A program made the translations under genes and the position numbers. This document shows, piece after piece, positions 1-64,000 of a stretch of DNA of 64,000 nt. The notes under the pieces are model-generated. The model worked only from the letters and a program-made list of their open reading frames with translations. It did no database searches and was not told the origin of the DNA. Each line of letters opens with the position of its first letter. The stretch's first letter is position 1. This stretch comes from Polyangiaceae bacterium (GTDB lineage Bacteria; Myxococcota_A; Polyangia; Polyangiales; Polyangiaceae), in the NCBI GenBank assembly GCA_019637295.1, contig JAHBVX010000002.1:806001-870000 (forward strand), read 5' to 3'.

Positions 1-2444
1 AGCAGGCCATCTACGCCTTCCGCGGCGCGGACGTGTTCGCCTACCTCACCGCCGCCAAGAGCGGCGCCCGCTACACCATGGGCACCTGCTACCGCTCGGA
101 TCCGGGCGTGGTCGCGGCGGTCAACGCGCTGTTCCGCGGGCCCGGCCGCTTCTGCATCCCGGGCATCGACTACTCCCCCGTCACCGCGAAGCCCAAGACC
201 AAGAACGCCTTCTTGGCGCCCGCGCGTGAGGGTGCGAGCCAGACGGCAGCGCTCGAGCTGGTGTTGGTCCGACGCGGAAGCGACGGCAAGCCGCTGGGTA
301 AGCCCCTGGCGCGTCGCGCCGCGGCGCGCGTGACCGCCGCAGACATCGCCGAGCTCTTGCAGGGCGGCGCCAGCATCGAGCGTGACGGTGAGCGGGTGAG
401 GCTGACGGCCGCCGACGTGGCGGTGCTGGCGCGCAGCAACGCGCAGTGCTCGCTGGTACAGAGCGCGCTGCGCCAACGCGGCATCCACTCGGTCGTGATC
501 GCAGACGAGAGCGTGTTGGCGTCGGAGGAGGCGCGGGAGTTGTCGGCGGTGCTCGGCGCGGTGCTCGAGCCGACCAGTCGCTTGGCGCTGCGGCGCGCGG
601 TCGCCACCTCGCTGCTCGGCGTCACCGGCGACACCATCGCCGAGAAGGAGGACGACCCCGAGTTCTGGTTCGACTGGGTCACCAGATTTCGCGCCTGGCA
701 CGAGCTGTGGGTGGAGCGCGGCTTCATGCGCATGTTTCGCGCGCTGTTGGCGGAGACCGGCGCCGTGGGCAACCTGCTCGAGCAACCCGGCGGGGAGCGC
801 GCGCTCACCAACGTCGCTCACCTGGCCGAGCTCTTGCACGGCGCCGCCGAAGAGAGTCACCTCGGCCCCGCGGCGCTCTACGCCTGGCTCGCGGATCAAC
901 GCGCGGGGCGGCAGGCCGCGCCCGAGCGCGCGGAGATCCGGCTCGAGAGCGACGACGCCGCGGTGAAGATCATGACCGTCCACAAGAGCAAGGGGCTCGA
1001 GTTCGGCGTGGTGTACTGTCCCTTCTTGTGGGACTCGGTGGGCGGCAAGGACGCGGGGTCGTGTTTGTTCCACGACGACGCGGGGCGGGCGACGCTGGAT
1101 CTCGACATCGACGCGCGCGGTCGCAAGCCGAACCTCGAGCGCGCCGCTTGGGAGAGCTTCGCGGAAGAGGTGCGCGTGGCCTACGTCGCGCTCACCCGCG
1201 CCAAGCACCGCACGGTCGTGATCTGGGGCGGACACAACGAGATGGGCAGCAGCGGGGGGGCTTGGCTGTTGCACCCGACCTCGCTGGGTGCGAACGAGGT
1301 CCCGGCGGGCAACCGCCTGAGCAAGCACAGCGACGCCGAGCTCTTGGCGGAGCTCGAGGCGGTGGCGGCGGGGTGCGCCGACATCGCCGTACGCGAGGTC
1401 CCGCCGCACCATGACGCGCGCTACGAGGCCGCCGCACCGAGCGCCGACCGGAAGTTCTCGGCTCGCGACATCGAGCGGCGGATCAGCGCGTGGCAGCGTA
1501 CCAGCAGCTTCTCCAGCCTGATCCAACACGAGCTGGGCTGGCAGCTCGACGACGAAGAGGGACGGGATCGCGACGACGCGGTCCCGCTCGCCGCTCTGGC
1601 CGCCGAGCCAGCCGCGGTGGCCGCGCCGGGTCCCGCGCTCACCCCCATCACCCTCGAGGGCTTCCCCCGCGGCCGGCGCACCGGGGATCTGTTCCACGAG
1701 CTGCTCGAACACCTGGACTTCGCGACCGTGAGCGATGGCGAGCTGCTGGCCGCGTGCGCGGCGAAGCTGCAGAGCAGCGGCCTTTGGCGACGCTGGGGGC
1801 CGGCGGAGCAGGAGCTGCGCGCGCAGCAGGTCGCCCGAGCGCTGCGCGAGACCCTGGACACGACGCTGCTGCCAGGTGGTCCTCGGCTGGCGGACGTGGG
1901 CGCTCACCGCAAGTTCGCCGAGCTCGAGTTTCGCATGCCCGTCGGCGACGGCGGCTCGAGTCTGACCCGCGCCCGGCTCGCGGCGGCGTTTCGCGAGCAC
2001 CCGAGCGACGCGCCGGCGGGCGCCATGCCCGAGCAGTACGCCGAGCGCGTCGAGCGCCTCGGCTTTCGGGCGCTGCGAGGCTTCCTCAAGGGCTACATCG
2101 ACTTGGTGTTCGAGCACGGCGGCCGCTATTACGTCGTGGACTACAAGACCAATCACCTGGGGGACTGCGTCGAGCACTACGACCGGGCGCGCATGATCCA
2201 GGTGCTGAGCGAGTCGCACTACTACTTGCAGTACCACCTGTACGCGCTGGCGCTGCACCGCCACCTCGGTCGCGTCCTGAAGGACTACGACTACCGAGAG
2301 CACTTCGGCGGCGCGCTGTACTTGTTCATCAAGGGCATGCGGCCCGAGCGCGGGGCCGGCGCGGGGGTCTTCTTCGAGAAGCCGCCTTGGTCGCGGATGC
2401 AGGCGCTGTCGGCCACGTTCTGCGGCGCGGGAGCTGGCGGATGA
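1..2444 (+). CDS. recB: RecB subunit of exodeoxyribonuclease V, 5' truncated
   Basis: This is the C-terminal two thirds of a RecB-type helicase-nuclease, which unwinds and resects double-strand breaks within RecBCD. The gene enters from the left edge; the first full codon is at position 3. The first residues, QAIYAFRGAD, are a UvrD/RecB superfamily-1 helicase motif. Further along are TVHKSKGLEF (about nt 975) and YVALTRAKHR (about nt 1180), the late helicase motifs that contact DNA and ATP. Near the C-terminus, GYIDLVFEHGGRYYVVDYKT (about nt 2090-2150) carries the conserved Asp and Asp-Tyr-Lys residues of the RecB nuclease site, so the nuclease looks active. The stop overlaps the recD start by 4 bases (ATGA), indicating coupled translation. 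About 400 N-terminal residues, including Walker A, lie outside the window, where recC would also be expected. Confidence 0.93.
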   Translation, partial: QAIYAFRGADVFAYLTAAKSGARYTMGTCYRSDPGVVAAVNALFRGPGRFCIPGIDYSPVTAKPKTKNAFLAPAREGASQTAALELVLVRRGSDGKPLGKPLARRAAARVTAADIAELLQGGASIERDGERVRLTAADVAVLARSNAQCSLVQSALRQRGIHSVVIADESVLASEEARELSAVLGAVLEPTSRLALRRAVATSLLGVTGDTIAEKEDDPEFWFDWVTRFRAWHELWVERGFMRMFRALLAETGAVGNLLEQPGGERALTNVAHLAELLHGAAEESHLGPAALYAWLADQRAGRQAAPERAEIRLESDDAAVKIMTVHKSKGLEFGVVYCPFLWDSVGGKDAGSCLFHDDAGRATLDLDIDARGRKPNLERAAWESFAEEVRVAYVALTRAKHRTVVIWGGHNEMGSSGGAWLLHPTSLGANEVPAGNRLSKHSDAELLAELEAVAAGCADIAVREVPPHHDARYEAAAPSADRKFSARDIERRISAWQRTSSFSSLIQHELGWQLDDEEGRDRDDAVPLAALAAEPAAVAAPGPALTPITLEGFPRGRRTGDLFHELLEHLDFATVSDGELLAACAAKLQSSGLWRRWGPAEQELRAQQVARALRETLDTTLLPGGPRLADVGAHRKFAELEFRMPVGDGGSSLTRARLAAAFREHPSDAPAGAMPEQYAERVERLGFRALRGFLKGYIDLVFEHGGRYYVVDYKTNHLGDCVEHYDRARMIQVLSESHYYLQYHLYALALHRHLGRVLKDYDYREHFGGALYLFIKGMRPERGAGAGVFFEKPPWSRMQALSATFCGAGAGG

Positions 2445-4345
2445 GCGGGCAGGAGCCGCTGCCGCCGGCGCGCACGACCCGAGCGCTGCTCGAGCTGGGC
2501 GTGCTGTCGCACCTGGACTACGAGCTGGGCGAGGCGCTGTGCGGGCTGGTGGACGAGCGCGGCCCCGAGGTCGCGCTCGGCGTCGCGCTGGCCAGCCGCG
2601 CCGTGCAGCGCGGGCACGTGTTCTTGGAGCTGGCGGCGCTCGGGAGCCAGGGTTTCCAGGACGAGAGCGGCCAGCCCATCCCCGCGGTCGCGCTGCCTCC
2701 GCTCCGCGACTGGTGCGAGGCGCTGAGCCAGAGCCGGTTGGTCGCCGTCGAGACGCAGTCCGCGCTGGCTCCGCGGCCGCTGGTGCTCGTCGACTCGCGG
2801 CTCTACCTCGCGCGCTACTTCGAGTACGAGCGCCGGCTCGCGGCGATGCTGCTGGCGCGAAGCGTCGCTCGCCACGACGGGCTCGACGGCGCGCTGCTGC
2901 GTCGCGGCCTCGAGCGGCTGTTCCCCCTCGCGAACGAGGCCTTGCTGGGTCAGCGCCGCGCGTGTCTGCTCGCCGCGCTCGGTGGGCTGAGCGTGATCTC
3001 CGGCGGACCCGGGACCGGGAAGACCTTCACGGTGGCCAAGCTGCTCCTGCTGTTGCAGGAGCAGGCGCTCGAGCGCGGAAATGAGCCGCTGCGCGTCGCG
3101 CTGCTCGCGCCCACCGGCAAGGCGGCTCAGCGCCTCGGGGAGGCCATCGCGCAGAACCTCGACGGCGCGCCCGACGCGCTCGCGCCGCACCTGCCCCGCG
3201 AGGCGTCCACCATCCACCGCGCGCTCGGTTTCCAGCGTCACACGCCGACCCGCTTCCGACACCACGCGGACAACCCGCTGCCAGCGGACGTGGTCGTGGT
3301 CGACGAGGCGTCGATGGTCGATCTCGCGCTGATGACCAAGCTGGTCGACGCGGTGAGCCCCGACGCGCGGCTCGTGCTGCTGGGCGACAAAGATCAGCTC
3401 GCGTCGGTGGAGGCCGGCGCCATCCTGGGCGAGATCTACGGCGGCAACCCGGGGGATGGTTACTCGCAGGCGTTCGCTGCGCGCGTGCGCGAGCTCACCG
3501 GCGACGACCTACCGGTCTCCCGCGCGCGGCCGGCGCCGGGCATCCACGACTGCATGGTGCACCTGACGCACGTGCATCGCTTCGCCGGCGGCGGCCCGAT
3601 CGCGCGCCTCGCCTCGGCGGTCAATCGCGGCAGCGTCGAGGACGCCCTGGCCGTGCTGGGCGAGGCGGAGCCAGCCGTAGAGCTGGTTCCCATCGATCAC
3701 GCGGCGACCCTCGAGGCCAGCTTCGGGCGGCTCGTGGAGCAGCGCTTCGCGGGGCTGTCGGCGCCGAGCGTCGAGCACAAGCTCGCGGTGCTGTCCTCGT
3801 TTCGCTTCTTGTGTGCGCACCGGCGCGGACCCTTCGGCGTCGAGGCGCTCAATCGCTTCGTCGCCGAGCAGCTCAGGCGAGCGGGGGTGCTGTCCGGCAG
3901 CGGGGACTGGTACGACGGCCGGCCGGTGCTCGTCACGGCCAACGACTACGGCCTCGAGCTGTTCAACGGCGACGTCGGCGTCATCGCGGAAGAGCACACG
4001 TGTGAGCCCCGCGACGGCGACCGGCGCCCGCTGGTCGCGTTCTTCCCCGGAGCCAAGTCGTCGGTTCCGCGTCGCTTCTCCCCAGGACAGCTGCCTCCGC
4101 ACGAGACGGTGTTCGCCATGAGCGTGCACAAGGCTCAGGGCTCCGAGCTCAGCGAGGTCGCGCTGGTGCTTCCGGAGCGCGTCTCCCCCATCGTCACGCG
4201 GGAGCTCGTGTACACGGCCATCACCCGCGCCAGAGAGCGCGTTCGCATTTACGCGACGCGCGAGGTGCTGGCGCAGGCCATCGAGCAGACCGTGCGGCGG
4301 GCGTCGGGGTTGGGCGAGGCGCTGTGGGGGCGGCGCGGGGGCTGA
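2441..4345 (+). CDS. recD: RecD subunit of exodeoxyribonuclease V
   Basis: A 634-residue superfamily-1 5'-3' helicase, the usual size for RecD (about 600). The ATG at 2441 lies inside the recB stop (ATGA overlap) and is preferred to longer in-frame extensions, which run through recB. Walker A is GGPGTGKT at about residues 187-194. Walker B is VVVVDEASMVDL with DEAS at about 288-291. The C-terminal motifs are SVHKAQGSE (about 560) and YTAITRARERV (about 590). All residues expected for ATP hydrolysis are present. RecD is the fast motor of RecBCD and regulates its nuclease and Chi recognition. The next gene is convergent and ends 7 bases away. Confidence 0.95.
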   Translation: MSGQEPLPPARTTRALLELGVLSHLDYELGEALCGLVDERGPEVALGVALASRAVQRGHVFLELAALGSQGFQDESGQPIPAVALPPLRDWCEALSQSRLVAVETQSALAPRPLVLVDSRLYLARYFEYERRLAAMLLARSVARHDGLDGALLRRGLERLFPLANEALLGQRRACLLAALGGLSVISGGPGTGKTFTVAKLLLLLQEQALERGNEPLRVALLAPTGKAAQRLGEAIAQNLDGAPDALAPHLPREASTIHRALGFQRHTPTRFRHHADNPLPADVVVVDEASMVDLALMTKLVDAVSPDARLVLLGDKDQLASVEAGAILGEIYGGNPGDGYSQAFAARVRELTGDDLPVSRARPAPGIHDCMVHLTHVHRFAGGGPIARLASAVNRGSVEDALAVLGEAEPAVELVPIDHAATLEASFGRLVEQRFAGLSAPSVEHKLAVLSSFRFLCAHRRGPFGVEALNRFVAEQLRRAGVLSGSGDWYDGRPVLVTANDYGLELFNGDVGVIAEEHTCEPRDGDRRPLVAFFPGAKSSVPRRFSPGQLPPHETVFAMSVHKAQGSELSEVALVLPERVSPIVTRELVYTAITRARERVRIYATREVLAQAIEQTVRRASGLGEALWGRRGG

Positions 4346-4352
4346 GCCGCGC

Positions 4353-4910
4353 TCAGAGGTCTTCCGGCAGCCCCACCGTCAAGAGTTGACTCATCAGCTC
4401 CGTGCACACGGTGCTGTCGACTTGCTTGGTGAAGCACACCGCGGACAGCACGTTGCTGGCGTCGAGCACGGCGGCCATGACCGTGCCGATCACGAGGGTC
4501 TGGCCGTCGCGGGCGACGGTGAAGCCGCGCACGGGCACCTGGCCGTCGCCCTTGGGCACGCTCACGTCGTACGTCTTCAGCGCTCCGCTCTTGATGGCGG
4601 AGTGCATGCCGGCGAGCAAGTCCGACTCGAGCTTCTGCAGCATCTCGCTGTCGACGGGCGTGTCCGAAGTGAAGCGCGACAGGATGACGTTGAACCCGCC
4701 GCAGGCCAGCTGAAGCCCGGCGCCGCCCTGCGTCTTGGTGCAGCCGCTGAGCAGGTGCTTCGTGGGCTCCGGGCTCGCGGCGGTCGCCGGCTCGCCGCCT
4801 GCAGCGGGTGAGCCGCTCGCCGTGGGCGCCGCGCCGCCGCACGCGGAGGTAAGCGCCAGCGCGCAGAGGAGGGTGACGAGCGAGTACGACCGACGGGAAG
4901 GGGGGAGCAT
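4353..4910 (-). CDS. Small predicted lipoprotein of unknown function
   Basis: A 185-residue exported protein. The ATG at 4910 is chosen over an upstream in-frame start at 4961 because it gives a compact lipoprotein signal peptide: SRR, a hydrophobic stretch, then the lipobox LTSAC with the acylated Cys at residue 24. Residues 25-50 are a flexible Ala/Pro/Ser/Gly/Glu-rich linker. The rest is a single globular domain with four Cys residues (LSGC, LQLACGG, SAVCF, STVCTEL), probably two disulfides. I do not recognise the family. It is convergent with recD and lies on the same strand as a parvulin-type foldase lipoprotein, with 60 bases between them. It is probably an envelope protein. Confidence 0.75.
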   Translation of the reverse strand: MLPPSRRSYSLVTLLCALALTSACGGAAPTASGSPAAGGEPATAASPEPTKHLLSGCTKTQGGAGLQLACGGFNVILSRFTSDTPVDSEMLQKLESDLLAGMHSAIKSGALKTYDVSVPKGDGQVPVRGFTVARDGQTLVIGTVMAAVLDASNVLSAVCFTKQVDSTVCTELMSQLLTVGLPEDL

Positions 4911-4970
4911 GGGGGCCAAAGGGTGCCCGGGACGACGACCGGTGTCGAGTTCCGTGTACACCCGAAGCGA

Positions 4971-5453
4971 TCACTCCGTGCGCGCGATGACGTGAAAGCC
5001 GCGGGAGGTCTCGACCACGTGACTGAGCTCATCCACGCCCAGGGCGAAGGCCGCGGCGCCGAAGGCGGCGTCGAGGTCGCTCGGCGCGACGCGCCCGAGG
5101 GAGCCCAGCGTGTCCTGGCCCGAGTCGCTGTACTCGCGGACCACGTCGGCCCACTCGGCTCCGGCCAGGAGCTTCTCGCGCGCCTCGCGCGCTCGCAGGC
5201 ACGCCTGCCCCCGGCTGCGCGTCGCGCCCTCCGGGCGCCGCAGGTCGGTGTGACGCACGAGCACGTGGGCCACGACGATGGTCTCGGGGGCGTCGGCGCG
5301 CGGCGTGCGCGGCGCCGAGGCCTCTTCGAAGCACGCCTGCTCCGGCGGGGCCGGCGCCTTGGGCGCCGCGGCCGGCGGAGCGGGCTTCGGCGCGGCGCCG
5401 CCACAGGCGAGCAGTCCGAGAGCGAGAGCCGAGGTGAGCGCGAGCCGAGTCAT
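4971..5453 (-). CDS. Parvulin-type peptidyl-prolyl isomerase lipoprotein
   Basis: A 160-residue lipoprotein. The ATG at 5453 gives the signal peptide MTRLALTSALALGLLAC (lipobox Cys at residue 17); a longer in-frame extension upstream is unlikely. A Pro/Ala/Lys-rich tether at about 20-45 is followed by a single parvulin (PpiC/rotamase) domain. Its hallmarks are VVAHVLVRH near the domain start, then GAEWADVVREYSDSGQD, then GSLGRV, and SRGFHVIARTE at the end. Such domains catalyse cis-trans isomerisation of X-Pro bonds and assist folding of envelope proteins. The protein lacks the SurA-like N-terminal chaperone helices, so it is an isomerase tethered to a membrane. It precedes the lipoprotein gene at 4353-4910 in transcription and may be co-transcribed with it. 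Confidence 0.85.
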   Translation of the reverse strand: MTRLALTSALALGLLACGGAAPKPAPPAAAPKAPAPPEQACFEEASAPRTPRADAPETIVVAHVLVRHTDLRRPEGATRSRGQACLRAREAREKLLAGAEWADVVREYSDSGQDTLGSLGRVAPSDLDAAFGAAAFALGVDELSHVVETSRGFHVIARTE

Positions 5454-5514
5454 GCGGGGACGATAACACGGACGGTTCATGCGCACCGTGTCCGGCCACA
5501 CGCACCGCCGCGCA

Positions 5515-6573
5515 TCAGCGAGCGCAATCGAGCGAACGGACGAGCCCAATCACTAGCGCGAGGGTACGCTCGACCTGGTCGAAGTCGACGCGGTCGGCGG
5601 TGTCGGTGGGCCGATGGTAGTCCTCGTGTACGGTCGTGCACAGGAACAAGCTCGGTACGTGGGGCGAGAAGGACGCGCTGTCGCTGCGCTCGCCGAGCTG
5701 CATCGCCACGGCGCTGACGCGGGCTCGCTTCGCCACGGCCTGCAGGGCGCGGCTGGTGCCCGCGCGGTCGCGACCGAAGGCTTCGAAGCCGATCACGGGG
5801 TGGCCTCGGGGCTTGCGGCCGGCCATGTCGACGTTGATCATCAGGGCGACTCGGTCGAGGGGCACGCTCGGGCTCGCGACGTAGGCGCGCGAGCCGGCGA
5901 GCTCTTTCTCTTCCGCGCCGAAGAAGCCCAAGACAAGCCCCAGCTTCGGCGCGACGCTGCCGCCGTGCACCAGCCGCGCGAGCTCGAGGAGGATCGCGAC
6001 GCCGGTCGCGTTGTCGTCGGCGCCCGGGAACAGCTGGCCGCGCTCGTCGGTGCCGAGGGCGTCGTAGTGCGCGCCCACCACCAGCCACGGGCAGGTGGCG
6101 TCCGCGGGCGGTCGATGCGCGAGCACGTTCTGATCGCGCCAGGTGGCGCTCGCGAAGGGGGCGCAGTAGTCGCCGCTCTGCCCCGGCGCGATGCCCAAGC
6201 GCTCGAGATACGTAGCCAGCAAGAGCGCCGTGCGCTGCGAGTCCGACGTGCCCGCCTCTCGGCCGCGCAGCGCGGGGGAAGCCAGCGTGTGCACCCAGGT
6301 CTGCAAGTTGCGTCGAGACGGCGCAGGCGAGTCGTCGAACTCGGGCAAGGGCAGGGGCGAGAGGCCGCGCGCGCTCGAGCACGGAGTGTTCAGCTCAGTG
6401 GGGACGGGCGACGCGGAGGCGACGGGGTGCGCGCTCTGGGCCGTGAGCACTCGGGTGGGCGGCTCGGGCCCGGACGGCGACGGCTGCGGTCCCCCGCAGG
6501 CACCCACGGCGATGCCGACCGAGCCGACGAGGCGCAGGGCGAGGCGGGACGATGTTCGGCCGTCCTGGGTCAT
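5515..6573 (-). CDS. M28-family zinc aminopeptidase, predicted lipoprotein
   Basis: A 352-residue exported metallopeptidase. The start at 6573 gives the signal MTQDGRTSS, a hydrophobic stretch and the lipobox AVGAC (Cys26); the open frame continues upstream but would overlap the divergent gene. The five ligands of a co-catalytic di-zinc centre are visible in order: His in GAHYDALG (about residue 167), Asp in GADDNATG, Glu in FGAEEKELAG, Asp in MINVDMAG, and His in EDYHRPTDT near the end. The paired Glu in AEE supplies the general base. The family removes N-terminal amino acids from peptides, here at the cell surface or in the periplasm. Its start codon is only 22 bases from that of the divergent VIT/VWA gene. 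Confidence 0.9.
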   Translation of the reverse strand: MTQDGRTSSRLALRLVGSVGIAVGACGGPQPSPSGPEPPTRVLTAQSAHPVASASPVPTELNTPCSSARGLSPLPLPEFDDSPAPSRRNLQTWVHTLASPALRGREAGTSDSQRTALLLATYLERLGIAPGQSGDYCAPFASATWRDQNVLAHRPPADATCPWLVVGAHYDALGTDERGQLFPGADDNATGVAILLELARLVHGGSVAPKLGLVLGFFGAEEKELAGSRAYVASPSVPLDRVALMINVDMAGRKPRGHPVIGFEAFGRDRAGTSRALQAVAKRARVSAVAMQLGERSDSASFSPHVPSLFLCTTVHEDYHRPTDTADRVDFDQVERTLALVIGLVRSLDCAR

Positions 6574-6595
6574 GGCAGCGTAAGCTCGGCGCGAG

Positions 6596-9500
6596 ATGAG
6601 AGTTGTACCTCGGATGGACCGACGCGGCTGGCTGGCCTTGGGTGCGCTGCTCTTGGTGATCGGGGTGCTCCCGGTCGGGCTCAGCTGCGGGGGTCTGGCG
6701 CGTTTTGGTGGAGAAGCGGCCATGTCGCCGGCGCCAGCGATGGAGGCCAAGGACGCAGCAGGGGAGGCCTCGGACAGCGAGGTCACGACCTGGAAGCGGT
6801 CCACCCTCAGCCCGAACACCTCCCGCCTGCGGGTCGGCGACGACACGGATCTTCCGCTGCGCAGCCTGAAGGCGAGCGCGCGGATCGACGGATTTCGCGC
6901 GCGCGTCGTGATCGATTTCTTGTTCGAGAACGACCGCGGCGGCGACCTCGAGGGCACCTTTCAGGTGCGCCTGCCGGATGAAGCGTCGCCGTACTTCTTC
7001 GCCTTCGGCGAGCATGTCCTGCAAGCCGCGGGCACGGCGGGGCTCGTGCTGGCGTCGGGGGAGGCCGCGTCGGACAGCGAGCCGCGCTCGCTCATGGCCG
7101 AGCGCGCGGAGGCCTGGCGCGGCCCCAAGGAAGCGCGAATCGTGCCCCGCGAGACCGCGGCCCTGGCCTACACCGAGACCACTCGACGGCGGGTGGATCC
7201 GGCGTTGATGGAGTGGGCGGGCGGCGGCGTGTTCAACGCGCGGGTGTACCCCATCGCGGCCAAGAAGCTGCATCGCATCGTGATCGGTTACGACGTCGAT
7301 CTGGTGCGCGCCGGCAAGGACGCCGAGCTGCTGCTGGAGCTGCCGGAGGTGGGCAACGCCAGCGTGGACGTGAGCGTCGCCGAGCACGCGCTCGCCGGCC
7401 TCGAGGTCGTGCCCGAGCGGGAGGGCAGGTCCGCCGGCGGTCGCAAGCACTTTCGCTTCGAGGACGCCGAGGCGCGCAGCGTGCGCGTGCGGATTACCCC
7501 TGCGACCGGTCTGGTGCTGACCGGCAAGGAGGAGACCGGCAGCTACTTCGCCACGCGCTTCGTGCCGGCGCTGCCCGCGAACCCCGCCGCGGCGGGCACG
7601 CCCGAGGCGGTGTTCCTGGTCGACACGTCGCTGAGCGAGAACCCGGACAAGTACAACGTGAGCCTGAAGCTCCTGCGCGCCATCTTGGACGAGAACCGCG
7701 CGACCTTGCAGCGCTTCGCGGTGATGTTCTTCAACGTGGAGCAGGTGTGGTTCCGGCCCGAGTGGGTCGCCAACACTCCGGAGAACGTCGAGACGCTCTT
7801 GCAGTTCGCCGGACGTCTCCCGCTCGAAGGCGCGACGGATCTCGGCGCCGCTCTGCACGCGGTCACCGCGTCCGCCCTGGTCGCGGGCGGTCCGACTCCG
7901 CGGGACTTGTTCTTGCTCGCTGACGGCAACGCCACTTGGGGCGAGAGCGAGCCCTATGCGCTGTCTCGGGCACTCGAGCGTGCGCCCCACCTGACGCTGT
8001 TCGCGTATCGCACCGGCATGCCGGGCAGCGACACCAAGACGCTGAGCCACCTGGCGCGCCAGAGCGGCGGCGCGGTGTTCTCGGTCGTGGGCGCCGCCGA
8101 GGTCGCGGCCGCAGCGACGGCCCACCGTAGCCGCCCGTGGCGCATCGAGCGGATCGAGGCTGCTGGCACCAGCGACGTGCTGCTCGCGGGTCGACCGACG
8201 GCGATCTATCCGGGCCAGGCGCTCACCCTCGGCGGCCGCGGCGCTCCGACAGGCAAGGTCTGGCTCGACGTCGAGCAGGGCGGCAAGCGCCAGCGCGTAG
8301 AGGTGCCGACGGGCCGGACGGTGGACTCCCCCCTGGCGCCGCGCGTCTACGGCCAGCTCGCCGTCGATCAGCTCGAGGAGTTGACCCCGGCAACGACCCG
8401 CGTCGCCATCGCGTACGCCACCCAGTTTCGCGTCACCGGCAAGACCTGTTCGCTGCTCATGCTCGAGAGCGAGGAGGACTACCGGCGTCATCGCATCGAG
8501 CCGGCCGCGCCCCTCATCGCCACGGAGACCGTGTCGGCGCTGATCGAGCGTGTGCTGGACAAGACGCGGCGCGCGCTCGGGGATCCGAAGGAGAGCTTCT
8601 TCGCGTTCATCACCGAGCTCGAGCAGGGCGCGCAGAACAAGACGGCGCTCCCGCCCGCGCTCGTGCGCGCGCTACGAGCACGACCGGCGAGCGAGTTCGA
8701 GGTGCGCGTGCCGCCGCTGAAGACCCGTCTGCGGGAGCGCGCGCAGCTCGGCGCGGCGCTCGCGGCGGAGCTGTCCCGGCAAGAGCCGAGCTACAAGGTC
8801 GTCACCGCGGAGGCCGAGCGACGCTTGTCCCTCGGTCCCGACGACGCGCTCAAGGCGCTGAGCTCGCTCGTCGAGGCGGCGCCCGGTGACGGAGTGCTGG
8901 CCCGCGACGTCGGCTACTCCGCCCTGGCCTGGAAGCGGGGCGGGCAGGCGTATCACCTGTTCCGGCGCGTGGCCCGGGCGCGTCCCTACGAGCCCCAGTC
9001 GTACCGAGCGATGGCGGACGCGCTCACGGAGCTGGGCAAGACCGACCTGGCCATGGCCTACCTCGAGCTCGGTTACGTGGGTCAATGGGACGCTCGCTTC
9101 GGGGATTTTCGCCAGATCATCGCCATGGACTACCTGCGCCTGCTGCGGCGCATCGCGCGGGGGGAGCTCACCACCAGCGTGCCGGAGTACGCCCGCTGGC
9201 GGCTGGGCACGCTCGCGGACGCCGTGGCCCTGTCCAGCGCGGACTTGGTCGTGATGATCACCTGGAACACCGACAACACGGACGTGGATCTGCACGTGAT
9301 CGAGCCGACGGGGGAAGACTGTCACTACGCCAACCGCACCACGCGCATCGGCGGTCGCCTCTCGCAGGACGTGACCCAAGGCTACGGCCCCGAGATGTAC
9401 GTGCTCGAGCGCGCGCGGTCCGGTAGGTACCGCGTGGAGGCCAACTACTTCGCGTCGGACGCCGGGCGCCTCGGCGTGCGAACCAAGGTGCACGTCACCG

Positions 9501-9601
9501 TGATCGAGAACTACGGGACGCCGCGGGAGCGGGTCACGCAGAAGCTCGTGAGCTTGGCGGAGGGCAAGGAGCGCCACGCCATCGTGACGGTCGAGCGCTG
9601 A
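6596..9601 (+). CDS. Large exported VIT and VWA domain protein
   Basis: A 1001-residue protein. An N-terminal hydrophobic segment ends in GLSC, a possible lipobox (Cys31; an alternative ATG at 6614 would make it Cys25). Residues about 75-200 form a VIT (vault/inter-alpha-trypsin) domain, including DFLFENDRGGDLEGTF. A von Willebrand A domain follows at about 335-520, with AVFLVDTSLS supplying the MIDAS D-x-S-x-S metal site at residue 343. A beta-rich region and a helical, TPR-like stretch (about 750-860) come next. The C-terminus has a DUF2135-like domain (about 886-1000) around TWNTDNTDVDLHVIEPTGED. VIT-VWA proteins are usually surface or secreted metal-dependent adhesion or scaffold proteins. 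The partner here is unknown. Confidence 0.85.
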   Translation: MRVVPRMDRRGWLALGALLLVIGVLPVGLSCGGLARFGGEAAMSPAPAMEAKDAAGEASDSEVTTWKRSTLSPNTSRLRVGDDTDLPLRSLKASARIDGFRARVVIDFLFENDRGGDLEGTFQVRLPDEASPYFFAFGEHVLQAAGTAGLVLASGEAASDSEPRSLMAERAEAWRGPKEARIVPRETAALAYTETTRRRVDPALMEWAGGGVFNARVYPIAAKKLHRIVIGYDVDLVRAGKDAELLLELPEVGNASVDVSVAEHALAGLEVVPEREGRSAGGRKHFRFEDAEARSVRVRITPATGLVLTGKEETGSYFATRFVPALPANPAAAGTPEAVFLVDTSLSENPDKYNVSLKLLRAILDENRATLQRFAVMFFNVEQVWFRPEWVANTPENVETLLQFAGRLPLEGATDLGAALHAVTASALVAGGPTPRDLFLLADGNATWGESEPYALSRALERAPHLTLFAYRTGMPGSDTKTLSHLARQSGGAVFSVVGAAEVAAAATAHRSRPWRIERIEAAGTSDVLLAGRPTAIYPGQALTLGGRGAPTGKVWLDVEQGGKRQRVEVPTGRTVDSPLAPRVYGQLAVDQLEELTPATTRVAIAYATQFRVTGKTCSLLMLESEEDYRRHRIEPAAPLIATETVSALIERVLDKTRRALGDPKESFFAFITELEQGAQNKTALPPALVRALRARPASEFEVRVPPLKTRLRERAQLGAALAAELSRQEPSYKVVTAEAERRLSLGPDDALKALSSLVEAAPGDGVLARDVGYSALAWKRGGQAYHLFRRVARARPYEPQSYRAMADALTELGKTDLAMAYLELGYVGQWDARFGDFRQIIAMDYLRLLRRIARGELTTSVPEYARWRLGTLADAVALSSADLVVMITWNTDNTDVDLHVIEPTGEDCHYANRTTRIGGRLSQDVTQGYGPEMYVLERARSGRYRVEANYFASDAGRLGVRTKVHVTVIENYGTPRERVTQKLVSLAEGKERHAIVTVER

Positions 9602-9602
9602 G

Positions 9603-10619
9603 TCACTCCCGCGCGTAGAAGTGCAGCGGGGGGCCGGTGCCTTCGCTCACGGTGTAGTAGCCCTGGCCATCCCCGGCGAAGCCCAAGGACTCGCCCTGGG
9701 GCTGCAACAGCAGGGGGATGGGACAGGGCTCGCCAGCGAGCGCCGCGCTCACGCTCTGACCCGGGCCGCGACGCCAGAGGAAGGCGTGGGTGTAGCTGCG
9801 AATCGCGATGAACGCGCCGCTCGCCGAGATGTCGCCGGCGGTGGTCAGGTTGCTGCCGAGCAGAGGCGAGACGCCGAAGGCCAGGCTGTTGGTCTGCGTC
9901 AGCGTGAGGCTGCCGCCGCCGCTCGGGAGCGGTCCGGCGCGAAACACCAGCGAGGGTCCGACCGCCTGCTTGGTCACGATCAGCAGCTCGCCGCTGACCG
10001 GATCGACGAGCAGCGTCTCGGCGTCGTGGGCGCCGTCCTCGTAGCTGAGCACGAAGGTCTCGACGTCCGAGATGCTGACGGTCACCGGCGATTGGCCGCT
10101 GCTGACCATGGGCTCGAGCACCCGATGCACCCGGATCTCCGGTCGCTGAGCGGCGTTGTCGCCGATGTCGCCCAGGTACAAGTAGTCCGCGTTCGGGATC
10201 GGACCTGGCCCCATCGCGATGTCCTCCCAGTCGACCGCCTGCACTGCGGCCAGCGTGAAGGTGCCCAGGTGCTTGCCGGTCGTGGACGCGGCGAACACCC
10301 GCGCGCTGTCGCCCGAGTCATTGTGCAGCCAGAGCACGCCCGCGTGCTTGCGGCTGGCGACGATGCCGGACGCCTCGGTCAGCTCGACGGACTCGAGGTT
10401 GCCGGTGGTCTCGGCGTCCGCGAAGGCGGGGCAGTCGCCCGGCGCGCCACCCAGGCCACCCTGCGCGCCGCTGCCCGAGGTGCCACCCGAGGCGCTGCCC
10501 GCCGAGGCGCCGGTGCCGCCCGAGCTCGCGAGGGGCGCCCGCTCCTTCGCGGTGCAAGCGCCGCTCGACAGGGCGGACAGCAGCGCGAGCGTGGCGGCCG
10601 TTCGGTCGAGGCGGGGCAT
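9603..10619 (-). CDS. Predicted beta-propeller lipoprotein
   Basis: A 338-residue lipoprotein with the signal MPRLDRTAATLALLSALSSG and lipobox Cys22. Residues about 30-62 are a Ser/Gly/Ala linker typical of myxobacterial surface lipoproteins. The remainder is beta-rich and resembles propeller proteins: it contains LWLHNDSGD, DWEDIAMGPG, YLYLGDIGDNAAQRP and DAETLLVDPVSGELLIVTK. The motif pair DWEDIA and GDIGDN recurs in a family of secreted propeller proteins of unknown substrate. It is convergent with the VIT/VWA gene (stop codons one base apart) and divergent from the SpoIID-domain gene across 129 bases that hold a strong inverted repeat. Confidence 0.8.
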   Translation of the reverse strand: MPRLDRTAATLALLSALSSGACTAKERAPLASSGGTGASAGSASGGTSGSGAQGGLGGAPGDCPAFADAETTGNLESVELTEASGIVASRKHAGVLWLHNDSGDSARVFAASTTGKHLGTFTLAAVQAVDWEDIAMGPGPIPNADYLYLGDIGDNAAQRPEIRVHRVLEPMVSSGQSPVTVSISDVETFVLSYEDGAHDAETLLVDPVSGELLIVTKQAVGPSLVFRAGPLPSGGGSLTLTQTNSLAFGVSPLLGSNLTTAGDISASGAFIAIRSYTHAFLWRRGPGQSVSAALAGEPCPIPLLLQPQGESLGFAGDGQGYYTVSEGTGPPLHFYARE

Positions 10620-10645
10620 GCTCGGCAGTGTCCCCGAGTTGGTCC

Positions 10646-10674
10646 GAGTTGCGCAAGCCGCCCTTGCGCAACTC
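10646..10674. promoter_or_regulatory. Perfect 12-bp inverted repeat between divergent genes
   Basis: The arms GAGTTGCGCAAG (10646-10657) and CTTGCGCAACTC (10663-10674) flank a 5-base centre. Each arm itself contains the 8-base palindrome TTGCGCAA. A further half-site, CCGAGTTGG, lies just upstream at about 10634-10642. The element sits 27 bases upstream of the lipoprotein start (10619, minus) and 75 bases upstream of the SpoIID-protein start (10749, plus). That position suits an operator controlling both promoters. There is no T-run, so a terminator is unlikely. Confidence 0.6.
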
Positions 10675-10748
10675 GCGCAACCGGAGCCATCCGGCGCGCA
10701 GAATCGCGCGAGATCGGCTCAGCACGCCTCTTGCACTTGCGCACGGGC

Positions 10749-12287
10749 ATGAAGCGCGCGCTGCTCGTTCTGGTCACTTGCTGTTTGGGGGCCCTGGGCT
10801 GCGGCAGCGCGGATGTGCCGCCGGAGCACCTGGGCGTGCTCCAAGAGCCCGTCAGCGCGCCGCTCGCGCAGGCCTACTGCTCCATCACCGTGCAAGGCAA
10901 GGGCAGCAAGGATCTCGAGAACGACTACTTGCCGCGGGTCATCCAGTGCGAGAACGGCGGCGCGAACCTACAGGCGCTCAAGGCACAGGCCATCGCCGCG
11001 CGCTCGGTCGCCTACTACAACATCGCGACCAGCGGCTCCATCTGCGACAGCCAAGGCTGCCAGGTCTACTCCTGCGGGGCGACTCCGCTGCCCATTCACC
11101 ACCAGGCGGTGAAAGAGACCGCGGGCATGTACCTGTCGTACGCCGCCACGCTCACCTACGGCTTCTACGTCGCGGGTAGCAGCAACGCGAGCGCGCCGAG
11201 CTGCGCTGGCTCCGGCGGCAGCACCGAGAAGTACGTCACGTACAACGAGGGCAAGACAGGCACTGCCGTCAAGCAAACGTCCCTCGGCTACGTCGGCCCG
11301 CCGGGGTTCGGACAGAATCGCGGCTGCATGTCCCAGTGGGGCGCGCGCTGCCTCGAGAACCAGAAGGGCTACGACTACAAGAAGATCTTGCAGTTCTACT
11401 ACGGCGCCGACATCCAGATCCTCAAGGCCACCGGGGCCTGCACCTCGGGGTGCGAGCCCAAGTCCTGCCAGGGCACCAAGATCGTGTCCGACTGCGGGGT
11501 GGGGGACTGCGCAGCGTATGGCGCGACCTGCGTGAACGACAGCTTGGGCGTGCGCTGCGCCAGCGTGTTCTGTCCGGCGCAAGGGACCAAGAAGGTGTGC
11601 GTGAACGACAAGCTGATCGGCGACTGCAGCGACGGCGCGATCAGCACGGGAGATTGCTCCGTGTACGGCGCCAAGTGCGTGGACGACAACCTGGGGGCGC
11701 GCTGCGTGAGCGTGTTCTGTCCCGACAAGGGCGCCGCCAAGTCGTGCCTCGACGACAGCCGCATAATCGACTGCAAGGACGGCGCCATCACCGGCGAAGG
11801 AGACTGCGGGAAGTTCGGCGCCTTCTGCTCGAAGGCTGGCGGGAGCGAAGCCCGCTGCGTGAGCGTGTTCTGCGTCGCCGATCCGAGCGCGACCCCGGTG
11901 GCTCACGACATCTGCTTGCCGGATGGTCGCCTCGCGCACTGCAACGCCCAGGGCGGCGTCGAGAGCCCGGCGGACTGTCCGGCGGACGCGCCCTGCACCG
12001 CGGACTCGAGCGGCGCGCGCTGCGGCAGCGAGCCCGCTCCCGGCGGCGGCGGGCAGGCGAACGACGGCGGCCAGGCGGGCGACGGCTCGGGCGGGCAGGG
12101 CGGCTCGGGCGGGTCGGGCGCCGGCGACCACTCCTCCTCGAGTCACGCGGGCACTCGCGTGGACCGCCTCGGCGACGAGGGCTGCTCGGTGGGCCCGGCC
12201 CCGAGCGGGCCTGGCCGGGCCTGGCCGTGGCTGCTGCTCGCCGCGGGCGCGCTCGTGCATCGACGGCGGCGGCCGTCTTGGCGATAA
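10749..12287 (+). CDS. SpoIID/LytB-domain protein with Cys-rich repeats and MYXO-CTERM tail
   Basis: A 512-residue exported protein. The ATG at 10749 gives MKRALLVLVTCCLGALGC, a signal peptide with a possible lipobox at Cys18; a longer upstream frame runs through the opposite-strand gene. Residues about 38-235 match the SpoIID/LytB fold, which in sporulating Firmicutes binds or cleaves denuded peptidoglycan glycan: NDYLPRVIQCENGG, LKAQAIAARSVAYY, and CMSQWGARCLENQKGYDYKK near the domain end. Residues about 236-395 are four Cys-rich repeats built on YGATC, RCxSVFC and IxDC motifs. A Gly/Asp/Ser linker leads to a C-terminal tail with GCSVGP, a hydrophobic helix and HRRRR, a MYXO-CTERM signal for myxosortase processing. 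The aminotransferase gene starts 7 bases downstream. Confidence 0.85.
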   Translation: MKRALLVLVTCCLGALGCGSADVPPEHLGVLQEPVSAPLAQAYCSITVQGKGSKDLENDYLPRVIQCENGGANLQALKAQAIAARSVAYYNIATSGSICDSQGCQVYSCGATPLPIHHQAVKETAGMYLSYAATLTYGFYVAGSSNASAPSCAGSGGSTEKYVTYNEGKTGTAVKQTSLGYVGPPGFGQNRGCMSQWGARCLENQKGYDYKKILQFYYGADIQILKATGACTSGCEPKSCQGTKIVSDCGVGDCAAYGATCVNDSLGVRCASVFCPAQGTKKVCVNDKLIGDCSDGAISTGDCSVYGAKCVDDNLGARCVSVFCPDKGAAKSCLDDSRIIDCKDGAITGEGDCGKFGAFCSKAGGSEARCVSVFCVADPSATPVAHDICLPDGRLAHCNAQGGVESPADCPADAPCTADSSGARCGSEPAPGGGGQANDGGQAGDGSGGQGGSGGSGAGDHSSSSHAGTRVDRLGDEGCSVGPAPSGPGRAWPWLLLAAGALVHRRRRPSWR

Positions 12288-12294
12288 CCGGGGC

Positions 12295-13473
12295 ATGCCT
12301 CGCGCGCCCGCCGTCTCGGAGACCTGTCGCACCCTCAGCCACGACGTCTACAGCTCGCTGCTCGCGCGCGCGCGGTCACGCCCGGGACCGATGTACCCGC
12401 TGCACGTGGGGGACACCTACCGTGAGCCCTGGCCCGGGCTGCGCCCCGAGTCGCTCCCGCCCACGTCGCGGCTCTACAACTACGCTCCCGTGCGCGGAGA
12501 GCCGACGCTGCTCGAGGCGATCCGCGAGCGAACGAGGCGAGACTACGACCTGGAGCTCCCGAGCGAGAGCGTGCAGGTGACCATCGGTGCGACCGGAGGT
12601 TTGAGCGTCGCAGCGCAGACCGTGCTCGATCCGGGCGACGAGGTGATCGTGCTCGCGCCGTATTGGCCTTTGATCCGCGGAATCGTCGCCGCGCGGGGAG
12701 CGCGCGCGGTGGAGCTACCGTTCTTCGATCGCATCGGCGACCGAACATTCGACCCCGAGCGCGCGCTCGAGGAGGCCGTCAGTGAGCGTACCGCAGCGCT
12801 GTACGTCAACACGCCGAACAATCCGACGGGCCACGTGCTAGACGCAGGTGCGCTCGAGGTCTTGGTGCGCTTCGCTCGCAAGCACGATCTCTGGCTCTGG
12901 TCGGACGAGGCCTACGCCGCGCTGGCGTTCGGCCCGCTGCCGCTGCCCCTGTGGCGGCGCGCACCCGAGCGCAGCCTGGCGTTCTGCACCGCATCGAAGA
13001 GCTACGGCGTCGCCGGGGCGCGGGTTGGCTGGGTACACGGTCCGGAAGCGGTCATGCGCGCCATCTCGGGCGTGCAGACCTTCTCGACGTATTGCGCGCC
13101 GCGACCGCTGCAGCGAGGTGTTGCCCAGGCGCTCCTGCACGCGGGCGAATGGCTCGACTCGGCGCGCCAGGCCTACCGGCTGGCGGCGGGGGCCGCAGCG
13201 GAGAGCCTCGGCCTGCCCCCGCCCTCGGGCGGGACCTTCCTCTTCTTCGACGTGTCGGCCACGCCGGCCGGTCGCGACGGCATCGAGCGCTTCCTCGAGC
13301 GAGCGATGGAGGCCGGGGTGCTGTTGACCCCCGGCGCCGCGTGCGGGCAGGCGTACGAGTCGTGGGCACGGCTGTGCTACTCGGCGATCCCACCGGACGA
13401 GCTCGACGACGCGCTGCTGCGCCTCGCGCCGCTGGTCTCGGGTGGAGCACAGCTCGGCCTGCCGGAGCGCTGA
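12295..13473 (+). CDS. PLP-dependent class I/II aminotransferase
   Basis: A 392-residue fold-type I aminotransferase. ATG at 12295 is 7 bases after the preceding stop, so the two may be co-transcribed. Diagnostic motifs are YVNTPNNPTGHV (substrate/PLP pocket), WSDEAYAAL (the Asp that contacts the PLP pyridine nitrogen), TASKSYGVAGARVGW with the Schiff-base Lys at residue 235, and ARLCYS near the end, carrying the Arg that binds the substrate carboxylate. It most resembles the aspartate/aromatic aminotransferase group. The donor and acceptor cannot be deduced from sequence alone. Next to a SpoIID-like protein, amino-sugar or amino-acid metabolism are both possible. Confidence 0.9.
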   Translation: MPRAPAVSETCRTLSHDVYSSLLARARSRPGPMYPLHVGDTYREPWPGLRPESLPPTSRLYNYAPVRGEPTLLEAIRERTRRDYDLELPSESVQVTIGATGGLSVAAQTVLDPGDEVIVLAPYWPLIRGIVAARGARAVELPFFDRIGDRTFDPERALEEAVSERTAALYVNTPNNPTGHVLDAGALEVLVRFARKHDLWLWSDEAYAALAFGPLPLPLWRRAPERSLAFCTASKSYGVAGARVGWVHGPEAVMRAISGVQTFSTYCAPRPLQRGVAQALLHAGEWLDSARQAYRLAAGAAAESLGLPPPSGGTFLFFDVSATPAGRDGIERFLERAMEAGVLLTPGAACGQAYESWARLCYSAIPPDELDDALLRLAPLVSGGAQLGLPER

Positions 13474-13482
13474 GATCGTGAG

Positions 13483-14058
13483 TCAGCCCTGACGCGTGCG
13501 TGGCCGTCCAATGCCGTGTCGCTCGAGCCGCGCGATGAACGTACGACGCGGCAAGCCCAGCAGCGACGCCGCTCGGCTCTGGTTGCCGTGGCAGGCCTCG
13601 AGCGCCTCTTCGATGCGCACGCGCTCCATGGCGTCGAGCTCCTCGCGCAAGCGGCTGTGGGACAGCTTGCCGAAGCGACGGAGCCGCGCGCCGGGCTCGA
13701 GGGTGCGAGGGATGAACACGACATCGCCGAGCTCGACGAGCATCCCCGAGCGGATGATGGCTGCTTGGTGCGGCGGCAGGCGAGCGCCCTCCACGCGGGT
13801 CCCGTTGGCGCTCCCCGCGTCCGCGATCCGGAGCTCGGGGCTCGTGACGAGCGTCGCGTGGGAGCGAGACACGGAGGGGTGCTCGAGCACGATGTCACAG
13901 CTGGCTGCGCGCCCGATGGTGAGCTCGAGTCCCTCGGGCAAGCGCACCTCGACGAAGCCCCCTGGCCAGTAGAACTGCGCGACGGGGAGGCTAGTGTTTC
14001 CCAGACGCTGCTTCGTCGTCGGCTGCGCGTCCCGCGCCCCCCGCGCCCCCCGCGTCAT
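13483..14058 (-). CDS. FHA domain plus Fis-type DNA-binding regulator
   Basis: A 191-residue protein. The ATG at 14058 is chosen over an in-frame GTG at 14076 because GAGGGGG lies 7 bases upstream as a good Shine-Dalgarno sequence. Residues about 20-105 are a forkhead-associated domain, with LTIGRAASCDIVLEHPSVSR and DAGSANGT, which binds phosphothreonine peptides. Residues about 140-185 are a Fis-family helix-turn-helix, with EALEACHGNQSRAASLLGL. The architecture is that of a myxobacterial FHA enhancer-binding protein with the central sigma-54 AAA+ module missing. It could bind DNA in response to Ser/Thr kinase signalling but should not activate sigma-54 by itself. It is convergent with the aminotransferase gene (9-base gap). 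Confidence 0.88.
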   Translation of the reverse strand: MTRGARGARDAQPTTKQRLGNTSLPVAQFYWPGGFVEVRLPEGLELTIGRAASCDIVLEHPSVSRSHATLVTSPELRIADAGSANGTRVEGARLPPHQAAIIRSGMLVELGDVVFIPRTLEPGARLRRFGKLSHSRLREELDAMERVRIEEALEACHGNQSRAASLLGLPRRTFIARLERHGIGRPRTRQG

Positions 14059-14070
14059 GAGAGAGCCCCC

Positions 14071-14097
14071 TCGCACGCCGGCCCCCTCGGCGTGCGA
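14071..14097 (-). promoter_or_regulatory. 10-bp hairpin next to the Shine-Dalgarno of the FHA-Fis gene
   Basis: TCGCACGCCG (14071-14080) and CGGCGTGCGA (14088-14097) pair perfectly around a 7-base loop. On the minus strand the hairpin ends where the GAGGGGG ribosome site of the FHA-Fis gene begins, and it encloses the alternative GTG start. It could limit ribosome access or act as an operator for autoregulation. The rest of 14098-14292 holds no gene; it has TTGTGC and GCACAA half-sites at about 14194-14212. Confidence 0.45.
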
Positions 14098-14292
14098 TCC
14101 CGGTGCATGGAGCCAAGCTGTCCCGCGGCCCCTCTAGTCTCGCAGCCGCATCGCATCCCGCAAGGAGCAAGCGGCGCTCGGCGGAAGAAAGTTGTGCGAG
14201 AGTTGCACAAACTGTGCAGGATTGGCGCAACCACTGCCCGAGGATACGCCAAGCCCCCGCTCCGTCCTAGCCTGCCCGATTGGCAGGTCCCG

Positions 14293-14727
14293 CTACGGGG
14301 AAGCCAGCAGCCGGACTGCGAGCTTGACGAAATCCGCCTCGGTCACGATGCCGACGAGCGTCTGGTCCGCGTCCACGACCGGGAGGCACCCGAGCTTGTT
14401 GTCCACCAGCAGCTTGCCCGCCTCCACCAGCGGCGTCTCGGCAGTGACGGTCAAGACGTTGCGCTGCATGACGTTGCGGACGAACACGGAGGTGCCGAGG
14501 GCGTGGGTCTTCTGGGCGGCGCCTGGCTCGAGGATACTGGCCTGCAGCCGCAGCAGATCCCGGTGGGTGAGCAGCCCGACGAGGCGCCCCTCGTCCACCA
14601 CCGGCAGATGCCGAAAACGATAACGCGCCATGCCCTCCTCGATGCGATCGAGGTTGTCCTCCTCGAACAGAGTGATCACCTCGCGGGTCATGATCTCGCC
14701 GACGACCTTGGGTATCTCGCTAGACAT
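14293..14727 (-). CDS. Two-CBS-domain protein
   Basis: A 144-residue soluble protein made of one tandem pair of CBS motifs (a Bateman module). The first spans about residues 8-62 (VGEIMTREVITLFEEDNL, FRHLPVVDEGRLVGLLTHRD). The second spans about 82-140 (VRNVMQRNVLTVTAETPL, LGCLPVVDADQTLVGIVTEA). Such modules bind adenine nucleotides and act as energy or ligand sensors. The ATG at 14727 is 13 bases after the stop of the helicase-like membrane protein gene, and all genes from 29357 run the same way, so this is probably the last gene of the tubulin-like operon and may supply a nucleotide-sensing input. The ribosome site is weak, consistent with coupled translation. Confidence 0.88.
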   Translation of the reverse strand: MSSEIPKVVGEIMTREVITLFEEDNLDRIEEGMARYRFRHLPVVDEGRLVGLLTHRDLLRLQASILEPGAAQKTHALGTSVFVRNVMQRNVLTVTAETPLVEAGKLLVDNKLGCLPVVDADQTLVGIVTEADFVKLAVRLLASP

Positions 14728-14740
14728 CGTCGGATCTCTA

Positions 14741-17700
14741 TCAGGGCCCGAGCACCGCGTCGAGCAACCCTCGGGCCGCTCGCCGGCTCGGCGGAGCCCC
14801 CTCGGGGCTCTGGCACAGTACGCCGAGGATGCAGGCCGAGCAGCCGTCCCGCTCGTCGCAGTCCGGCTCGTGCTGCGCTTCGTCCAGCAGCGTGCGGCAC
14901 CACTCGAGCACCGCTTGGGCCACATCGCCGGTCACCGCGCGTGCGTAGCCGGCCTCGCCGGCGTGCCGGTCGATGAACACCAGGCTCGGCTCCGGGGCCT
15001 CGAGCCAGTGCACGTCCAGATCGTCTTCGCCGTGCCGCACGCAGGCAGGCAGGATGGCGCGGGCCAGATGCGCGAGGGCGTGACCGGCCGCCGAGGCCGC
15101 GCCGTCCAAAGCCAAGACGGCCGCGCGAGTCTCGAACTCCGCGACTAGCGGCTGCTCGTAGCTCAGTTCGTCCACCGGGCCGCGCAGAGGGTGGGCGCTG
15201 CGCACGCCGAGCACGCGCTCGACCACGCGCGCGACGGGGTGATGCAGCCGCACGCGCGAGGTCCCACCCCAGCGTAGCTCGCTGCCGGCGCCATCGTAGG
15301 ACAGCTCCAGCTCCCGGATCCGCGCGGTGCGCGTCCGTCGCCGCTCGGGGATCGCGTACACCACGCCCTGGGTCAGCTCGGGTTGTTCGTCCGGCAGCAG
15401 CACCCGGTAGCGGCGGCCGTGCACCATGAGCACACGTCCCGGGTAGGCCACCGCACACAAGCAAGCGCGATCCGTCTCGAGCACGACGGAGCCGTCGCTG
15501 CGGTCGAGCACCCGACCGACGGTCCCGCTGGCGGTCAGCTCGAAACGCGAGACGCTCGAGTCGTTCACGCTGACCTCGACGTCCGAGCGCAGCGCGCCGT
15601 CCGCTTCGATCAGCTCGATGGGACGCGACAAGAGCGGGCCCGCGCCCCGCGCCCGCTCGATGGCCAAGGCCGGATAGTCGCGTGCGGCGTCGTTCAGACG
15701 CAGCGGCGCCTCGGTCGCAGCGGCGAGCAGGTGCCGGGTCGCCATCGCGGTCGCGTCGCGCGCCGCCACCAGCTTCGAGCCCATGGCGAAGCGAGGATGG
15801 CGCCGAGTCGACGACAGCCACAGGGGATTCTGGGCCAAGAGTCGAGCGAAGGGCTCGTCGTCGGGGATCCAGATCGAGACGGCGCGATCCGCGCGCAGCT
15901 CGACCTCCAGACCCTGCGGCGGGCTCTCCTCCGCGCTGTCCTTCGGTAGCTTCTCTTCGCCCTCCTCGGCGGGGGCGGGCGCCTTCTCTTTCGCCTCGCG
16001 CTCGACCACGAAGCCAGCGAAGCGCTCCTCGGGCTTCTTGTCTCGGTCCTTGCGCGCCCCAACCTCGCGCGCGCGCAGCACCTCTCCTCCAATGGCTCGC
16101 TGACCGACGTGCCGCGTGAAGAAGTGCAAGAGCGCGGCCTTTTCGGCGGAGAGTCGCACGACGAGCGCGTCCGCGGAGTCGAGCAGCACCTGGGTGTCCT
16201 GACCGCTCTGAATCACCGCGTGGCCGAAGCCGAGCAACACCTGGTTGACCTGCTGCCCTTGCTCGAAGCCGGTCAGGACCGAGTCGTAGTCCCAAGCCTC
16301 CGCCTGATAGCCGCAGGCGATGGCGACGCCGCGCGCCCCGACCGCGGGGTGCAGCTCGCGTGCATGGCTGGGCGACCCGACGACGATCTGGCGCGGTGGT
16401 GCGCCTCGGCTGTCCGACTCGGGTCCCACGACGTGGAAGGGCGTGCCCATGAGCGCCTCGGCGTGACCGAGGACGTCGGGTCCAAAGGGGGCCACCGAGG
16501 CCAGCACCCGGGGGCTGCCGCCGAGCGAGCGCGTCAGTCGCCTGAGCCGTCGCATCACGAACGCCACGCTGGCCGCGTGCGCGCCGGTGTAGCGATCCAG
16601 ATCGATGGCCACGATCAGGCTGAGGCGCGACAGAAACGCCGACCACTCGCGATGACGCGCGCACACGTCGTGGTGCAGGTCGCCCGCGGTGGCGAACAGG
16701 ATTTGCGGCGGTCGGACCTCCGGCGCGATCCCCCGCCGCCCGAGGCTGCCGAGATCGTGATGGTGGATCGCCCAGCGCCAGTTGCAGCGGGTGGAGAGCT
16801 CGGCGAACGCGCGCGCGCGACGCGCGGATTCGGCGCGGTCCGGCGACAGGTACAGCACCGTACCGCCCTCTACCAGCACCGTGCGCAGGGCGAACAGATC
16901 GCCCAGGGTCCGCCGGCCGGACAAGGGGGGCGTCTCGATCAGGACGCTCTTGCCGTCGAGCAGCGCCTCGCTGGTCGCCTCTTGGTGAACGAACAGTCCG
17001 TCGATGCCGAGCGCCGTGAGCGCGTCGCGCACGAGCGAGCTCTCCTCGCCCAGGCGCGTGCGGCCGGCGATGTGCTCGAGGCCACCCTGCTCGAAGCCGC
17101 CGTTGGAGACGGTGAGCTCGGGCCCCCGGTCGTCGATGGACAGGGCGCGTACGAGCTGCTCCGGGTCCTTCAGCCGCACCCCCGCGCCGTCCGCGGCCTG
17201 CTCCTCGCGCCGCTTCTCTTCCGGGGCGGTGGGCGGATCCACCAGGTTGAGCGCGAGCCCCTCGACCACGAGGGCGAGCAGGGCCCACAGCGGCGGCGAG
17301 AGCGCGCCGGTGATGGCGGCCGAGAGCGAGAGCCACTGCGCGACGCGCAGCCAGCGAACGACGGGCCGGCACCACTCGGCGAAGCGCACCTCCTGCACAC
17401 TGGGCTGGTGAAAGCCCGCCAGCTTGTAGAAGCGCTCCACCCAGCTCGAGCCGAGCTCGGACTCGACCTCGCGGGCCACGCTCTCGCCGCTCGGATCCCC
17501 GACCAGCCATGCCACGAGCAGGGCACAGGTCGAGAACACGGCGTACAAGGCGGCGTAGGTCAGACCGAGCACGAAGGGGAAGCGCAGGTGCCCGAGCTCC
17601 TCCACCGGCGCGCTGGCGATACCGGTCAGCCACTCGATCACGGCCTGCTCGAAGCTACGGCCGCTGAGCCAGAGGTAGAGCAAGAGCGCTGCGAACACCG

Positions 17701-17878
17701 TCGCTACCAGCGCCGCCGAGAAGAGCAGGATAGGCCCGCCGGCCCGGCGCTGGTTCTGGCGTAGCGCCCTCAGCACGCCACGGCCTGCCAGCGTGGTCAG
17801 CGCCAAGACCAGGGCCGTCTGCAGGAAGATGCCGAGCAGGGGCGACCACTGGTAGAGGCGAACCAGGAGATCGATCAC
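14741..17878 (-). CDS. Membrane protein with a decayed Hrq1/MrfA-type helicase core and C-terminal Cys cluster
   Basis: A 1045-residue protein. The GTG start at 17878 overlaps the preceding stop (GTGA), so translation is coupled. Four hydrophobic segments lie at about 12-35, 48-72, 103-130 and 183-212, followed by a large soluble part. From about residue 300 it can be laid over Hrq1/MrfA (DUF1998-family) superfamily-2 helicases. However, the Walker A position reads ETPPLSGRRT (about 314-323) with no GKS/T, and the DEVH box position reads AIDLDRYTG (about 423-431). The flanking features (ILFATAGDLHHD, VAFVMRRLRRL, RVLASVAPFG) are retained. The C-terminus (about 975-1045) keeps the MrfB-like zinc domain: FIDRHAGEAGYA, then CDERDGCSACILGVLC (CX5CX2CX5C). 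I infer a membrane-anchored scaffold without ATPase activity. The central 600-700 region is Lys/Glu-rich. Confidence 0.75.
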   Translation of the reverse strand: MIDLLVRLYQWSPLLGIFLQTALVLALTTLAGRGVLRALRQNQRRAGGPILLFSAALVATVFAALLLYLWLSGRSFEQAVIEWLTGIASAPVEELGHLRFPFVLGLTYAALYAVFSTCALLVAWLVGDPSGESVAREVESELGSSWVERFYKLAGFHQPSVQEVRFAEWCRPVVRWLRVAQWLSLSAAITGALSPPLWALLALVVEGLALNLVDPPTAPEEKRREEQAADGAGVRLKDPEQLVRALSIDDRGPELTVSNGGFEQGGLEHIAGRTRLGEESSLVRDALTALGIDGLFVHQEATSEALLDGKSVLIETPPLSGRRTLGDLFALRTVLVEGGTVLYLSPDRAESARRARAFAELSTRCNWRWAIHHHDLGSLGRRGIAPEVRPPQILFATAGDLHHDVCARHREWSAFLSRLSLIVAIDLDRYTGAHAASVAFVMRRLRRLTRSLGGSPRVLASVAPFGPDVLGHAEALMGTPFHVVGPESDSRGAPPRQIVVGSPSHARELHPAVGARGVAIACGYQAEAWDYDSVLTGFEQGQQVNQVLLGFGHAVIQSGQDTQVLLDSADALVVRLSAEKAALLHFFTRHVGQRAIGGEVLRAREVGARKDRDKKPEERFAGFVVEREAKEKAPAPAEEGEEKLPKDSAEESPPQGLEVELRADRAVSIWIPDDEPFARLLAQNPLWLSSTRRHPRFAMGSKLVAARDATAMATRHLLAAATEAPLRLNDAARDYPALAIERARGAGPLLSRPIELIEADGALRSDVEVSVNDSSVSRFELTASGTVGRVLDRSDGSVVLETDRACLCAVAYPGRVLMVHGRRYRVLLPDEQPELTQGVVYAIPERRRTRTARIRELELSYDGAGSELRWGGTSRVRLHHPVARVVERVLGVRSAHPLRGPVDELSYEQPLVAEFETRAAVLALDGAASAAGHALAHLARAILPACVRHGEDDLDVHWLEAPEPSLVFIDRHAGEAGYARAVTGDVAQAVLEWCRTLLDEAQHEPDCDERDGCSACILGVLCQSPEGAPPSRRAARGLLDAVLGP

Positions 17879-20178
17879 GTGTCGCGCTCCAGGATGGCGA
17901 TCGCCGAGCGGGGCAGCGCCGTGCGCAGGGCCAGGACGAACACGCGGCTGTCGTCTTGCGTGGGCAAGAGCTCAGGCAGCCGAGGGCTCGACTTGCTCAA
18001 CTCCTCGAGGACGTCGGCGATCCAGGTAGGACCGAACAGATAGGTGCGCTCGGCGCTCTGGGCGTCGAAATCTCGCACCTCGAGCGGCACGGTGAGTCGG
18101 TCGTACATCTCCGCGATGAAGCTCTGCACCGGCGCGGCGAGGTGCTTGCGCAGGACGTGGGCCTCGATCGCGACCTCTTGCTCCATCGCGCGCGTGAGCT
18201 CGCCGGGCAAGAGGAAGCGGGGCGCCTCGTCGCTCGCCTGCTCGGGCGTGCGACTCAGGCTCTCGATGATGCGCTCGGCGACGTCCGGTGACGGGCGCAC
18301 GTCGGCGTACACGCCGCGCAGCGCCTCCTTCGGCGAGCGCCGCCGGTACAACAAGTCGCCGCCGCTCTGTTCGTTCGAGCCCTCCAGCCGCCGGAGCTCA
18401 CCCTCCAGCGAGCGCTCGAGCAGGCTCAGCGCGTTCTCGAGCGCGGTCAGGCGCCCGTGCTCGCGCTCGAACAGGGAATCCAAGGACGCGAGGGTGCGCA
18501 GCGCCCAAGAGCGCAGCGAGAGGGCCAGCCGCGACTCGTAGAAGCCGATGACGCTGGAGCCGACGCGGTCCGTCAAGAATCGAGTCACCGCGGCACCGAG
18601 GGTCTCGCGGGCCCCGAGCAACGCCTCATGGCAACGCCGCCGGTAGCGCGACGCCAGCGCCAGGGCGAGCGGCAAGAGCACCGCCAGCATGAGCAAGAAG
18701 GACAGCGGCGGCTCCAGGAGCCGCTGCCACCCCGCCTCCGGTGCGAGATCCCGAATCGAAGGAGTGAGCGACAGGACGGGCACGCGCCGGCTGGCGACCG
18801 CCACGAGCCACTTCGGTAAGTGCATCAGGAAGATCGAGGCGATCACCGCAGCCAGCACGCTGTAGCCCATCAAGCGGTAGGGCCGGGGCCGGACCGTGCT
18901 CTCCTGGCGCAGCGCTCGGAGCGCGTTCTCCACCGCGGTGGGCTTGGGGAACGTAACCAACGCGCGGGTCTTGAGGTCGCCGGCCAGGGCGTCTCGCTCG
19001 CGGCCGACGATGGCCCGGGCTCGCTGACTGAGCCACAGCGCTCGCCAGAAACCGAGGGCGCCGTCGCGCTCGCGGCTGGCCACCTCCCGAGCGCAGTCGC
19101 GGACGAGCTCGCTGGCCATGCGGTTGCCCCGCTCGTCCGCGAGGCGCGCGAGCTCGTCCATCTCGGACTGATCCAGGCGACGGACCAGCGCGGCCACCGT
19201 CTCCTGCAGGGAGTCGAACCATCCCCAACCGAAGCGCACGTCACGGATCAGCTCCGGGGTGTCGTTCCAGCCTATGGGAGGCAGCTCGACGCTCGGCGCT
19301 TGCGCGCGAAGCATCTCGATCAAGTCCGCCTGTCCCTCGTCGCTGCGCACGCGCGCCGTGAGGTCTTGGGCGGAGGGTACCAAGCGCTGAGCCTCGGCGT
19401 CCGCGCGCGACACCACGTCCGGCGGCGGCGTGCGCGCCCACCTCACCACGTCGCGCGCTGCGGCGGTGGCCACGTAGCGCGCGGTGGAGAGCTCGAGGGT
19501 GGCGCAGCCGAAGGACGCGAAGCAGCGCCGCTCCCGGAGCTGCTCGGGGCCGGCGCGCAGGAAGCTCTGCATCGGCTCCTCGTGGCGCAGGGCGGTGGTG
19601 AGCAGCAGCGCCAGAAACGAGACCACGGTGCTGCCGAGCTCGCCCCGGGACAGCTCGTAGCGCGCGCTCTGGGTCTCGAGCACCAGCACTCTCGGCAGCA
19701 GGGCCTGGTCCGACGCGGAAGCGGCCTCCGACGCGAGCGCCTCGAAGTGCCCGAGGGCACGCTCCGCTTCGGCGGTAGCGCCGCTGGCGCGCGCGCCCGA
19801 CAGGACCACCACGGGCGCCAGCGTCAGACGCCGGGCGCCGTGTCGGCCCAGGATGTGGCTATAGCGAGCCAAGAGCCGCCGCCCGAGGGCCTCGACCAGC
19901 GCCGTGGCCCGCGGGGCTATGCCGGCTTCGTCCAGGTCCACGATGACGAACACGTCCAGGGACGGGTCCCGGCCGGCCAGCGCGCGGTCCAGCCCGAACA
20001 GCCCCTCGGCTGCGCCGAGCACGCGCCCCACCAGCCGCTCGGTGTCCGCTTCCTGCTCCGGGTCGGATGCGAGCAGGGCGAGCCGCTCGATCTCGAGCGG
20101 CTCGACCCGTCGCACGACCTCGCCGCCGAACGCGCCGAGTCCGAGCACGATCGTGGGGGCGCTCAGCTCTACCGACAC
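17875..20178 (-). CDS. Two-span membrane protein with a degenerate tubulin-like N-terminus
   Basis: A 767-residue protein. The GTG start at 20178 is 3 bases after the stop of the tubulin-like gene. The N-terminus TIVLGLGAFGGEVVRR mimics the first glycine-rich nucleotide loop of its upstream neighbour (IFVGLGGCGSKIVNEI). There is no GGTGSG second loop; the matching region reads VVLSGARASGATAEAE, so GTP binding is doubtful. Two hydrophobic segments lie at about 434-456 and 488-507, and the C-terminal 250 residues are helical and charged, including runs predicted to coil. It is probably a membrane-bound partner of the tubulin-like protein. I do not recognise a named family. The coupled start and stop positions on both sides place it firmly in the operon. 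Confidence 0.7.
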   Translation of the reverse strand: MSVELSAPTIVLGLGAFGGEVVRRVEPLEIERLALLASDPEQEADTERLVGRVLGAAEGLFGLDRALAGRDPSLDVFVIVDLDEAGIAPRATALVEALGRRLLARYSHILGRHGARRLTLAPVVVLSGARASGATAEAERALGHFEALASEAASASDQALLPRVLVLETQSARYELSRGELGSTVVSFLALLLTTALRHEEPMQSFLRAGPEQLRERRCFASFGCATLELSTARYVATAAARDVVRWARTPPPDVVSRADAEAQRLVPSAQDLTARVRSDEGQADLIEMLRAQAPSVELPPIGWNDTPELIRDVRFGWGWFDSLQETVAALVRRLDQSEMDELARLADERGNRMASELVRDCAREVASRERDGALGFWRALWLSQRARAIVGRERDALAGDLKTRALVTFPKPTAVENALRALRQESTVRPRPYRLMGYSVLAAVIASIFLMHLPKWLVAVASRRVPVLSLTPSIRDLAPEAGWQRLLEPPLSFLLMLAVLLPLALALASRYRRRCHEALLGARETLGAAVTRFLTDRVGSSVIGFYESRLALSLRSWALRTLASLDSLFEREHGRLTALENALSLLERSLEGELRRLEGSNEQSGGDLLYRRRSPKEALRGVYADVRPSPDVAERIIESLSRTPEQASDEAPRFLLPGELTRAMEQEVAIEAHVLRKHLAAPVQSFIAEMYDRLTVPLEVRDFDAQSAERTYLFGPTWIADVLEELSKSSPRLPELLPTQDDSRVFVLALRTALPRSAIAILERDT

Positions 20179-20181
20179 GAG

Positions 20182-23100
20182 TTACATCTTGGCGAGGACG
20201 GAGTCGAGAGCCTGCCGCGCAGCGTGGAGCTCTTGCTCGACGAAGGCGTGCTCCTTGCCTTCCAGCGACAAGCGCAGCTTGCGGAGCACCTCCAGATGCT
20301 CGTTCACGAGCGCGGAGACGCCGTCGCGATCTCGCTCCTCCACGAACTTCGAGTTGCGGCTGTCGATCTCGTGCAGGAGCCACTCCCGGATCGCGAGCTT
20401 GGAGCTGCGGAACTTGTCGAACGCGACGTCCCGGAAGCGGCCGAGCCCGCGATCGCGCTCGGGGATGTCGTCGTTGGTGTACGTGAGCTCTGCGGTGGTC
20501 TCGTTCAGGACAACCAGGCCGTGGCACTGGGCCCAGACGAACTCCACCATCTCTTCGGCGGCCCGCGCGGTGTGCACGCGCTCGCGCTGCTCGAGCCACG
20601 CCTTCTTGCCTTGACCGGCGACCACGGCGCGGGGCGCGACGTCCGCCAGGCACTCGTGCTCGTCCGGCGCTCCCTCCCAGCGCTTGTCGATGTGCAGCGG
20701 GATGTCCGGCACCCGGCGCCCCTCGGAGTGCTCCGCGTGGGTGGCGGCGTGCTTGGGCTGCAGCGGCAAGTCACCCCAACGATAGACCTTGCCTCGGGAC
20801 AGCTCATCCCGCTTCACGAAGTGATAGCGGTCGTAGTGATCGTCCATGGTCTCGAGCCGGTAGATGGGCATGCCCAGCTCGCTCCAGTAGAACGTGACGC
20901 GCTTGGGGTCGTCGCTCGCGAGCACGTCGCCGCCCTTGACCGGGAACCGCTCGTTGCCGAGCAGCGCGTGACGGAGCTTCGGGTCGTCGAGGTAGGGCTG
21001 GTGGACCACCACGTAGCGCTTGGGCTCGATGGTCGTCGCTCGCTCCTCGCGGCGCAGGCGCAGGAAGGGAGCGCACTTGCGCGCCGCGAAGTGGACCTTC
21101 TGCTGGATGTAGTCGTCGATCTGCGCCTGGGTCACGGCCTCGAAGGCGATCTCCCACTCGGCGACGTGGGCGCGGTAGCGGTGCGTCGCGGGATCCGGGT
21201 GGTGCTTGCGCAGGCGCGTCCAGGCCATGGCCAGGCGCGCGTCCTCGACCAGCGCCGAGGACAGCTCGAGCCCCATCTCGTCCACGCTGCGCGGCTCATC
21301 CAGGCCGAGGATCCGGTCGCGCCACACGCTGCGTCCCATGTCGACCAGCGCCTCGCTCACCGCGGCGCTCATGTGCCGGGCGTGCTGCACGTCGCCGTAG
21401 GCCCGCTGAACGGCGGGGAAGATGCGGGCCGCGTCGTAGTCCGACGCGGGGTTCTCACGGCGCTCGAAGACCCAGTGCCACATGCGGAAGTGGGAGGGGT
21501 CCTCGAAGTTCTGATACAGCTCGACGTCCAGCACGTGATCGTTGGACAGGCCGCCCTGATCCCGGCGCACGCCGAAGCGCCGTAGCTCTTCGCATGTCGC
21601 CTCGAGCTTCTGGCGGATGTTGAACAGCTCCGAGAAGAGGGTGGCCAGGCGGTTCTTGCGCTCGTCGATCAGGCGCAGCAGGTCGTCGCACAAGTCCACG
21701 ATGCCCGAGCTGACCAGGCGTGAGAGCTCGGGTGCCTCCATGTTGGCGCGATACCAGCCCATGAACTCGGGCACGGCCTCCTGCCCGTAGTCGTTGCCGC
21801 GGAGGTACTCCACCACGGTCTTCGGCGCCGCGGACGAGAGCGTCTCCACCCAGGACATGTACGACTGGTCGAGGTTGCGCAGCACGCCCGCGGCCTCGTT
21901 CTCCCGCGCCCGCGCGGCGGCTTGCCACTCCTTGAGGCGCGCCGCGAGTCGGATCAGGAACAAACGCTCGAAGATCGGCCCGCGCTCCGCCAGGAGCTGC
22001 CCGAAGCTGTGCGGATGGTCCGCTCCGGACACCTCTCGCGAGATGAAGTCCGCCTCCTGATCGATCTTGGTGCGCGCGTCGGCGGCGGCCTTGCGCCAAG
22101 CCTCCAGCCGCTTGGGCATCTCGATGCGGACTGCCTCGGCGTCCTCGTCCATCTCGAGCAACCGCTCCTCCGTCCAGCGCGGGAGCTGGACGTGCCGCTC
22201 GATGCGTGGGCCGAAGTCCGTCTCGAAGGTGCGCAGGAAGCGATCGAGCACGCCTTGCTGCTCCGCGCTGCCGTCGCACCCATCCACGATGCGTCGGTAG
22301 AAGGCGCCTGCTTCCGAGGGTACGTTGGCTTGCTCGAGCAGGGAGCGGACGAAGTCCTGGTCCCGGCGCTCGCGGTCCGCGTGGGACTCTTGCTCCGACG
22401 GGGGCTGCTCGGGCAGCGCGAAGGTGTGCGTCAGCGCCTCGACGGCGTAGCGGTGCGAGCAGTAGTCGAGGATGTCGTCGTCCGGCACGCCCAGCACGCT
22501 CAGCCCGAAGCTGCCGTAGCGCTTGGTGTACATCTGGTGATCCGTCACGCCCATCTCGCGCTCGTCGTTGTCCGCGGTGGACGCCTGTCGGCCCAAGATG
22601 TCGCTGAAGATCTGCGAGTAGGCGCTGTCGGCGATGGCCTGGAACACCTGTCGGGTGTCGGTGATGACCTCTCGCCCGGACCCGATGTCGTCGATCAGGT
22701 ACACCTGATCGAAGGCGCGACGCTTGACGATCTGTTTCTCCTTCGCGCGTGGGTCGTACTGGAACGCGACCGGCTCGCCGTCGGTGGCCGACTGCATGTG
22801 CTCGAGCTCCATCAGCGCCGCGTAGCCATTGGCCATGATCTTGTCGAGCTGCTGGGCGGGCAGCCCGGCGCGCCGGAACACAGCCGGAAGCACGAAGGTC
22901 GCGACGACGATCGGACGCGCGTGATCGCGCATCAGATCGGCGAAGAGGTAGGAGGTGGGCAAGAACGCGCCGCTGCCCGTGCCGCCGGCGAGGCTGGCAT
23001 AGACATGGATCATCGGCGCCTTGTCGGTGTCGCGAAAGCGACTGTCGATCGAGTAGCTGTCGCCGACCGCGCGCTCCAGGGAGGTGAACACCTCCGGCTT

Positions 23101-23481
23101 GTACTTCAGCGTGAAGTGCATGCTCAGGCGGCTCTCGATGCGGATCTGACCGGCGCCCGCGCCGGCCACGTCCCGCGGCAGGTAGTACTCGGGCCACCAC
23201 TGGGTGAAGAGCACGTCTTCCGGCGCGCCGCGCTGGCCGAAGGCGTGCGTGACGTAGGAGCGCTTGTCGAAGCTCGAGATGGGCACGCGCACGTCCACGC
23301 TCTCGGCCTGCTTCAGCTCGTGCTGGTCGGTGTCGAACGCGAAGAAGTGAACCAAGCTCTTGTAGCGTTCGTACTCGCCACGCCGCCGCTTGAGCTTGCG
23401 TGCGATCTCGTTGACGATCTTGCTGCCACAGCCGCCTAGACCCACGAAGATGTGGGGCGGGATTTTCATGCGCTGAATCAT
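20182..23481 (-). CDS. Large tubulin/FtsZ-superfamily protein (Tubulin_2-like)
   Basis: A 1099-residue protein. The ATG at 23481 is preferred to upstream in-frame starts because AAGGGG lies 6 bases before it. The N-terminal domain begins with IFVGLGGCGSKIVNEIARKL (residues 11-30), a Rossmann-type first loop. The hallmark tubulin phosphate-binding signature SLAGGTGSGAF has GGTGSG at residues 166-171. This matches the bacterial tubulin-like family (Tubulin_2) of about 1000-residue proteins, not cell-division FtsZ (about 400). The remaining 700 residues are a long alpha-helical, charged extension with no membrane span. By family, it should bind GTP and may polymerise. Its neighbours are a VWA membrane protein, a decayed tubulin-like membrane protein and a helicase-like membrane protein, which suggests envelope remodelling. 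Confidence 0.87.
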   Translation of the reverse strand: MIQRMKIPPHIFVGLGGCGSKIVNEIARKLKRRRGEYERYKSLVHFFAFDTDQHELKQAESVDVRVPISSFDKRSYVTHAFGQRGAPEDVLFTQWWPEYYLPRDVAGAGAGQIRIESRLSMHFTLKYKPEVFTSLERAVGDSYSIDSRFRDTDKAPMIHVYASLAGGTGSGAFLPTSYLFADLMRDHARPIVVATFVLPAVFRRAGLPAQQLDKIMANGYAALMELEHMQSATDGEPVAFQYDPRAKEKQIVKRRAFDQVYLIDDIGSGREVITDTRQVFQAIADSAYSQIFSDILGRQASTADNDEREMGVTDHQMYTKRYGSFGLSVLGVPDDDILDYCSHRYAVEALTHTFALPEQPPSEQESHADRERRDQDFVRSLLEQANVPSEAGAFYRRIVDGCDGSAEQQGVLDRFLRTFETDFGPRIERHVQLPRWTEERLLEMDEDAEAVRIEMPKRLEAWRKAAADARTKIDQEADFISREVSGADHPHSFGQLLAERGPIFERLFLIRLAARLKEWQAAARARENEAAGVLRNLDQSYMSWVETLSSAAPKTVVEYLRGNDYGQEAVPEFMGWYRANMEAPELSRLVSSGIVDLCDDLLRLIDERKNRLATLFSELFNIRQKLEATCEELRRFGVRRDQGGLSNDHVLDVELYQNFEDPSHFRMWHWVFERRENPASDYDAARIFPAVQRAYGDVQHARHMSAAVSEALVDMGRSVWRDRILGLDEPRSVDEMGLELSSALVEDARLAMAWTRLRKHHPDPATHRYRAHVAEWEIAFEAVTQAQIDDYIQQKVHFAARKCAPFLRLRREERATTIEPKRYVVVHQPYLDDPKLRHALLGNERFPVKGGDVLASDDPKRVTFYWSELGMPIYRLETMDDHYDRYHFVKRDELSRGKVYRWGDLPLQPKHAATHAEHSEGRRVPDIPLHIDKRWEGAPDEHECLADVAPRAVVAGQGKKAWLEQRERVHTARAAEEMVEFVWAQCHGLVVLNETTAELTYTNDDIPERDRGLGRFRDVAFDKFRSSKLAIREWLLHEIDSRNSKFVEERDRDGVSALVNEHLEVLRKLRLSLEGKEHAFVEQELHAARQALDSVLAKM

Positions 23482-23486
23482 CGAAT

Positions 23487-23503
23487 CCCCTTCGAGTGAG
23501 GGG
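23487..23503 (-). promoter_or_regulatory. Small hairpin covering the ribosome site of the tubulin-like gene
   Basis: On the minus strand CCCCT (23503-23499) can pair with AGGGG (23491-23487) across a 7-base loop, taking up the AAGGGG Shine-Dalgarno sequence of the gene starting at 23481. The stem is only 5 bp but all-GC except the closing pair. The surrounding 110-base gap (23482-23591) is the only sizeable gap in the operon and also has TATGCT as a weak -10 candidate with no clear -35. Confidence 0.35.
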
Positions 23504-23591
23504 CGCGAGCATAGCCCGAGGCGCGCCAGTTTTGGGGCACTGTTCGAGGGTGCTTGGATTTCGGCTGAAGGAGCGCCGAAGGCTGCGGGAT

Positions 23592-25697
23592 TCAGCTGCG
23601 GGTGAGCCACACCTCGAAGCGATCCGCGAGCCGATAGCGCTCGTCCCAGCGGCCCGTGAAGGGCGCCCGCCGCGGGTCCTCGCCTTCGGGCGCGAGCCGG
23701 ACCAGGCCGGCGGAGGGCTCGGGCCGGACCTCGAAGCTCTGCCCCCGGGCCACGAAGCTGACCAGGGGCTTGGACTTCTTGCCTAGCGGGAAACGGAAGC
23801 GCGCGCTGCGGTAAGCGCCGCGCTTGGCGTAGCGCTTGACGAGCGAGTCACTCGGGAACTGCGAACCGATCTCCACGTAGTGGATCCGTGCTTTGGCGGG
23901 GAACTTGGCGGCCAGCGCGCGTCCGACCAGCCAGATCAGCAAGAGCAGCACGCCGAGCCCCAGGCCCAGCGCGACGCGGTGCTCTCTCATCCAGCGCAGC
24001 AGGGTCCAGGACCTGAGCGTGCCGTCGATGGGCGCGCTGAAGCGACTCTCGCCGCTGAGCAAGGGCGCCGTCTCCGGCGCAGGCGTCACGACCAGCTCAC
24101 CGCCGTAGCGCTTCGCATCCCAGCGCAGCGCCTTGGGGTCGGCGAAGCTGATCCTGACCTCGGCCTCACGCGTCCGCTCATCGAACGTCAGTCCGGCGGG
24201 CTCGAAGCGCAGATCGTTGCGCGCGGTGTCGTCGCTGAGGCTGAGCATGAAGCCCAGCGCCACGGGCACTCGCTCCGGGGCCGTCAGCCTCACTCGCGTG
24301 GTGCCGATGGTGCCGGGTTCGGCCATGCTGTCGAAGCGCACCGGATCGATGGTGATCACCGCGGGCAAGCGGTGGACCACTCGAAAGGAGTGCTCGACGG
24401 GCTCGACGTCCAGGAAGCCGTCGTCGTGCTCCGCGGTCACCCGCAGCAGATAGGGCGCGTCGCGGGCCGCGAGGGCCGAGCCGAAGTCGAAGGGCTGCGC
24501 GTCCTTGCCGCGCGCCGGCAGCTCGAGGGTGCGGTCGGCGAGCGTGACGCGAAAGCGGACTTTGCCCAGGTAGCTCGGATCCCGTCGCACGGGGCTGCCG
24601 CTGCGGCCGACCAGGCGCACCGAGCCCTTGACGGCGTGGCCGTCCGGAACCCCGGCGCCGACCCCCTCGAATCGCAGCGCCGTGCCCACGTCGTAGATGG
24701 CCCAGACGCTCAGGGGCCCGCTCCCCGAGCTGCGCGCGAGCTGCATCGGCCCCGCGGGCGGACGGGCTAGCCAGGTGACGGCGTAGCCCCGCGGGCGCTT
24801 GCCGCGCTCGAGGCGCACGTCGGGCCCGCGCGCTTCCGTCGGCGGCTTGCCGAAGGGAAACGACTGTCCGCTGCGAGTCAGCGTGAAGGGGGCCTCGGCC
24901 GCGTCCGTGCGCACGATCACGTGCATGCCCGCGGCGTCCTCCGGGACGTCGAGGGTGACTGCCGGCGCCGCCGCCGGCTTCTGCACCGGAGAGCCGACCA
25001 GCGCCGCGAACACGTCCGTGAACAGCTCGGGTACGCGGTTCGGATCGTCCGCCAGAATGAGCCGACCCCCGGTGCGCTGGGCCACCTGACTCAGCAGCGC
25101 TCGGGAGCGCTCGGCGGCCTGGAACCCGCGCCCGAGCCCGACCACGAACACCTTGGCCTTGCGCGCCGCCAGCGCGCCAGCGGCGTCGAGCACCTTGCCG
25201 CCGAGGCGCTTGCGTTCCGCTTCGGTGATCACGGTCTTGTCGAAGCGGGTCTTGTCGTCGCAAGAGTCGCTGCCCTCGTTCGGCGGCTGGTACTCACCGT
25301 CCGTGAGGAACACCACCAGCCGCCGCTCGCCCTTGGGCGCAGCGGCCGAGAACGCCTGGGCGGCTTGGGCGAAGCCCGCCGCGTAGTCGGTGCACTTGTC
25401 CGTCGGGCCGATGCCGTCGAGGGCCTTCTGCAGCTCCGGTGAGTTGCCGCTGCCGGCGACGACCGTCTTGGCGCCGGTGCCGAAGGTCATGATCGTGACG
25501 TGGTCGCGCTGATCGCTCAGATCCGCGATGAGCCGCGCGGCGAGCGTCGCGAGCTTGTCCGGATCGTACTGCTTCATGGACAGCGACACGTCGAGGACCA
25601 CAGCCACGCGCAGTCGCGTGCCGTCAGACGCCGCCACCGGGGCCGCGGTGACGAGCAGCAGCAAGAGCAACGCGAGCGTGTGCAGACGGCGTGTCAT
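23592..25697 (-). CDS. VWA-domain membrane protein with cytoplasmic tail
   Basis: A 701-residue protein with a cleavable signal peptide (about 1-23, ending VAAS). The extracytoplasmic VWA domain lies at about 30-235: VVLDVSLSMKQYD is the MIDAS D-x-S-x-S motif and VVFLTDGEYQ a later metal ligand. Several beta-sandwich segments follow to about 585. A single membrane span (LGLGVLLLLIWLVGRAL, about 592-612) is followed by a tail of about 90 residues rich in basic and aromatic residues. This topology suits a receptor that senses or grips something outside and passes it to the tubulin-like protein encoded next. The ATG at 25697 has GGGGAG upstream. The subtilase gene ends 18 bases earlier in the same direction. 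Confidence 0.87.
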   Translation of the reverse strand: MTRRLHTLALLLLLLVTAAPVAASDGTRLRVAVVLDVSLSMKQYDPDKLATLAARLIADLSDQRDHVTIMTFGTGAKTVVAGSGNSPELQKALDGIGPTDKCTDYAAGFAQAAQAFSAAAPKGERRLVVFLTDGEYQPPNEGSDSCDDKTRFDKTVITEAERKRLGGKVLDAAGALAARKAKVFVVGLGRGFQAAERSRALLSQVAQRTGGRLILADDPNRVPELFTDVFAALVGSPVQKPAAAPAVTLDVPEDAAGMHVIVRTDAAEAPFTLTRSGQSFPFGKPPTEARGPDVRLERGKRPRGYAVTWLARPPAGPMQLARSSGSGPLSVWAIYDVGTALRFEGVGAGVPDGHAVKGSVRLVGRSGSPVRRDPSYLGKVRFRVTLADRTLELPARGKDAQPFDFGSALAARDAPYLLRVTAEHDDGFLDVEPVEHSFRVVHRLPAVITIDPVRFDSMAEPGTIGTTRVRLTAPERVPVALGFMLSLSDDTARNDLRFEPAGLTFDERTREAEVRISFADPKALRWDAKRYGGELVVTPAPETAPLLSGESRFSAPIDGTLRSWTLLRWMREHRVALGLGLGVLLLLIWLVGRALAAKFPAKARIHYVEIGSQFPSDSLVKRYAKRGAYRSARFRFPLGKKSKPLVSFVARGQSFEVRPEPSAGLVRLAPEGEDPRRAPFTGRWDERYRLADRFEVWLTRS

Positions 25698-25715
25698 GGC
25701 TCCCCTCGCTCGCGC

Positions 25716-28700
25716 TCAGCCGGCCATCCGTCGGCGCAACAGTGCAGCGAGCGCGAGCAGGCCGAGGAACAACGCGCCGGTGGGGCGGTCACGCGAGGTG
25801 GCGCACCCGCCGCAACCGCCGGTGGCGTCGAGCTCACGGCTCTCGTGCAGGAGCTTCACCTCTCCGCCCACGACGTTGTCACTGACGGACAGCTCGCAGG
25901 GCAGGGCAGGGTCGACCTCGGCTCGCAGGATCAGCGCGCTGCCCTTGGGCGGAGCGGTGAGCGTCAAGTCCACGATCGCCCACTCGTCCGGTGCCAGCGC
26001 GCCGAAGTCGCACTGCGCGTTGGTCGTGGAGCAGGTGCCGCGGGTCGGCTTGGCCTCGATCAGGGTGGCCTGGTCCAGGGACAGCTCGAGCACCACCGAG
26101 TCCGCCGGGCGTCCGCCCGTGTTGCGCACGAGCACGGACCAGCCAAATTGAGCGCCGCCCATCACCTCGGCGGGGGGCTCGCCTTCGAGCTTCAGGTTCG
26201 CGCTCTGGCTCACCGCCGTGGCCAGCTCGACGATCTCGTGACGCTCGCCGCGCACGTTGGTGTGGTGCAGCAGCAGCAGCGACGGGATGTCGGACGGGGC
26301 GAGCTCGGGATCGATGTCCGCCAGCACCGGCCCTTCCAGGTAGAGCGGGCGCCCTTCGTAGCCGCCGCGGGCCGTGTTCACCCGAGGCCGCTCGGCGTCC
26401 ATCACGACCCAGTCCGTGCTGTCGCTGGAGAGCGAGATGTTGTTGCTCTGAGTAACGACGCTGTACTGAAAGGTCGCCGCGCCGGGGAGCAGGTTCAGGT
26501 CCTTGGCGAAGGTCGCGAGCACCACGACGTTGTTGTAGAACGGTGCGGTGTCGGCGATGTCCGAGCCGGCCACGTTGAGCACCCGTCGAATGATCGGCTG
26601 GCCGCCGGAGGCCGCGTAGGTGGTGCTCACCAGCACGTCCGCGTACGGGCCGTCCCGGGTTAGCGGCTCGGCTCGGATGAAGAAGTCGGCTTGGGTGTCG
26701 AAGTTGGTGTCGATCACCACGATGACGGGGCTGAGCGCGCCTTGGGCGGGAGTGATCCACTCGCCGGCCACCACCGCCGCGAAGTACACGGTCAGCTCCT
26801 CGAAGGTCTCCGCTGTCGCGACGGTGGTCGCCGTACCGACCGCCAGCAGATCCATGATCGATTGCTCCCCTTGGCCCGAGGTGAAGGCCGGGCTCTCGGC
26901 GCCGAGCTCGAACGCGGTGATCACGGGCGCGGGGTGGGCCGCGGTGCCCTCGATGGGGATGGCCACGGTGGAGTCGGTCTTCTCGCTGCACAGGTCGAGG
27001 GGGGCGGCCTTGCGGCGCGCCGCCGCTCGCACGGACGCGTGGTACGGGACGCGCGCCTTGCCCGTCTCCGCCGCGGTGTCGATGCGCACGTGCCCGCTGG
27101 CCTCCACCAGGTACTGACGCGCGTTCTCGAACTGCAGCGGCGGTGTGGACGAATCCGGCCCGGGCCGGCCGAGCGCCTGCGGATCGACCGACAGGGTGAA
27201 GGTGACGGTGGTGCTTGCTCCGGCGGCCAGCGCGACGCTCGCCGGCTCGAAGGCGAGGGTGACGCCGGGCAGGTCCCGAGTGGTCTCCACGGCGAACGTG
27301 AGCGCCTCGGCGTCGGTGCCGGTGTTCGTGACCTCGAACGTGCGCGAGAGCGTGGACGTCTCATCCACGACCAGCGAGCCAAAGGAGATGGCGACGGTGC
27401 CGGTGCTGTCATCGGCGGCCGCGAGCAGCGTCTGTGACACGGCGCGACCCACGTCCACCCGTCCGGCTCCCGCGATGCTGACGGGGTAGGTGTTTCCTCC
27501 CCCGTCTTGGATGCGCGCGGCGGAGTTCATCAGCGCGCCCTTGACCTGGGCCGGCGCCCAGCTCGGGTTGGCCTGACGGACCAGGGCGGCGGCGCCGGCG
27601 ACCATCGGCGAGGCCATGCTCGTGCCTTGCGAGCGGCGGGGCAGGAAGCCCGAGCCCACGCGGGCCGAGTCGATGGCGAAGCCTGGCGCCGAGATCTCCG
27701 GCTTGAGGCGGCCGTCCACTGCGCTCGGCCCTCGCGAGGAGAAGGACGCGATCATCTCCGCTCCGGCGCCGGAGTAGGGCTTGCTCGCGTCGAGGGTCGC
27801 CGCGAGACCATTGTTCGCCTGCGCCAAGAGCAGCTCCCCGTCGTCCTGCCGGATCATCACGCCCGGGATCGACACGCTGCCGGGATCCCCGCCGCCCATG
27901 GCGAAGGGCATCGCGTCCTCCTCGTTGTCGACGATGATCATCGCGATGGCGCCGGCGGCGATGGCGCCGTTGAACTTCTGGATGAACGGGCAGCTGCCGC
28001 GTCGCGCGATGGCGATCTTGCCGGCGAGTGCGCTCGGGTTGGCCAGCGTACCGCAGCCATTGGCGGGGGAGGTGGCGACCACCGGCCCGCTGACGGGGCC
28101 AGTGTCGGACAGCCGTGTGGTGAACCCGCCCTCGGCGGCGACGTACTCGCCGGCCACGCTCGCCGGCGCCGTGACCTGCAAGCCGATGAGCTGACTGTCG
28201 GTGCTCGCGGCGACGCTCAGCGGCTCGTCGAGGGTGGCGGGGGCGCCCACCGCGAAGAAGCTCTGGCCGTCGTTGCCCGCGGCGACCACGAGCAAGCTGC
28301 CGGCTGCGTGCAGGTTCTTGGCGAGCCCCGCGGCGGCCTGCGAGCCGAGCCCGTAGGACGTGCCGAGCGAGGCGTTGACCACGTCGAGGCGATCGCTCAG
28401 ATCGCCGTCGTCGTTCGGATCGACCGCGCGCTCGAGCGCGGACGCGAGCAACATCGTGCCGCCGGTGCAGCCGAAGATCTTGAGCGCGTACAGCTTGGCT
28501 TCGGGCGCCACCCCGGGCCCGACGCGAAAGGCGGCCGGGTTGAAGCTCTGCTCGTAGGGCCCGGCGAACGGCGCGCCGGCCTGGGTGACGCCTTGCCCGG
28601 CGGCGATGCCCGCGACGTGGGTGCCGTGTCCGCCGGCGATCTGCATGGCCTGCTGCTGGAAGCAGTCGAGCGGATCGGGATCCGGCGAGGGGACCTGGCT

Positions 28701-29357
28701 GCCGGTGCCCGGGTTGTACTGGTTGCCGGCGAAGTCCCAGCCGCCCACGACCTTGGCGGTGGGGAACGAGCCGGGCTCGATCACGCTCGGGTCGTTGGCG
28801 TTGAAGGCCGCCGTGGTTCCCGGTCCGCCGAAGTCCGCGTGGGTGTAGTCGATGCCGGAGTCGATGATGCCGATCACGACGTCTTTGCCAGTGATGGGCG
28901 TGCTCGCGCTCCAGACCGCGGGGGCACCCACCACGGGCACGGCGGAAGCCAGCGCCGGCTCGATCAACGGGACGCGCTCGACGAACTTCACGCCGGGCAG
29001 GCGAGTGGTGTCCTGCTCGCGGTGGGCCGGCACCATGACGTGCAGCAGGTTGCCGAGGCGCCGGATGTCCGCGATGACGTGACCGCCCAACTCGGCGACC
29101 CTCTGCGTCAACTCGACGCGAGAAGCGTCCAGCTCGGCGATGCGGCGCCGGACGTGAGGCGTGGCGGCCGCGCTGTCGGGCCTGACGCCGCGCGGGACCG
29201 ACTCGATCGCGCTCGGCCCCTCGAGCACGAGGTACAGGTCGACGAGGGGCGCCGTCGCCTCGACGGCTGCGCCTGTCGCCGCGACCGGCGGCGCTTCGGC
29301 CGCGCTGCAGCCAACCAAATAACCAGCGAGCGCGAGGAGGACGGCGGATCGGGCCAT
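25716..29357 (-). CDS. Subtilisin-family (S8) protease with PA domain, lipobox and MYXO-CTERM tail
   Basis: A 1213-residue exported serine protease. The signal peptide ends at the lipobox LVGC (Cys17). An inhibitor-I9-like prodomain (about 35-135) precedes the catalytic domain. The triad is Asp in IGIIDSGIDYTH (about 169), His in GGHGTHVAGIAAG (about 245) and Ser in GTSMASPMVAG (about 580). A protease-associated insert (about 395-525) sits between His and Ser, as in large extracellular subtilases. Beta-sandwich repeats fill about 640-1160. The end, GGCGGCATSRDRP followed by a hydrophobic helix and LRRRM, is a MYXO-CTERM sorting tail. It is probably surface-displayed and autoprocessed. It is the first gene of the minus-strand run leading into the VWA and tubulin-like genes. 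Confidence 0.92.
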   Translation of the reverse strand: MARSAVLLALAGYLVGCSAAEAPPVAATGAAVEATAPLVDLYLVLEGPSAIESVPRGVRPDSAAATPHVRRRIAELDASRVELTQRVAELGGHVIADIRRLGNLLHVMVPAHREQDTTRLPGVKFVERVPLIEPALASAVPVVGAPAVWSASTPITGKDVVIGIIDSGIDYTHADFGGPGTTAAFNANDPSVIEPGSFPTAKVVGGWDFAGNQYNPGTGSQVPSPDPDPLDCFQQQAMQIAGGHGTHVAGIAAGQGVTQAGAPFAGPYEQSFNPAAFRVGPGVAPEAKLYALKIFGCTGGTMLLASALERAVDPNDDGDLSDRLDVVNASLGTSYGLGSQAAAGLAKNLHAAGSLLVVAAGNDGQSFFAVGAPATLDEPLSVAASTDSQLIGLQVTAPASVAGEYVAAEGGFTTRLSDTGPVSGPVVATSPANGCGTLANPSALAGKIAIARRGSCPFIQKFNGAIAAGAIAMIIVDNEEDAMPFAMGGGDPGSVSIPGVMIRQDDGELLLAQANNGLAATLDASKPYSGAGAEMIASFSSRGPSAVDGRLKPEISAPGFAIDSARVGSGFLPRRSQGTSMASPMVAGAAALVRQANPSWAPAQVKGALMNSAARIQDGGGNTYPVSIAGAGRVDVGRAVSQTLLAAADDSTGTVAISFGSLVVDETSTLSRTFEVTNTGTDAEALTFAVETTRDLPGVTLAFEPASVALAAGASTTVTFTLSVDPQALGRPGPDSSTPPLQFENARQYLVEASGHVRIDTAAETGKARVPYHASVRAAARRKAAPLDLCSEKTDSTVAIPIEGTAAHPAPVITAFELGAESPAFTSGQGEQSIMDLLAVGTATTVATAETFEELTVYFAAVVAGEWITPAQGALSPVIVVIDTNFDTQADFFIRAEPLTRDGPYADVLVSTTYAASGGQPIIRRVLNVAGSDIADTAPFYNNVVVLATFAKDLNLLPGAATFQYSVVTQSNNISLSSDSTDWVVMDAERPRVNTARGGYEGRPLYLEGPVLADIDPELAPSDIPSLLLLHHTNVRGERHEIVELATAVSQSANLKLEGEPPAEVMGGAQFGWSVLVRNTGGRPADSVVLELSLDQATLIEAKPTRGTCSTTNAQCDFGALAPDEWAIVDLTLTAPPKGSALILRAEVDPALPCELSVSDNVVGGEVKLLHESRELDATGGCGGCATSRDRPTGALFLGLLALAALLRRRMAG

Positions 29358-29509
29358 GGCGGGACTGGGACATACCTCGGACGGCCTCGGGACGCATCGA
29401 TCCGCGGCTGCCTCCAGCGACTTTTTCGGGTGCTGCCGAGACCTCCCGGGCTCGCCGGGCGGGGCGCTGCGTTCCCGCGCGGGCGGGGCTGCGCTATCAC
29501 CAGGGTTCG

Positions 29510-29869
29510 ATGCAGCCCATCAACTTGGCCGCGAAGCTGGCAGAGGTCAGCGAGCCCTACAGCCCCCGCATCGTGGCGGAGCTCAACGGGCAACGGGTCC
29601 TGGTCGTCAAACTGCTCGGCGAGTTCGTCTGGCACCATCACGAGCACGAAGACGAGCTGTTCCTCGTGCTCTCCGGCGAGCTCGAGCTCGAGTTTCGGGA
29701 CCGCAGCGTGACCTTGGGACCCGGTGAGTGCCTCGTGGTGCCGCGAGGGGTGGAGCACCGCCCGGTCGCGAAAGAGGAAGTTCACGTGGTGCTGTTCGAG
29801 CCCGCCTCGACGCTGAACACTGGCAACGTCGTGTGCGAGCGGACCGTGGCGACGCCGCCGAGGGTGTGA
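29510..29869 (+). CDS. Small cupin-domain protein
   Basis: A 119-residue single-domain cupin. Motif 1 is HHHEHEDELFLVLSGELE, containing the His and Glu metal ligands, and motif 2 is PGECLVVPRGVEHRPVAKE with the last His. This small family usually binds a divalent metal; substrates vary and cannot be read from the sequence. The ATG at 29510 follows an upstream CTATCA that could be a -10 element. The kinase gene starts 5 bases after its stop, so the two genes are probably co-transcribed. It is divergent from the subtilase gene (152-base gap). Confidence 0.88.
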   Translation: MQPINLAAKLAEVSEPYSPRIVAELNGQRVLVVKLLGEFVWHHHEHEDELFLVLSGELELEFRDRSVTLGPGECLVVPRGVEHRPVAKEEVHVVLFEPASTLNTGNVVCERTVATPPRV

Positions 29870-29874
29870 CCGTC

Positions 29875-31092
29875 ATGAGCGACTCTCCGCCCGACGATCT
29901 CTCCGGCAAGGTCATCGCGGGTCGCTACCGCGTGGAGCGATTGATCGGCAAGGGCGGCATGGGCACGGTCTGGGCGGGGCGTCACCTGACGCTCGGCCAG
30001 CTCGTGGCCATCAAGTTCATCCACGAGAAGCTGGCGGGCAGCGGGGAGGCGCTGCGGCGCTTCGATCTGGAGGCCAAGGCCGCCGCGCGGCTGAAGACGA
30101 ACCACGCCGTGACCGTGTTCGACCACGGGGTCACCGAGTCAGGGCGCCCCTACATCGTCATGGAGTACCTCGAGGGTGAGACGCTCCACCAAGCGATCGC
30201 TCGACGTGGTCCGCTCCCGCTGGAGGAGGTGAAATACATCTTCGGCCAAGCGGCGCTCGCACTCGACGCGGCGCACTCGGCGCACATCGTCCACCGGGAT
30301 CTGAAGCCCGACAACATCTTCCTGGCACGCAACCCGGAGCTCGGGGGCTACGGCTACAGCGTGAAGTTGGTCGACTTCGGCATCGCGAAGATCGTCCATG
30401 ACGAAGCGGCGGAGGGCGCGCAAGCCACCCAGGCAGGTCAGGTGCTCGGCACGCCGCACTACATGAGCCCCGAGGCCCTCACCGCCTCCGCGCCCGTGAG
30501 CCCAGCGTCGGACGTGTGGTCCTTCGGGGCGTCGGCCTTCGCGGCCATGACTGGACGCGTCCCCTTCGAAGGCGACGCGATCGGCGACGTGGTGCTCAAG
30601 GTGTGCGCGGCCCCGCTCCCCGTCCCCTCCAAGGTGAACCCGGCGGTCCCTCGCGCGTTCGACGAGTGGTTCGCGAGGTCCTGCAAGCGCCAGCCCGCGG
30701 CGCGGTTCGCGTCGGTGCGGGAGCAGGGGAGGGCGCTCGAGCAGCTCGAGGCCTGGTCCGAGCACGAGAAGGACGCGAGCGCGTATGCGCTGGTGCGGCG
30801 AGACGAATCAGAGCTCGACCGAGAGCTCAGCGCCATCCAGGGCGGCCGGGGCCGCGGTCTGGCGCTTGGGCTGATCTTCGCCGCGGTGCTCGTCGGCGCG
30901 GCGGGCTACTACGCCGTACACGTCGCTCGTCAGGCGAACCTGGCGGTGGAGCAGACCGCGGCGAGCGCGTCGCGGGTCGTGGACGAAGAGAACGAGCGCA
31001 AGCTGCGCGAGGCCGAGGCCCACTTCTGGTCAGCAGCGGCGGACGGCGGGGTGGACGCCGGCGCGCGGGTCAAGGCCCCGAAGAAACGGTGA
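29875..31092 (+). CDS. Hanks-type Ser/Thr protein kinase, membrane-anchored
   Basis: A 405-residue kinase. ATG at 29875 is 5 bases after the cupin stop. All catalytic elements are present: the Gly-rich loop IGKGGMGTVWAG, the ATP Lys in VAIKFIHEKL, the catalytic loop VHRDLKPDN (Asp142) and the metal-binding VDFGIAK. The activation segment leads to GTPHYMSPEAL. After the kinase domain (about 20-285) come a charged linker, a single membrane span (LALGLIFAAVLVGAAGYYAV, about 325-345) and a short outer tail of about 60 residues with no PASTA repeats. Such kinases phosphorylate FHA-domain and other proteins; possible partners in this window are the FHA proteins at 13483 and 57685 and the PP2C phosphatase at 35667. 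The 3' end overlaps the convergent lipoprotein gene by 23 bases. Confidence 0.94.
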   Translation: MSDSPPDDLSGKVIAGRYRVERLIGKGGMGTVWAGRHLTLGQLVAIKFIHEKLAGSGEALRRFDLEAKAAARLKTNHAVTVFDHGVTESGRPYIVMEYLEGETLHQAIARRGPLPLEEVKYIFGQAALALDAAHSAHIVHRDLKPDNIFLARNPELGGYGYSVKLVDFGIAKIVHDEAAEGAQATQAGQVLGTPHYMSPEALTASAPVSPASDVWSFGASAFAAMTGRVPFEGDAIGDVVLKVCAAPLPVPSKVNPAVPRAFDEWFARSCKRQPAARFASVREQGRALEQLEAWSEHEKDASAYALVRRDESELDRELSAIQGGRGRGLALGLIFAAVLVGAAGYYAVHVARQANLAVEQTAASASRVVDEENERKLREAEAHFWSAAADGGVDAGARVKAPKKR

Positions 31093-32341
31093 CGCGGGTC
31101 AGCGCCAGCGCCAGCGCGCCGGCGCCCAGCACGGGCAGAGGGGTCTGCCAGGTGGTGGTCCTGGTCGAGCTGACCACGGACCCGCTCGACAAGAACGCGA
31201 TCTCGACCTCGTTCGGCCCGAGGCCCTGGCACAGCGCGGGCTCGCCGCTCGCGACGGTGTTCGGGAACGGCGACTCCAGCGCCGAGAGCACGCCGGCCGA
31301 GAGCCGCGCGTAGCGAACGCGCGAGTCGCCGGCGACGAACGCCAGGCCGACCGCGCCGCCGCCCAGCGCCGCGAGCGCCACGGGTGACTCACTCGTGATG
31401 AACGCATCCACCAGCGCGGGGGAGGTCCAGGTCGTCCCCTTGCCCACGGTCCAGTAGACACGCTTGGTAGCGTCGTCCACGAAGGCGGCCACGGTCTCGT
31501 CGCTGCCGCCGCCGCGCGCGACGATGCGCGGACCGAACGGCTTGTGCAGCGGGGTCGCCAGGCCGTGGCCGTGCGCTGCCTGCCACACGCTCGTCTTGGT
31601 CTGGGTGTACAGATCACCGTCGTCGCCCGCGAAGGCGAGCTCGAGGCTGCTCGAGAGCGCGGCCACCGAGGGCGCGCTCGGCCCGAAGCTGTGCAGCGAG
31701 CCCGCGAGCACGGGCTCGAACGCGGACCACGGCCCGAGGATCGCAGTCGTGGCCAGGTAGTGCTTGAAGTCCGTGCCGATGAACGCGAGCACCACGTCAT
31801 CTGCTGCTGCGAGCGCGGGCGCGCCCACGGTCCAACCGTCGGTTCCCACCGGCGTCAGGGCCGACCAGGCGCCGGCGGCGAGGCGCGACTCGTGCAGCTC
31901 TCCCTGACCCGCGGCGCGCACGACCATCACCGCGTCGTCCCCGACCGCGGCCAGCGCGGGTCCGCCCAGGGCCGTGAAGGCGGTGACGGTGGTGGCCCAG
32001 GAGCCGCCGGAGGTCCGCGCGGCGCGCACGATCGAGCTCGCGGTGCGCACCGCGAGCAGCAGCTGCGCGGTCGGCCCGCCTGCATCCGGCGCGGCGTCCG
32101 GGGCGGCGTCGTCGGCGCCGTCCGCCGCCGCGTCGCTGGCGCCCGCGCTTCCACCCGTGGCGCTCGAGCCGCCCGTGCCCGCGCTTCCACCCGTGGCGCT
32201 CGAGCCGCCGGTGGCCGTGTCGGGTGAAGCGTCGACATAGCCGCCGGGCTTCTTGCGATAGGGCTCGTCCTCGCTCGTGGCGCAGGCGCAAAGCAGCGCG
32301 CCGAGCGCCACTGCGGCCAGCCCTGCGCGTCGCGTCGTCAT
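31070..32341 (-). CDS. Predicted beta-propeller lipoprotein with Ser/Gly/Ala repeat linker
   Basis: A 423-residue lipoprotein. The ATG at 32341 overlaps the upstream CAP-gene stop (ATGA). The signal MTTRRAGLAAVALGALLCAC has the lipobox Cys at residue 20. Residues about 35-85 are a Thr-Gly-Gly-Ser/Ala linker, then an Ala/Asp-rich stretch encoded by a tandem 36-base repeat. The rest is a series of beta-rich blades of about 45-50 residues with recurring patterns such as SGGSWATTVTAF, GAWSALTPVG and GTTWTSPALV, like lectin-type propellers found in myxobacteria. Carbohydrate or surface binding is plausible but unproven. It is co-transcribed with the CAP protein. Its 3' end overlaps the kinase gene. 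Confidence 0.8.
   Translation of the reverse strand: MTTRRAGLAAVALGALLCACATSEDEPYRKKPGGYVDASPDTATGGSSATGGSAGTGGSSATGGSAGASDAAADGADDAAPDAAPDAGGPTAQLLLAVRTASSIVRAARTSGGSWATTVTAFTALGGPALAAVGDDAVMVVRAAGQGELHESRLAAGAWSALTPVGTDGWTVGAPALAAADDVVLAFIGTDFKHYLATTAILGPWSAFEPVLAGSLHSFGPSAPSVAALSSSLELAFAGDDGDLYTQTKTSVWQAAHGHGLATPLHKPFGPRIVARGGGSDETVAAFVDDATKRVYWTVGKGTTWTSPALVDAFITSESPVALAALGGGAVGLAFVAGDSRVRYARLSAGVLSALESPFPNTVASGEPALCQGLGPNEVEIAFLSSGSVVSSTRTTTWQTPLPVLGAGALALALTRVTVSSGP
32142..32213 (-). repeat. 36-base tandem repeat in a lipoprotein linker
   Basis: Two copies (32142-32177 and 32178-32213) that differ at one base. They are in frame and encode the Thr-Gly-Gly-Ser/Ala linker of the propeller lipoprotein at 31070-32341, lengthening the tether between lipid anchor and domain. 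Confidence 0.85.
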
Positions 32342-33210
32342 CGGTAGAAGTTTTGCACGATCCACACCGAGCCGTCGCTGGCGATGTGCACCCCGCAGGC
32401 GACGCTCCGAAACGCCGGATCCATGATGTTGCGGTAGTGGCCGTGGGCGGGCCCGTCCCCCGGGCCTTCGTCGAACATCATCTTGAGACACGAGTCGAGC
32501 ACCTGCTCGGGCGTGCCCTGCCAGCCTGGGCACTCGTTCTGCGCGGCCTCGTTGCACTTTCGGAACGAGCCGTGCGGGGTCTTGGTGTCCGCGTCACTGC
32601 GAGCAGCGCCGTCGGCGCAGCCTTCCGCGTTGCTGCGGCGAGCGAGCGCAGCCTGGCTACCCGACTGGCGGTACTGGTTGGTGCGGTCGAGGCAGCGCGC
32701 GCGCAGCGCGGCGTACGGATCGGTGGGGGCCGGCGGCGTGGTGGCCGTGGGGGCGGGGGGCGTGGTCGGGGCGGGGTGGGCCGTGGTCGTGGGCGCGGCG
32801 GTGGGCCCCGGCGGAGGCACCTGCGCGCCGCTCGGCATGCACGCCAGCCCCAGAGGGGTCGCCAGGCAGGCCGCTCCGGGCTTGCAGTGCTCGGACGACG
32901 CGCAGCCTCCGCAGCGACCGTTGATGCAGCGGGCGAAGGGACAGGCGATATCGGTATCGTAGGCGCAGGGCAGACCCATCACCGCCTGCGCGGTTGGGCC
33001 CGGGGCTGGCGCCGTCGGCGCCGGCGCGGGGCCGGGTCCGGTGGCGGGTGGCGGGTCGGTGCCGGTCGCAGGTGGCAGCGGCTGGTGAGTCGCGGGCGGA
33101 TACGGTTGATACCCGGGTGGGTACGCCGCCTGGCTGGTCTCCTCTTTCTTGCAGCTGGCAGCGACGGCGCCGATCAGCAACCACAGTGTACAGGCGCGCA
33201 TGGCCTTCAT
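32338..33210 (-). CDS. CAP/SCP-domain lipoprotein
   Basis: A 290-residue lipoprotein. The ATG at 33210 is chosen because it gives MKAMRACTLWLLIGAVAASC (lipobox Cys20); an in-frame start at 33252 is possible. A Pro/Gly/Ala/Thr-rich tether (about 30-75) is followed by a small Cys-rich module (about 80-125: CPFARCINGRCGGC, HCKPGAACLA), a second Pro/Thr tether, and a CAP (PR-1/SCP-like) domain at about 170-290. The CAP hallmarks are PAHGHYRNIM (putative metal-binding His) and WIVQNFYR at the very end. CAP proteins are secreted and bind lipids, glycans or metals. It is divergent from frr across 148 bases. Confidence 0.87.
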   Translation of the reverse strand: MKAMRACTLWLLIGAVAASCKKEETSQAAYPPGYQPYPPATHQPLPPATGTDPPPATGPGPAPAPTAPAPGPTAQAVMGLPCAYDTDIACPFARCINGRCGGCASSEHCKPGAACLATPLGLACMPSGAQVPPPGPTAAPTTTAHPAPTTPPAPTATTPPAPTDPYAALRARCLDRTNQYRQSGSQAALARRSNAEGCADGAARSDADTKTPHGSFRKCNEAAQNECPGWQGTPEQVLDSCLKMMFDEGPGDGPAHGHYRNIMDPAFRSVACGVHIASDGSVWIVQNFYR

Positions 33211-33358
33211 GGCCAACCGATAGACCGTTTTGCCCGAGCATGGAACCGCCACGCGTCACCCCCCGGTGGCCGGCCGGGATCCCGCCCACTCCGCCACTTC
33301 GAAATGTGAGGGCCGACGCGCCCGCCGGTGTTATAGGACCGGTCCGCAAGGAGGCAGC

Positions 33359-33916
33359 ATGATTGACGAAGTGCTCGGCGAGCTGGACGGAGCGACGCAG
33401 AAGGCGCGGGAGGCCCTGCGGCGCGACCTGGGCAAGCTGCGCACCGGGCGAGCCCACGCTGGCATGCTCGACACGCTGCGGGTCGACTACTACGGCCAGG
33501 CCACGCCCATCGCTCAGATGGCCAACGTGGGTGTGCCGGAGCCCCGCTTGCTCACCGTGAAGCCCTGGGACAAGTCCCAGATCCAGGCCGTCGAGAAGGC
33601 GATTCGCGAGAGCGATCTCGGGCTCAACCCCCAGACGGATGGCGATCTAATCCGAGTTCCCATCCCACCCTTGAGCGAGGAGCGCCGCAAGGACCTGGTC
33701 AAGGTGGCGCGCAAGCAGGGCGAGGACTGCAAGGTCAGCATCCGCAAGGCTCGTCACGACGCCCTCGACCTGCTCGGGGAGATGAAGCAGAGCGGGGACG
33801 CCAGCGAGGACGAGGTGGACCGCGCCAAGAAGAAGGCCGAAGAGATCGTCAGCAGCGCGGTCAGCGACGTGGATCAGATCATCGCCGCGAAAGAGAAGGA
33901 CATCCTCGCCGTCTGA
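33359..33916 (+). CDS. frr: Ribosome recycling factor
   Basis: At 185 residues this is exactly the usual RRF length. The ATG at 33359 has a near-perfect ribosome site (AAGGAGG, 4 bases upstream). Conserved features are LRTGRAHAGMLDTLRVDYYG near residue 30, IRVPIPPLSEERRKDLVK near 105 and VRKARHD-like KVSIRKARHDAL near 130. RRF splits post-termination ribosomes with EF-G and is essential. It is usually found beside pyrH and tsf, but here it stands alone between a lipoprotein gene and a PHP-domain gene. TTATAG at 33331-33336 could be a -10 element, without a good -35. Confidence 0.97.
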   Translation: MIDEVLGELDGATQKAREALRRDLGKLRTGRAHAGMLDTLRVDYYGQATPIAQMANVGVPEPRLLTVKPWDKSQIQAVEKAIRESDLGLNPQTDGDLIRVPIPPLSEERRKDLVKVARKQGEDCKVSIRKARHDALDLLGEMKQSGDASEDEVDRAKKKAEEIVSSAVSDVDQIIAAKEKDILAV

Positions 33917-33953
33917 AGGTCCCCGGCGGCACTCTCCGAGCGGAGCGGCTAGT

Positions 33954-35534
33954 ATGGGCGCGATGAAGCTCACGGCGTGGTTGGCTCTGCCGCTGATGGT
34001 CGCCTGGCCGCTGGTCGCGCTCGCCGAGCCGGTCATCCTCGAGCTGGAGGGAGACGTGCCGACGGGTGGGCCCGATCACTTCTTCGTGCCCTTCGCGGTG
34101 CCGGAGGGCATCGTCGAGATCCAGATCGATCACGACGATCTGTCCGACAAGAACATCCTGGACTTCGGGCTGAACGATCCCGCGGGCTTCCGCGGCTGGG
34201 GCGGCGGCAACAGCGAGCCCGCCGTGGTCGGCATCGACCGGGCGTCGCGCAGCTACGTGGCGGGGCCGATCGCCGCGGGCCAGTGGCGGGTGGTGGTCGG
34301 CAAGGCGAAGCTCGCGGAGCTGCCTGCGCGCTACAAGCTCACGATCACGCTGCGTGACGTGGGCACGCTCGCCGCGCAACCCGAGCGAAAGCCCTACGTC
34401 GATCCCGGGGTGCTCGTCGACCAGGCGCGCTGGTACGCTGGCGACTTCCACGTGCACTCGATGGAGAGCGGGGACGCCCGGCCAGACCTCGACGAGATCG
34501 CCGCGCTCGCCCAGACCCGCCAGCTCGACTTCGCGCTGATCAGCGATCACAACACGCTCACGCAGCTCGAGTTCATGGTCGAGGCGCAGAAGCGCCATCC
34601 CACGTTCTTGTTCATCCCGGGCATGGAGTACACGACCTACGCGGGCCACGGCAACGCCATCGGAGCCACCTCCTGGGTCGATCACAAGATCGGTCAGCCG
34701 GGTGTGACGATCGCGGGGGCGGTCGAGCAGTTTCGAAGCCAGGGCGCGCTGTTCAGCATCAACCATCCGATCCTCGAGATCGGCGACCTGTGCATCGGCT
34801 GCGGTTGGAATCACCAGCTCGATCTGGCGCTCGTGGACGCCGTCGAGATCCAGACCGGCTCCCCCAAGTACATCGATCTGCTCTTCCCCGACGCCGCGAT
34901 CGCCTACTGGGACTCGCTGTGCGACCAGGGCCATCACCTCCCTGCCATCGGAGGCAGCGACGATCACAAGGCTGGGGTCGATCTCGGCTTCTTCCAGAGC
35001 GCGATGGGCGAGCCGACCACCCTCGTGTATGCCAGCGAGCTGAGCGTCGCGGGCGTCATCGCCGGGATCCGCGCTGGCAAGACCGTGGTCAAGCTCTGGA
35101 CCCCCGAGGACCCCATGGTCGAGCTGCTGTCGAGCGTGCCTCCCGACGGCGACACCATCGTGGCGGGGAAGGCCACGCTCGCGGCTCGGGTGACCGCCGG
35201 CGCCGGGCAGCGCATCCGCTTCGTGAAGGACGGCGTCGCGGGCGAGTTGACCGCCATCACGAGCGACGACTTCACGGCTGAGCTCCCGATCGCGGCGCCC
35301 AAGTCAGGAGAGAGCCGCTACCGGGTCGAGATTGTCGACGCCGAAGATCGACGACGCACGGTGACGAGTCACTTGTGGATCCGTCGCGTGGACGGCGGTC
35401 CGCCCGCTCCCAGCTCGGACGAGGGCTGCGGTTGTCGCGTGCCGGCGCAGGGTCAGGCGGGGCTGGCCGCCGTCGGCCTCGCCGCCGCCCTCGGGCTCGC
35501 CTCGTGCCTGAGACGCCGCCGGCGAGCCTGCTGA
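33954..35534 (+). CDS. Exported PHP-domain metal-dependent phosphoesterase with MYXO-CTERM tail
   Basis: A 526-residue protein. ATG codons at 33954 and 33963 are both possible; either gives a signal peptide ending about VALAEP. Residues about 28-140 are a beta-sandwich resembling pre-peptidase domains. A PHP domain (about 158-370) shows its metal ligands: GDFHVHSMESGD, LISDHNTL, FIPGMEYTTYAGHGNA, FSINHP and GGSDDHK. The family hydrolyses phosphoesters with two or three divalent metals. A further beta domain precedes the C-terminal tail EGCGCRVP, a hydrophobic helix and LRRRRR, a MYXO-CTERM signal. A surface-exposed phosphoesterase is inferred; the substrate is unknown. Confidence 0.9.
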   Translation: MGAMKLTAWLALPLMVAWPLVALAEPVILELEGDVPTGGPDHFFVPFAVPEGIVEIQIDHDDLSDKNILDFGLNDPAGFRGWGGGNSEPAVVGIDRASRSYVAGPIAAGQWRVVVGKAKLAELPARYKLTITLRDVGTLAAQPERKPYVDPGVLVDQARWYAGDFHVHSMESGDARPDLDEIAALAQTRQLDFALISDHNTLTQLEFMVEAQKRHPTFLFIPGMEYTTYAGHGNAIGATSWVDHKIGQPGVTIAGAVEQFRSQGALFSINHPILEIGDLCIGCGWNHQLDLALVDAVEIQTGSPKYIDLLFPDAAIAYWDSLCDQGHHLPAIGGSDDHKAGVDLGFFQSAMGEPTTLVYASELSVAGVIAGIRAGKTVVKLWTPEDPMVELLSSVPPDGDTIVAGKATLAARVTAGAGQRIRFVKDGVAGELTAITSDDFTAELPIAAPKSGESRYRVEIVDAEDRRRTVTSHLWIRRVDGGPPAPSSDEGCGCRVPAQGQAGLAAVGLAAALGLASCLRRRRRAC

Positions 35535-35666
35535 GAATGCCGGCAGGTTGTCGTGGTTGTGCCGCGCGCAGGCGGGTGCGCTGCAGGGCCGCTTGACAAG
35601 GAAGGACGCAGCCGGAAAGACTTTGCTCGGGTCGGCCCGCCGGGGCCCGTCCCGCCCCAGGCATAC

Positions 35667-36533
35667 ATGGCTCGACTTCGTGCAATAGCGGCAGGCATCA
35701 GCGATGTCGGTCTCCAGCGGGATCACAACGAGGACTGTTTCGCGATCCTGAAGGATCAGGAGCTGTACGTGGTTGCAGACGGGATGGGCGGCCACCGCGC
35801 CGGCGACGTGGCCAGCCGTCTGGCCACCGACGCGATGGTCGAGTTCTTCCGCGCGACCGCGTCGGATGACGTCACCTGGCCATTTCACTTCGACGCGCGG
35901 CTGAGCGAGGAGGAAAATCGCCTGCTCACGGGCATCCGCATCGCCAATCGCCAGATCATCGAGCGCAGCCAGCGAGCGCGGGAGTGCCACGGAATGGGGA
36001 CGACCATCGTGGGCGCGCTCTTCAGTCCGCTCAAACAGAAGATGTTCATCGGGCATGTCGGCGACAGCCGGGCCTATCGCGTGCGGGGTGGCATGATCTC
36101 GCAGCTGACGCGCGATCACTCGTTGGTGAACGACTACCTGCTCGCGATGCCAGAGCTATCCGACGAGCAGAAGAGCGAGTTGCCGAAGAACGTGATCACC
36201 CGCGCGCTCGGCATGCAGGATCACGTCACGGTGGACCTGCAGAGCGACGAGTCCGAGGCGGGTGACCTCTACGTCCTGTGCTCGGATGGCCTGAGCGGCA
36301 TGATCGGGGACGAGGAAATCCTGTCCGTCAGCAGCGAGACCGACGACCTGCAGGAAGCCTGCCGTCGCCTCGTCGCGCTGGCCAACGAGCACGGTGGTGA
36401 AGACAACATCACCGCCGTCATCGTGCGGATCGAGCCGTCGCCCGACGTGGAGGCCGACACCGACCCGCGCGATGCATCGACGGAACCAGCCGAGGTCTTT
36501 CAGCCCGTGGAGGCGAAGAAGTCCAGCGGCTGA
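35667..36533 (+). CDS. PP2C-family Ser/Thr protein phosphatase
   Basis: A 288-residue soluble phosphatase. The ATG at 35667 starts just before the usual domain beginning; the frame is open further upstream to a GTG. The metal-binding motifs are intact: GLQRDHNEDCF, VADGMGGHRAGDVAS, GTTIVGA, GHVGDSRAYR, CSDGLSGMI and GGEDNIT. About 30 residues after the domain form a flexible acidic tail. The family (PrpC/Stp) reverses Hanks-kinase phosphorylation using Mn or Mg. A kinase lies 4.6 kb away but not in the same operon. The gene is convergent with a lipoprotein gene 25 bases downstream. Confidence 0.94.
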   Translation: MARLRAIAAGISDVGLQRDHNEDCFAILKDQELYVVADGMGGHRAGDVASRLATDAMVEFFRATASDDVTWPFHFDARLSEEENRLLTGIRIANRQIIERSQRARECHGMGTTIVGALFSPLKQKMFIGHVGDSRAYRVRGGMISQLTRDHSLVNDYLLAMPELSDEQKSELPKNVITRALGMQDHVTVDLQSDESEAGDLYVLCSDGLSGMIGDEEILSVSSETDDLQEACRRLVALANEHGGEDNITAVIVRIEPSPDVEADTDPRDASTEPAEVFQPVEAKKSSG

Positions 36534-36558
36534 GGAGAGCGAGGCGAGAGCTGCCGAG

Positions 36559-37134
36559 CTACTCGTCGCAGTTCTCGAGCACGAACCAGCCTTCGTCGGC
36601 TTCACAGTAGGTGCTGGGCTGCTTCTGCGAGATGAGGCCTGGGCACGAGAAGCGCGCCCATATTCGTCCGGTCGCGACCTGAAGCGGCTCCACGTCCACG
36701 GCGATGATGCAAGGCGTCTCTACCGGGTTCTGCAGTGTGTCGAGCATCGTGGGGTTACGATGCAGGATGGTTGCGGTGCCCGAGCCGCCCGGGCTGAGCT
36801 GCCCGTTGACGGTGAAGGCGACCCCCTTGTGGCTCATGCTGGCGCTGACCTTGAAGACGTCACCGGACTTGCGCACGGCGCACTTCACCGACGCGCCGCC
36901 CTCCTCGTCGACGACCCGCGAACCCGGCGCGCCGGCGCCCGGCGGCGGCGAGCCGATATACGCATAGTGCGGATTGAACTGGCAGGACTTGCCGTCCGGG
37001 GTCGCACCCGCCGGCGCCGAGCGAATGTGGATGGTGAGCCCAGCCTGGCTCGGTGGGGGAACGGGATCGCTGCACGCGGCCCCGAAGAGCAGGGCCGCGG
37101 AGACGGCACCGCCAAGCAAGCGTCGAACTGACAT
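36559..37134 (-). CDS. Predicted lipoprotein, unknown function
   Basis: A 191-residue lipoprotein with the signal MSVRRLLGGAVSAALLFGAAC (lipobox Cys21). The mature part contains six Cys residues (SCQFNP, VKCAVRK, TPCIIAV, FSCPGL, STYCEAD, ENCDE), suggesting disulfides, and a beta-rich pattern with VSASMSHKGVAFTVNGQL. I recognise no named family. It starts 72 bases after the PLP-enzyme gene on the same strand, but the terminator between them (37174-37196) suggests separate transcription. CCTAGG palindromes at 37143-37148 and 37155-37160 lie just upstream of its ATG. Confidence 0.78.
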   Translation of the reverse strand: MSVRRLLGGAVSAALLFGAACSDPVPPPSQAGLTIHIRSAPAGATPDGKSCQFNPHYAYIGSPPPGAGAPGSRVVDEEGGASVKCAVRKSGDVFKVSASMSHKGVAFTVNGQLSPGGSGTATILHRNPTMLDTLQNPVETPCIIAVDVEPLQVATGRIWARFSCPGLISQKQPSTYCEADEGWFVLENCDE

Positions 37135-37173
37135 GCCGCAATCCTAGGGCGAAGCCTAGGGTCCGCGCAAGAA

Positions 37174-37196
37174 GACCCCCGAAACCGCCGGGGGTC
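37174..37196 (-). terminator. Probable intrinsic terminator after the Cys/Met PLP enzyme gene
   Basis: On the minus strand, 10 bases after the stop at 37207, GACCCCCG pairs with CGGGGGTC around a 7-base loop (8-bp GC-rich stem), followed by TTCTTGC, a partial T-run. It separates the enzyme gene from the lipoprotein gene downstream. Confidence 0.6.
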
Positions 37197-37206
37197 CGGG
37201 GTCCGA

Positions 37207-38367
37207 TCAGCTCATGGCCGCGAAGCCCGCCTGCAAGTCTCGCCACAGGTCGTCCACGTCCTCGAGGCCGACGCTCAGGCGCACGAGTCCGTCGGAAATC
37301 CCAAGCGCTTGCCGGGACTCGGCCGGTATCGAGGCGTGCGTCATCAGCGCCGGGTGCTCCGCCAGCGACTCCACCCCGCCGAGGCTCTCGGCCAGCGTGA
37401 AGACGCGCAAGCTGGCCAGGAAGCGCCGCGCCTGCTCCAGCGTGCCGGCGAGGTCCACGCTGATCATGCCGCCAGGGCCGCTCATCTGTCGCTGCGCCAG
37501 GGCGTGGTCCGGGTGGCTCTTCAGCCCGGGGTAGTGCACCGCGGCAACCCCAGGATGGGCGGCGAGGCGGCCGGCGAGCTCGCGCGCGCTCTCGACGTGG
37601 CGTCGCATGCGCACCGGCAGGGTCTTGATGCCGCGTAGCACGAGGTAGCAATCCATCGGGCTCGGCACGGCGCCGATGGCGTTCTGCAAGAAGGCAATCC
37701 GCTCCGCCAGGCCCTCGTCGCTCGTGATCAGCGCGCCGCCCACGACGTCCGAGTGCCCGTTGATGTACTTCGTGGTCGAGTGCATCACCACGTCGGCCCC
37801 GAGCTGCAGCGGGCGCTGCAGCACCGGCGACGCGAACGTGTTGTCGACGACCAGCGGTATCCGTCGGCTCTTGGCCAGCGCGCTCATCTTGCCGATGTCG
37901 AACACCTTGAGCATTGGGTTGGTCGGTGTCTCCAGCCAAATGAGGCGCGTCTCGCTGGTGAGCGCGGCCTCGACGCGGCTCGGGTCGCGCATGTCCACGA
38001 AGGTCGTACTCACGTTCATCGGCTTCAGCACCTTGTCGAACAGTCGAAACGTGCCGCCGTACACGTCGTCCCCGCTGACCACGTGATCGCCGGGTCGCAA
38101 GGTGTGCAGCAGGCTGAGCGTCGCCGCACTCCCGCTCGCGAACGCGAAGCCGAAGCGTCCGCCCTCCAGCGCCGCCAAGCAGGACTCGAGCGCCTCCCGG
38201 GTCGGGTTGCCGCTGCGCGAGTACTCGAACTTCAGCGGGCTGCCCGGCTCGCGCTGTGCGAAGGTGCTCGACAGCACGATGGGCTGCATCACCGCCAGGT
38301 GGCTCGGATCGGGCTCCTGCCCGGCGTGGATGGCGAGTGTATCGATGGACGACGACGGGGTGGACAT
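37207..38367 (-). CDS. Cystathionine gamma-synthase/gamma-lyase family PLP enzyme
   Basis: A 386-residue enzyme of the Cys/Met-metabolism PLP family, full length. The motifs are YSRSGNPTREALE, SGSAATLSLLHTL, GDDVYGGTFRLF, LETPTNPMLKV, VVDNTFASPVLQRPL, and MHSTTKYINGHSD with the PLP Lys at about residue 200. SLGGVESLAEHPALMTH near the C-terminus is shared by MetB, cystathionine gamma-lyase and MetC-like enzymes, so synthase and lyase cannot be separated by eye. Either would act in transsulfuration. The ATG at 38367 directly follows an inverted repeat (38369-38387). The tRNA-His gene lies 60 bases upstream on the same strand. A terminator follows. Confidence 0.93.
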   Translation of the reverse strand: MSTPSSSIDTLAIHAGQEPDPSHLAVMQPIVLSSTFAQREPGSPLKFEYSRSGNPTREALESCLAALEGGRFGFAFASGSAATLSLLHTLRPGDHVVSGDDVYGGTFRLFDKVLKPMNVSTTFVDMRDPSRVEAALTSETRLIWLETPTNPMLKVFDIGKMSALAKSRRIPLVVDNTFASPVLQRPLQLGADVVMHSTTKYINGHSDVVGGALITSDEGLAERIAFLQNAIGAVPSPMDCYLVLRGIKTLPVRMRRHVESARELAGRLAAHPGVAAVHYPGLKSHPDHALAQRQMSGPGGMISVDLAGTLEQARRFLASLRVFTLAESLGGVESLAEHPALMTHASIPAESRQALGISDGLVRLSVGLEDVDDLWRDLQAGFAAMS

Positions 38368-38368
38368 G

Positions 38369-38387
38369 GCGCGTGTCTAACACGCGC
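38369..38387 (-). promoter_or_regulatory. Inverted repeat touching the start of the Cys/Met PLP gene
   Basis: GCGCGTGT (38369-38376) and ACACGCGC (38380-38387) form perfect 8-base arms with a 3-base centre, ending one base before the ATG. There is no recognisable Shine-Dalgarno sequence. It could be an operator, or an RNA hairpin limiting initiation; it also lies in the path of transcripts from the tRNA gene. Confidence 0.4.
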
Positions 38388-38427
38388 TCGCGCCCCCGGC
38401 GACGAGTCGCCTAGCGCCTTGATTCGG

Positions 38428-38500
38428 GGTGAGTGACGGGAATTGAACCCGCGACACCTGGAGCCACAATCCAGTGCTCTACCACTGAGCTACACCCACC
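38428..38500 (-). tRNA. tRNA-His (anticodon GTG)
   Basis: The minus-strand sequence folds as a full cloverleaf. The acceptor stem is GTGGGTG with CACTCAC, the D arm GCTCAGTGGTAGAGC, the anticodon stem-loop CTGGA-TTGTGGC-TCCAG (anticodon at 38465-38467) and the T arm contains GGTTCAATTCC. The extra G at position -1, opposite C73, is the tRNA-His identity element and is encoded (38500 and 38428). The 3' CCA is not encoded (CCG follows), so a CCA-adding enzyme is needed. Confidence 0.97.
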
Positions 38501-38523
38501 GTATCTGCCTACGGAGCGGCGGA

Positions 38524-38552
38524 GTTAAAGCACCTTACGGCGCGTTCGACAA
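38524..38552 (-). promoter_or_regulatory. Sigma-70-like promoter for tRNA-His
   Basis: On the minus strand TTGTCG, 17 bases, then TTTAAC gives a reasonable -35/-10 pair (4 of 6 matches in each). Transcription would start near 38517, about 17 bases before the mature tRNA 5' end. The rest of the gap to 38582 contains a GGCGGGCCCGCC palindrome that may belong to the end of the deacetylase gene. Confidence 0.5.
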
Positions 38553-38582
38553 GGGTGACGGCGGGCCCGCCCGGGGGCGTCG

Positions 38583-39611
38583 TCAATCGAGGCGCCAATG
38601 AGCGCTGGCAGCCGCGCGCGCGCGGTCCAGGTCGGCGCTGTGCGCCGGGGAGAGCCGCGGAGAGGGCAGCGCGGGCTCGGGCAGGTCGTCCATCATGCCG
38701 GTGACCGCCTGCTCCAGGGAGTCGGACAGCGCCGCGAGATCGTAGCCGCCCTCCAGAATCAGCGCCATGGGCGCGGCCTGCCCGACGACCGCCCGCAGCC
38801 GTCGGGTCATGAAGCCATAGGCGTCGCGGGACAGGCGCATGGAGGCCAGAGGATCGCTGGCGTGCGCGTCGAACCCTGCGCTGACCAGCAGCAGTTCGGG
38901 CGCGAACTGCTCCACCACCGGCAGCACCAGGCGGTCGAACGCTGCCCGATAGACGGCGTCGTCCGCACCTGCGGACAGCGGCACGTTGACCGTGAAGCCC
39001 TCGCCCTCGCCCCGTCCCGTCTCCGCTGCCGCGCCGGTGCCCGGGTAGAACGGGAACTGGTGCAAGGACACGAACAGTACGCTGGGGTCGGCGTAGAACA
39101 TCTCCTGAGTGCCGTTGCCGTGGTGGACGTCGAAGTCGACGATGGCCACCCGCCGCGCCCCCCGAGCCCGCGCGTGGGCGGCGGCGATCGCGACGTTGTT
39201 GAGCAGGCAGAAGCCCATGGCCGCCTTCGGCCTGGCGTGGTGCCCCGGTGGCCGGACCAGCGCCACCCCGGCGCGGGCCCGGCCGTCGAGCAGGGTAGAG
39301 ACCAGCTCGATCGAGCTGCCGGCCGCCACCCGCGCGCTCTCGACCGAGTCCGGCCCATAGTAGGTGTCCTCATCCAGGTAGCCTCGCCCGCCCGCCTTCT
39401 GGGCGAGCGCCTCGCAGTAGGCCGGGTCGTGGACGCGGCACAGCTCCTCGGGGGACGCCGCTCGGACGGTCGTGGGGACCGGGGCGAAGGCCCCGGCTGC
39501 CCGGGCCAGGCCTGCGCGGGCCGCGTCGAGGCGCTCGGGGCGCTCGGGGTGGGGGCCGGTGGCGCGGTGGAGAGCAAAACGGGGGTCATCGACGACGGCC
39601 AAGGTGCTCAT
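38583..39611 (-). CDS. Histone-deacetylase-family hydrolase (AcuC/acetylpolyamine type)
   Basis: A 342-residue zinc deacetylase. The ATG at 39611 begins MSTLAVVDDPRFALH, the usual family start; the frame is open upstream. Catalytic motifs are HPERPERL, RPPGHHARP (active-site His pair), GFCLLNNVAIAA, VDFDVHHGNGTQ (zinc Asp and His), SAGFDAHASDP (second zinc Asp) and LEGGYDL (the transition-state Tyr). Bacterial members deacetylate acetyl-lysine proteins such as acetyl-CoA synthetase, or acetylated polyamines. No acetyltransferase or acs gene is adjacent. It is divergent from a receptor-like gene across 108 bases. Confidence 0.93.
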   Translation of the reverse strand: MSTLAVVDDPRFALHRATGPHPERPERLDAARAGLARAAGAFAPVPTTVRAASPEELCRVHDPAYCEALAQKAGGRGYLDEDTYYGPDSVESARVAAGSSIELVSTLLDGRARAGVALVRPPGHHARPKAAMGFCLLNNVAIAAAHARARGARRVAIVDFDVHHGNGTQEMFYADPSVLFVSLHQFPFYPGTGAAAETGRGEGEGFTVNVPLSAGADDAVYRAAFDRLVLPVVEQFAPELLLVSAGFDAHASDPLASMRLSRDAYGFMTRRLRAVVGQAAPMALILEGGYDLAALSDSLEQAVTGMMDDLPEPALPSPRLSPAHSADLDRARAAASAHWRLD

Positions 39612-39719
39612 GGTCTTTCCGGCTCTGAGTCGAGAGTGTACCCTCGCGCGGCTCGTCCCGGGTGGCCGAGCTTGGGCCCTCGGCGCGCAGTCGGGGGCCT
39701 CGTCCTCCGAGGGAATCCC

Positions 39720-40910
39720 ATGCGCTGGAAAATCAGTGTCTTCAACGCGGTCATCGTCGTCATCGTCGGGGTCTTGACCTACGCGCTCCTCGCCACGTCG
39801 CTCAGCGATGTGGTCCAGAACCCCGCCAAGCGCAAGACGGAGGTGGCCCAGGCCCTGCGCGCGGCGAGCGCACAGCTCGCGCTCGACGCGTTGCGCCTCG
39901 AGCGCTGGCTGCAGGAGCGCACGAACACCGCCCCGGTGCGGGAAATGTACGCGGGAGGGACGCCCGAGGCGCGCAGCGAGGCCGCCACGGTGCAAGCCAA
40001 TCGTATCCGGGACGCGGCGGTGGCCGAGCCCGCGTTCGCGAAGATGGCGCCATCCCTCGTGCTCTTCGTCGACAGCCGCGGCATCGCCATGGGCCGCAAT
40101 GGTTCCGCGCTGATGCGCGGGGACAAGATGGCCGAAGCCTACCCGTCCCTGGCGGAGGCGCTGCAGTCGGGGAACACCCGCAGCGACGTGTGGCTCGATC
40201 GCTCGCGCCAGGAGCAGCTGCTAGCCAGCTACGCTCCAGTTCGCGGCGAGAACGGCGAGATCGTCGGCGCGCTGATCGTCGGCACGCCGCTGAACGACGA
40301 CCGCCTCGCGCGCACCAGCGAGCTGACGAGCGGCCAGTTCCTGGCGCTCGGCGTGATGGGCACGCAGATGGAAGTCGTCGCGTCCACCGGCAAGGCGGCA
40401 CCAGGTGTGCTCGAGGCCGCCAGCTCCGAGGGCATCAAGACCACCGCCACGAACGCGATGGAGTCCGGCAACGTCGCGGCTGCCGACGCGGTCCACGCCG
40501 CTCACGTGCTCGGCGTCGCGCCGCTCATCGGCTACGGTGACGCGAGCAAGCGCGCGGTGCTGATCGGCGCCGTGCCTGCCTCGCTGGTGGGCAGCCTCAG
40601 CGGCTTGCTCTGGCCCGTGTTCGGCGTGACGGCGCTCGGGATAATGCTCGTGTTGGTCACGGGCTACCTGCTGGGCAACTACTTCGCTCGTCCAGTGAGC
40701 GAGCTCGAAGACGGCCTCTTGCACATCATCAACGGGCGCACGGATCTGCGCTTCCAGATCGAGCATCCGGATCTCGGCGGGCTCGTGTTCCGCATCAACT
40801 CGCTGCTCAATCAGCTGATGGGCGTACCGGAAGACACCACGGACGACGAGGGTCGCCCCAGCGTTCCTGCTCCCAATCCCGGAGCCTTCGGCGATCCTGG
40901 CGGTCAGTAG
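39720..40910 (+). CDS. Membrane receptor with Cache-like sensor and HAMP, no output domain
   Basis: A 396-residue protein with AGGGA as ribosome site before the ATG at 39720. A membrane span (about 6-27) is followed by an extracytoplasmic Cache-like sensor of about 240 residues; VLFVDSRGIAMGRNG and LLASYAPVRGENGEIVGALI are typical of that fold. A second span (about 298-322, WPVFGVTALGIMLVLVTGYLLG) leads to a HAMP-like segment (FARPVSELEDGLLHIINGR) and a 40-residue acidic tail. There is no kinase, methyl-accepting or cyclase domain, so a signal must be passed to another protein. The gene after it encodes a HEAT-repeat protein in the same direction (117-base gap), a possible partner. Confidence 0.83.
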   Translation: MRWKISVFNAVIVVIVGVLTYALLATSLSDVVQNPAKRKTEVAQALRAASAQLALDALRLERWLQERTNTAPVREMYAGGTPEARSEAATVQANRIRDAAVAEPAFAKMAPSLVLFVDSRGIAMGRNGSALMRGDKMAEAYPSLAEALQSGNTRSDVWLDRSRQEQLLASYAPVRGENGEIVGALIVGTPLNDDRLARTSELTSGQFLALGVMGTQMEVVASTGKAAPGVLEAASSEGIKTTATNAMESGNVAAADAVHAAHVLGVAPLIGYGDASKRAVLIGAVPASLVGSLSGLLWPVFGVTALGIMLVLVTGYLLGNYFARPVSELEDGLLHIINGRTDLRFQIEHPDLGGLVFRINSLLNQLMGVPEDTTDDEGRPSVPAPNPGAFGDPGGQ

Positions 40911-41027
40911 CCCGCTCGGGCTGCCGCGGGGGGCCGACCGATGCGAGCGAGGTATCGCGCAGCTGGGTTCGACGCGCTATAAGCGCCGCACCGACGCCGC
41001 CACGCGGCCTTCGAACCCGAGATCGCC

Positions 41028-41774
41028 ATGGGACTTTTCGACATCTTCAAGAGCAAGAGCAACGCCGAAGGCGGGGTCAAACAGCCAAGCGACCGCGAGT
41101 TGCTCCGTATGCAGAAGCTGGTCAGCACGAAGATGAGTCAGAACTACGATCGCCAGGAGGCGATCGACCAGCTGAGCAAGCTCGGCTCCGCGAAGAGCGC
41201 TGCGGTGCTGCTCAAGCGCTTCGACTGGACCATGGAGCCGTCCATCACGGACCAAGAAGAGAAGGAGTCGGCTGCCCGGGGCATCGTCGCCGCAGGGCAG
41301 GCGGCCCTCGAGCCCATCCGCGAGCACTGCCGCAAGGCAGAGAGCCTGACCTGGCCCCTGAAGACGCTCAAGGACATCGTCGCCGCCGAGGACTACGTCG
41401 ATGAGCTGCTCGGCATTCTAGACCTGTTCGACACGGAGTACGTGCGCAACGCCGAGCCGAAGATCCAGCTGATTACGCTGCTCGGCGACTACCCCAACGA
41501 GGAAGTCCGCATCGCGGTCGAACCCTTCCTGCAGGACGCCAGCGAACCTGTTCGGTTCGCCGCGGTGACGACGGTGTTCGCCGTGAACGACCCGGCGAGT
41601 CTTCCCTCGCTGATCGCCGCGCTCGCTGACGAAGAGAGCTTGCGCGTGAGGAATCGCATCGCCCAGTGCCTCACCGACCGCCAGTGGGAGCTGCCGGAAG
41701 CGCTGGTCGAGAGCTGCGCGGAGGCTCTCCCGCCCGACTTCAACCTGGCCGACCGAGTCGTCCGCCGCAGCTGA
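41028..41774 (+). CDS. Cytoplasmic HEAT-repeat protein
   Basis: A 248-residue soluble protein starting MGLFDIFKSKSN, with no signal peptide. It is all alpha-helical with HEAT/Armadillo-like repeats; the clearest is NEEVRIAVEPFLQDASEPVRFAAVTT (split here as NEEVRIAVEPFLQD and ASEPVRFAAVTT), followed by ASLPSLIAALADEESLRVRN. Such repeats are protein-binding scaffolds. TATAAG at 40978-40983 inside GCGCTATAAGCGC may be a -10 element, with no good -35. It follows the receptor-like gene and may work with it. The specific function is unknown. Confidence 0.82.
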   Translation: MGLFDIFKSKSNAEGGVKQPSDRELLRMQKLVSTKMSQNYDRQEAIDQLSKLGSAKSAAVLLKRFDWTMEPSITDQEEKESAARGIVAAGQAALEPIREHCRKAESLTWPLKTLKDIVAAEDYVDELLGILDLFDTEYVRNAEPKIQLITLLGDYPNEEVRIAVEPFLQDASEPVRFAAVTTVFAVNDPASLPSLIAALADEESLRVRNRIAQCLTDRQWELPEALVESCAEALPPDFNLADRVVRRS

Positions 41775-41849
41775 GGGCAGGGCGGCCCGGTTGGACGACC
41801 GCCGCTCGGGCTCGGCCCCGCCCTCACACTCTCTTGCGCGCCGCGCGGG

Positions 41850-42743
41850 TCACTCGCTGACGCGGTAGTTCTGCGGGAAGTACAGGTTGTAGCTGATGGT
41901 CAGCATCTGGTTGAAGCGGAACTGCTGATCATCCGCGGAAATGCGGTTGTCGGGGAACTCTTTGTCCTTGCCACCGCCCTTGGTGTCGAAGCCGCCCGTG
42001 TTCCAGGAGTAGGGCAGCCCGCGCCACTCGAAGCCGACGGCGTTCCACTTGTTGACGTAGAACGCGAAGCCCAGCCCGAAGGTGGGCGCGATGGCGACAC
42101 GGCTCTCCTTCTTGAAGGCGTCCGGCGTCGAACAATCGGTGCCGCTGCCCGGATCGCACTCCTTGCGCTCGCTCAGGCCGACGAACGCCGGTCCGAGGAA
42201 GAAGTACAGATCCGTGTCGACGTAGATGCTCTGGAACAGCGCGAGCTTGCCTCGGAACGGGACCGCCGTGACCTGCGGAGCGGCAACCCAGTCCAGCGAG
42301 CCGAGCTGATCCTTGAAGTCGGGCCCCATGTTGACCGCGGTCAGCCGGCAATCCGTGTCGAGGCGGGTGATGTTGCCGTTGCCGTCGCGGCAGCCCCGGC
42401 GCTCGTTCACGCCTTGGATCTCGTCCGAGAGGGCGGTCGGGATCTTGACCCCGCCGAAGCCGCCCCAAACGCCTAGCGCGAGCCAGTCCGTGAAGTTGTA
42501 GTTGAGCCGCGCTCCGAACAAGATCGTGCGCTGATACTCGTCGAGCAGCGTGAAGCTGATTGCCGGAGCCACCTCGAAGCGCCCCTCGCGGTAGAGGCGG
42601 AGCTTGCGCACCGCGGGCGCTCCCGCGAGCGGTCCGGTCAGCAGAATCTCTTGGGCCTCGGCGCTCTTCTCGGTGGCCGCGAGCAGCGCGAAGGTTGCCG
42701 CCAGCCCGCACAGGAGCCGTCGTGCACCGTTCCTCGTCTTCAT
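41850..42743 (-). CDS. Outer-membrane beta-barrel protein (myxobacterial GltA/GltB-like family), second gene of pair
   Basis: A 297-residue protein. The ATG at 42743 (MKTRNGARR) has GGGAG 7 bases upstream and is preferred to the ATG at 42758. A signal peptide ends about SAEAQE. The mature protein is a series of amphipathic beta strands: FEVAPAISFTLLDEYQ, ILFGARLNYNFTDWLALGV, LALFQSIYVDTDLYFFLG, and the terminal strand LTISYNLYFPQNYRVSE. Long loops carry Cys pairs. It and the next entry are encoded 41 bases apart and share layout, so they probably form a pair like the GltA/GltB porin-like proteins of Myxococcus gliding or NfsA/NfsB of spore coat assembly. Confidence 0.8.
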   Translation of the reverse strand: MKTRNGARRLLCGLAATFALLAATEKSAEAQEILLTGPLAGAPAVRKLRLYREGRFEVAPAISFTLLDEYQRTILFGARLNYNFTDWLALGVWGGFGGVKIPTALSDEIQGVNERRGCRDGNGNITRLDTDCRLTAVNMGPDFKDQLGSLDWVAAPQVTAVPFRGKLALFQSIYVDTDLYFFLGPAFVGLSERKECDPGSGTDCSTPDAFKKESRVAIAPTFGLGFAFYVNKWNAVGFEWRGLPYSWNTGGFDTKGGGKDKEFPDNRISADDQQFRFNQMLTISYNLYFPQNYRVSE

Positions 42744-42784
42744 CGTGGTCGCTCCCATGGCTTGTTGACCTCGTCCTTCGCGCA

Positions 42785-43777
42785 TCACTTCGGCAACCGG
42801 TATTCGAACGAGAATGGGAGGAAAATCGAGAAGCCGATCTGGGCTTGAACGTTGTTCGTCAGTCTCGACTCTCCAAACCACGTGTCCTTGTCCTGCAGCT
42901 CGGACGCGGGCAGCTGGCTTCCGCAGTCCACGTTGTTGCGCCCGCACGCCGTGTTCTCGAGCTTGTCGTTGAACACGTAGTCGCGGACCTCGAGCACGGC
43001 GGCAAACCAGCGATTGAAGAAGATGCGCAGCCCGATGCCCGCGTTGAACGCCAGCTTGGGCTCGAACTCGAAGTTGCGGTTGTCCGGGTCGATGACCGGG
43101 ATGGGTCGGGTGCTGATGGCACCGACGCCGCCCACGACGTACGCGTCGTAGTGGAAGATGAAGTCCTGGAAGCCCGCGAACTTTCCGTACGCTGGTACGT
43201 ACGTGAAATTGAGCGCGGCGGCCCAGTCGTACTCCGTTAGCGGCACGCCCACGCGGGCGGAGCGGCGGACCTGCGCGTTGAACTCGCTGTCCACGTTGAA
43301 TGGGCGGTAGTACTGGCCGTTGAGGCCGACCGCGAGCACGTTGGTGATGTAGTAGTTCAGGGCGATGCCCGGACCGGGGTGGCTGACGAACTGATCGTTC
43401 AGCGTCACGCCCCAGTAGGGGTTCACCTCGAAGCGGCGTACGCGCAGCGCGAAGATCTGCTGCACGGCGTAGATCTGTTCTTTCAGATCCTTCTCCGCTT
43501 CCTTGTCCATGTCGAGCTTGGGGCAAGCCGCCGGATCGATCTGGCAGATGTCGCCCAGACCTTCGCCGCCGGGCAGACCTTCGGGCAGCTCGTCTCCGGG
43601 GATGCCCTCGCCCCCTTCGCCTTCGCCCTCGGCTCCCTCGCCCGCCGCTCCTTCGCCTGCCGCCCCTTCGGCGGGTGCCTTCTCTTCAGCCGCTGGCTTC
43701 TTCTGCTGTGCCCAGGTCAGCCCTGGTGCCACGCAGAGCAGAGCTGCGGCGAAAAGCCCGATGCGCGTGTTCTTCAT
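42785..43777 (-). CDS. Outer-membrane beta-barrel protein (myxobacterial GltA/GltB-like family), first gene of pair
   Basis: A 330-residue protein with a signal peptide ending LTWAQQ. Residues about 28-75 are an unusual acidic Glu/Gly/Ala stretch, then a short Cys pair (CQIDPAACPKL). From about residue 100 it is a beta-barrel: FEVNPYWGVTLNDQFVSHPG, ALNYYITNVLAVGLNGQYY, AALNFTYVPAYGKFAGFQ and the final strand QIGFSIFLPFSFEYRLPK. A promoter (43889-43918) precedes it. Gene order and fold resemble the gltA/gltB or nfsA/nfsB pair; the matching TPR genes lie 6.5 kb away at 50-64 kb on the other strand. Confidence 0.8.
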   Translation of the reverse strand: MKNTRIGLFAAALLCVAPGLTWAQQKKPAAEEKAPAEGAAGEGAAGEGAEGEGEGGEGIPGDELPEGLPGGEGLGDICQIDPAACPKLDMDKEAEKDLKEQIYAVQQIFALRVRRFEVNPYWGVTLNDQFVSHPGPGIALNYYITNVLAVGLNGQYYRPFNVDSEFNAQVRRSARVGVPLTEYDWAAALNFTYVPAYGKFAGFQDFIFHYDAYVVGGVGAISTRPIPVIDPDNRNFEFEPKLAFNAGIGLRIFFNRWFAAVLEVRDYVFNDKLENTACGRNNVDCGSQLPASELQDKDTWFGESRLTNNVQAQIGFSIFLPFSFEYRLPK

Positions 43778-43888
43778 CGATGCCTCGTGACCGTTTCCTC
43801 TTCGACGACCGCTACCACGAACCGCTACGGCGAGCCCCGCAAATGCCGAAAATCATTAGTGAAATCCGTCAAGCGCGAACGACGGGCG

Positions 43889-43918
43889 ACTATATCACGC
43901 GGGCTTTTTGCCGATCAA
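43889..43918 (-). promoter_or_regulatory. Sigma-70-like promoter for the beta-barrel gene pair
   Basis: On the minus strand TTGATC (43918-43913), an 18-base spacer and TATAGT (43894-43889; 5 of 6 matches). The start of transcription would be near 43882, leaving a leader of about 105 bases before the ATG at 43777. The region is noticeably AT-richer than its surroundings. Confidence 0.6.
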
Positions 43919-43949
43919 CAACGAAAACCGAATAGCCCTTCTTGCCCGC

Positions 43950-45188
43950 TCAGGCTGCCTTGTCCTCGATCTCTTTGCCGAGCAGCGCCTCCACGAATGC
44001 GTCGGCCGAAAACTCGTGCAAATCATCAGGTCGCTCCCCCAAACCGATGAACCGGACCGGCAGCCCCAGGGTGTCGCTGATGCCCAGCACCACGCCTCCC
44101 TTCGCCGTCCCGTCCAGCTTGGTCAGCACCAGCCCCGTGAGCGGCAGGGCGTCCCGGAACTCCTTGGCCTGCGCCAGGGCGTTCTGGCCGTTGGTGGCGT
44201 CGACCACGAGCAGGATCTCGTGCGGTGCGCCGTCCAGGGCCTTGCCGGCAGTCTTGGCGATCTTGGTCATCTCCGTCATCAGATTCGCCTTGGTGTGCAG
44301 GCGCCCCGCGGTGTCGGCGAGCACCACGTCCGCGCCCTGCTCGCTGGCCTTCTTGATGGAGTCGAACACGACGCTCGCCGGGTCCCCACCATCTTTGCCC
44401 CGAACCACCTCGCACCCGACCCGATCGCCCCACACCACGAGCTGTTGAACGGCGGCTGCACGGAAGGTGTCTCCCGCCGCGAGCACGCAGGTGTGCCCTT
44501 CGGCGCTGAGCTTGGTGGCAAGCTTGCCGATGGTCGTCGTCTTGCCCGCCCCGTTGACGCCGACGAGCAGCACCACCGTCGGCTTGCCGCGCAGGAGAAA
44601 ACCGCCCGCCTTGCCGTCCACGTCGAGAATGCGTCGGGCTTCCTCGCGGAGCGCCTGCCAGATCTTCGACGAGTCTGACAAGTCGCCCTTGGCCAGGCGC
44701 TCCTTGAGGCGCGCGAGGATCGACTCGGTGGTGGCGACGCCGACGTCGGACGCCAAGAGTACTTCTTCGATTTCCGCCGCGATGTCGTCGTCGATCTCCT
44801 TGCGACCGGTGAGCAGCGCCTTGAGCTTGCCGAAGAAGCCCTCGTCCGCGCGCGATTTGGCGAGCCCCTTGCGCAAGCTCTGCACGTTCACCCGTGGCGT
44901 GAGCGAGGCCCGGCCGGACTCGACGGAGGGCGGTTCCTCCGGGGAAGGCTCGGGCTCGCGCTCCGACGGCGGCGCCGGCTGCTCGCTCTTGGGCTTGGGC
45001 GCTGCCGCGGGCTCGGCCTTGGCTTTGGGTTTCTCCGCGAGCTTGGGCTCGTCTTTGCGCTTGGCGGGCAGCTTCTCCTCGGCTGCCGGCTTGGGCAGCT
45101 CCTTGGGCTGCTCTGGCTTGCGGATGAACAGAAAATAGATCGCAGCCAGGGCTGCGATTCCCACCACGACGTAAATCAGCATATCCAT
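43950..45188 (-). CDS. ftsY: Signal recognition particle receptor FtsY
   Basis: A 412-residue SRP GTPase. The ATG at 45188 gives MDMLIYVVVGIAALAAIYFL, a true N-terminal membrane span, followed by a Lys/Pro/Glu-rich A region (about 24-105). The NG domain (about 115-412) contains GVNGAGKTTT (about 209-218), AGDTFRAAAVQQL, ADTAGRLHTKANLM, LVVDATNGQNAL and LTKLDGTAKGG, with FIGLGERPDDLHEF at the end; all G motifs are intact. FtsY receives ribosome-SRP complexes at the inner membrane for co-translational insertion. Its own promoter (45219-45248) overlaps the end of the preceding gene. Confidence 0.96.
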   Translation of the reverse strand: MDMLIYVVVGIAALAAIYFLFIRKPEQPKELPKPAAEEKLPAKRKDEPKLAEKPKAKAEPAAAPKPKSEQPAPPSEREPEPSPEEPPSVESGRASLTPRVNVQSLRKGLAKSRADEGFFGKLKALLTGRKEIDDDIAAEIEEVLLASDVGVATTESILARLKERLAKGDLSDSSKIWQALREEARRILDVDGKAGGFLLRGKPTVVLLVGVNGAGKTTTIGKLATKLSAEGHTCVLAAGDTFRAAAVQQLVVWGDRVGCEVVRGKDGGDPASVVFDSIKKASEQGADVVLADTAGRLHTKANLMTEMTKIAKTAGKALDGAPHEILLVVDATNGQNALAQAKEFRDALPLTGLVLTKLDGTAKGGVVLGISDTLGLPVRFIGLGERPDDLHEFSADAFVEALLGKEIEDKAA

Positions 45189-45218
45189 GGCACGCGCGTC
45201 CAAGCTCGAGGGTCGCGG

Positions 45219-45248
45219 ACTATAGGAACGCGGGCTCGGCAGCGTCAA
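45219..45248 (-). promoter_or_regulatory. Sigma-70-like promoter for ftsY
   Basis: On the minus strand TTGACG (45248-45243), an 18-base spacer and TATAGT (45224-45219). Predicted transcription start near 45212 gives a leader of about 24 bases before the ATG at 45188. The -35 box overlaps the last codons of the upstream gene (stop at 45245). Same spacing and -10 as the promoter at 43889-43918. Confidence 0.62.
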
Positions 45249-46957
45249 CGCTGGCGTGCCGTTGGCGGTTCACGCTCGGAAATGCGCTTCTCGGCGGCGA
45301 GATCGGGTGGTTCGGGGCCAAACGCCGCGGCCTCGACCTCCTCGGCCCAGGCGCGCGCGGGTTCGTCCCGCGCGCCCAGCGCCACCCGGCGCACCTCGCC
45401 GGGGGTCGGCTCGCCCGTCTGCTTCCACGGAGCGCCACGGCGCTCCGCCCACTCCACCAGGCGCGCGAGGATGGCGCGGCGCCTGCCCACGAGCTGGATG
45501 ACGAGCTCCCCGGGCGCAGGCGCGCTCCGCTCCAGCCGCGTGTGATGCGCCGCCTCCACGACCAGCCGCGCGCCCTCGGCGCGCGCGGCGGCGTCCAGCC
45601 GGAAGCGACCCTCGGCGTCGGTGCGGTCGCGGCGCGCCACGTCCTCCTGTTGGAAGCTGGGGAGCACCAGCCGAACCTCGGCGTCCGCGATGGGCGCAGC
45701 GTCGTGCGCGTCGATCACGACGCCAGTCCAGCCCGACGCCGGGTCACCGGCGCGAATCACGTCGATCGAGGCGCGCCCAGCCGGCTCGGCGCGAGGCTCG
45801 CGCCGCTTCTCCCGGCGGCCCGGGCGGAGCCAGCTGCGCAGCATCCAGAGCGCCAGCAGCGCGGCGCCGATCAACCATGGGGTGCTGCGCCAGGGGCTCG
45901 GCGGCTGAACTTCGACCGCAACGGCGAGGGGTTCTCCTGCCGCCCACCACGGTACGTCTGGAAGGTATTGAACGGTCAGGCTCGCGGGTCCGGGCTCGAG
46001 GTCGAGGCGACCCTCCCAGCGTGCGGAGCCGGCCTCCACCGCTGCCGTGCCGAGCGAGCGGCCCGCCGCGAGCAGCTCGATGCCGCCGCTCGGGACCGCG
46101 CCCACGCTCGAGCCGACTGCCACCGAGAGCTGGGCGAGGTCACCCGAGCGTGCCGACGGCGCCGCTCCCGCGGCGCTCAGCCGCACCACCGCGGTCTTCA
46201 GCACCGGCATCGAGACCTCCGCAGCCGTGAGCAGAGCCGTGCCTGGGAAGCGGGCGCGCAGGCGGGCCGTCCCGGGCGGGCCGAGCGCGGCAGACGGGAC
46301 CTTGAGGGCGACGCGATCGCCCGCCACCAAGGTCGCGCGGGTCAGCGGGGCGGCGCCCTCGGTCGTGACGAGCTCGAGCACGAGCGGGACGCCCTCCGCG
46401 CCCTCTCCCGGGCCGAAGGGAGGCTCCACGCGAGTCTCCACCGAGATGGCGTGTTCCGACCGTTCGAGGGGGAGCACCGACTTCTCGGGGGCAAACCGCA
46501 GCAGGAGCGCGCGCCGCTTGGGATCGAGCGGCACGGCGATCTCGGCGGCATCGAAGAACGGATCGCCGGCGAAGCGGAGCGCGAGGGCGCCGCCGGGTGG
46601 CTCCCCCGGCAGTTGGAAGCAGAACGCTCCGGCGCCATCGGTCTGCACCACGACCTCCCCGCGCGACGAGTGAACCTGCGCGCTCGCGGTCGAGCGGCAC
46701 GCCCCCGGGGCAGGGAGTGTCCTGCCGGCCGAGACGGCGCGCACGTCCGCGCGCCCGATCGGCCGGCCCGTGTCGTCCTTGAGGACGCCGTGGATCTCCA
46801 TGCCGACATCCCGCGGCACGGCGCGCCCCTCCAGCACCGCGCTGCCTCGAACGCGCAGCTTCACTGGCTGGGCCTGGGCGGAGCCCAGGGTGAAGACCAA
46901 CAGCCCCACGCACCAGAGGGGGAGGCGGGTCGCGCAGGATGTAGGACAAGAGCGCAT
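45245..46957 (-). CDS. Exported Ig-like/carboxypeptidase-regulatory-like membrane protein
   Basis: A 570-residue protein with a signal peptide ending GSAQAQP. The extracytoplasmic part (about 30-345) is built of beta-sandwich segments; the first contains GVLKDDTGRPIGRADVRAVS, typical of CarboxypepD-regulatory-like folds. One membrane span lies at about 352-372 (TPWLIGAALLALWMLRSWLR), then a basic stretch and a second regulatory-like beta domain on the other side (GWTGVVIDAHDAAPIADAEV, TDAEGRFRLDAA). The C-terminal 80 residues are helical and charged. Having such folds on both sides of the membrane is unusual. The function is unknown; envelope transport or scaffold roles are possible. Confidence 0.75.
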   Translation of the reverse strand: MRSCPTSCATRLPLWCVGLLVFTLGSAQAQPVKLRVRGSAVLEGRAVPRDVGMEIHGVLKDDTGRPIGRADVRAVSAGRTLPAPGACRSTASAQVHSSRGEVVVQTDGAGAFCFQLPGEPPGGALALRFAGDPFFDAAEIAVPLDPKRRALLLRFAPEKSVLPLERSEHAISVETRVEPPFGPGEGAEGVPLVLELVTTEGAAPLTRATLVAGDRVALKVPSAALGPPGTARLRARFPGTALLTAAEVSMPVLKTAVVRLSAAGAAPSARSGDLAQLSVAVGSSVGAVPSGGIELLAAGRSLGTAAVEAGSARWEGRLDLEPGPASLTVQYLPDVPWWAAGEPLAVAVEVQPPSPWRSTPWLIGAALLALWMLRSWLRPGRREKRREPRAEPAGRASIDVIRAGDPASGWTGVVIDAHDAAPIADAEVRLVLPSFQQEDVARRDRTDAEGRFRLDAAARAEGARLVVEAAHHTRLERSAPAPGELVIQLVGRRRAILARLVEWAERRGAPWKQTGEPTPGEVRRVALGARDEPARAWAEEVEAAAFGPEPPDLAAEKRISEREPPTARQR

Positions 46958-47111
46958 CCTGCTTCTAGCCTAGCGCGGTTCGGGCGCCGGCCTGGACTTG
47001 GATTGAAGGGGGACCGACCCGCCTCCGTCCAAGTTCGAGCAGCACCAGGAGCGCGGCAGGTCCCGCGCCGGACCACCGAACGAGCGCACAAAGATGGTAG
47101 AGTCGCCGGCC

Positions 47112-47918
47112 ATGGGACACAGACGTGCAGCCGCTGCCCTCTGCTGGCTGCTGGCTGCGGTACTGTTCGTCTCCCACGCGGCTGCGCAAGACTCGGTGGC
47201 GGTGCTGGCCAAGCGGCTCAAGGCTGGAGACGACTTCCGCGTTCGCACCCAGGCCGCGCTCGCCCTCGGCGCCTCCAAGAGCAAGGCGGCCGTAGAGCCT
47301 CTGTGCGCGGGCCTGAGCGACAGCAACACGACCGTGCGGGCTGCCTCCGCAGCGGCGCTCGGGCGGCTCAAGCTCGGCGGCAAGGAGTGCCTGCAGCGGC
47401 GGCTCGCGAAGGAGTCGGCCGCGCCGGTCAAGGCATCCATCAGCAAAGCCATCAAGTCGCTGGCAGACGCCGATGGACCGAACGTCGATGCCTCCACGAC
47501 GGTCTACCTCGCGATCGCCAAGACCTCCAACGGCACCGGTCGCGCCGACGCGGACGTGGACAAGCTGGTCCGGTCCGCGATGACGAAGGCCGCCCGAGAG
47601 CTCAAGGGCTACGTGCTGGCTCCCGTCAAGGAGACCCCGGCGCAGGCCAAGACCCTGCTCGCCCAGTTCCCACAGGTGAAGGCCTTCTACCTGACACCCA
47701 AGGTCCAGAAGCCCGAATACAAGGGAGGCAACCTCACGGTCCGGTTCGAGATTTCGATTTTCACCTACCCAGGCCGGGCCCTCAAGGGCTCGGTGCCCAT
47801 CAAGCTCACTCAGGCCGACGTGTCCGGCGAAGACGCCGAGGCGGAAGAAGAGCTGATCCGGATGGCGGCGGGTCGCGCGGTCGAGAAGCTGTCCGAGAAC
47901 GTCGGGCGCATCGAGTGA
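47112..47918 (+). CDS. Exported HEAT-repeat protein
   Basis: A 268-residue protein. The ATG at 47112 gives MGHRRAAAALCWLLAAVLFV and a cleavage site near AAAQD; an in-frame start at 47094 is possible. Residues about 35-110 carry two HEAT repeats (VRTQAALALGASKSKAAVEP, VRAASAAALGRLKLGGK). The C-terminal half (about 120-268) is an alpha/beta domain with FYLTPKVQKPEYKGGNLTVR and FEISIFTYPGRALKGS. I do not recognise it. It is the first of two plus-strand genes, the second being a HAMP protein 109 bases on. The divergent gap 46958-47111 has 7-base inverted repeat arms ACTTGGA (46996) and TCCAAGT (47028). Confidence 0.78.
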   Translation: MGHRRAAAALCWLLAAVLFVSHAAAQDSVAVLAKRLKAGDDFRVRTQAALALGASKSKAAVEPLCAGLSDSNTTVRAASAAALGRLKLGGKECLQRRLAKESAAPVKASISKAIKSLADADGPNVDASTTVYLAIAKTSNGTGRADADVDKLVRSAMTKAARELKGYVLAPVKETPAQAKTLLAQFPQVKAFYLTPKVQKPEYKGGNLTVRFEISIFTYPGRALKGSVPIKLTQADVSGEDAEAEEELIRMAAGRAVEKLSENVGRIE

Positions 47919-48027
47919 CCTTGGCCCTGTTCTTGCCGATTGGCCCAGACGCGCTTTACCCTGATCACCGGGGCCTTGGCCCTGTCGTCCGCCCGCGCAG
48001 CTCGGGTTGGTAGGAGAACGGAACACG

Positions 48028-48819
48028 ATGGCACAAGCAGGAGCAGCGCCGGCGGCGGCAACGGGTCGGCACCAGAGGCAGCTCAAGAACTACCTGCTCG
48101 ATAAGCACTTCCAGCTCAAGTACACGGGCTACTTGGTCGCCATCGCGCTGATCCTCAGTCTGGCGCTCGGCCTGGTGCTGTGGCGGACGAGCCGCGCGGT
48201 CATCGCTCAGAGCCACGAGGCGGTGAACCAGGGCGAACAAGTCGTCGCCCTGGGCCGCGAGGTGGTGGGGGAGAGTCAGAAGGTCAGCGCCGTGGTCCAA
48301 ATGAACATCGTCAAGGACCCGGTCTACAGCGACAACCCGGGGCTGCTCGACGCGTTCAAGACCGACGCCGCCAAGCAGGACGAGCGGCTGAAGAAACAGC
48401 AGCAAGCGCTCGAGGAGCAGGCGGCCGCGCTCAAGGTACAGTCGCAGAGTCTGGCGCAGCGCCAGCAGACCATGCTGCTCACCCTGTGTCTCGTGCTCAC
48501 GTTGCTGGTGCTGGGTGTGGGCTTCGCTGGCATCATGGTCACCCACAAGGTGGCGGGCCCCATCTTCAAGATGAAGCGACAGATCCGCGAGCTCGGAGAC
48601 GGCAGCTTGAGGGTGCCCGGACGCCTGCGCAAGGGCGACGAGCTCGTGGAGTTCTTCGAGGCCTTCGAGAAGACCGTGCAGCAGCTTCGGGATCGAGAAG
48701 AGGGGCAAGTGAAGCTGGTGGAGGAGACGATCGCCGCGCTCGAGAGCGCGGGCAACGAGGCCGACGTGCAGCGGCTGCGCAAGGTGCGCGACACGATGAA
48801 GCTCGCGCTCGACAGCTGA
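48028..48819 (+). CDS. Two-span HAMP-domain protein, no output domain
   Basis: A 263-residue protein. The ATG at 48028 follows TAGGAG; a TTG at 48007 is less likely. After a short N-terminal tail come KNYLLDKHFQLKYTGYLVAI, a pattern seen at the start of many delta-proteobacterial HAMP receptors, and the first span (about 38-58). An extracytoplasmic coiled coil of about 90 residues (DERLKKQQQALEEQAAALKV) replaces a sensor domain. The second span is at about 150-172. A HAMP segment follows (VAGPIFKMKRQIRELGDGSL), then a helical end with QQLRDREEGQVKLVEETI. There is no catalytic or methyl-accepting region. It may dimerise and relay conformational change to a partner. Confidence 0.82.
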   Translation: MAQAGAAPAAATGRHQRQLKNYLLDKHFQLKYTGYLVAIALILSLALGLVLWRTSRAVIAQSHEAVNQGEQVVALGREVVGESQKVSAVVQMNIVKDPVYSDNPGLLDAFKTDAAKQDERLKKQQQALEEQAAALKVQSQSLAQRQQTMLLTLCLVLTLLVLGVGFAGIMVTHKVAGPIFKMKRQIRELGDGSLRVPGRLRKGDELVEFFEAFEKTVQQLRDREEGQVKLVEETIAALESAGNEADVQRLRKVRDTMKLALDS

Positions 48820-48835
48820 GCCGCGCGGGGGCCCG

Positions 48836-49171
48836 TCAGAACGCGGCGACGGCGTGCTCGACGCTCCAGCTGCCGTCACGGAAGCTGACGCTGGCGGCGT
48901 CGAAGCGCATGTGGTCGACGGACTCGTCGTGTCGGTAGCGCGCCCGCCACAGCCGTTCGCCCGCACGGCGGACGCGCTCTTGCTTGCGGTGGCGAATACT
49001 ACCGAGTCCACCCTCCCAGGCCGAATCGCCGCGGTGCCGGACCTCGACGATGATCACCGTGCGCCCGACGCGCGCCACGATGTCGATCTCGAGCCGGCCG
49101 ACGCGCAGGTTCATCGCGACCACCTCGTACCCGAGGCCGCGCAGGTGATCGGCGACGAGCTGCTCCGCCAG
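48836..49171 (-). CDS. YraN/UPF0102 family nuclease-fold protein, start uncertain
   Basis: A protein of about 111 residues or slightly more, from the small UPF0102 (YraN) family with a restriction-endonuclease-like fold. Seen are LAEQLVADHLRGLGYEVVAM, GRLEIDIVARVGRTVIIVEV and RHRKQERVRRAGERL; the E, D and E-x-R positions of the family are present. No ATG, GTG or TTG lies in frame between the stop of the upstream lipoprotein gene (49191) and the conserved N-terminus. The start given is a CTG at 49171; an ATC near 49200 or a GTG at 49414 (which would overlap the lipoprotein gene by 224 bases) are alternatives. In many bacteria it sits beside translation and envelope genes. The biochemical role is uncertain. 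Confidence 0.7.
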   Translation of the reverse strand: MAEQLVADHLRGLGYEVVAMNLRVGRLEIDIVARVGRTVIIVEVRHRGDSAWEGGLGSIRHRKQERVRRAGERLWRARYRHDESVDHMRFDAASVSFRDGSWSVEHAVAAF

Positions 49172-49190
49172 GCGGCCGCGCTGCTGGGGC

Positions 49191-49835
49191 TCAGTTGAAG
49201 GGCGGATTCTTGCCGTTGCCGCCGCAGTAGAAGTCGGACTGGTCGGAGCTGGAGCCGAAGGTGCACAGCGGGCTCGCTTCGACGTCCGCCTTGACGTAGC
49301 TGGTGCCGTCCTTGACGCAGTAGAAGCCGGCGAGCTCGGCGCTGCCCAGCCCGAGATCGTCGAGCAGCTTCTCGCACTTGAACCCGCTCGGACACTCACA
49401 GTAACGCGCGCCATCTTCCGTGGACCCCGCCGCGTTCTTGCAGCGACAGGAGCAGTACACGCTCTTGTCGGCCTGGCGCTTGGAGAATTGCGCCTTCACT
49501 GGCGCGGTGATCTCGTCCGTGGCCACCGCGCCGCTGGTGCCGGGGATGCGGCAGCGCGCCGGATCGTTGGGGGCAAGCGAGCTGATCTGCGACTCGGACT
49601 GTCCGTAGGGGCAGCTCACGCGACCCTGGAAGTGGTTCACCAGGCAGACGCGGGTCTCGCACTGGAAGGAGCGGCTCTCCACGTTGACCTCGTCCGCGGA
49701 GTAACCGGGGAAGCCCGCCTGATACTCGTCCTCCGGGATGCAGGGATCGCCCACGCCGCCGGTCTCACAACCCAGCGCGAACGCACTCGCAGCCACCGCC
49801 AACAGGACCCAGCGATTCGAAATCGGACGATTCAT
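49191..49835 (-). CDS. Cys-rich predicted lipoprotein
   Basis: A 214-residue lipoprotein with the signal MNRPISNRWVLLAVAASAFA and lipobox ALGC (Cys23). The ATG at 49835 is preferred to a GTG one codon earlier. The mature part has many Cys residues arranged in short modules: FQCETRVCLVNH, RVSCPYG, VYCSCRCKNAAG, RYCECPSGFKCEK and FYCVKDG. This pattern resembles small Cys-rich lipoproteins of myxobacteria with no known function. It starts the minus-strand pair with yraN and faces the TPR cluster across 435 bases. Confidence 0.8.
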   Translation of the reverse strand: MNRPISNRWVLLAVAASAFALGCETGGVGDPCIPEDEYQAGFPGYSADEVNVESRSFQCETRVCLVNHFQGRVSCPYGQSESQISSLAPNDPARCRIPGTSGAVATDEITAPVKAQFSKRQADKSVYCSCRCKNAAGSTEDGARYCECPSGFKCEKLLDDLGLGSAELAGFYCVKDGTSYVKADVEASPLCTFGSSSDQSDFYCGGNGKNPPFN

Positions 49836-50270
49836 CACGTTTGCGTCACCCGGAGGTTAGTGGGGTCGGTCGTGTGGGCGACGACCCACGTCTTCGCCGC
49901 ACCGGCAAAGTAGTCGAGCGGCGCGGGAGCCGTCAACGCGAAATCCGGCGACCCATGGACGCGTGGTGCCGCTGTGTCTAGTGGCCACCGGTCACTTCGT
50001 GGACGCATCCACGCTCGCGTCGCGGGACGGCGCATGTTACAGCCAGGAGAGCAATTTGAACGCACGGCGGAACGGCGCGGAAGGGAAGCGACACGGCCTC
50101 GCCGGTGGCGCTTGACAACTTCGTCGCGCGATATCTAACATCGCCTCCGCCGCGCTGGTATCTATTGATACTCATTAAAGATTTTTCGCTGGTCCGAAGC
50201 GCCTGGGGAACGGAGTGGAGCGGTTGCCACCCCATTCCACGGGTCTGAACCGTCATCGAGAGAGGTTTGC
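49836..50270. other. Intergenic region with promoter of the TPR gene cluster
   Basis: A 435-base gap between divergent genes with no credible coding frame. It holds the promoter at 50112-50141 and an AT-rich stretch (about 50155-50190, ATTGATACTCATTAAAG) unlike the GC-rich surroundings, possibly a regulator or nucleoid-protein site. A leader of about 120 bases separates the promoter from the first gene. Confidence 0.7.
50112..50141 (+). promoter_or_regulatory. Sigma-70-like promoter for the Glt-like cluster
   Basis: Consensus TTGACA (50112-50117) is followed by TCTAAC at a 16-base spacing or TAACAT at an 18-base spacing (50136-50141); each has 4 of 6 matches. Transcription would start near 50148, about 120 bases upstream of the ATG at 50271. 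Confidence 0.6.
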
Positions 50271-52076
50271 ATGTTGGCAAAGCGCCTTGTCGCCGTCTGC
50301 ATCTTGGCTGCCGCCGTCGGCGGACTCACCGCACGGGATGCGGTCGCACAAGAGGTGATCGACCTCGATGAAGAGCCCGCGGCCAAGCCCAAGCCCAAGG
50401 CCAAGCCGGCGGGCAAACCCGCGGCCAAGCCCGCGGGCAAGCCCGTTGCAGCCGACCCCAAGGCACCCGCAGGCAAGGAGCCCGCGGCCGGGGTCGACAT
50501 CGACCTCGACGAAGACGCCCCCACCGAGCAAGGGCCCGTGGTGGCCGGGCAGATGACCGAGGAGGCAGCGGCCGCGAAGAAGCTGTTCGACCGTGAGCGC
50601 TGGGCCGAGGCCGCCCAAGCGCTGCACCGCGTCGTCGCCGGCGATACCGGAGACGACGCCGGCAACAAGCAACTGTCGCAGTACTACCTCGCGATCTCGC
50701 TCTACCGACTCAAGTTCTATCAGGCCAGCTACGCGGTGTTCAGCGTCATCGCCGACAACAAGCACCACCTCAAGTTCAAAGAGACGCTGCTCTGGCTCGC
50801 CAAGCTCGCGACGGACTTGCCGGAGCCCGCGGACATCGTCGAGCGCGTCGGCAAGTACACCGACGACGAGGTCGCTCGCTTCAACAACGAGCAGCAGCGC
50901 GACCTGTATTGGCAGCTGAACTACCTGCTCGGTCGCTACAAGTACCGCAACCGACAGTACGAGAACGCGGTGCGGCTCTTCCAGAAGGTCGACCGCAAGA
51001 GCGAGTACTACGTCAAGGCGCAGTTCTTCTCCGGCATCAGCTACGTGCAGCTGCGCAAGAGCGTGCCCGCGGTGCAGAGCTTCCAGCGGATCGAGAAGGC
51101 CATCGACGAGGGTGTGACCGGCGTGGAGGACGAAGCGCGTATGGCAGACCTCGCGTATCTGTCCATGGCGCGCACGTTCTACTCGGCGTCGATCCGGCTG
51201 GACGCGGAGACGAACGCGCCCAGCGTGGACGAGCGCAAGCTCAGCGCCGCGGTGAAGTACTGGAACACCATCGACGTGGCCAGCGAGTACTGGCTCGATG
51301 CGCTGTTCGAGCAGTCCTGGGCGTACTTCATGGCGGGTGACTACCCGCGCGCGCTCGGCAACATCCACACCATCCAGTCACCGTACTTCCCGAACTCGTT
51401 CTATCCGGAAGCGGACGTGCTCAAGGCGGTCATCTACTTCGCGAACTGCAACTACCAGGGCGCGACGACGGTGGTGGCACGCTTCAACAAGAAGTACGTG
51501 CCCATCCGCACGGAGCTGGAGAAGACCCTCAAGCGCTTCAGCGGCGCGAACCAGGAAGAGCCGTTCTACAAGTTCTTGCTCGAGGTCCGAGAGGGCAAGG
51601 CCAACCTCGACCCCAAGGTTCGACCCATCGTCGAGAACGCGCTGAGTGATCGGCAGCTGCTGCGCAACATCGAGTACGTCCGCATGCTCGAGGACGAGGC
51701 GCGCCGCTACAAGGCGTCGCCGCCGTCGTTCCAGAGCTCGGGCGCCGGACGGCAGGTGGAGGACTCGCTCAAGCTCGCGCGGCAGCTCGCGGTGCAGCAG
51801 ACGGGAGAGCTGGCCATGTCGCGGTACCAGCGGAACGTGGACGAGCTCAACGAGCATCTGCGAAACGGCGAGAAGATCCTGATCGACATCACCGCAGCCC
51901 AACGCAACTTGCTCGATCAGAAGATCAGCGAGGGTCAGGTCAGCGCAGCGGAGTCGAAGATCTTTGGTGTGGTCAAGCCGGACGAGGAACACGTCCTATG
52001 GCCATTCGATGGTGAATACTGGCGCGACGAGCTCGGCTTCTACCGACAGGTGGTCGAGTCTGCTTGCGGGAGGTAA
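50271..52076 (+). CDS. gltC: Periplasmic TPR protein, GltC-like
   Basis: A 601-residue exported protein. The ATG at 50271 has GAGAGG upstream, and the signal peptide ends about RDAVAQ. Residues about 35-80 are a Lys/Pro/Ala spacer. TPR-like helical hairpins run from about 95 to 400 (FDRERWAEAAQALHRV, YYLAISLYRLKFYQASYAVF, RNRQYENAVRLFQKVDRK). The C-terminus ends with VLWPFDGEYWRDELGFYRQ, a distinctive motif. Size, signal peptide and position before a 1240-residue TPR gene match GltC of the Myxococcus gliding machine (or NfsC of its spore-coat paralogue), a periplasmic TPR partner of the outer-membrane barrels. The next gene starts on the last base of its stop codon. Confidence 0.7.
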   Translation: MLAKRLVAVCILAAAVGGLTARDAVAQEVIDLDEEPAAKPKPKAKPAGKPAAKPAGKPVAADPKAPAGKEPAAGVDIDLDEDAPTEQGPVVAGQMTEEAAAAKKLFDRERWAEAAQALHRVVAGDTGDDAGNKQLSQYYLAISLYRLKFYQASYAVFSVIADNKHHLKFKETLLWLAKLATDLPEPADIVERVGKYTDDEVARFNNEQQRDLYWQLNYLLGRYKYRNRQYENAVRLFQKVDRKSEYYVKAQFFSGISYVQLRKSVPAVQSFQRIEKAIDEGVTGVEDEARMADLAYLSMARTFYSASIRLDAETNAPSVDERKLSAAVKYWNTIDVASEYWLDALFEQSWAYFMAGDYPRALGNIHTIQSPYFPNSFYPEADVLKAVIYFANCNYQGATTVVARFNKKYVPIRTELEKTLKRFSGANQEEPFYKFLLEVREGKANLDPKVRPIVENALSDRQLLRNIEYVRMLEDEARRYKASPPSFQSSGAGRQVEDSLKLARQLAVQQTGELAMSRYQRNVDELNEHLRNGEKILIDITAAQRNLLDQKISEGQVSAAESKIFGVVKPDEEHVLWPFDGEYWRDELGFYRQVVESACGR

Positions 52077-55000
52077 TGAAGACAATGAACCTCAAGAACG
52101 CCAAGACGCTCGTGGCAGTGGCTCTAGGCCTCGGCCTGGGCATGGTGGGCACCAACGCGACGGCTCAGTCCCAGGCCAAGAGCCTGCCCAATACGTGCGT
52201 CGGCGCGGAGGCGACCAAGAACTTGAGCGAGTGCCCCGGTGGGCCCAGCAAGTTCACGGTCAAGAAGGTCCGCGGCGCTGCCTTCAAGAGCGCTCCGCCG
52301 CCGCGCGAGCGCAAGGACCAGACCGACGCGAAGCCGAAGAACCCGAGCGAGGAGATGGCAGCAGGTCAGCGCGACGTGCGCCAGACCAAGCTCAAAGCCC
52401 GCGCCCGCGCGCTGCTCATCACCGAGATTCAAGGCCTGGAGCGGCTCTTCGCGCAGACCCCGAAGAAGTCGCCGGATCGGCCGCAGCTGATTCGGCGCCT
52501 GGCGGAGGGCTACGTGGAGCTCGAGGCGGCGGCGCTGCGCGACAAGACGCAGGCCGAAATCAAGGCTCAGGACCTGAAGAAGAAGAACCCGTCGGCCGCG
52601 TCCAAGTCGCGGCAAGACGCCTCCCAGGCCGGCAAGATCGTCGACGCCTCGCGCAAGAAGGCCATCGCGTACTACACGCTGATGAAGAACGCCTACCCCA
52701 ACTACTCGAAGCTGGACGAGGTGCTCTACTACCTCGCCTACGAGTACGAGCAGGCCAACGACCTGGCCAACGCTCGCAAGGTGTACCTGGAGCTGATCGA
52801 CAAGGCCCCCAAGTCGCCGTTCATTCCGAACGCGTACCTGGCCTTCGGCGAGCTGTTCTTCCAGGAGGCCCAGGGCGACCCCAGCAAGTGGGATCTGGCC
52901 GCGGCCGCCTACAAGGAAGTGGTCAAGTACCCACCGCCGGACAACAAGGTCTTCGGCTACGCCCGCTACAAGCTCGCCTACGTTCACTGGAACAAGAACG
53001 AGTACGCGGAGGCGATGAACGAGTTCAAGAAGGTGATCGAGTTCGGCGACCAGTACACGAACATCGCCGGAGCCACTCAGCTGGCCAAGAGCGCGCGTCG
53101 CGACATGGTCCCAGTCTACGCCGCCAGCGGCTCGCCGGAGCGAGCGTTCAACTTCTTCAAGCCGTTGTCCGGTGACAAGGGCGCCGAGACGTCCAAGACG
53201 ATCGACATGCTCAACGAGCTGGGCTTCGCCTACCTCGACACGGGCCACTACAAGGAAGGCATCGCCCTCTACCGAGACCTGATGAGCCGGGACAAGGGTG
53301 AGCGCTACTGCGTCTATCAGTCGCAGATCACCGTGGCGACCCAGGCGAGCATGGCCTCCAACAAGGACGCCATTCGCAAGGAGCTCGACCAGCAAATCGC
53401 CATCCGCAACGACTTCATGAAGGGTAGCCAGCCCCAGAAGCGCAAGCTCGAGTGCTCCAACCGCACCGCGGAGCTGCTCAGCGAGAGCGCCATGGCGTGG
53501 CACCTCGAGGCCGTCGGCTCCGGCGGGGTTCGCGGTACGGGTGACAAGAAGACGATGGATCTCGCCGCGTACCTCTACAAGAAGGTCGGCGACAACTTCA
53601 CCGCCCAGGACTTCTCGAAGTTCGAGTTCCCCCGCATCGTCAAGGACGACTGGCCCACGATCTACAAGATCCGCTACGCGATGGCGGACCTCTTGTACTT
53701 CCAGGAGCGCTGGGACGAGTGTGGCCCCGCGTTCGACGCGGTGGTGGCCGAGGACCCGAAGGGCGCCAACGCCGCGGAGGCCGCGTTCGCGTCGGTCCTC
53801 TGCTACCAGAAGATGTACGACCAGATGTACAAGGGTCAGTCGGATCGCAAGGGCAAGGGCCTAGGACCGACCGGCGCCAGCGCGGACGATCAGAAGGGCA
53901 AGAAGGGCGAGTGGGAGAAGTTCAAGCCCAAGCCCTTCACGGACACCCAGAAGGGCATGATCACCGCGTTCAACCGCTACGTCTGCTACATCCAGCCGCC
54001 GAAGGGCGACAAGCAAGCGGAAGATCAGTACGTCGAGGTCAAGTTCGCCCGCGCGCGCACCTACTTCGAGGCGCAGCACTGGGAGGAAGCCGCTCTGGCG
54101 TTCCGTGACGTGGCCCTCAATCACTCGGACCACGACTCCGGCGTGTACGCCGCGAACCTCTACCTCGAGTCACTCAACGTCCTCGGCGCGCGCGCCGAAC
54201 CGCCGCGACCGTCGTGCTTCGACGGCATGGCCGGGGACGTACCGCAGTTTCTCAAGCTCTACTGCGAGGGCAAGAAGGCCGAGGACAACAAGGAGAACTG
54301 CGAGCTCCTCTCCCGCATCCAGTTCGACATCCTGCGTCTGCGGGCCCAGAAGCTGATCGAGCTGGCGGACTCCCAGGCCGAGAAGAACAACTTCAAGGAG
54401 GCGCTCGAGAACTACCGCAAGGGCGGTGACGAGTATCTCGAGCTGTGGCGCACGTACTGCGAGACGCCGATGGGCAACGGGGAACGGCCCAAGCAGTGCG
54501 AGAAGGCCGAGGAGATCGTGTACAACATGGCGCGGGCCTATCAGGCCGGGCGCTTGCTCGCCAAGTCCATCCAGGCGCGCCTGATCTTGCTCAATCCCAA
54601 GTTCGGAATGGACAAGTCGGACCTCGCGCAGAAGGCGACCTACGAGATCGGTGGCAACTACCAGGCCATCGCCGTGTATGACCGCGCGGCGGACTTCTTC
54701 GAGCGCTACGTGGACCAGACCTGCAAGCGGTTGCGCAAGTGCGGCGAGTTCGCGGATCAGGCGCTGTCGGACGCCGTGGTGCTCCGGCTCGGTCTTGGCC
54801 AAGAAGACAAGGCGATCGCCGGTGCCAACGACTTCAATCGCTACTTTGGCGCACGAAAGCCCGAGCAAGTGGCGCAGATCTCCTTCGCGGTCGCCGCTCA
54901 CTATGGTGAGAAGCGCGAGTGGGAGAACGTGCGCAAGCGGCTCGCCGCCTCCATGCGCCAGATTGACACCAAGGCCACCCTCGACGTGCGAGTCCAAGCT

Positions 55001-55804
55001 CATGCTTTGCTCGGACGCGCCTACGCCAACCTGAACAACCGGCAAGCCGCCGGCGAGTACGGCAAGGTCGTGGCCATGTGGAAGGACCCCAAGGCCGCCG
55101 TCGCCGAGATCGAGAAGGGCGAGGGAGACGCCTCCGTGAAGCAGCGGCGACTCGGGCGCGCCCTCGAGGCCGTGGGCGAGAGCATCTTCTACTTCGCCGA
55201 AGAGAAGAAGAAGAAGGTCGACTCCGTCCCGTTCCCCGCCTTCAAGGGGCCCGACTCGAAGGACGAAGTGCTCAAGCACATCAACACCAAGGTCAAGGAC
55301 TGGATCGGCAAGAAGCGCCCGCTCATCGACGACGCCACCAACGAGTACAAGCGTATCGTCGACCTGCAGCCGGTCCCGCCGCCGCGCTGGGTCATCGCTG
55401 CCGGTTCGCGGGTCGGCGACATGTGGGGCACCTTCGTGGACGAGTTCCGCGCCGCGCCCATTCCCGACTCGATCAAGCGGGACTTCGAGCTGCGAACGGC
55501 GTACTACGGCGCCCTCGATGACGCCTCGGAGCCCCAGAAGAAGCAGGCGCGCAGCGCGTACGAGATCTGCCTCGGCTACTCGGTCAAGTACCAGTACTGG
55601 GACACCTTCAGCCGAACTTGCGAAGAGTGGTTGGCGAAGAACTACAAGGCCGAGTTCCACTTGATCGACGAGTTCCGCGGCGCGCCCAACCGGGTGAACA
55701 ACCCGCTGCGCGAACAGAGCTATCCGCTGCGTCTCGGTGGCGAGCCCCTGCCCACCATCGCTCCGCCCAGAGAGCCCGAGAAGCCCGCGCAGGCCAGCAA
55801 GTGA
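52076..55804 (+). CDS. gltD: Large periplasmic TPR protein, GltD/AgmU-like
   Basis: A 1242-residue exported protein. ATG at 52076 overlaps the upstream TAA by one base and has GGGAGG before it. The signal peptide ends near NATAQSQ. Most of the protein is TPR and TPR-like helical repeats (YYLAYEYEQANDLANARKVY, AAAYKEVVKYPPPDNKVFGY, LAYVHWNKNEYAEAMNEFKK, GFAYLDTGHYKEGIALYRDL, and again beyond residue 650). In M. xanthus, AgmU (GltD) is a TPR protein of about 1200 residues that decorates the periplasm and spans the cell-envelope gliding complex. Size and gene order support that assignment; NfsD is the alternative. It is translationally coupled to both neighbours. Confidence 0.72.
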   Translation: MKTMNLKNAKTLVAVALGLGLGMVGTNATAQSQAKSLPNTCVGAEATKNLSECPGGPSKFTVKKVRGAAFKSAPPPRERKDQTDAKPKNPSEEMAAGQRDVRQTKLKARARALLITEIQGLERLFAQTPKKSPDRPQLIRRLAEGYVELEAAALRDKTQAEIKAQDLKKKNPSAASKSRQDASQAGKIVDASRKKAIAYYTLMKNAYPNYSKLDEVLYYLAYEYEQANDLANARKVYLELIDKAPKSPFIPNAYLAFGELFFQEAQGDPSKWDLAAAAYKEVVKYPPPDNKVFGYARYKLAYVHWNKNEYAEAMNEFKKVIEFGDQYTNIAGATQLAKSARRDMVPVYAASGSPERAFNFFKPLSGDKGAETSKTIDMLNELGFAYLDTGHYKEGIALYRDLMSRDKGERYCVYQSQITVATQASMASNKDAIRKELDQQIAIRNDFMKGSQPQKRKLECSNRTAELLSESAMAWHLEAVGSGGVRGTGDKKTMDLAAYLYKKVGDNFTAQDFSKFEFPRIVKDDWPTIYKIRYAMADLLYFQERWDECGPAFDAVVAEDPKGANAAEAAFASVLCYQKMYDQMYKGQSDRKGKGLGPTGASADDQKGKKGEWEKFKPKPFTDTQKGMITAFNRYVCYIQPPKGDKQAEDQYVEVKFARARTYFEAQHWEEAALAFRDVALNHSDHDSGVYAANLYLESLNVLGARAEPPRPSCFDGMAGDVPQFLKLYCEGKKAEDNKENCELLSRIQFDILRLRAQKLIELADSQAEKNNFKEALENYRKGGDEYLELWRTYCETPMGNGERPKQCEKAEEIVYNMARAYQAGRLLAKSIQARLILLNPKFGMDKSDLAQKATYEIGGNYQAIAVYDRAADFFERYVDQTCKRLRKCGEFADQALSDAVVLRLGLGQEDKAIAGANDFNRYFGARKPEQVAQISFAVAAHYGEKREWENVRKRLAASMRQIDTKATLDVRVQAHALLGRAYANLNNRQAAGEYGKVVAMWKDPKAAVAEIEKGEGDASVKQRRLGRALEAVGESIFYFAEEKKKKVDSVPFPAFKGPDSKDEVLKHINTKVKDWIGKKRPLIDDATNEYKRIVDLQPVPPPRWVIAAGSRVGDMWGTFVDEFRAAPIPDSIKRDFELRTAYYGALDDASEPQKKQARSAYEICLGYSVKYQYWDTFSRTCEEWLAKNYKAEFHLIDEFRGAPNRVNNPLREQSYPLRLGGEPLPTIAPPREPEKPAQASK

Positions 55805-55815
55805 GGAGGACGAAC

Positions 55816-57216
55816 ATGAGTTCCAAGAGCATCATAGCGGTTGGCCTCTTCGCGCTGGTGGGCTGTGGCGGCAGCGCGAGCATCGGCGGCAAGACGCCGA
55901 GCGACCCGTCGGGAGTCAAGGACCGCTCCGGCGTCGCGGTGAGCAAGGCGGCGGTCGAGGGCTTCGAGCGAGCCCTCGACGCGTTCGCTGAGCGTGATCG
56001 CAAGCAGGACTGGACGGACTCCACCTGCGTCTCGGTGGCGGAGGCGTTCCTCGCCGCGAGCAAGGAGCAGGAGGCGACGAACAAGCGCAAGCTACCGGAG
56101 GCCCACTACAACGCGGGCCTGGCCTATCAGCGCTGCGGAAAAGACACCGAGGCGCGGCGCGAGTTCGACGCGGCCATCGCCGTCGACCAAGCCTTCCACC
56201 GCGCGCGTGCGCAGATCGCCTTGTACGACTTCCAGAAGTCCAAGGACCTGGACGGGACGATCACGCGACTGGAGCAGATCATCCGTGACGCCAAGTTCCA
56301 GAACGTCGAGGCGCTGGTCGGCGTGGCGGCGCTGCAGATGGAGCGCAACGGCGAGCAGGCGAACGACGACGGCAAGAACGATCTCGAGCGCGCCCAACGC
56401 AACCTGCAGCGCGCCCTGGCCATCGACGACAGCTTCATGCCGGCGTTCAATCAGCTGGCGGTGTACTACCTCGAGCAGGCCAAGGCGAAGGCGGGCGGTA
56501 CGAAGGGGGCACCCGCCCGGGCCAAGCGCCGTACCGGCCTGGTCGCAGCCAGCGCGGCGGCGGCGGACGTCAACCGTCAGCAGCTCGACCTCGCGGCGCT
56601 CGTGGCGTCCCAGGCGCTGCGCAAGAACCCGAACTACGCCCCCATTCACAACACCGCCGGCCTGATCCAGGTGGAGCTCAAGAACTTCAACGGCGCGGTG
56701 GGCAGCTTCGGCACGGCGCGGCGGCTCGATCCTCGCTTCTTCGAGGCCCACATGAACTACGCTGCCGTGACCCTGTCCTTCCGCGGCTTCGAGGAAGCCG
56801 AGAAGGCTTACCGGGACGCGCTGAAGCTCCGCCCCAACGAGTACGAGGCCCGTCTCGGCCTGGCGCTGGCCATCCGCGGCCAGATCCGTCCGGGAGACCC
56901 GGGCAAGCTCACCGCGAAGGCCCAGGCCGAGCTCGAGGCAGCCAAGAAGGCCGACCCCGGCCGCGCGGAGACCTATTACAACGAAGCGATCCTGACCCAG
57001 GAGTACCTGTCGAAGGGCGACGAAAAGGCGGCGATTCCGATGCTCAAGAAGGCCTCGGAGCTGTACCGGCAGTTCATCTCCCGGGCAGGCGCCGACCCGG
57101 GCTTCGCCGAGGCCGTCAAGCGCGCCAAAGAGCGCTCACAGGACATCGACGACACGATCAAGTTCATCGAAGAGGGCGAGGCGGCCAAGAAGGCAGGGCC
57201 GCCAGCCGGCACGTGA
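55816..57216 (+). CDS. gltE: TPR lipoprotein, GltE/AglT-like
   Basis: A 466-residue lipoprotein. The ATG at 55816 has AGGAGG 7 bases upstream. The signal MSSKSIIAVGLFALVGC has the lipobox Cys at residue 17. TPR motifs are clear: AHYNAGLAYQRCGKDTEARR, AFNQLAVYYLEQAKAKAG, PIHNTAGLIQVELKNFNGAV, FEAHMNYAAVTLSFRGFEEA, YEARLGLALAIRG, and ETYYNEAILTQEYLSKGDEK. In M. xanthus gltE (aglT) encodes a TPR lipoprotein directly after agmU, matching this position. It would be attached to a membrane within the Glt complex. It lies 11 bases after the GltD-like gene. Confidence 0.75.
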   Translation: MSSKSIIAVGLFALVGCGGSASIGGKTPSDPSGVKDRSGVAVSKAAVEGFERALDAFAERDRKQDWTDSTCVSVAEAFLAASKEQEATNKRKLPEAHYNAGLAYQRCGKDTEARREFDAAIAVDQAFHRARAQIALYDFQKSKDLDGTITRLEQIIRDAKFQNVEALVGVAALQMERNGEQANDDGKNDLERAQRNLQRALAIDDSFMPAFNQLAVYYLEQAKAKAGGTKGAPARAKRRTGLVAASAAAADVNRQQLDLAALVASQALRKNPNYAPIHNTAGLIQVELKNFNGAVGSFGTARRLDPRFFEAHMNYAAVTLSFRGFEEAEKAYRDALKLRPNEYEARLGLALAIRGQIRPGDPGKLTAKAQAELEAAKKADPGRAETYYNEAILTQEYLSKGDEKAAIPMLKKASELYRQFISRAGADPGFAEAVKRAKERSQDIDDTIKFIEEGEAAKKAGPPAGT

Positions 57217-57231
57217 TGAAGAAATCTGGAA

Positions 57232-57247
57232 CCTCGGTCCACCGAGG
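57232..57247 (+). terminator. Small hairpin after the GltE-like gene
   Basis: CCTCGGT and ACCGAGG form a 7-base inverted repeat with a 2-base centre, 15 bases after the stop at 57216. No T-run follows, so it may be an RNA-processing or partial-termination site, setting apart the small gene at 57376, which has its own promoter candidate. Confidence 0.35.
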
Positions 57248-57321
57248 CTGTCAGACCCCCCGTGACTGCGAAACGCGAGGTCGACATTCCAGCCCGGTCG
57301 TTTCGGTTGACGCCCAGAGCG

Positions 57322-57349
57322 TTGACGAAGTACAATTGCACTGTAATAA
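57322..57349 (+). promoter_or_regulatory. Promoter candidate for the small exported protein
   Basis: TTGACG (57322-57327), 16 bases, then TAATAA (57344-57349); the overlapping TGTAAT fits the -10 consensus better but at a 14-base spacing. This AT-rich patch lies 27 bases upstream of the ATG at 57376. Confidence 0.4.
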
Positions 57350-57375
57350 GGTCGGAAAGTTTTGAGGAGGCTGGA

Positions 57376-57633
57376 ATGGCTCGCAAGCTAACCATCGGGT
57401 TCACGGCTCTTGCTCTAGGGGCCGCAGCGTTCATCGTGACGCCAAGTGCAATGGCGCAGGACAAGAAGGACGAAGGGTACGGTTACACCTTCGAAGACGA
57501 TCCGCTGAACGCTGGTGGCTTCGGTCCTGGAGGCGAAGGGATTCGCGTTCGACCCCGCGCTGCTCGCACCACGCTAATCCGTCCGCGCACGTCGTTCGTG
57601 CCGGAGATGCTCAAGTCGGTCGAGAACATCTGA
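57376..57633 (+). CDS. Small exported protein inside the Glt-like cluster
   Basis: An 85-residue protein with a strong ribosome site (GAGGAGG, 6 bases before ATG) and a signal peptide ending SAMAQD (about residue 28). The mature part is only about 58 residues: an acidic/aromatic start YGYTFEDDPLNAGG, a Gly patch, then RVRPRAARTTLIRPRTSFVP and EMLKSVENI at the end. The C-terminal half is Arg-rich and looks like a conserved interaction motif. No domain is recognisable. Its place between the gltE-like and gltG-like genes is that of gltF in M. xanthus, but I cannot show homology. It probably binds one of the TPR proteins. Confidence 0.75.
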   Translation: MARKLTIGFTALALGAAAFIVTPSAMAQDKKDEGYGYTFEDDPLNAGGFGPGGEGIRVRPRAARTTLIRPRTSFVPEMLKSVENI

Positions 57634-57684
57634 TCGGACTTCGGCACTTCGACACGCGCGTGCGACTCATCCGAGGAAAGAAGC

Positions 57685-59757
57685 ATGGCCAAAGCTGTAC
57701 TCACATTTGCGGTTTATCAGGGTGATGCCCTGGAGCGACGCGAGTCCGTCGCTCAGGACGTCATTCGGGTAGGCAGGGATCCGAAGAGCCATCTGCGAGT
57801 CGATGACGAGCTGGCCTCGCGCATGCACGCGGTCGTGGAGGTCGCTGGGCCTGACGACATCACGCTGATCGACCTCGGGAACGAACCCGGCACGATGGTC
57901 AACGGAGCTCGCGTCAACAAGTGCAAGCTCCACGTCGGCGATCAGATCCAGGTCGGCGGCGCCCGCATCGTGCTCGAGAGCGCGGAAGCTGCTGCCGCCG
58001 AGGCGGTCGCTGCGCCGGCGGTTGCTGCGCCGGTTGCTGCCGCTGCCGTTGCCGCTGCCGCGCCGGTTGCTGCTCCCGGAGCCAACCCGTTCGGTGGTTC
58101 GAACCCGTTCGCTGGCTCGAATCCCTTCGCTGCAGCTGCGGCATCGAGCCCCTTCGCTGCGGCCTCGAACCCTTTCGAGGTCAGCGCGCTGAACCCGTTC
58201 GCCGCCGGGGCCGCCCATCAGGCTTCGATGGAGGCGCTGCGTGTTCCGGACGACGCACCCCCGGGCACGTACACCTACACGCTCATCAAGAGCGGTCCCG
58301 ACGTGAGTGCGGACGAAGTCGAGATCCCCCACGTCCAGAGCGTGGAGGTGATGATCATGTGGGGCACGAACGTGCTGCATGTGTCCCATCTCACGCCGCC
58401 GCGCAGCTTCTACGTGGGTGAAGAGCAGGGCAAGAACGTCGCGTGCGACTTCTTCATCCCGGCGGAGAAGTTGGGCACCACTCGTATGCCCGTGGTGGTC
58501 GGGGATCGCACGTCGATCGCGGTGGTGATCCCCCCGGGCGCCAAGGGTCACGTCGAGCTCCCGGGCCAGCCCCGTATGACGCTGGACGAGGCTCGAGCCA
58601 AGGCCCAGCCGAGCGCAGAGGTCAGTGGCGGTCACCAGCTGGCGCTGCCCGGTGGCGCTCGCGCGCGGATCGAGATTGATCAGTTCGTGTTTCAGATCGG
58701 CGCGGTCAACGCGGGCAAGCCCGTGAAGCACGGCGTCGCGGCGGGCTTCGATGGTGCGGTCGCGATGTACTTCGGGCTCTCCTTCCTGGTGCATGCCGGC
58801 TTGATCGCCGCCATGGCCTTCTTCGTCCCGCCCCTCGGGCTCACGGACGACGAAGACATCGACAAAGAGCGCCTGTACCTGATTCAGCAGTATCTGAAGA
58901 GCGCGGCCGAGCGCGAGCAGGAAGAGAAGGAGACCGAGGAGGTCACCGACGACAAGGCCGACAACAAGGAAGGCGGCACCGGTACTCGCGCCAAGGGCGA
59001 GGAAGGGTCGATGGGTAACCCCACGACCAAGGCCGTCAACAAGCGCTATGCCGTGCAGGGGCCCAAGGACAACCCGGACCCACACATTGCCCGCCAAGCG
59101 GCGCTGCGCGAGGCCACCGAGTTCGGCATGATTGGCCTGCTGAACACCGGCGCCGCGGGTGACCCCAACGCGCCAACGGCGCCCTGGGGGCGTGACACCT
59201 CGCTGGGCATGGACGACATCAGCGCCCGCGGTAACATGTGGGGCGACGAGATCGGCGACGCGTTCGGCGCCGGCGGTCTCGGTCTGTCGGGCATCGGTGA
59301 GGGTGGCGGTGGCCGAGGCGAGGGCATCGGTCTCGGCTCGATCGGCACGCTGGGTCACGGAGCCGGAACCGGCACGGGTCAGGGCTTTGGCTCCGGACAC
59401 GGCCGGCTGGGCGGCGCGCACAAGACCCGAGCTCCTCAGGTCCGGATGGGCGCCACGAGCGTGAGCGGCCGGCTCCCGCCGGAGGTCATCCAGCGTATCG
59501 TGCGGCAGAACTACGGTCGCTTCCGCATGTGCTACGAGCAGGGCTTGTCGCGTAACCCGAACCTCGAGGGTCGCGTGGCGGTGCGGTTCGTGATCGGTCG
59601 TGACGGATCCGTATCCAACGTGGCCAACGGTGGTTCGGATCTGCCCGATAGCGGCGTGGTCGGCTGTGTGATCTCCGCGTACTACGGCCTGTCCTTCCCG
59701 CAGCCGGAAGGCGGCATCGTGACGGTGGTCTACCCGATCTCGTTCTCGCCGGGCTGA
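57685..59757 (+). CDS. gltG: FHA domain and TonB-like (AgmX/PglI C-terminal) inner-membrane protein, GltG-like
   Basis: A 690-residue protein. The cytoplasmic part has an FHA domain (about 20-100: VIRVGRDPKSHLRVDDELAS, IDLGNEPGTMVNG), an Ala-rich linker with five NPF motifs (residues 134-172), and a beta-rich region to about 345. One membrane span lies at about 361-385 (YFGLSFLVHAGLIAAMAFFV). The periplasmic part is acidic, then very Gly-rich (about 520-580). It ends in a domain from about residue 597 with LPPEVIQRIVRQNYGRFRMC, RFVIGRDGSVSNV and VVGCVIS. That domain is the AgmX/PglI C-terminal TonB-like module with its two Cys residues. This is the architecture of GltG (PglI), linking cytoplasmic phospho-signalling to the outer-membrane complex. 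Confidence 0.82.
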   Translation: MAKAVLTFAVYQGDALERRESVAQDVIRVGRDPKSHLRVDDELASRMHAVVEVAGPDDITLIDLGNEPGTMVNGARVNKCKLHVGDQIQVGGARIVLESAEAAAAEAVAAPAVAAPVAAAAVAAAAPVAAPGANPFGGSNPFAGSNPFAAAAASSPFAAASNPFEVSALNPFAAGAAHQASMEALRVPDDAPPGTYTYTLIKSGPDVSADEVEIPHVQSVEVMIMWGTNVLHVSHLTPPRSFYVGEEQGKNVACDFFIPAEKLGTTRMPVVVGDRTSIAVVIPPGAKGHVELPGQPRMTLDEARAKAQPSAEVSGGHQLALPGGARARIEIDQFVFQIGAVNAGKPVKHGVAAGFDGAVAMYFGLSFLVHAGLIAAMAFFVPPLGLTDDEDIDKERLYLIQQYLKSAAEREQEEKETEEVTDDKADNKEGGTGTRAKGEEGSMGNPTTKAVNKRYAVQGPKDNPDPHIARQAALREATEFGMIGLLNTGAAGDPNAPTAPWGRDTSLGMDDISARGNMWGDEIGDAFGAGGLGLSGIGEGGGGRGEGIGLGSIGTLGHGAGTGTGQGFGSGHGRLGGAHKTRAPQVRMGATSVSGRLPPEVIQRIVRQNYGRFRMCYEQGLSRNPNLEGRVAVRFVIGRDGSVSNVANGGSDLPDSGVVGCVISAYYGLSFPQPEGGIVTVVYPISFSPG

Positions 59758-60129
59758 GCGCACCGAATCGTCAGCGGGGTACTCGCCGCCCAGGCCTCGG
59801 CCTCGGCGGCGAGTCGTCATTTGGGGTCTCCATCGCGGAGCGTGCGGCCTGGGTGCCATCGCGGACCCTGGGACCCAGCTGCTGAGCGCGCGCGGTTTGG
59901 CGCGGGCGGAGCGGCGAAAACCGAATGAATCCCGAGTCAAGTCGAGCGACAAGCGCCTTTACTTCGTTGGGCCCGTCCGCCTATGCTCCCCAGAGCTTTG
60001 GAGACGATGGCCCGAGCTCGACAGGGCGGGGACCCACACGTTTTTCCGGAGCTAAGACGCTGTTACGGAAGGCTGACGCTGCCGCGCAAGGTGCGCCCCA
60101 GTTTTTGAATGAGGAAGGGTGTGCGTTTC
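59758..60129. other. Intergenic region between the GltG-like and TPR-lipoprotein genes
   Basis: A 372-base gap with no convincing gene on either strand. It begins with the hairpin at 59781-59814. TTTACT (59958-59963) and TATGCT (59982-59987) at an 18-base spacing form a weak promoter candidate for the downstream lipoprotein gene. I see nothing else of note. Confidence 0.6.
59781..59814 (+). terminator. Strong hairpin after the GltG-like gene
   Basis: Arms ACTCGCCGCC (59781-59790) and GGCGGCGAGT (59805-59814) enclose a second helix AGGCC/GGCCT after one mismatch, giving about 14 paired bases. It lies 24 bases after the stop. Only a short ATTT follows, so termination may be partial or Rho-assisted. 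Confidence 0.55.
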
Positions 60130-61044
60130 ATGGAACTCCGGTTTGTTCACGTCGCATTGCTAGCGGCCACACTTCTGGGAACGGGATGCGGTCGCGAGCA
60201 CATCGAGGCCATCAACCTGGCCAACGAGGGGGACCGAGCAGTGGCTGTCAACGTCGAGGGCGCCATTCAGAAGTACGAGCAGGCGATTCAGATGGATCCG
60301 ACCAACCACCGGATCCTCTGGAAGCTCGCCAAGGCGTACGAGAAGAAGGAGGACTGGGACAAGATGGCGTCGACGTTGTCGCGCGCCGCCCAGATCGCCC
60401 CCGACTTCGCGAACTACTGGTTCAAGCGTGGGTACGCTCTGGTCCAGCAGGCCGAGGCCGGCAACCCGGACGCCTACGAAGAGGCCAAGGAACCTCTCAA
60501 GAAGTGCATCGAGAAGGACCCGAACCTGGCCGAGTGTTACCACTTCCTGGCCGAGGCCTACTTGTGGACGAACGAGGAGCAGGCCGCGCTCGACAACTAC
60601 ACCAAGGCCATCGAGCACGATCCGACCATGGCCTACTTCTACCCGCCCCTCGGCGAGCTGATGATCACGTTGAAGTTCTACAAGGAGGCCGAGCAGGTGC
60701 TCAAGGAGGGGACTCGCATCGTGGCGCCGGGCGAGAAGAACAACAACCACCTGTACGCGATGTATCTGCTTCGCTTCCAGGTCGCCCAGTCGCGGGACGA
60801 CAAGACCGAGATGGTCGCGACCATGGAGAAAGCCCAGGAAGTCGCGGGCGACTCCCATCCGGACATCGCGTTCAACTTGGGCAGCACCTATGCCGTGATG
60901 GATCCGCCGCAGAAGGAGAAGGCCGTCCAGTTGCTGAAGTCCTTCGTCAAGCGCGCCTGTCGTTCGGCTAGCGCGAGCAAGTACAAGGAACAATGCGAGA
61001 CGGCCAACTCGCTCATCCAAAAGCTCGGCGCCAGTGTCAACTGA
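60130..61044 (+). CDS. TPR lipoprotein
   Basis: A 304-residue lipoprotein. The ATG at 60130 gives MELRFVHVALLAATLLGTGC (lipobox Cys20), with GAGGAAGGG upstream; an ATG at 60109 is possible but lacks a ribosome site. At least six TPR units follow: GAIQKYEQAIQMDPTNHRIL, DWDKMASTLSRAAQIAPDFA, AECYHFLAEAYLWTNEEQAA, ALDNYTKAIEHDP, FYKEAEQVLKEGTR and HPDIAFNLGSTYAVMD. It probably helps assemble the envelope complex encoded here. GltH in M. xanthus occupies a similar place but is a different fold, so I give no symbol. The giant TPR gene starts 90 bases downstream. Confidence 0.8.
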   Translation: MELRFVHVALLAATLLGTGCGREHIEAINLANEGDRAVAVNVEGAIQKYEQAIQMDPTNHRILWKLAKAYEKKEDWDKMASTLSRAAQIAPDFANYWFKRGYALVQQAEAGNPDAYEEAKEPLKKCIEKDPNLAECYHFLAEAYLWTNEEQAALDNYTKAIEHDPTMAYFYPPLGELMITLKFYKEAEQVLKEGTRIVAPGEKNNNHLYAMYLLRFQVAQSRDDKTEMVATMEKAQEVAGDSHPDIAFNLGSTYAVMDPPQKEKAVQLLKSFVKRACRSASASKYKEQCETANSLIQKLGASVN

Positions 61045-61134
61045 CTCGCCGCGAGATTGCCTGAAATTTGACTGCGCACCGCAGCACCTGCGGTGCGGCA
61101 GCGGCGTTTCACCGCGCCAGTAGCTCGAGGAAGC

Positions 61135-64000
61135 ATGGATCTAGAGCAGCGTTTGAATCATCTGGAACAGCACCACGACTGGTCGGGGCTCGCCGAAGCG
61201 CTGGAGCAAGGGATCGTGAGCGCGCAGGACTCCGTGATCAAGGCGGACCTGCACCTGCGGCTTGGGCGACTGCTGCACTCGCGCTTCCTGCAAGGCGTCA
61301 AGGCGCTCAAGCATTTTCAGGACGCGTACAAGCTGAATCCCGTGCTGCTCGAGGCGCTCGCCGAGGCCCGCGCGATCTATTGGGAGCTCGGTAAGCTGAA
61401 CATGGTTCAGAAGCTGCTCGAGCTCGCGCTCAAGAACGTGGACGATCCCGTTCAGGTGGTCGCGCTGTATCGGGAGCTCGGGGATGTTCACACGGATCAA
61501 GGTGACTACGAGCGCGCGGCGGATTCCTACGCACAAGCGCTGTCGTCGGCGGATGGTGGGTCCGAGCACCTGGGACAGCTGCTCGAAGACGTGATGGTCG
61601 GGAGCGAGGACTGGCAGGAACGCATCGGCCTCTTGTTGCGCAGCGGCCACCAAGCCGCCACGGCCGCGGAGCGCGCCGAGTGCTTCGTGCGTGCCGCGCG
61701 CATCGCCCGGCGCTACGCGCCGGAGGAGATCGAGGGCATGTTGGCGCGCGCGTACGCGGCCGATCCGTCGAACCTCGCGGCAGTGACCCTGTTCGAGGGG
61801 CTGCTGGTGGACGAGAACCGGACCGAGGGGATCCTCGAGCACCAGCAGGCCGTGCTGAAGGACATCGTGGACAAGAGCGCCCGCGCGGAGGTGGCGTTTC
61901 GGTTCGGGGTGCGCTGGGCGCTGCGGCACCAGAACGTCGAGCTCAGCGCCGAGCTGTTCGAGCAGGCGTTGACGCTGGATCCCTCCCACGAGGCCGCGTT
62001 CAACTACCTGCGGGACGCCTGGGGAACGCGGGGTGGTGACTTCGGACGCGTCGTCACGCTGGCAGAGCGGTTGGCCTCCGAGGCCGAGACCGCCCCTGCT
62101 CGCGCCTTCTTGCTCGCTCAGGCCGGGCTCATCACCTGGCGTGAGCAGAGTGATCTGATCCGCGCGCGGAGCTACTTCGAGCGCTTGGCTGCAGTCGATC
62201 CGGCTCATCCGGCGCTGTCGGCCTTCGAGGCTCAGATCGGCGAGTCGCTGTCGGGCGCAACCGTGGCGACGCCCGCCGCGCCCGAGCTGGAGGTCGCCGC
62301 GCCCGAGCTGGAGGTGGAGGTTGCCGCGCCCGAGCTGGAGGTCGCCGCGCCCGAGTTGGAGGTCGCCGCGCCCGAGCTGGAGGTCGCCGCGCCCGAGCTG
62401 GAGGTCGCCGCCTCGGTTCCCTCGGGCCCCCCCGCTGTGGCGGACGAAGGCAAGATCGCCGAGCTGCGCGCACAGCTCGAGGAGCAGGAGTCCGCCAAGC
62501 GCTACCACGAATACGTCAAGACGCTGGTGGCACTAGCGGACGAGCTCACGGACGGCGAGGAGCGCGCCTCCCTGTACTTGAAGGCGGCGGACTTGTACGT
62601 CAACAAGTTCGTCAACCAAGCCGAGGCAGTTCGCACCTACGAGCGAGTGCTCGAGGTGTCCCCGGGTAACCCCGAGGCCGCCGAGTACCTCCGCCAGATG
62701 TACGAGAAGCGACGAGATTGGGAGAAGCTCATCGCGCTGTCGACGGACCAAGCCAAGGTGATGGAGCCGGGGCCAGCACGCGTCCAGGCGTTCAAGGAGA
62801 TCGCGCTGCTCGCCACCGAGCGCGTCAAGAAGCCCGAGGTGTGCATCGATCTGTGGGCGGTCGTGCTGGAGAATGATCCGGACGACGTGGAAGCGCTCGG
62901 CGCGCTCGGGCAGCTCTATGAGCGGGCGCGCGACTACGAGAAGCTGGCGGACGTGCTCGAGAAGCAGGCCGAGCTCACGATGGACCTGAACGAGCGCATC
63001 GCCACCTTGACCAAGCTCGGGCAGGTCGCCGGCGATCGCATCAAGGACGACGCACGTGCGGCGGAGGCGTATCGCCAACTGCTCACACTCCAACCGGACG
63101 ATCGCAGGGCGCAAGAGCAGCTCAAGAAGCGCTACGTCGCGCTGGGACGCTGGGACGACCTCGAGGTGTTCTACGCCGACAGCGGCAAGTGGGACGAGTT
63201 CATCCGAGTGCTGGAGACCAACGAGTCGCGTGCGGAGTCGGACGAGCAGCGCATCGGCATGCTGATGAAGGTCGCCGAGCTGTGGATGACCCAGAAGGGC
63301 AAACCCGATCGCTCGGCGCGAGCGTACGAGAAGGTGCTCGGCATCGACGAGAACAACCTCGGCGCAGCGGAGCGGCTGATCCCGATCTACCAGGCCGCGA
63401 ACAACCCCAAGGGGCTGGCGGGCGCCATCGAGGTCAAGCTGAGCCACACCGAGCAGGCCGAGGAGCGTCTGGGTTTGCTGCGGGAGGTCGCCGCGCTGTA
63501 CGAGGGTCGCATCAACGACAAGGAGCGCGCGTTCGAGCGTTACCGAGCCGCCTTCCAGATCGCGCCGAGCGACGAGCAAGGTCAGGCGGATCTCGAGCGC
63601 GCAGCAGCGCTCGTGGGTCAGTGGCAGCCGGTCACGGACGCCTATCGTCAAGCCATCACGGACGCGGAGAGCGGCGGAGACACGTTCGGCGCCAACGTGC
63701 TTCGCCTCAAGCTCGGTCGCGTGCTGGTCGAGGAGGCTCAGGACGTCGACGGGGCGCTGGCGGAGTACCGCACGGTGTACGAAGCCGAGCCCGAGAACGC
63801 CGTGGCGCTCGAGGCCCTCGAGCGGCTGTACCGTCAGACGGAGCGCTGGAAGGATCTGCTGGACGTCTACTCACGCAAGCGCGAGCTGGCCGCGGAGTTC
63901 GAGGAGCGCAAGCAGATCTTGTACGAGATCGCGCGGCTGTACGAGACACAGCTCACCGACGCGGCGCACGCCATCGAGACCTACCAGGCAGTGCTCGAAG
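61135..64000 (+). CDS. Giant TPR-repeat protein, GltI/AgmK-like, 3' truncated by the window end
   Basis: The frame is open from the ATG at 61135 (GAGGAAG just upstream) to the end of the window, giving at least 955 residues with no stop. It starts MDLEQRLNHLEQHHDWSGLA and has no signal peptide. Nearly everything is TPR-like helical pairs of about 34-40 residues (YRELGDVHTDQGDYERAADS, ASLYLKAADLYVNKFVNQAE, LGALGQLYERARDYEKLADV, RLGLLREVAALYEGR-like GLLREVAALYEGRINDKER). A Pro/Glu/Val repeat spacer (62275-62413) splits an N-terminal block of about 370 residues from the rest. In M. xanthus the very large TPR protein AgmK (GltI, over 3000 residues) follows the gltG region, so this is likely its counterpart and most of it lies outside the window. 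Confidence 0.8.
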   Translation, partial: MDLEQRLNHLEQHHDWSGLAEALEQGIVSAQDSVIKADLHLRLGRLLHSRFLQGVKALKHFQDAYKLNPVLLEALAEARAIYWELGKLNMVQKLLELALKNVDDPVQVVALYRELGDVHTDQGDYERAADSYAQALSSADGGSEHLGQLLEDVMVGSEDWQERIGLLLRSGHQAATAAERAECFVRAARIARRYAPEEIEGMLARAYAADPSNLAAVTLFEGLLVDENRTEGILEHQQAVLKDIVDKSARAEVAFRFGVRWALRHQNVELSAELFEQALTLDPSHEAAFNYLRDAWGTRGGDFGRVVTLAERLASEAETAPARAFLLAQAGLITWREQSDLIRARSYFERLAAVDPAHPALSAFEAQIGESLSGATVATPAAPELEVAAPELEVEVAAPELEVAAPELEVAAPELEVAAPELEVAASVPSGPPAVADEGKIAELRAQLEEQESAKRYHEYVKTLVALADELTDGEERASLYLKAADLYVNKFVNQAEAVRTYERVLEVSPGNPEAAEYLRQMYEKRRDWEKLIALSTDQAKVMEPGPARVQAFKEIALLATERVKKPEVCIDLWAVVLENDPDDVEALGALGQLYERARDYEKLADVLEKQAELTMDLNERIATLTKLGQVAGDRIKDDARAAEAYRQLLTLQPDDRRAQEQLKKRYVALGRWDDLEVFYADSGKWDEFIRVLETNESRAESDEQRIGMLMKVAELWMTQKGKPDRSARAYEKVLGIDENNLGAAERLIPIYQAANNPKGLAGAIEVKLSHTEQAEERLGLLREVAALYEGRINDKERAFERYRAAFQIAPSDEQGQADLERAAALVGQWQPVTDAYRQAITDAESGGDTFGANVLRLKLGRVLVEEAQDVDGALAEYRTVYEAEPENAVALEALERLYRQTERWKDLLDVYSRKRELAAEFEERKQILYEIARLYETQLTDAAHAIETYQAVLE
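62275..62413 (+). repeat. In-frame 21-base tandem repeat encoding AAPELEV
   Basis: Six near-identical copies of a unit containing GCGCCCGAGCTGGAGGTC; the second copy is extended by six bases (an extra Glu-Val) and the fourth has one C-to-T change. They encode PELEV separated by Ala-Ala, an acidic, extended spacer between two TPR blocks. The copy number is likely to vary between strains by slippage. Confidence 0.9.

Follow-up and report, generated by a model that had tools for sequence, protein, structure and literature searches.

Operons that combine the FtsZ-like protein FtsZl1 with a VWA protein were already described in 2010 by Makarova and Koonin (PMC2875224), who proposed a role in membrane remodelling (vesicle or membrane shaping) from the presence of VWA, OmpA and GTPase neighbours. 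The main text of that study names kinases, GTPases and OmpA and leaves the remaining neighbours uncharacterised. The word helicase is absent from this main text, and the supplementary families A1-A2 and B1-B9 may list some of the genes without function. FtsZl1 proteins were reported there to have no recognisable T6-H7 region, so that classic filaments are not assured (PMC2875224). Other systems of this kind are the GAP1-N2 DO-GTPase systems (Kaur et al. 2020, PMC7159879), which comprise a tubulin with a coiled coil or helical tail, an extracellular vWA and kinase and PP2C neighbours, with two tubulin genes in the versions from Firmicutes.

Here we describe a locus in a window of 64,000 nucleotides from a Polyangiaceae bacterium (contig JAHBVX010000002.1; all positions below are those of the window). 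The locus shares with the FtsZl1 operons of 2010 the tubulin family, the VWA partner and the membrane-protein neighbours (PMC2875224). Plesiocystis pacifica is present both in the data set of that study and in ours. A preliminary description of the locus gave no precedent for its full gene combination. FtsZl1 with VWA does have one, whereas no mention of the membrane pseudo-tubulin or of the YprA-derived membrane protein was found in the searchable literature, including the 2025 YprA survey (PMC12458937), the main text of which contains neither a tubulin nor transmembrane YprA relatives. The GAP1-N2 DO-GTPase systems differ from the locus in that DUF1998 is not mentioned for them (PMC7159879).

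Gene array, VWA protein and Tubulin_2 protein

Six genes lie on the minus strand between positions 14293 and 29357, and the open frames and starts agree with the gaps of 18, 110, 3, -4 and 13 bases given previously. The array is operon-like, as had been proposed, but the conserved unit comprises only four of the six genes. The first gene (25716-29357) encodes a subtilase (Peptidase_S8 and PA, Pfam E 1e-49), an S8 protein with a PA insert, a lipobox-like signal and a weak MYXO-CTERM (Pfam/NCBIfam); only G246, a genome of the same genus, has an orthologue in this position. The last gene (14293-14727) encodes a protein with two CBS domains (Pfam E 5.6e-32), and elsewhere a CBS gene adjoins the module again only in G246. 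Both were rejected as parts of a conserved machine and are considered accessory, including the CBS protein that had been proposed as its sensor. When the region was scanned for sigma-70 promoters and terminators, the number of sites was not above that of shuffled sequences.

The VWA protein (23592-25697; VWA_2, Pfam E 8.8e-14) has a predicted signal peptide, a periplasmic VWA domain, one transmembrane (TM) helix and a cytoplasmic tail of about 100 residues. Its MIDAS motif, DVSLS at residues 36-40 (25578-25592), is intact, and DxSxS is kept in 32 of the 36 adjacent VWA relatives. In 43 loci the gene immediately upstream of Tubulin_2 is a co-directional VWA gene.

The Tubulin_2 or FtsZl1 protein, P0003 (20182-23481; 1099 aa, no TM helix), matches PF13809 with an E of 3.8e-52 across profile positions 1-355 of 356 (Pfam). 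The earlier view of a tubulin-centred module, with a VWA protein of intact MIDAS, was supported. The T1 and T4 GTP loops are intact (invariant columns in A3), and the T4 motif, AGGTGSG at residues 165-171 (22969-22989), is kept in 91 of 92 relatives. Comparison of Tubulin_2 with the FtsZ proteins of the relatives by hhalign gave a probability of 95.8%. P0003 was rejected as the division FtsZ; a separate canonical FtsZ is encoded in the same genome, at G000:C19.

The two membrane partners

The next two genes had been described as coding for membrane proteins decayed from a tubulin and a helicase. Fold and profile comparisons bore out both origins, as well as the loss of motifs, but the term 'decayed' fits only in part, since the loss is family-wide in the first protein and a graded series in the second.

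The first, the membrane pseudo-tubulin P0004 (17875-20178; 767 aa), matched no family above the cut-off in a Pfam scan. It is thus invisible to HMM scanning, and its kinship with tubulins rests on profile-profile comparison and fold. A link to the Tubulin_2 family was obtained by hhalign; direct comparison of canonical FtsZ with the pseudo-tubulin gave no signal, the link being made only via Tubulin_2, and in control comparisons of the helicase-like or VWA profiles with the tubulin the probability stayed at or below about 0.2%. The AlphaFold2 model (pLDDT 87.4) matched CetZ, TubZ, FtsZ and tubulin with Z 14-18 (for CetZ, Z 17.7 over 258 residues, rmsd 4.4), and its 50 best structural matches belong to the tubulin family only; Foldseek alone returned no E below 0.001. 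The model comprises an N-terminal tubulin core, a long coiled-coil insert bearing a predicted two-helix TM hairpin (18643-18882) and strands at the C-terminus by which the tubulin fold is completed. Both hairpin ends should be cytoplasmic, because the outer ends are Arg-rich on both sides (RPRPYR... and SRYRRR). The protein has the fold in common with CetZ, TubZ, FtsZ and tubulin and differs from them by this large insert and by the absence of the T4 motif, GGGTGSG being found neither at the place of the T4 loop (19915-19953) nor in any member of the family (0/63). Judged from fold and motif, P0004 is a tubulin fold by descent and not a GTPase member.

The second, P0005 (14741-17878; 1045 aa), is a membrane pseudo-helicase of the YprA/MrfA type according to profile and fold. 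Its family matched B. subtilis YprA/MrfA (6znp) with an hmmsearch E of 3.5e-45, and its fold aligned with that of MrfA over 632 residues (Z 33.4). This match begins at residue 234 and leaves out an N-terminal membrane domain (about residues 1-230; 17189-17878) with four predicted TM helices. The only Pfam match is the MZB (MrfA Zn-binding) domain (14828-15076; PF09369, E 1.2e-7), which keeps its Cys residues and was matched in 22 of 34 relatives, and NCBIfam gave a match to the RecA1 domain of a DEAH helicase (TIGR03817, 8e-28). P0005 thus has the entire helicase fold in common with the MrfA/YprA (DUF1998) helicases, and is unlike them in its membrane domain, its place in a tubulin operon and the loss of motifs I and II. 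The Walker A equivalent TPPLSGRRT (16907-16933) has Arg for the catalytic Lys in SGRRT, and the DEAH-box equivalent IDLDRYTG (16583-16606) has IDLD for DExH, with loss of Glu and His. Among 47 relatives, Walker A (GK[ST]) is kept in 13 and lost or altered in 34, and DE of DExH is present in one; both GAGKST and DELH are found in the L104 lineage. In the checked members that keep Walker A, motif VI (GRxGR) could not be found. From these sequences, the family is best described as one of stepwise catalytic decay, from near-intact motifs I/II to total loss. L104 and L163 represent living intermediates of this decay. A pseudogene was rejected as an explanation for the helicase-like gene.

Conservation and neighbourhood of the core genes

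Comparison of the loci indicates that the ancient core is made of four genes, in the order VWA, Tubulin_2 (FtsZl1), membrane pseudo-tubulin and membrane pseudo-helicase. The expected co-occurrence across Myxococcota was found, and the core order recurs in Acidobacteriota and Gammaproteobacteria as well. At 53 well-covered Tubulin_2 loci the pseudo-tubulin was present in 43, the helicase-like gene in 38 and all four genes in 27, so the tubulin does not occur mostly without its partners; in this set, 14 pseudo-tubulin-bearing loci have no VWA within four genes upstream. Tubulin_2 was present in 35 of the 36 genomes with a pseudo-tubulin, leaving one with the pseudo-tubulin alone, 30 with Tubulin_2 alone and 218 with neither (Fisher p 1e-25). 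Because of this value, and because order and overlap are kept, the pairing cannot be attributed to chance. The order and the translational-type overlaps are conserved among relatives, and the open frames are kept with them in Polyangium and in further relatives, at identities of 25-35%. The tubulins of module-bearing loci are nearly all together in the tree, the exceptions being L026, L108-L110, L112 and L113, which are without the module. In gammaproteobacterial and acidobacterial loci a fifth gene (about 770 aa) lies downstream, for which no kinship with any of the core families was found.

Two neighbours of the array had been missed by the preliminary description: immediately downstream, an FHA-Fis gene in the same orientation and, upstream, a Ser/Thr kinase gene on the opposite strand. 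Kinase, FHA, TPR and PP2C genes are the commonest neighbours of the module. The 138 genes adjacent to modules include 11 FHA and 11 kinase genes, and with a background of 5.9 FHA genes per Mb, taken from 15 genomes of this kind, about 0.85 FHA would be expected in the 144 kb of adjacent genes. A near/far comparison within loci, underpowered for kinases, gave no enrichment of kinase or PP2C genes.

Possible function of the module

We tentatively propose, with somewhat less than even confidence, that the four core proteins form one inner-membrane tubulin complex on a pseudo-enzyme platform, coupled to VWA. Tubulin_2 would bind GTP and form a switchable oligomer or filament at the cytoplasmic face. 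The pseudo-tubulin, as an inactive paralogue held in the membrane by the hairpin inside its own fold, may act as a stationary subunit with a tubulin fold, seeding, capping or anchoring GTP-bound Tubulin_2. The helicase-like protein, with a whole MrfA/YprA fold behind its four-helix membrane domain and its ATP-driven motor apparently lost, could provide a rigid platform in the cytoplasm to which the pseudo-tubulin is bound. The VWA protein would span the membrane and couple tubulin assembly on the inside to an external metal-dependent ligand or envelope state. Surface sensing that would drive a filament, the mechanism of the preliminary description, is likewise a hypothesis. Phosphorylation on Ser/Thr, suggested by the kinase, FHA and PP2C neighbours, probably tunes the complex.

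The main rival is a membrane anti-phage or conflict system, in which VWA or the helicase-like platform would sense an intruder and GTP-dependent tubulin assembly would be the switch or effector. It follows the proposal made for DO-GTPase/tubulin/vWA systems of multicellular bacteria, and we regard it as unlikely on balance. The 2025 survey places YprA helicases at the centre of DISARM, Dpd, Druantia and ARMADA (PMC12458937), and the distribution of the module is patchy. Three Thermaceae plasmids carry co-directional genes for vWA, a tubulin-like protein and a protein of about 680 aa (L239, L241, L243), as in the module, beside helicases, methylase or RecQ. The third protein of these cassettes has no predicted TM helix and matches the pseudo-tubulin only weakly (21%), and BrxL takes the place of the helicase-like protein. 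A related tubulin-VWA cassette of Meiothermus adjoins HmaB/HmaC of the Hma system. The Thermaceae tubulins belong to another branch, however (about 25% identity), and have no detectable helicase-like partner. A DO-GTPase-like gene adjoins the module in Chromatiaceae and has relatives in two acidobacterial loci, but DO-GTPase2 was found in none of 15 module-bearing Myxococcota genomes, with a positive control in Corynebacterium. Signalling genes lead the module neighbours, and the operon encodes no nuclease or toxin. In the operon PADLOC matched P0005 only weakly to BrxHI (E 2.4e-4) and more weakly to DruE, besides giving subtilase models, and in the flanks it gave RecD-like and kinase models; its frequent matches were only kinase models of a kind that any Ser/Thr kinase would match, and core genes of DISARM, Druantia, BREX and Hma were not found in the operon. 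No relative of the tubulin was found in viral contigs and no pseudo-tubulin on plasmids, where Tubulin_2 was present in 7 records at <30% identity.

A cell-envelope remodelling machine of the 2010 type, shaping vesicles or membranes with no sensing role, would agree with the predicted membrane embedding of the partners and with the neighbour-based argument of Makarova and Koonin (PMC2875224). We hold it to be quite improbable, as no lipid- or membrane-bending domain was recognised and the leading neighbours are signalling rather than lipid genes. Lower still we rank nucleic-acid handling at the membrane, in which the MrfA-type fold would still bind ssDNA and tubulin assembly would position or move DNA, as TubZ does for plasmids; the complete fold, the L104 motifs and the Walker A keepers speak for it, and the missing motif VI and the prevailing loss of Walker A against it. 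That the four genes are decaying or mere neighbours with no joint action, as the motif losses in two of the four proteins might suggest, is hardly credible given the co-occurrence and the frames, order and overlaps kept in distant relatives.

The prediction of FtsZl1 membrane machinery made in 2010 gains a defined composition of four parts, and family searches fail to detect one of them, the pseudo-tubulin. The role of non-division FtsZ-like proteins becomes testable, with a tubulin predicted to be active, a membrane pseudo-tubulin that may be capable of templating, a membrane pseudo-helicase and a VWA facing outside. It is possible, though we would not call it probable, that a YprA/MrfA-type helicase became an integral-membrane pseudo-enzyme by stepwise, lineage-specific decay and now forms a platform with the pseudo-tubulin, in a tubulin-based transmembrane machine for sensing or defence that has no described equivalent. 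It seems that a protein whose usual tasks are DNA repair and virus defence has been co-opted for a membrane machine based on tubulin; in the loci compared here, YprA helicases, which otherwise serve in DNA repair and phage defence, lose their motor and become part of a membrane protein.

The conserved gene core and its distribution

A six-gene operon had been described at 14293-29357. Its positions, on the minus strand, and its intergenic distances of 18, 110, 3, -4 and 13 bases were reproduced in the window, but only four of the genes proved to be conserved as a unit: those for the VWA protein, the Tubulin_2/FtsZl1 protein (TUB), a pseudo-tubulin (PTUB, P0004) and a helicase-like protein (HEL, P0005). 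All six recur in G246, which belongs to the same genus, whereas another genus of the family (G103) carries the four in the window order without the subtilase and CBS genes. The subtilase (25716-29357, minus strand) is lipobox-like at its N-terminus and has a weak MYXO-CTERM match at its tail (16.6 bits for a cut-off of 20). Six genomes (11-13 Mb) assigned to Polyangium have the four core genes at roughly 25-35% identity. Because the 7.65-Mb host genome contains a separate normal ftsZ and a single Tubulin_2 gene, TUB was rejected as the division FtsZ.

Relatives were taken as the best 80 named loci from a collection scan with a tubulin alignment; they belong to Myxococcota, Acidobacteriota (Thermoanaerobaculia, Bryobacterales) and Gammaproteobacteria (Lamprocystis, Thiodictyon, Thiosymbion, Methylococcaceae). 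Iterated profiles on the genes called in these loci gave the order VWA-TUB-PTUB-HEL. The expected co-occurrence of the partners was observed: among 53 non-redundant loci covered for 3 kb or more upstream and 7 kb or more downstream, PTUB was found in 43, HEL in 38 and all four genes in 27, using our own gene caller, a best-80 limit and loose scoring of VWA. PTUB and HEL overlap by 1-8 bases, most commonly 4, in 35/46 cases. Across 284 genomes sampled evenly from the phylum, Tubulin_2 was above cut-off in 65 and PTUB present in 36, 35 of which also had Tubulin_2. Since module-bearing rows make up almost the whole of a quick, midpoint-rooted tubulin tree, save five basal rows and locus L026, the module looks ancestral to this tubulin branch, with later losses.

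Many loci (e.g. L025, L126, L136, L166) have two or three tandem VWA genes ahead of the tubulin gene, and L101 (genome G270) encodes enlarged forms, with 1415 aa for the pseudo-tubulin and 2240 aa or more for the helicase-like protein. A fifth conserved gene (~770 aa, no Pfam match) immediately follows the pseudo-helicase gene in modules from Gammaproteobacteria and Acidobacteriota (L192:18697-21000, L166:18736-21078, L179:18830-21118; also L170 and L187). An Azospirillum ramasamyi plasmid (L238:9001-17916) carries a tubulin-like gene followed by two overlapping genes. The 710-aa product of the first has one transmembrane (TM) segment; that of the second, 1118 aa long, has three TM helices in its N-terminal part and weakly matches the HEL profile (87% probability), a hint that the module may extend to Alphaproteobacteria.

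Pseudo-tubulin and pseudo-helicase

No tubulin family was matched in a Pfam scan of P0004 and its relatives. The PTUB family profile matched that of the Tubulin_2 family with 96-97% probability (E 4e-9 local, 1e-10 global over 577 columns), against ~0.2% or less in control comparisons. An AlphaFold2 model of P0004 (38 relatives in the alignment, pLDDT 87) gave weak Foldseek E-values; with VIA-align its top match was CetZ (Z 17.7, rmsd 4.4 over 258 residues), and tubulins, FtsZ, TubZ and CetZ accounted for all of the 50 best entries. Because the CetZ match runs from residue 6 to 767, the model suggests that C-terminal strands close the tubulin fold around an insert of ~400 residues, a coiled coil that includes a TM hairpin. 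Most members retain the GTP-binding loop T1; loop T4 was found in 0/63 PTUB members versus 91/92 Tubulin_2 partners. In a freshwater group PTUB is shorter still (~660 aa), yet recognisable.

The HEL family profile finds Bacillus subtilis YprA/MrfA (6znp, E 3.5e-45), and Pfam matches comprise the MrfA Zn-binding domain MZB (22/34 members) and DEAD (15/34). The P0005 model (pLDDT 79) aligns with MrfA across 632 residues (234-1043) with Z 33.4, the next family reaching Z 24; its first 230 residues, modelled with lower confidence, are predicted to form a membrane domain. Of 47 members, 13 have GK[ST] as Walker A, 20 have Arg instead of its Lys and 14 have lost the motif. A search for motif VI in the Walker-A-keeping members checked did not find it. 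This gradation indicates stepwise loss of the motor. The window protein, noted earlier as non-catalytic, indeed has SGRRT and IDLD in place of the catalytic motifs and on any usual reading is catalytically dead. MrfA-like GAGKST and DELH occur together only in L104 (14000-17647), whose protein is the most promising candidate for an ancestral state that may bind ATP. The main text of a 2025 survey of YprA helicases mentions no tubulins, FtsZ partners or transmembrane members (PMC12458937).

Neighbouring genes

Ser/Thr kinase (11), FHA (11) and PP2C (5) are the top signalling classes among 138 genes beside module loci. FHA genes number 778 in ~132 Mb of 15 module-bearing genomes (5.9 per Mb), hence ~0.85 expected in the 144 kb of neighbour genes for the 11 observed, and were nominally enriched in a within-locus near/far test. 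Kinase and PP2C genes were not enriched in that test; the kinase background, scored to ~90 per genome, is a lower bound. The window fits this pattern, with an FHA-Fis-type HTH gene (13483-14058, minus strand) separated by 234 bases from the CBS gene upstream of it, cupin and Ser/Thr kinase genes (29510-31092, plus strand; kinase 29833-31092) upstream of the first gene of the operon, and a PP2C gene (35667-36533) beyond the kinase gene. Exonuclease-V-like genes lie at 3-4345 (plus strand), the second matching RecD-like models.

Possible roles in defence or membrane remodelling

The possibility that the module is a defence system deserves weight, because the pseudo-helicase is of YprA ancestry and three Thermaceae plasmids (L239, L241 and L243, of Thermus, Meiothermus and Allomeiothermus) carry a vWA - tubulin-like - ~680-aa protein - brxL cassette among defence genes, one beside Hma. 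The surrounding anti-phage arrays include HmaB, HmaC, a DrmD/HmaA-like helicase, a methylase and RecQ, and the tubulin-containing cassette may itself be a defence cassette not described so far. However, neighbours of the module proper are of signalling type, and neither viral relatives of the tubulin nor plasmid copies of the pseudo-tubulin were found. Tubulins are found together with vWA in GAP1-N2 DO-GTPase conflict systems as well (PMC7159879). DO-GTPase2 was absent from 15/15 module-bearing Myxococcota genomes searched, but a DO-GTPase-related gene adjoins the module in one Chromatiaceae and two acidobacterial loci; in L179 a DO-GTPase-like gene is next to the fifth gene, with relatives in L166 and L186.

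The membrane-remodelling role mentioned in the preliminary description for non-division FtsZ families with VWA neighbours was proposed in the 2010 account of FtsZl1 and VWA (PMC2875224). The analysis shows how the genes of the module are ordered, the folds and motif states of its proteins and, as a prediction, their topology. The four core proteins would form one complex, in which GTP-driven assembly of the tubulin would be coupled to VWA and the pseudo-tubulin would act as an anchor. The module would be under phospho-control, and the FHA-Fis gene may be part of regulation shared with the operon.
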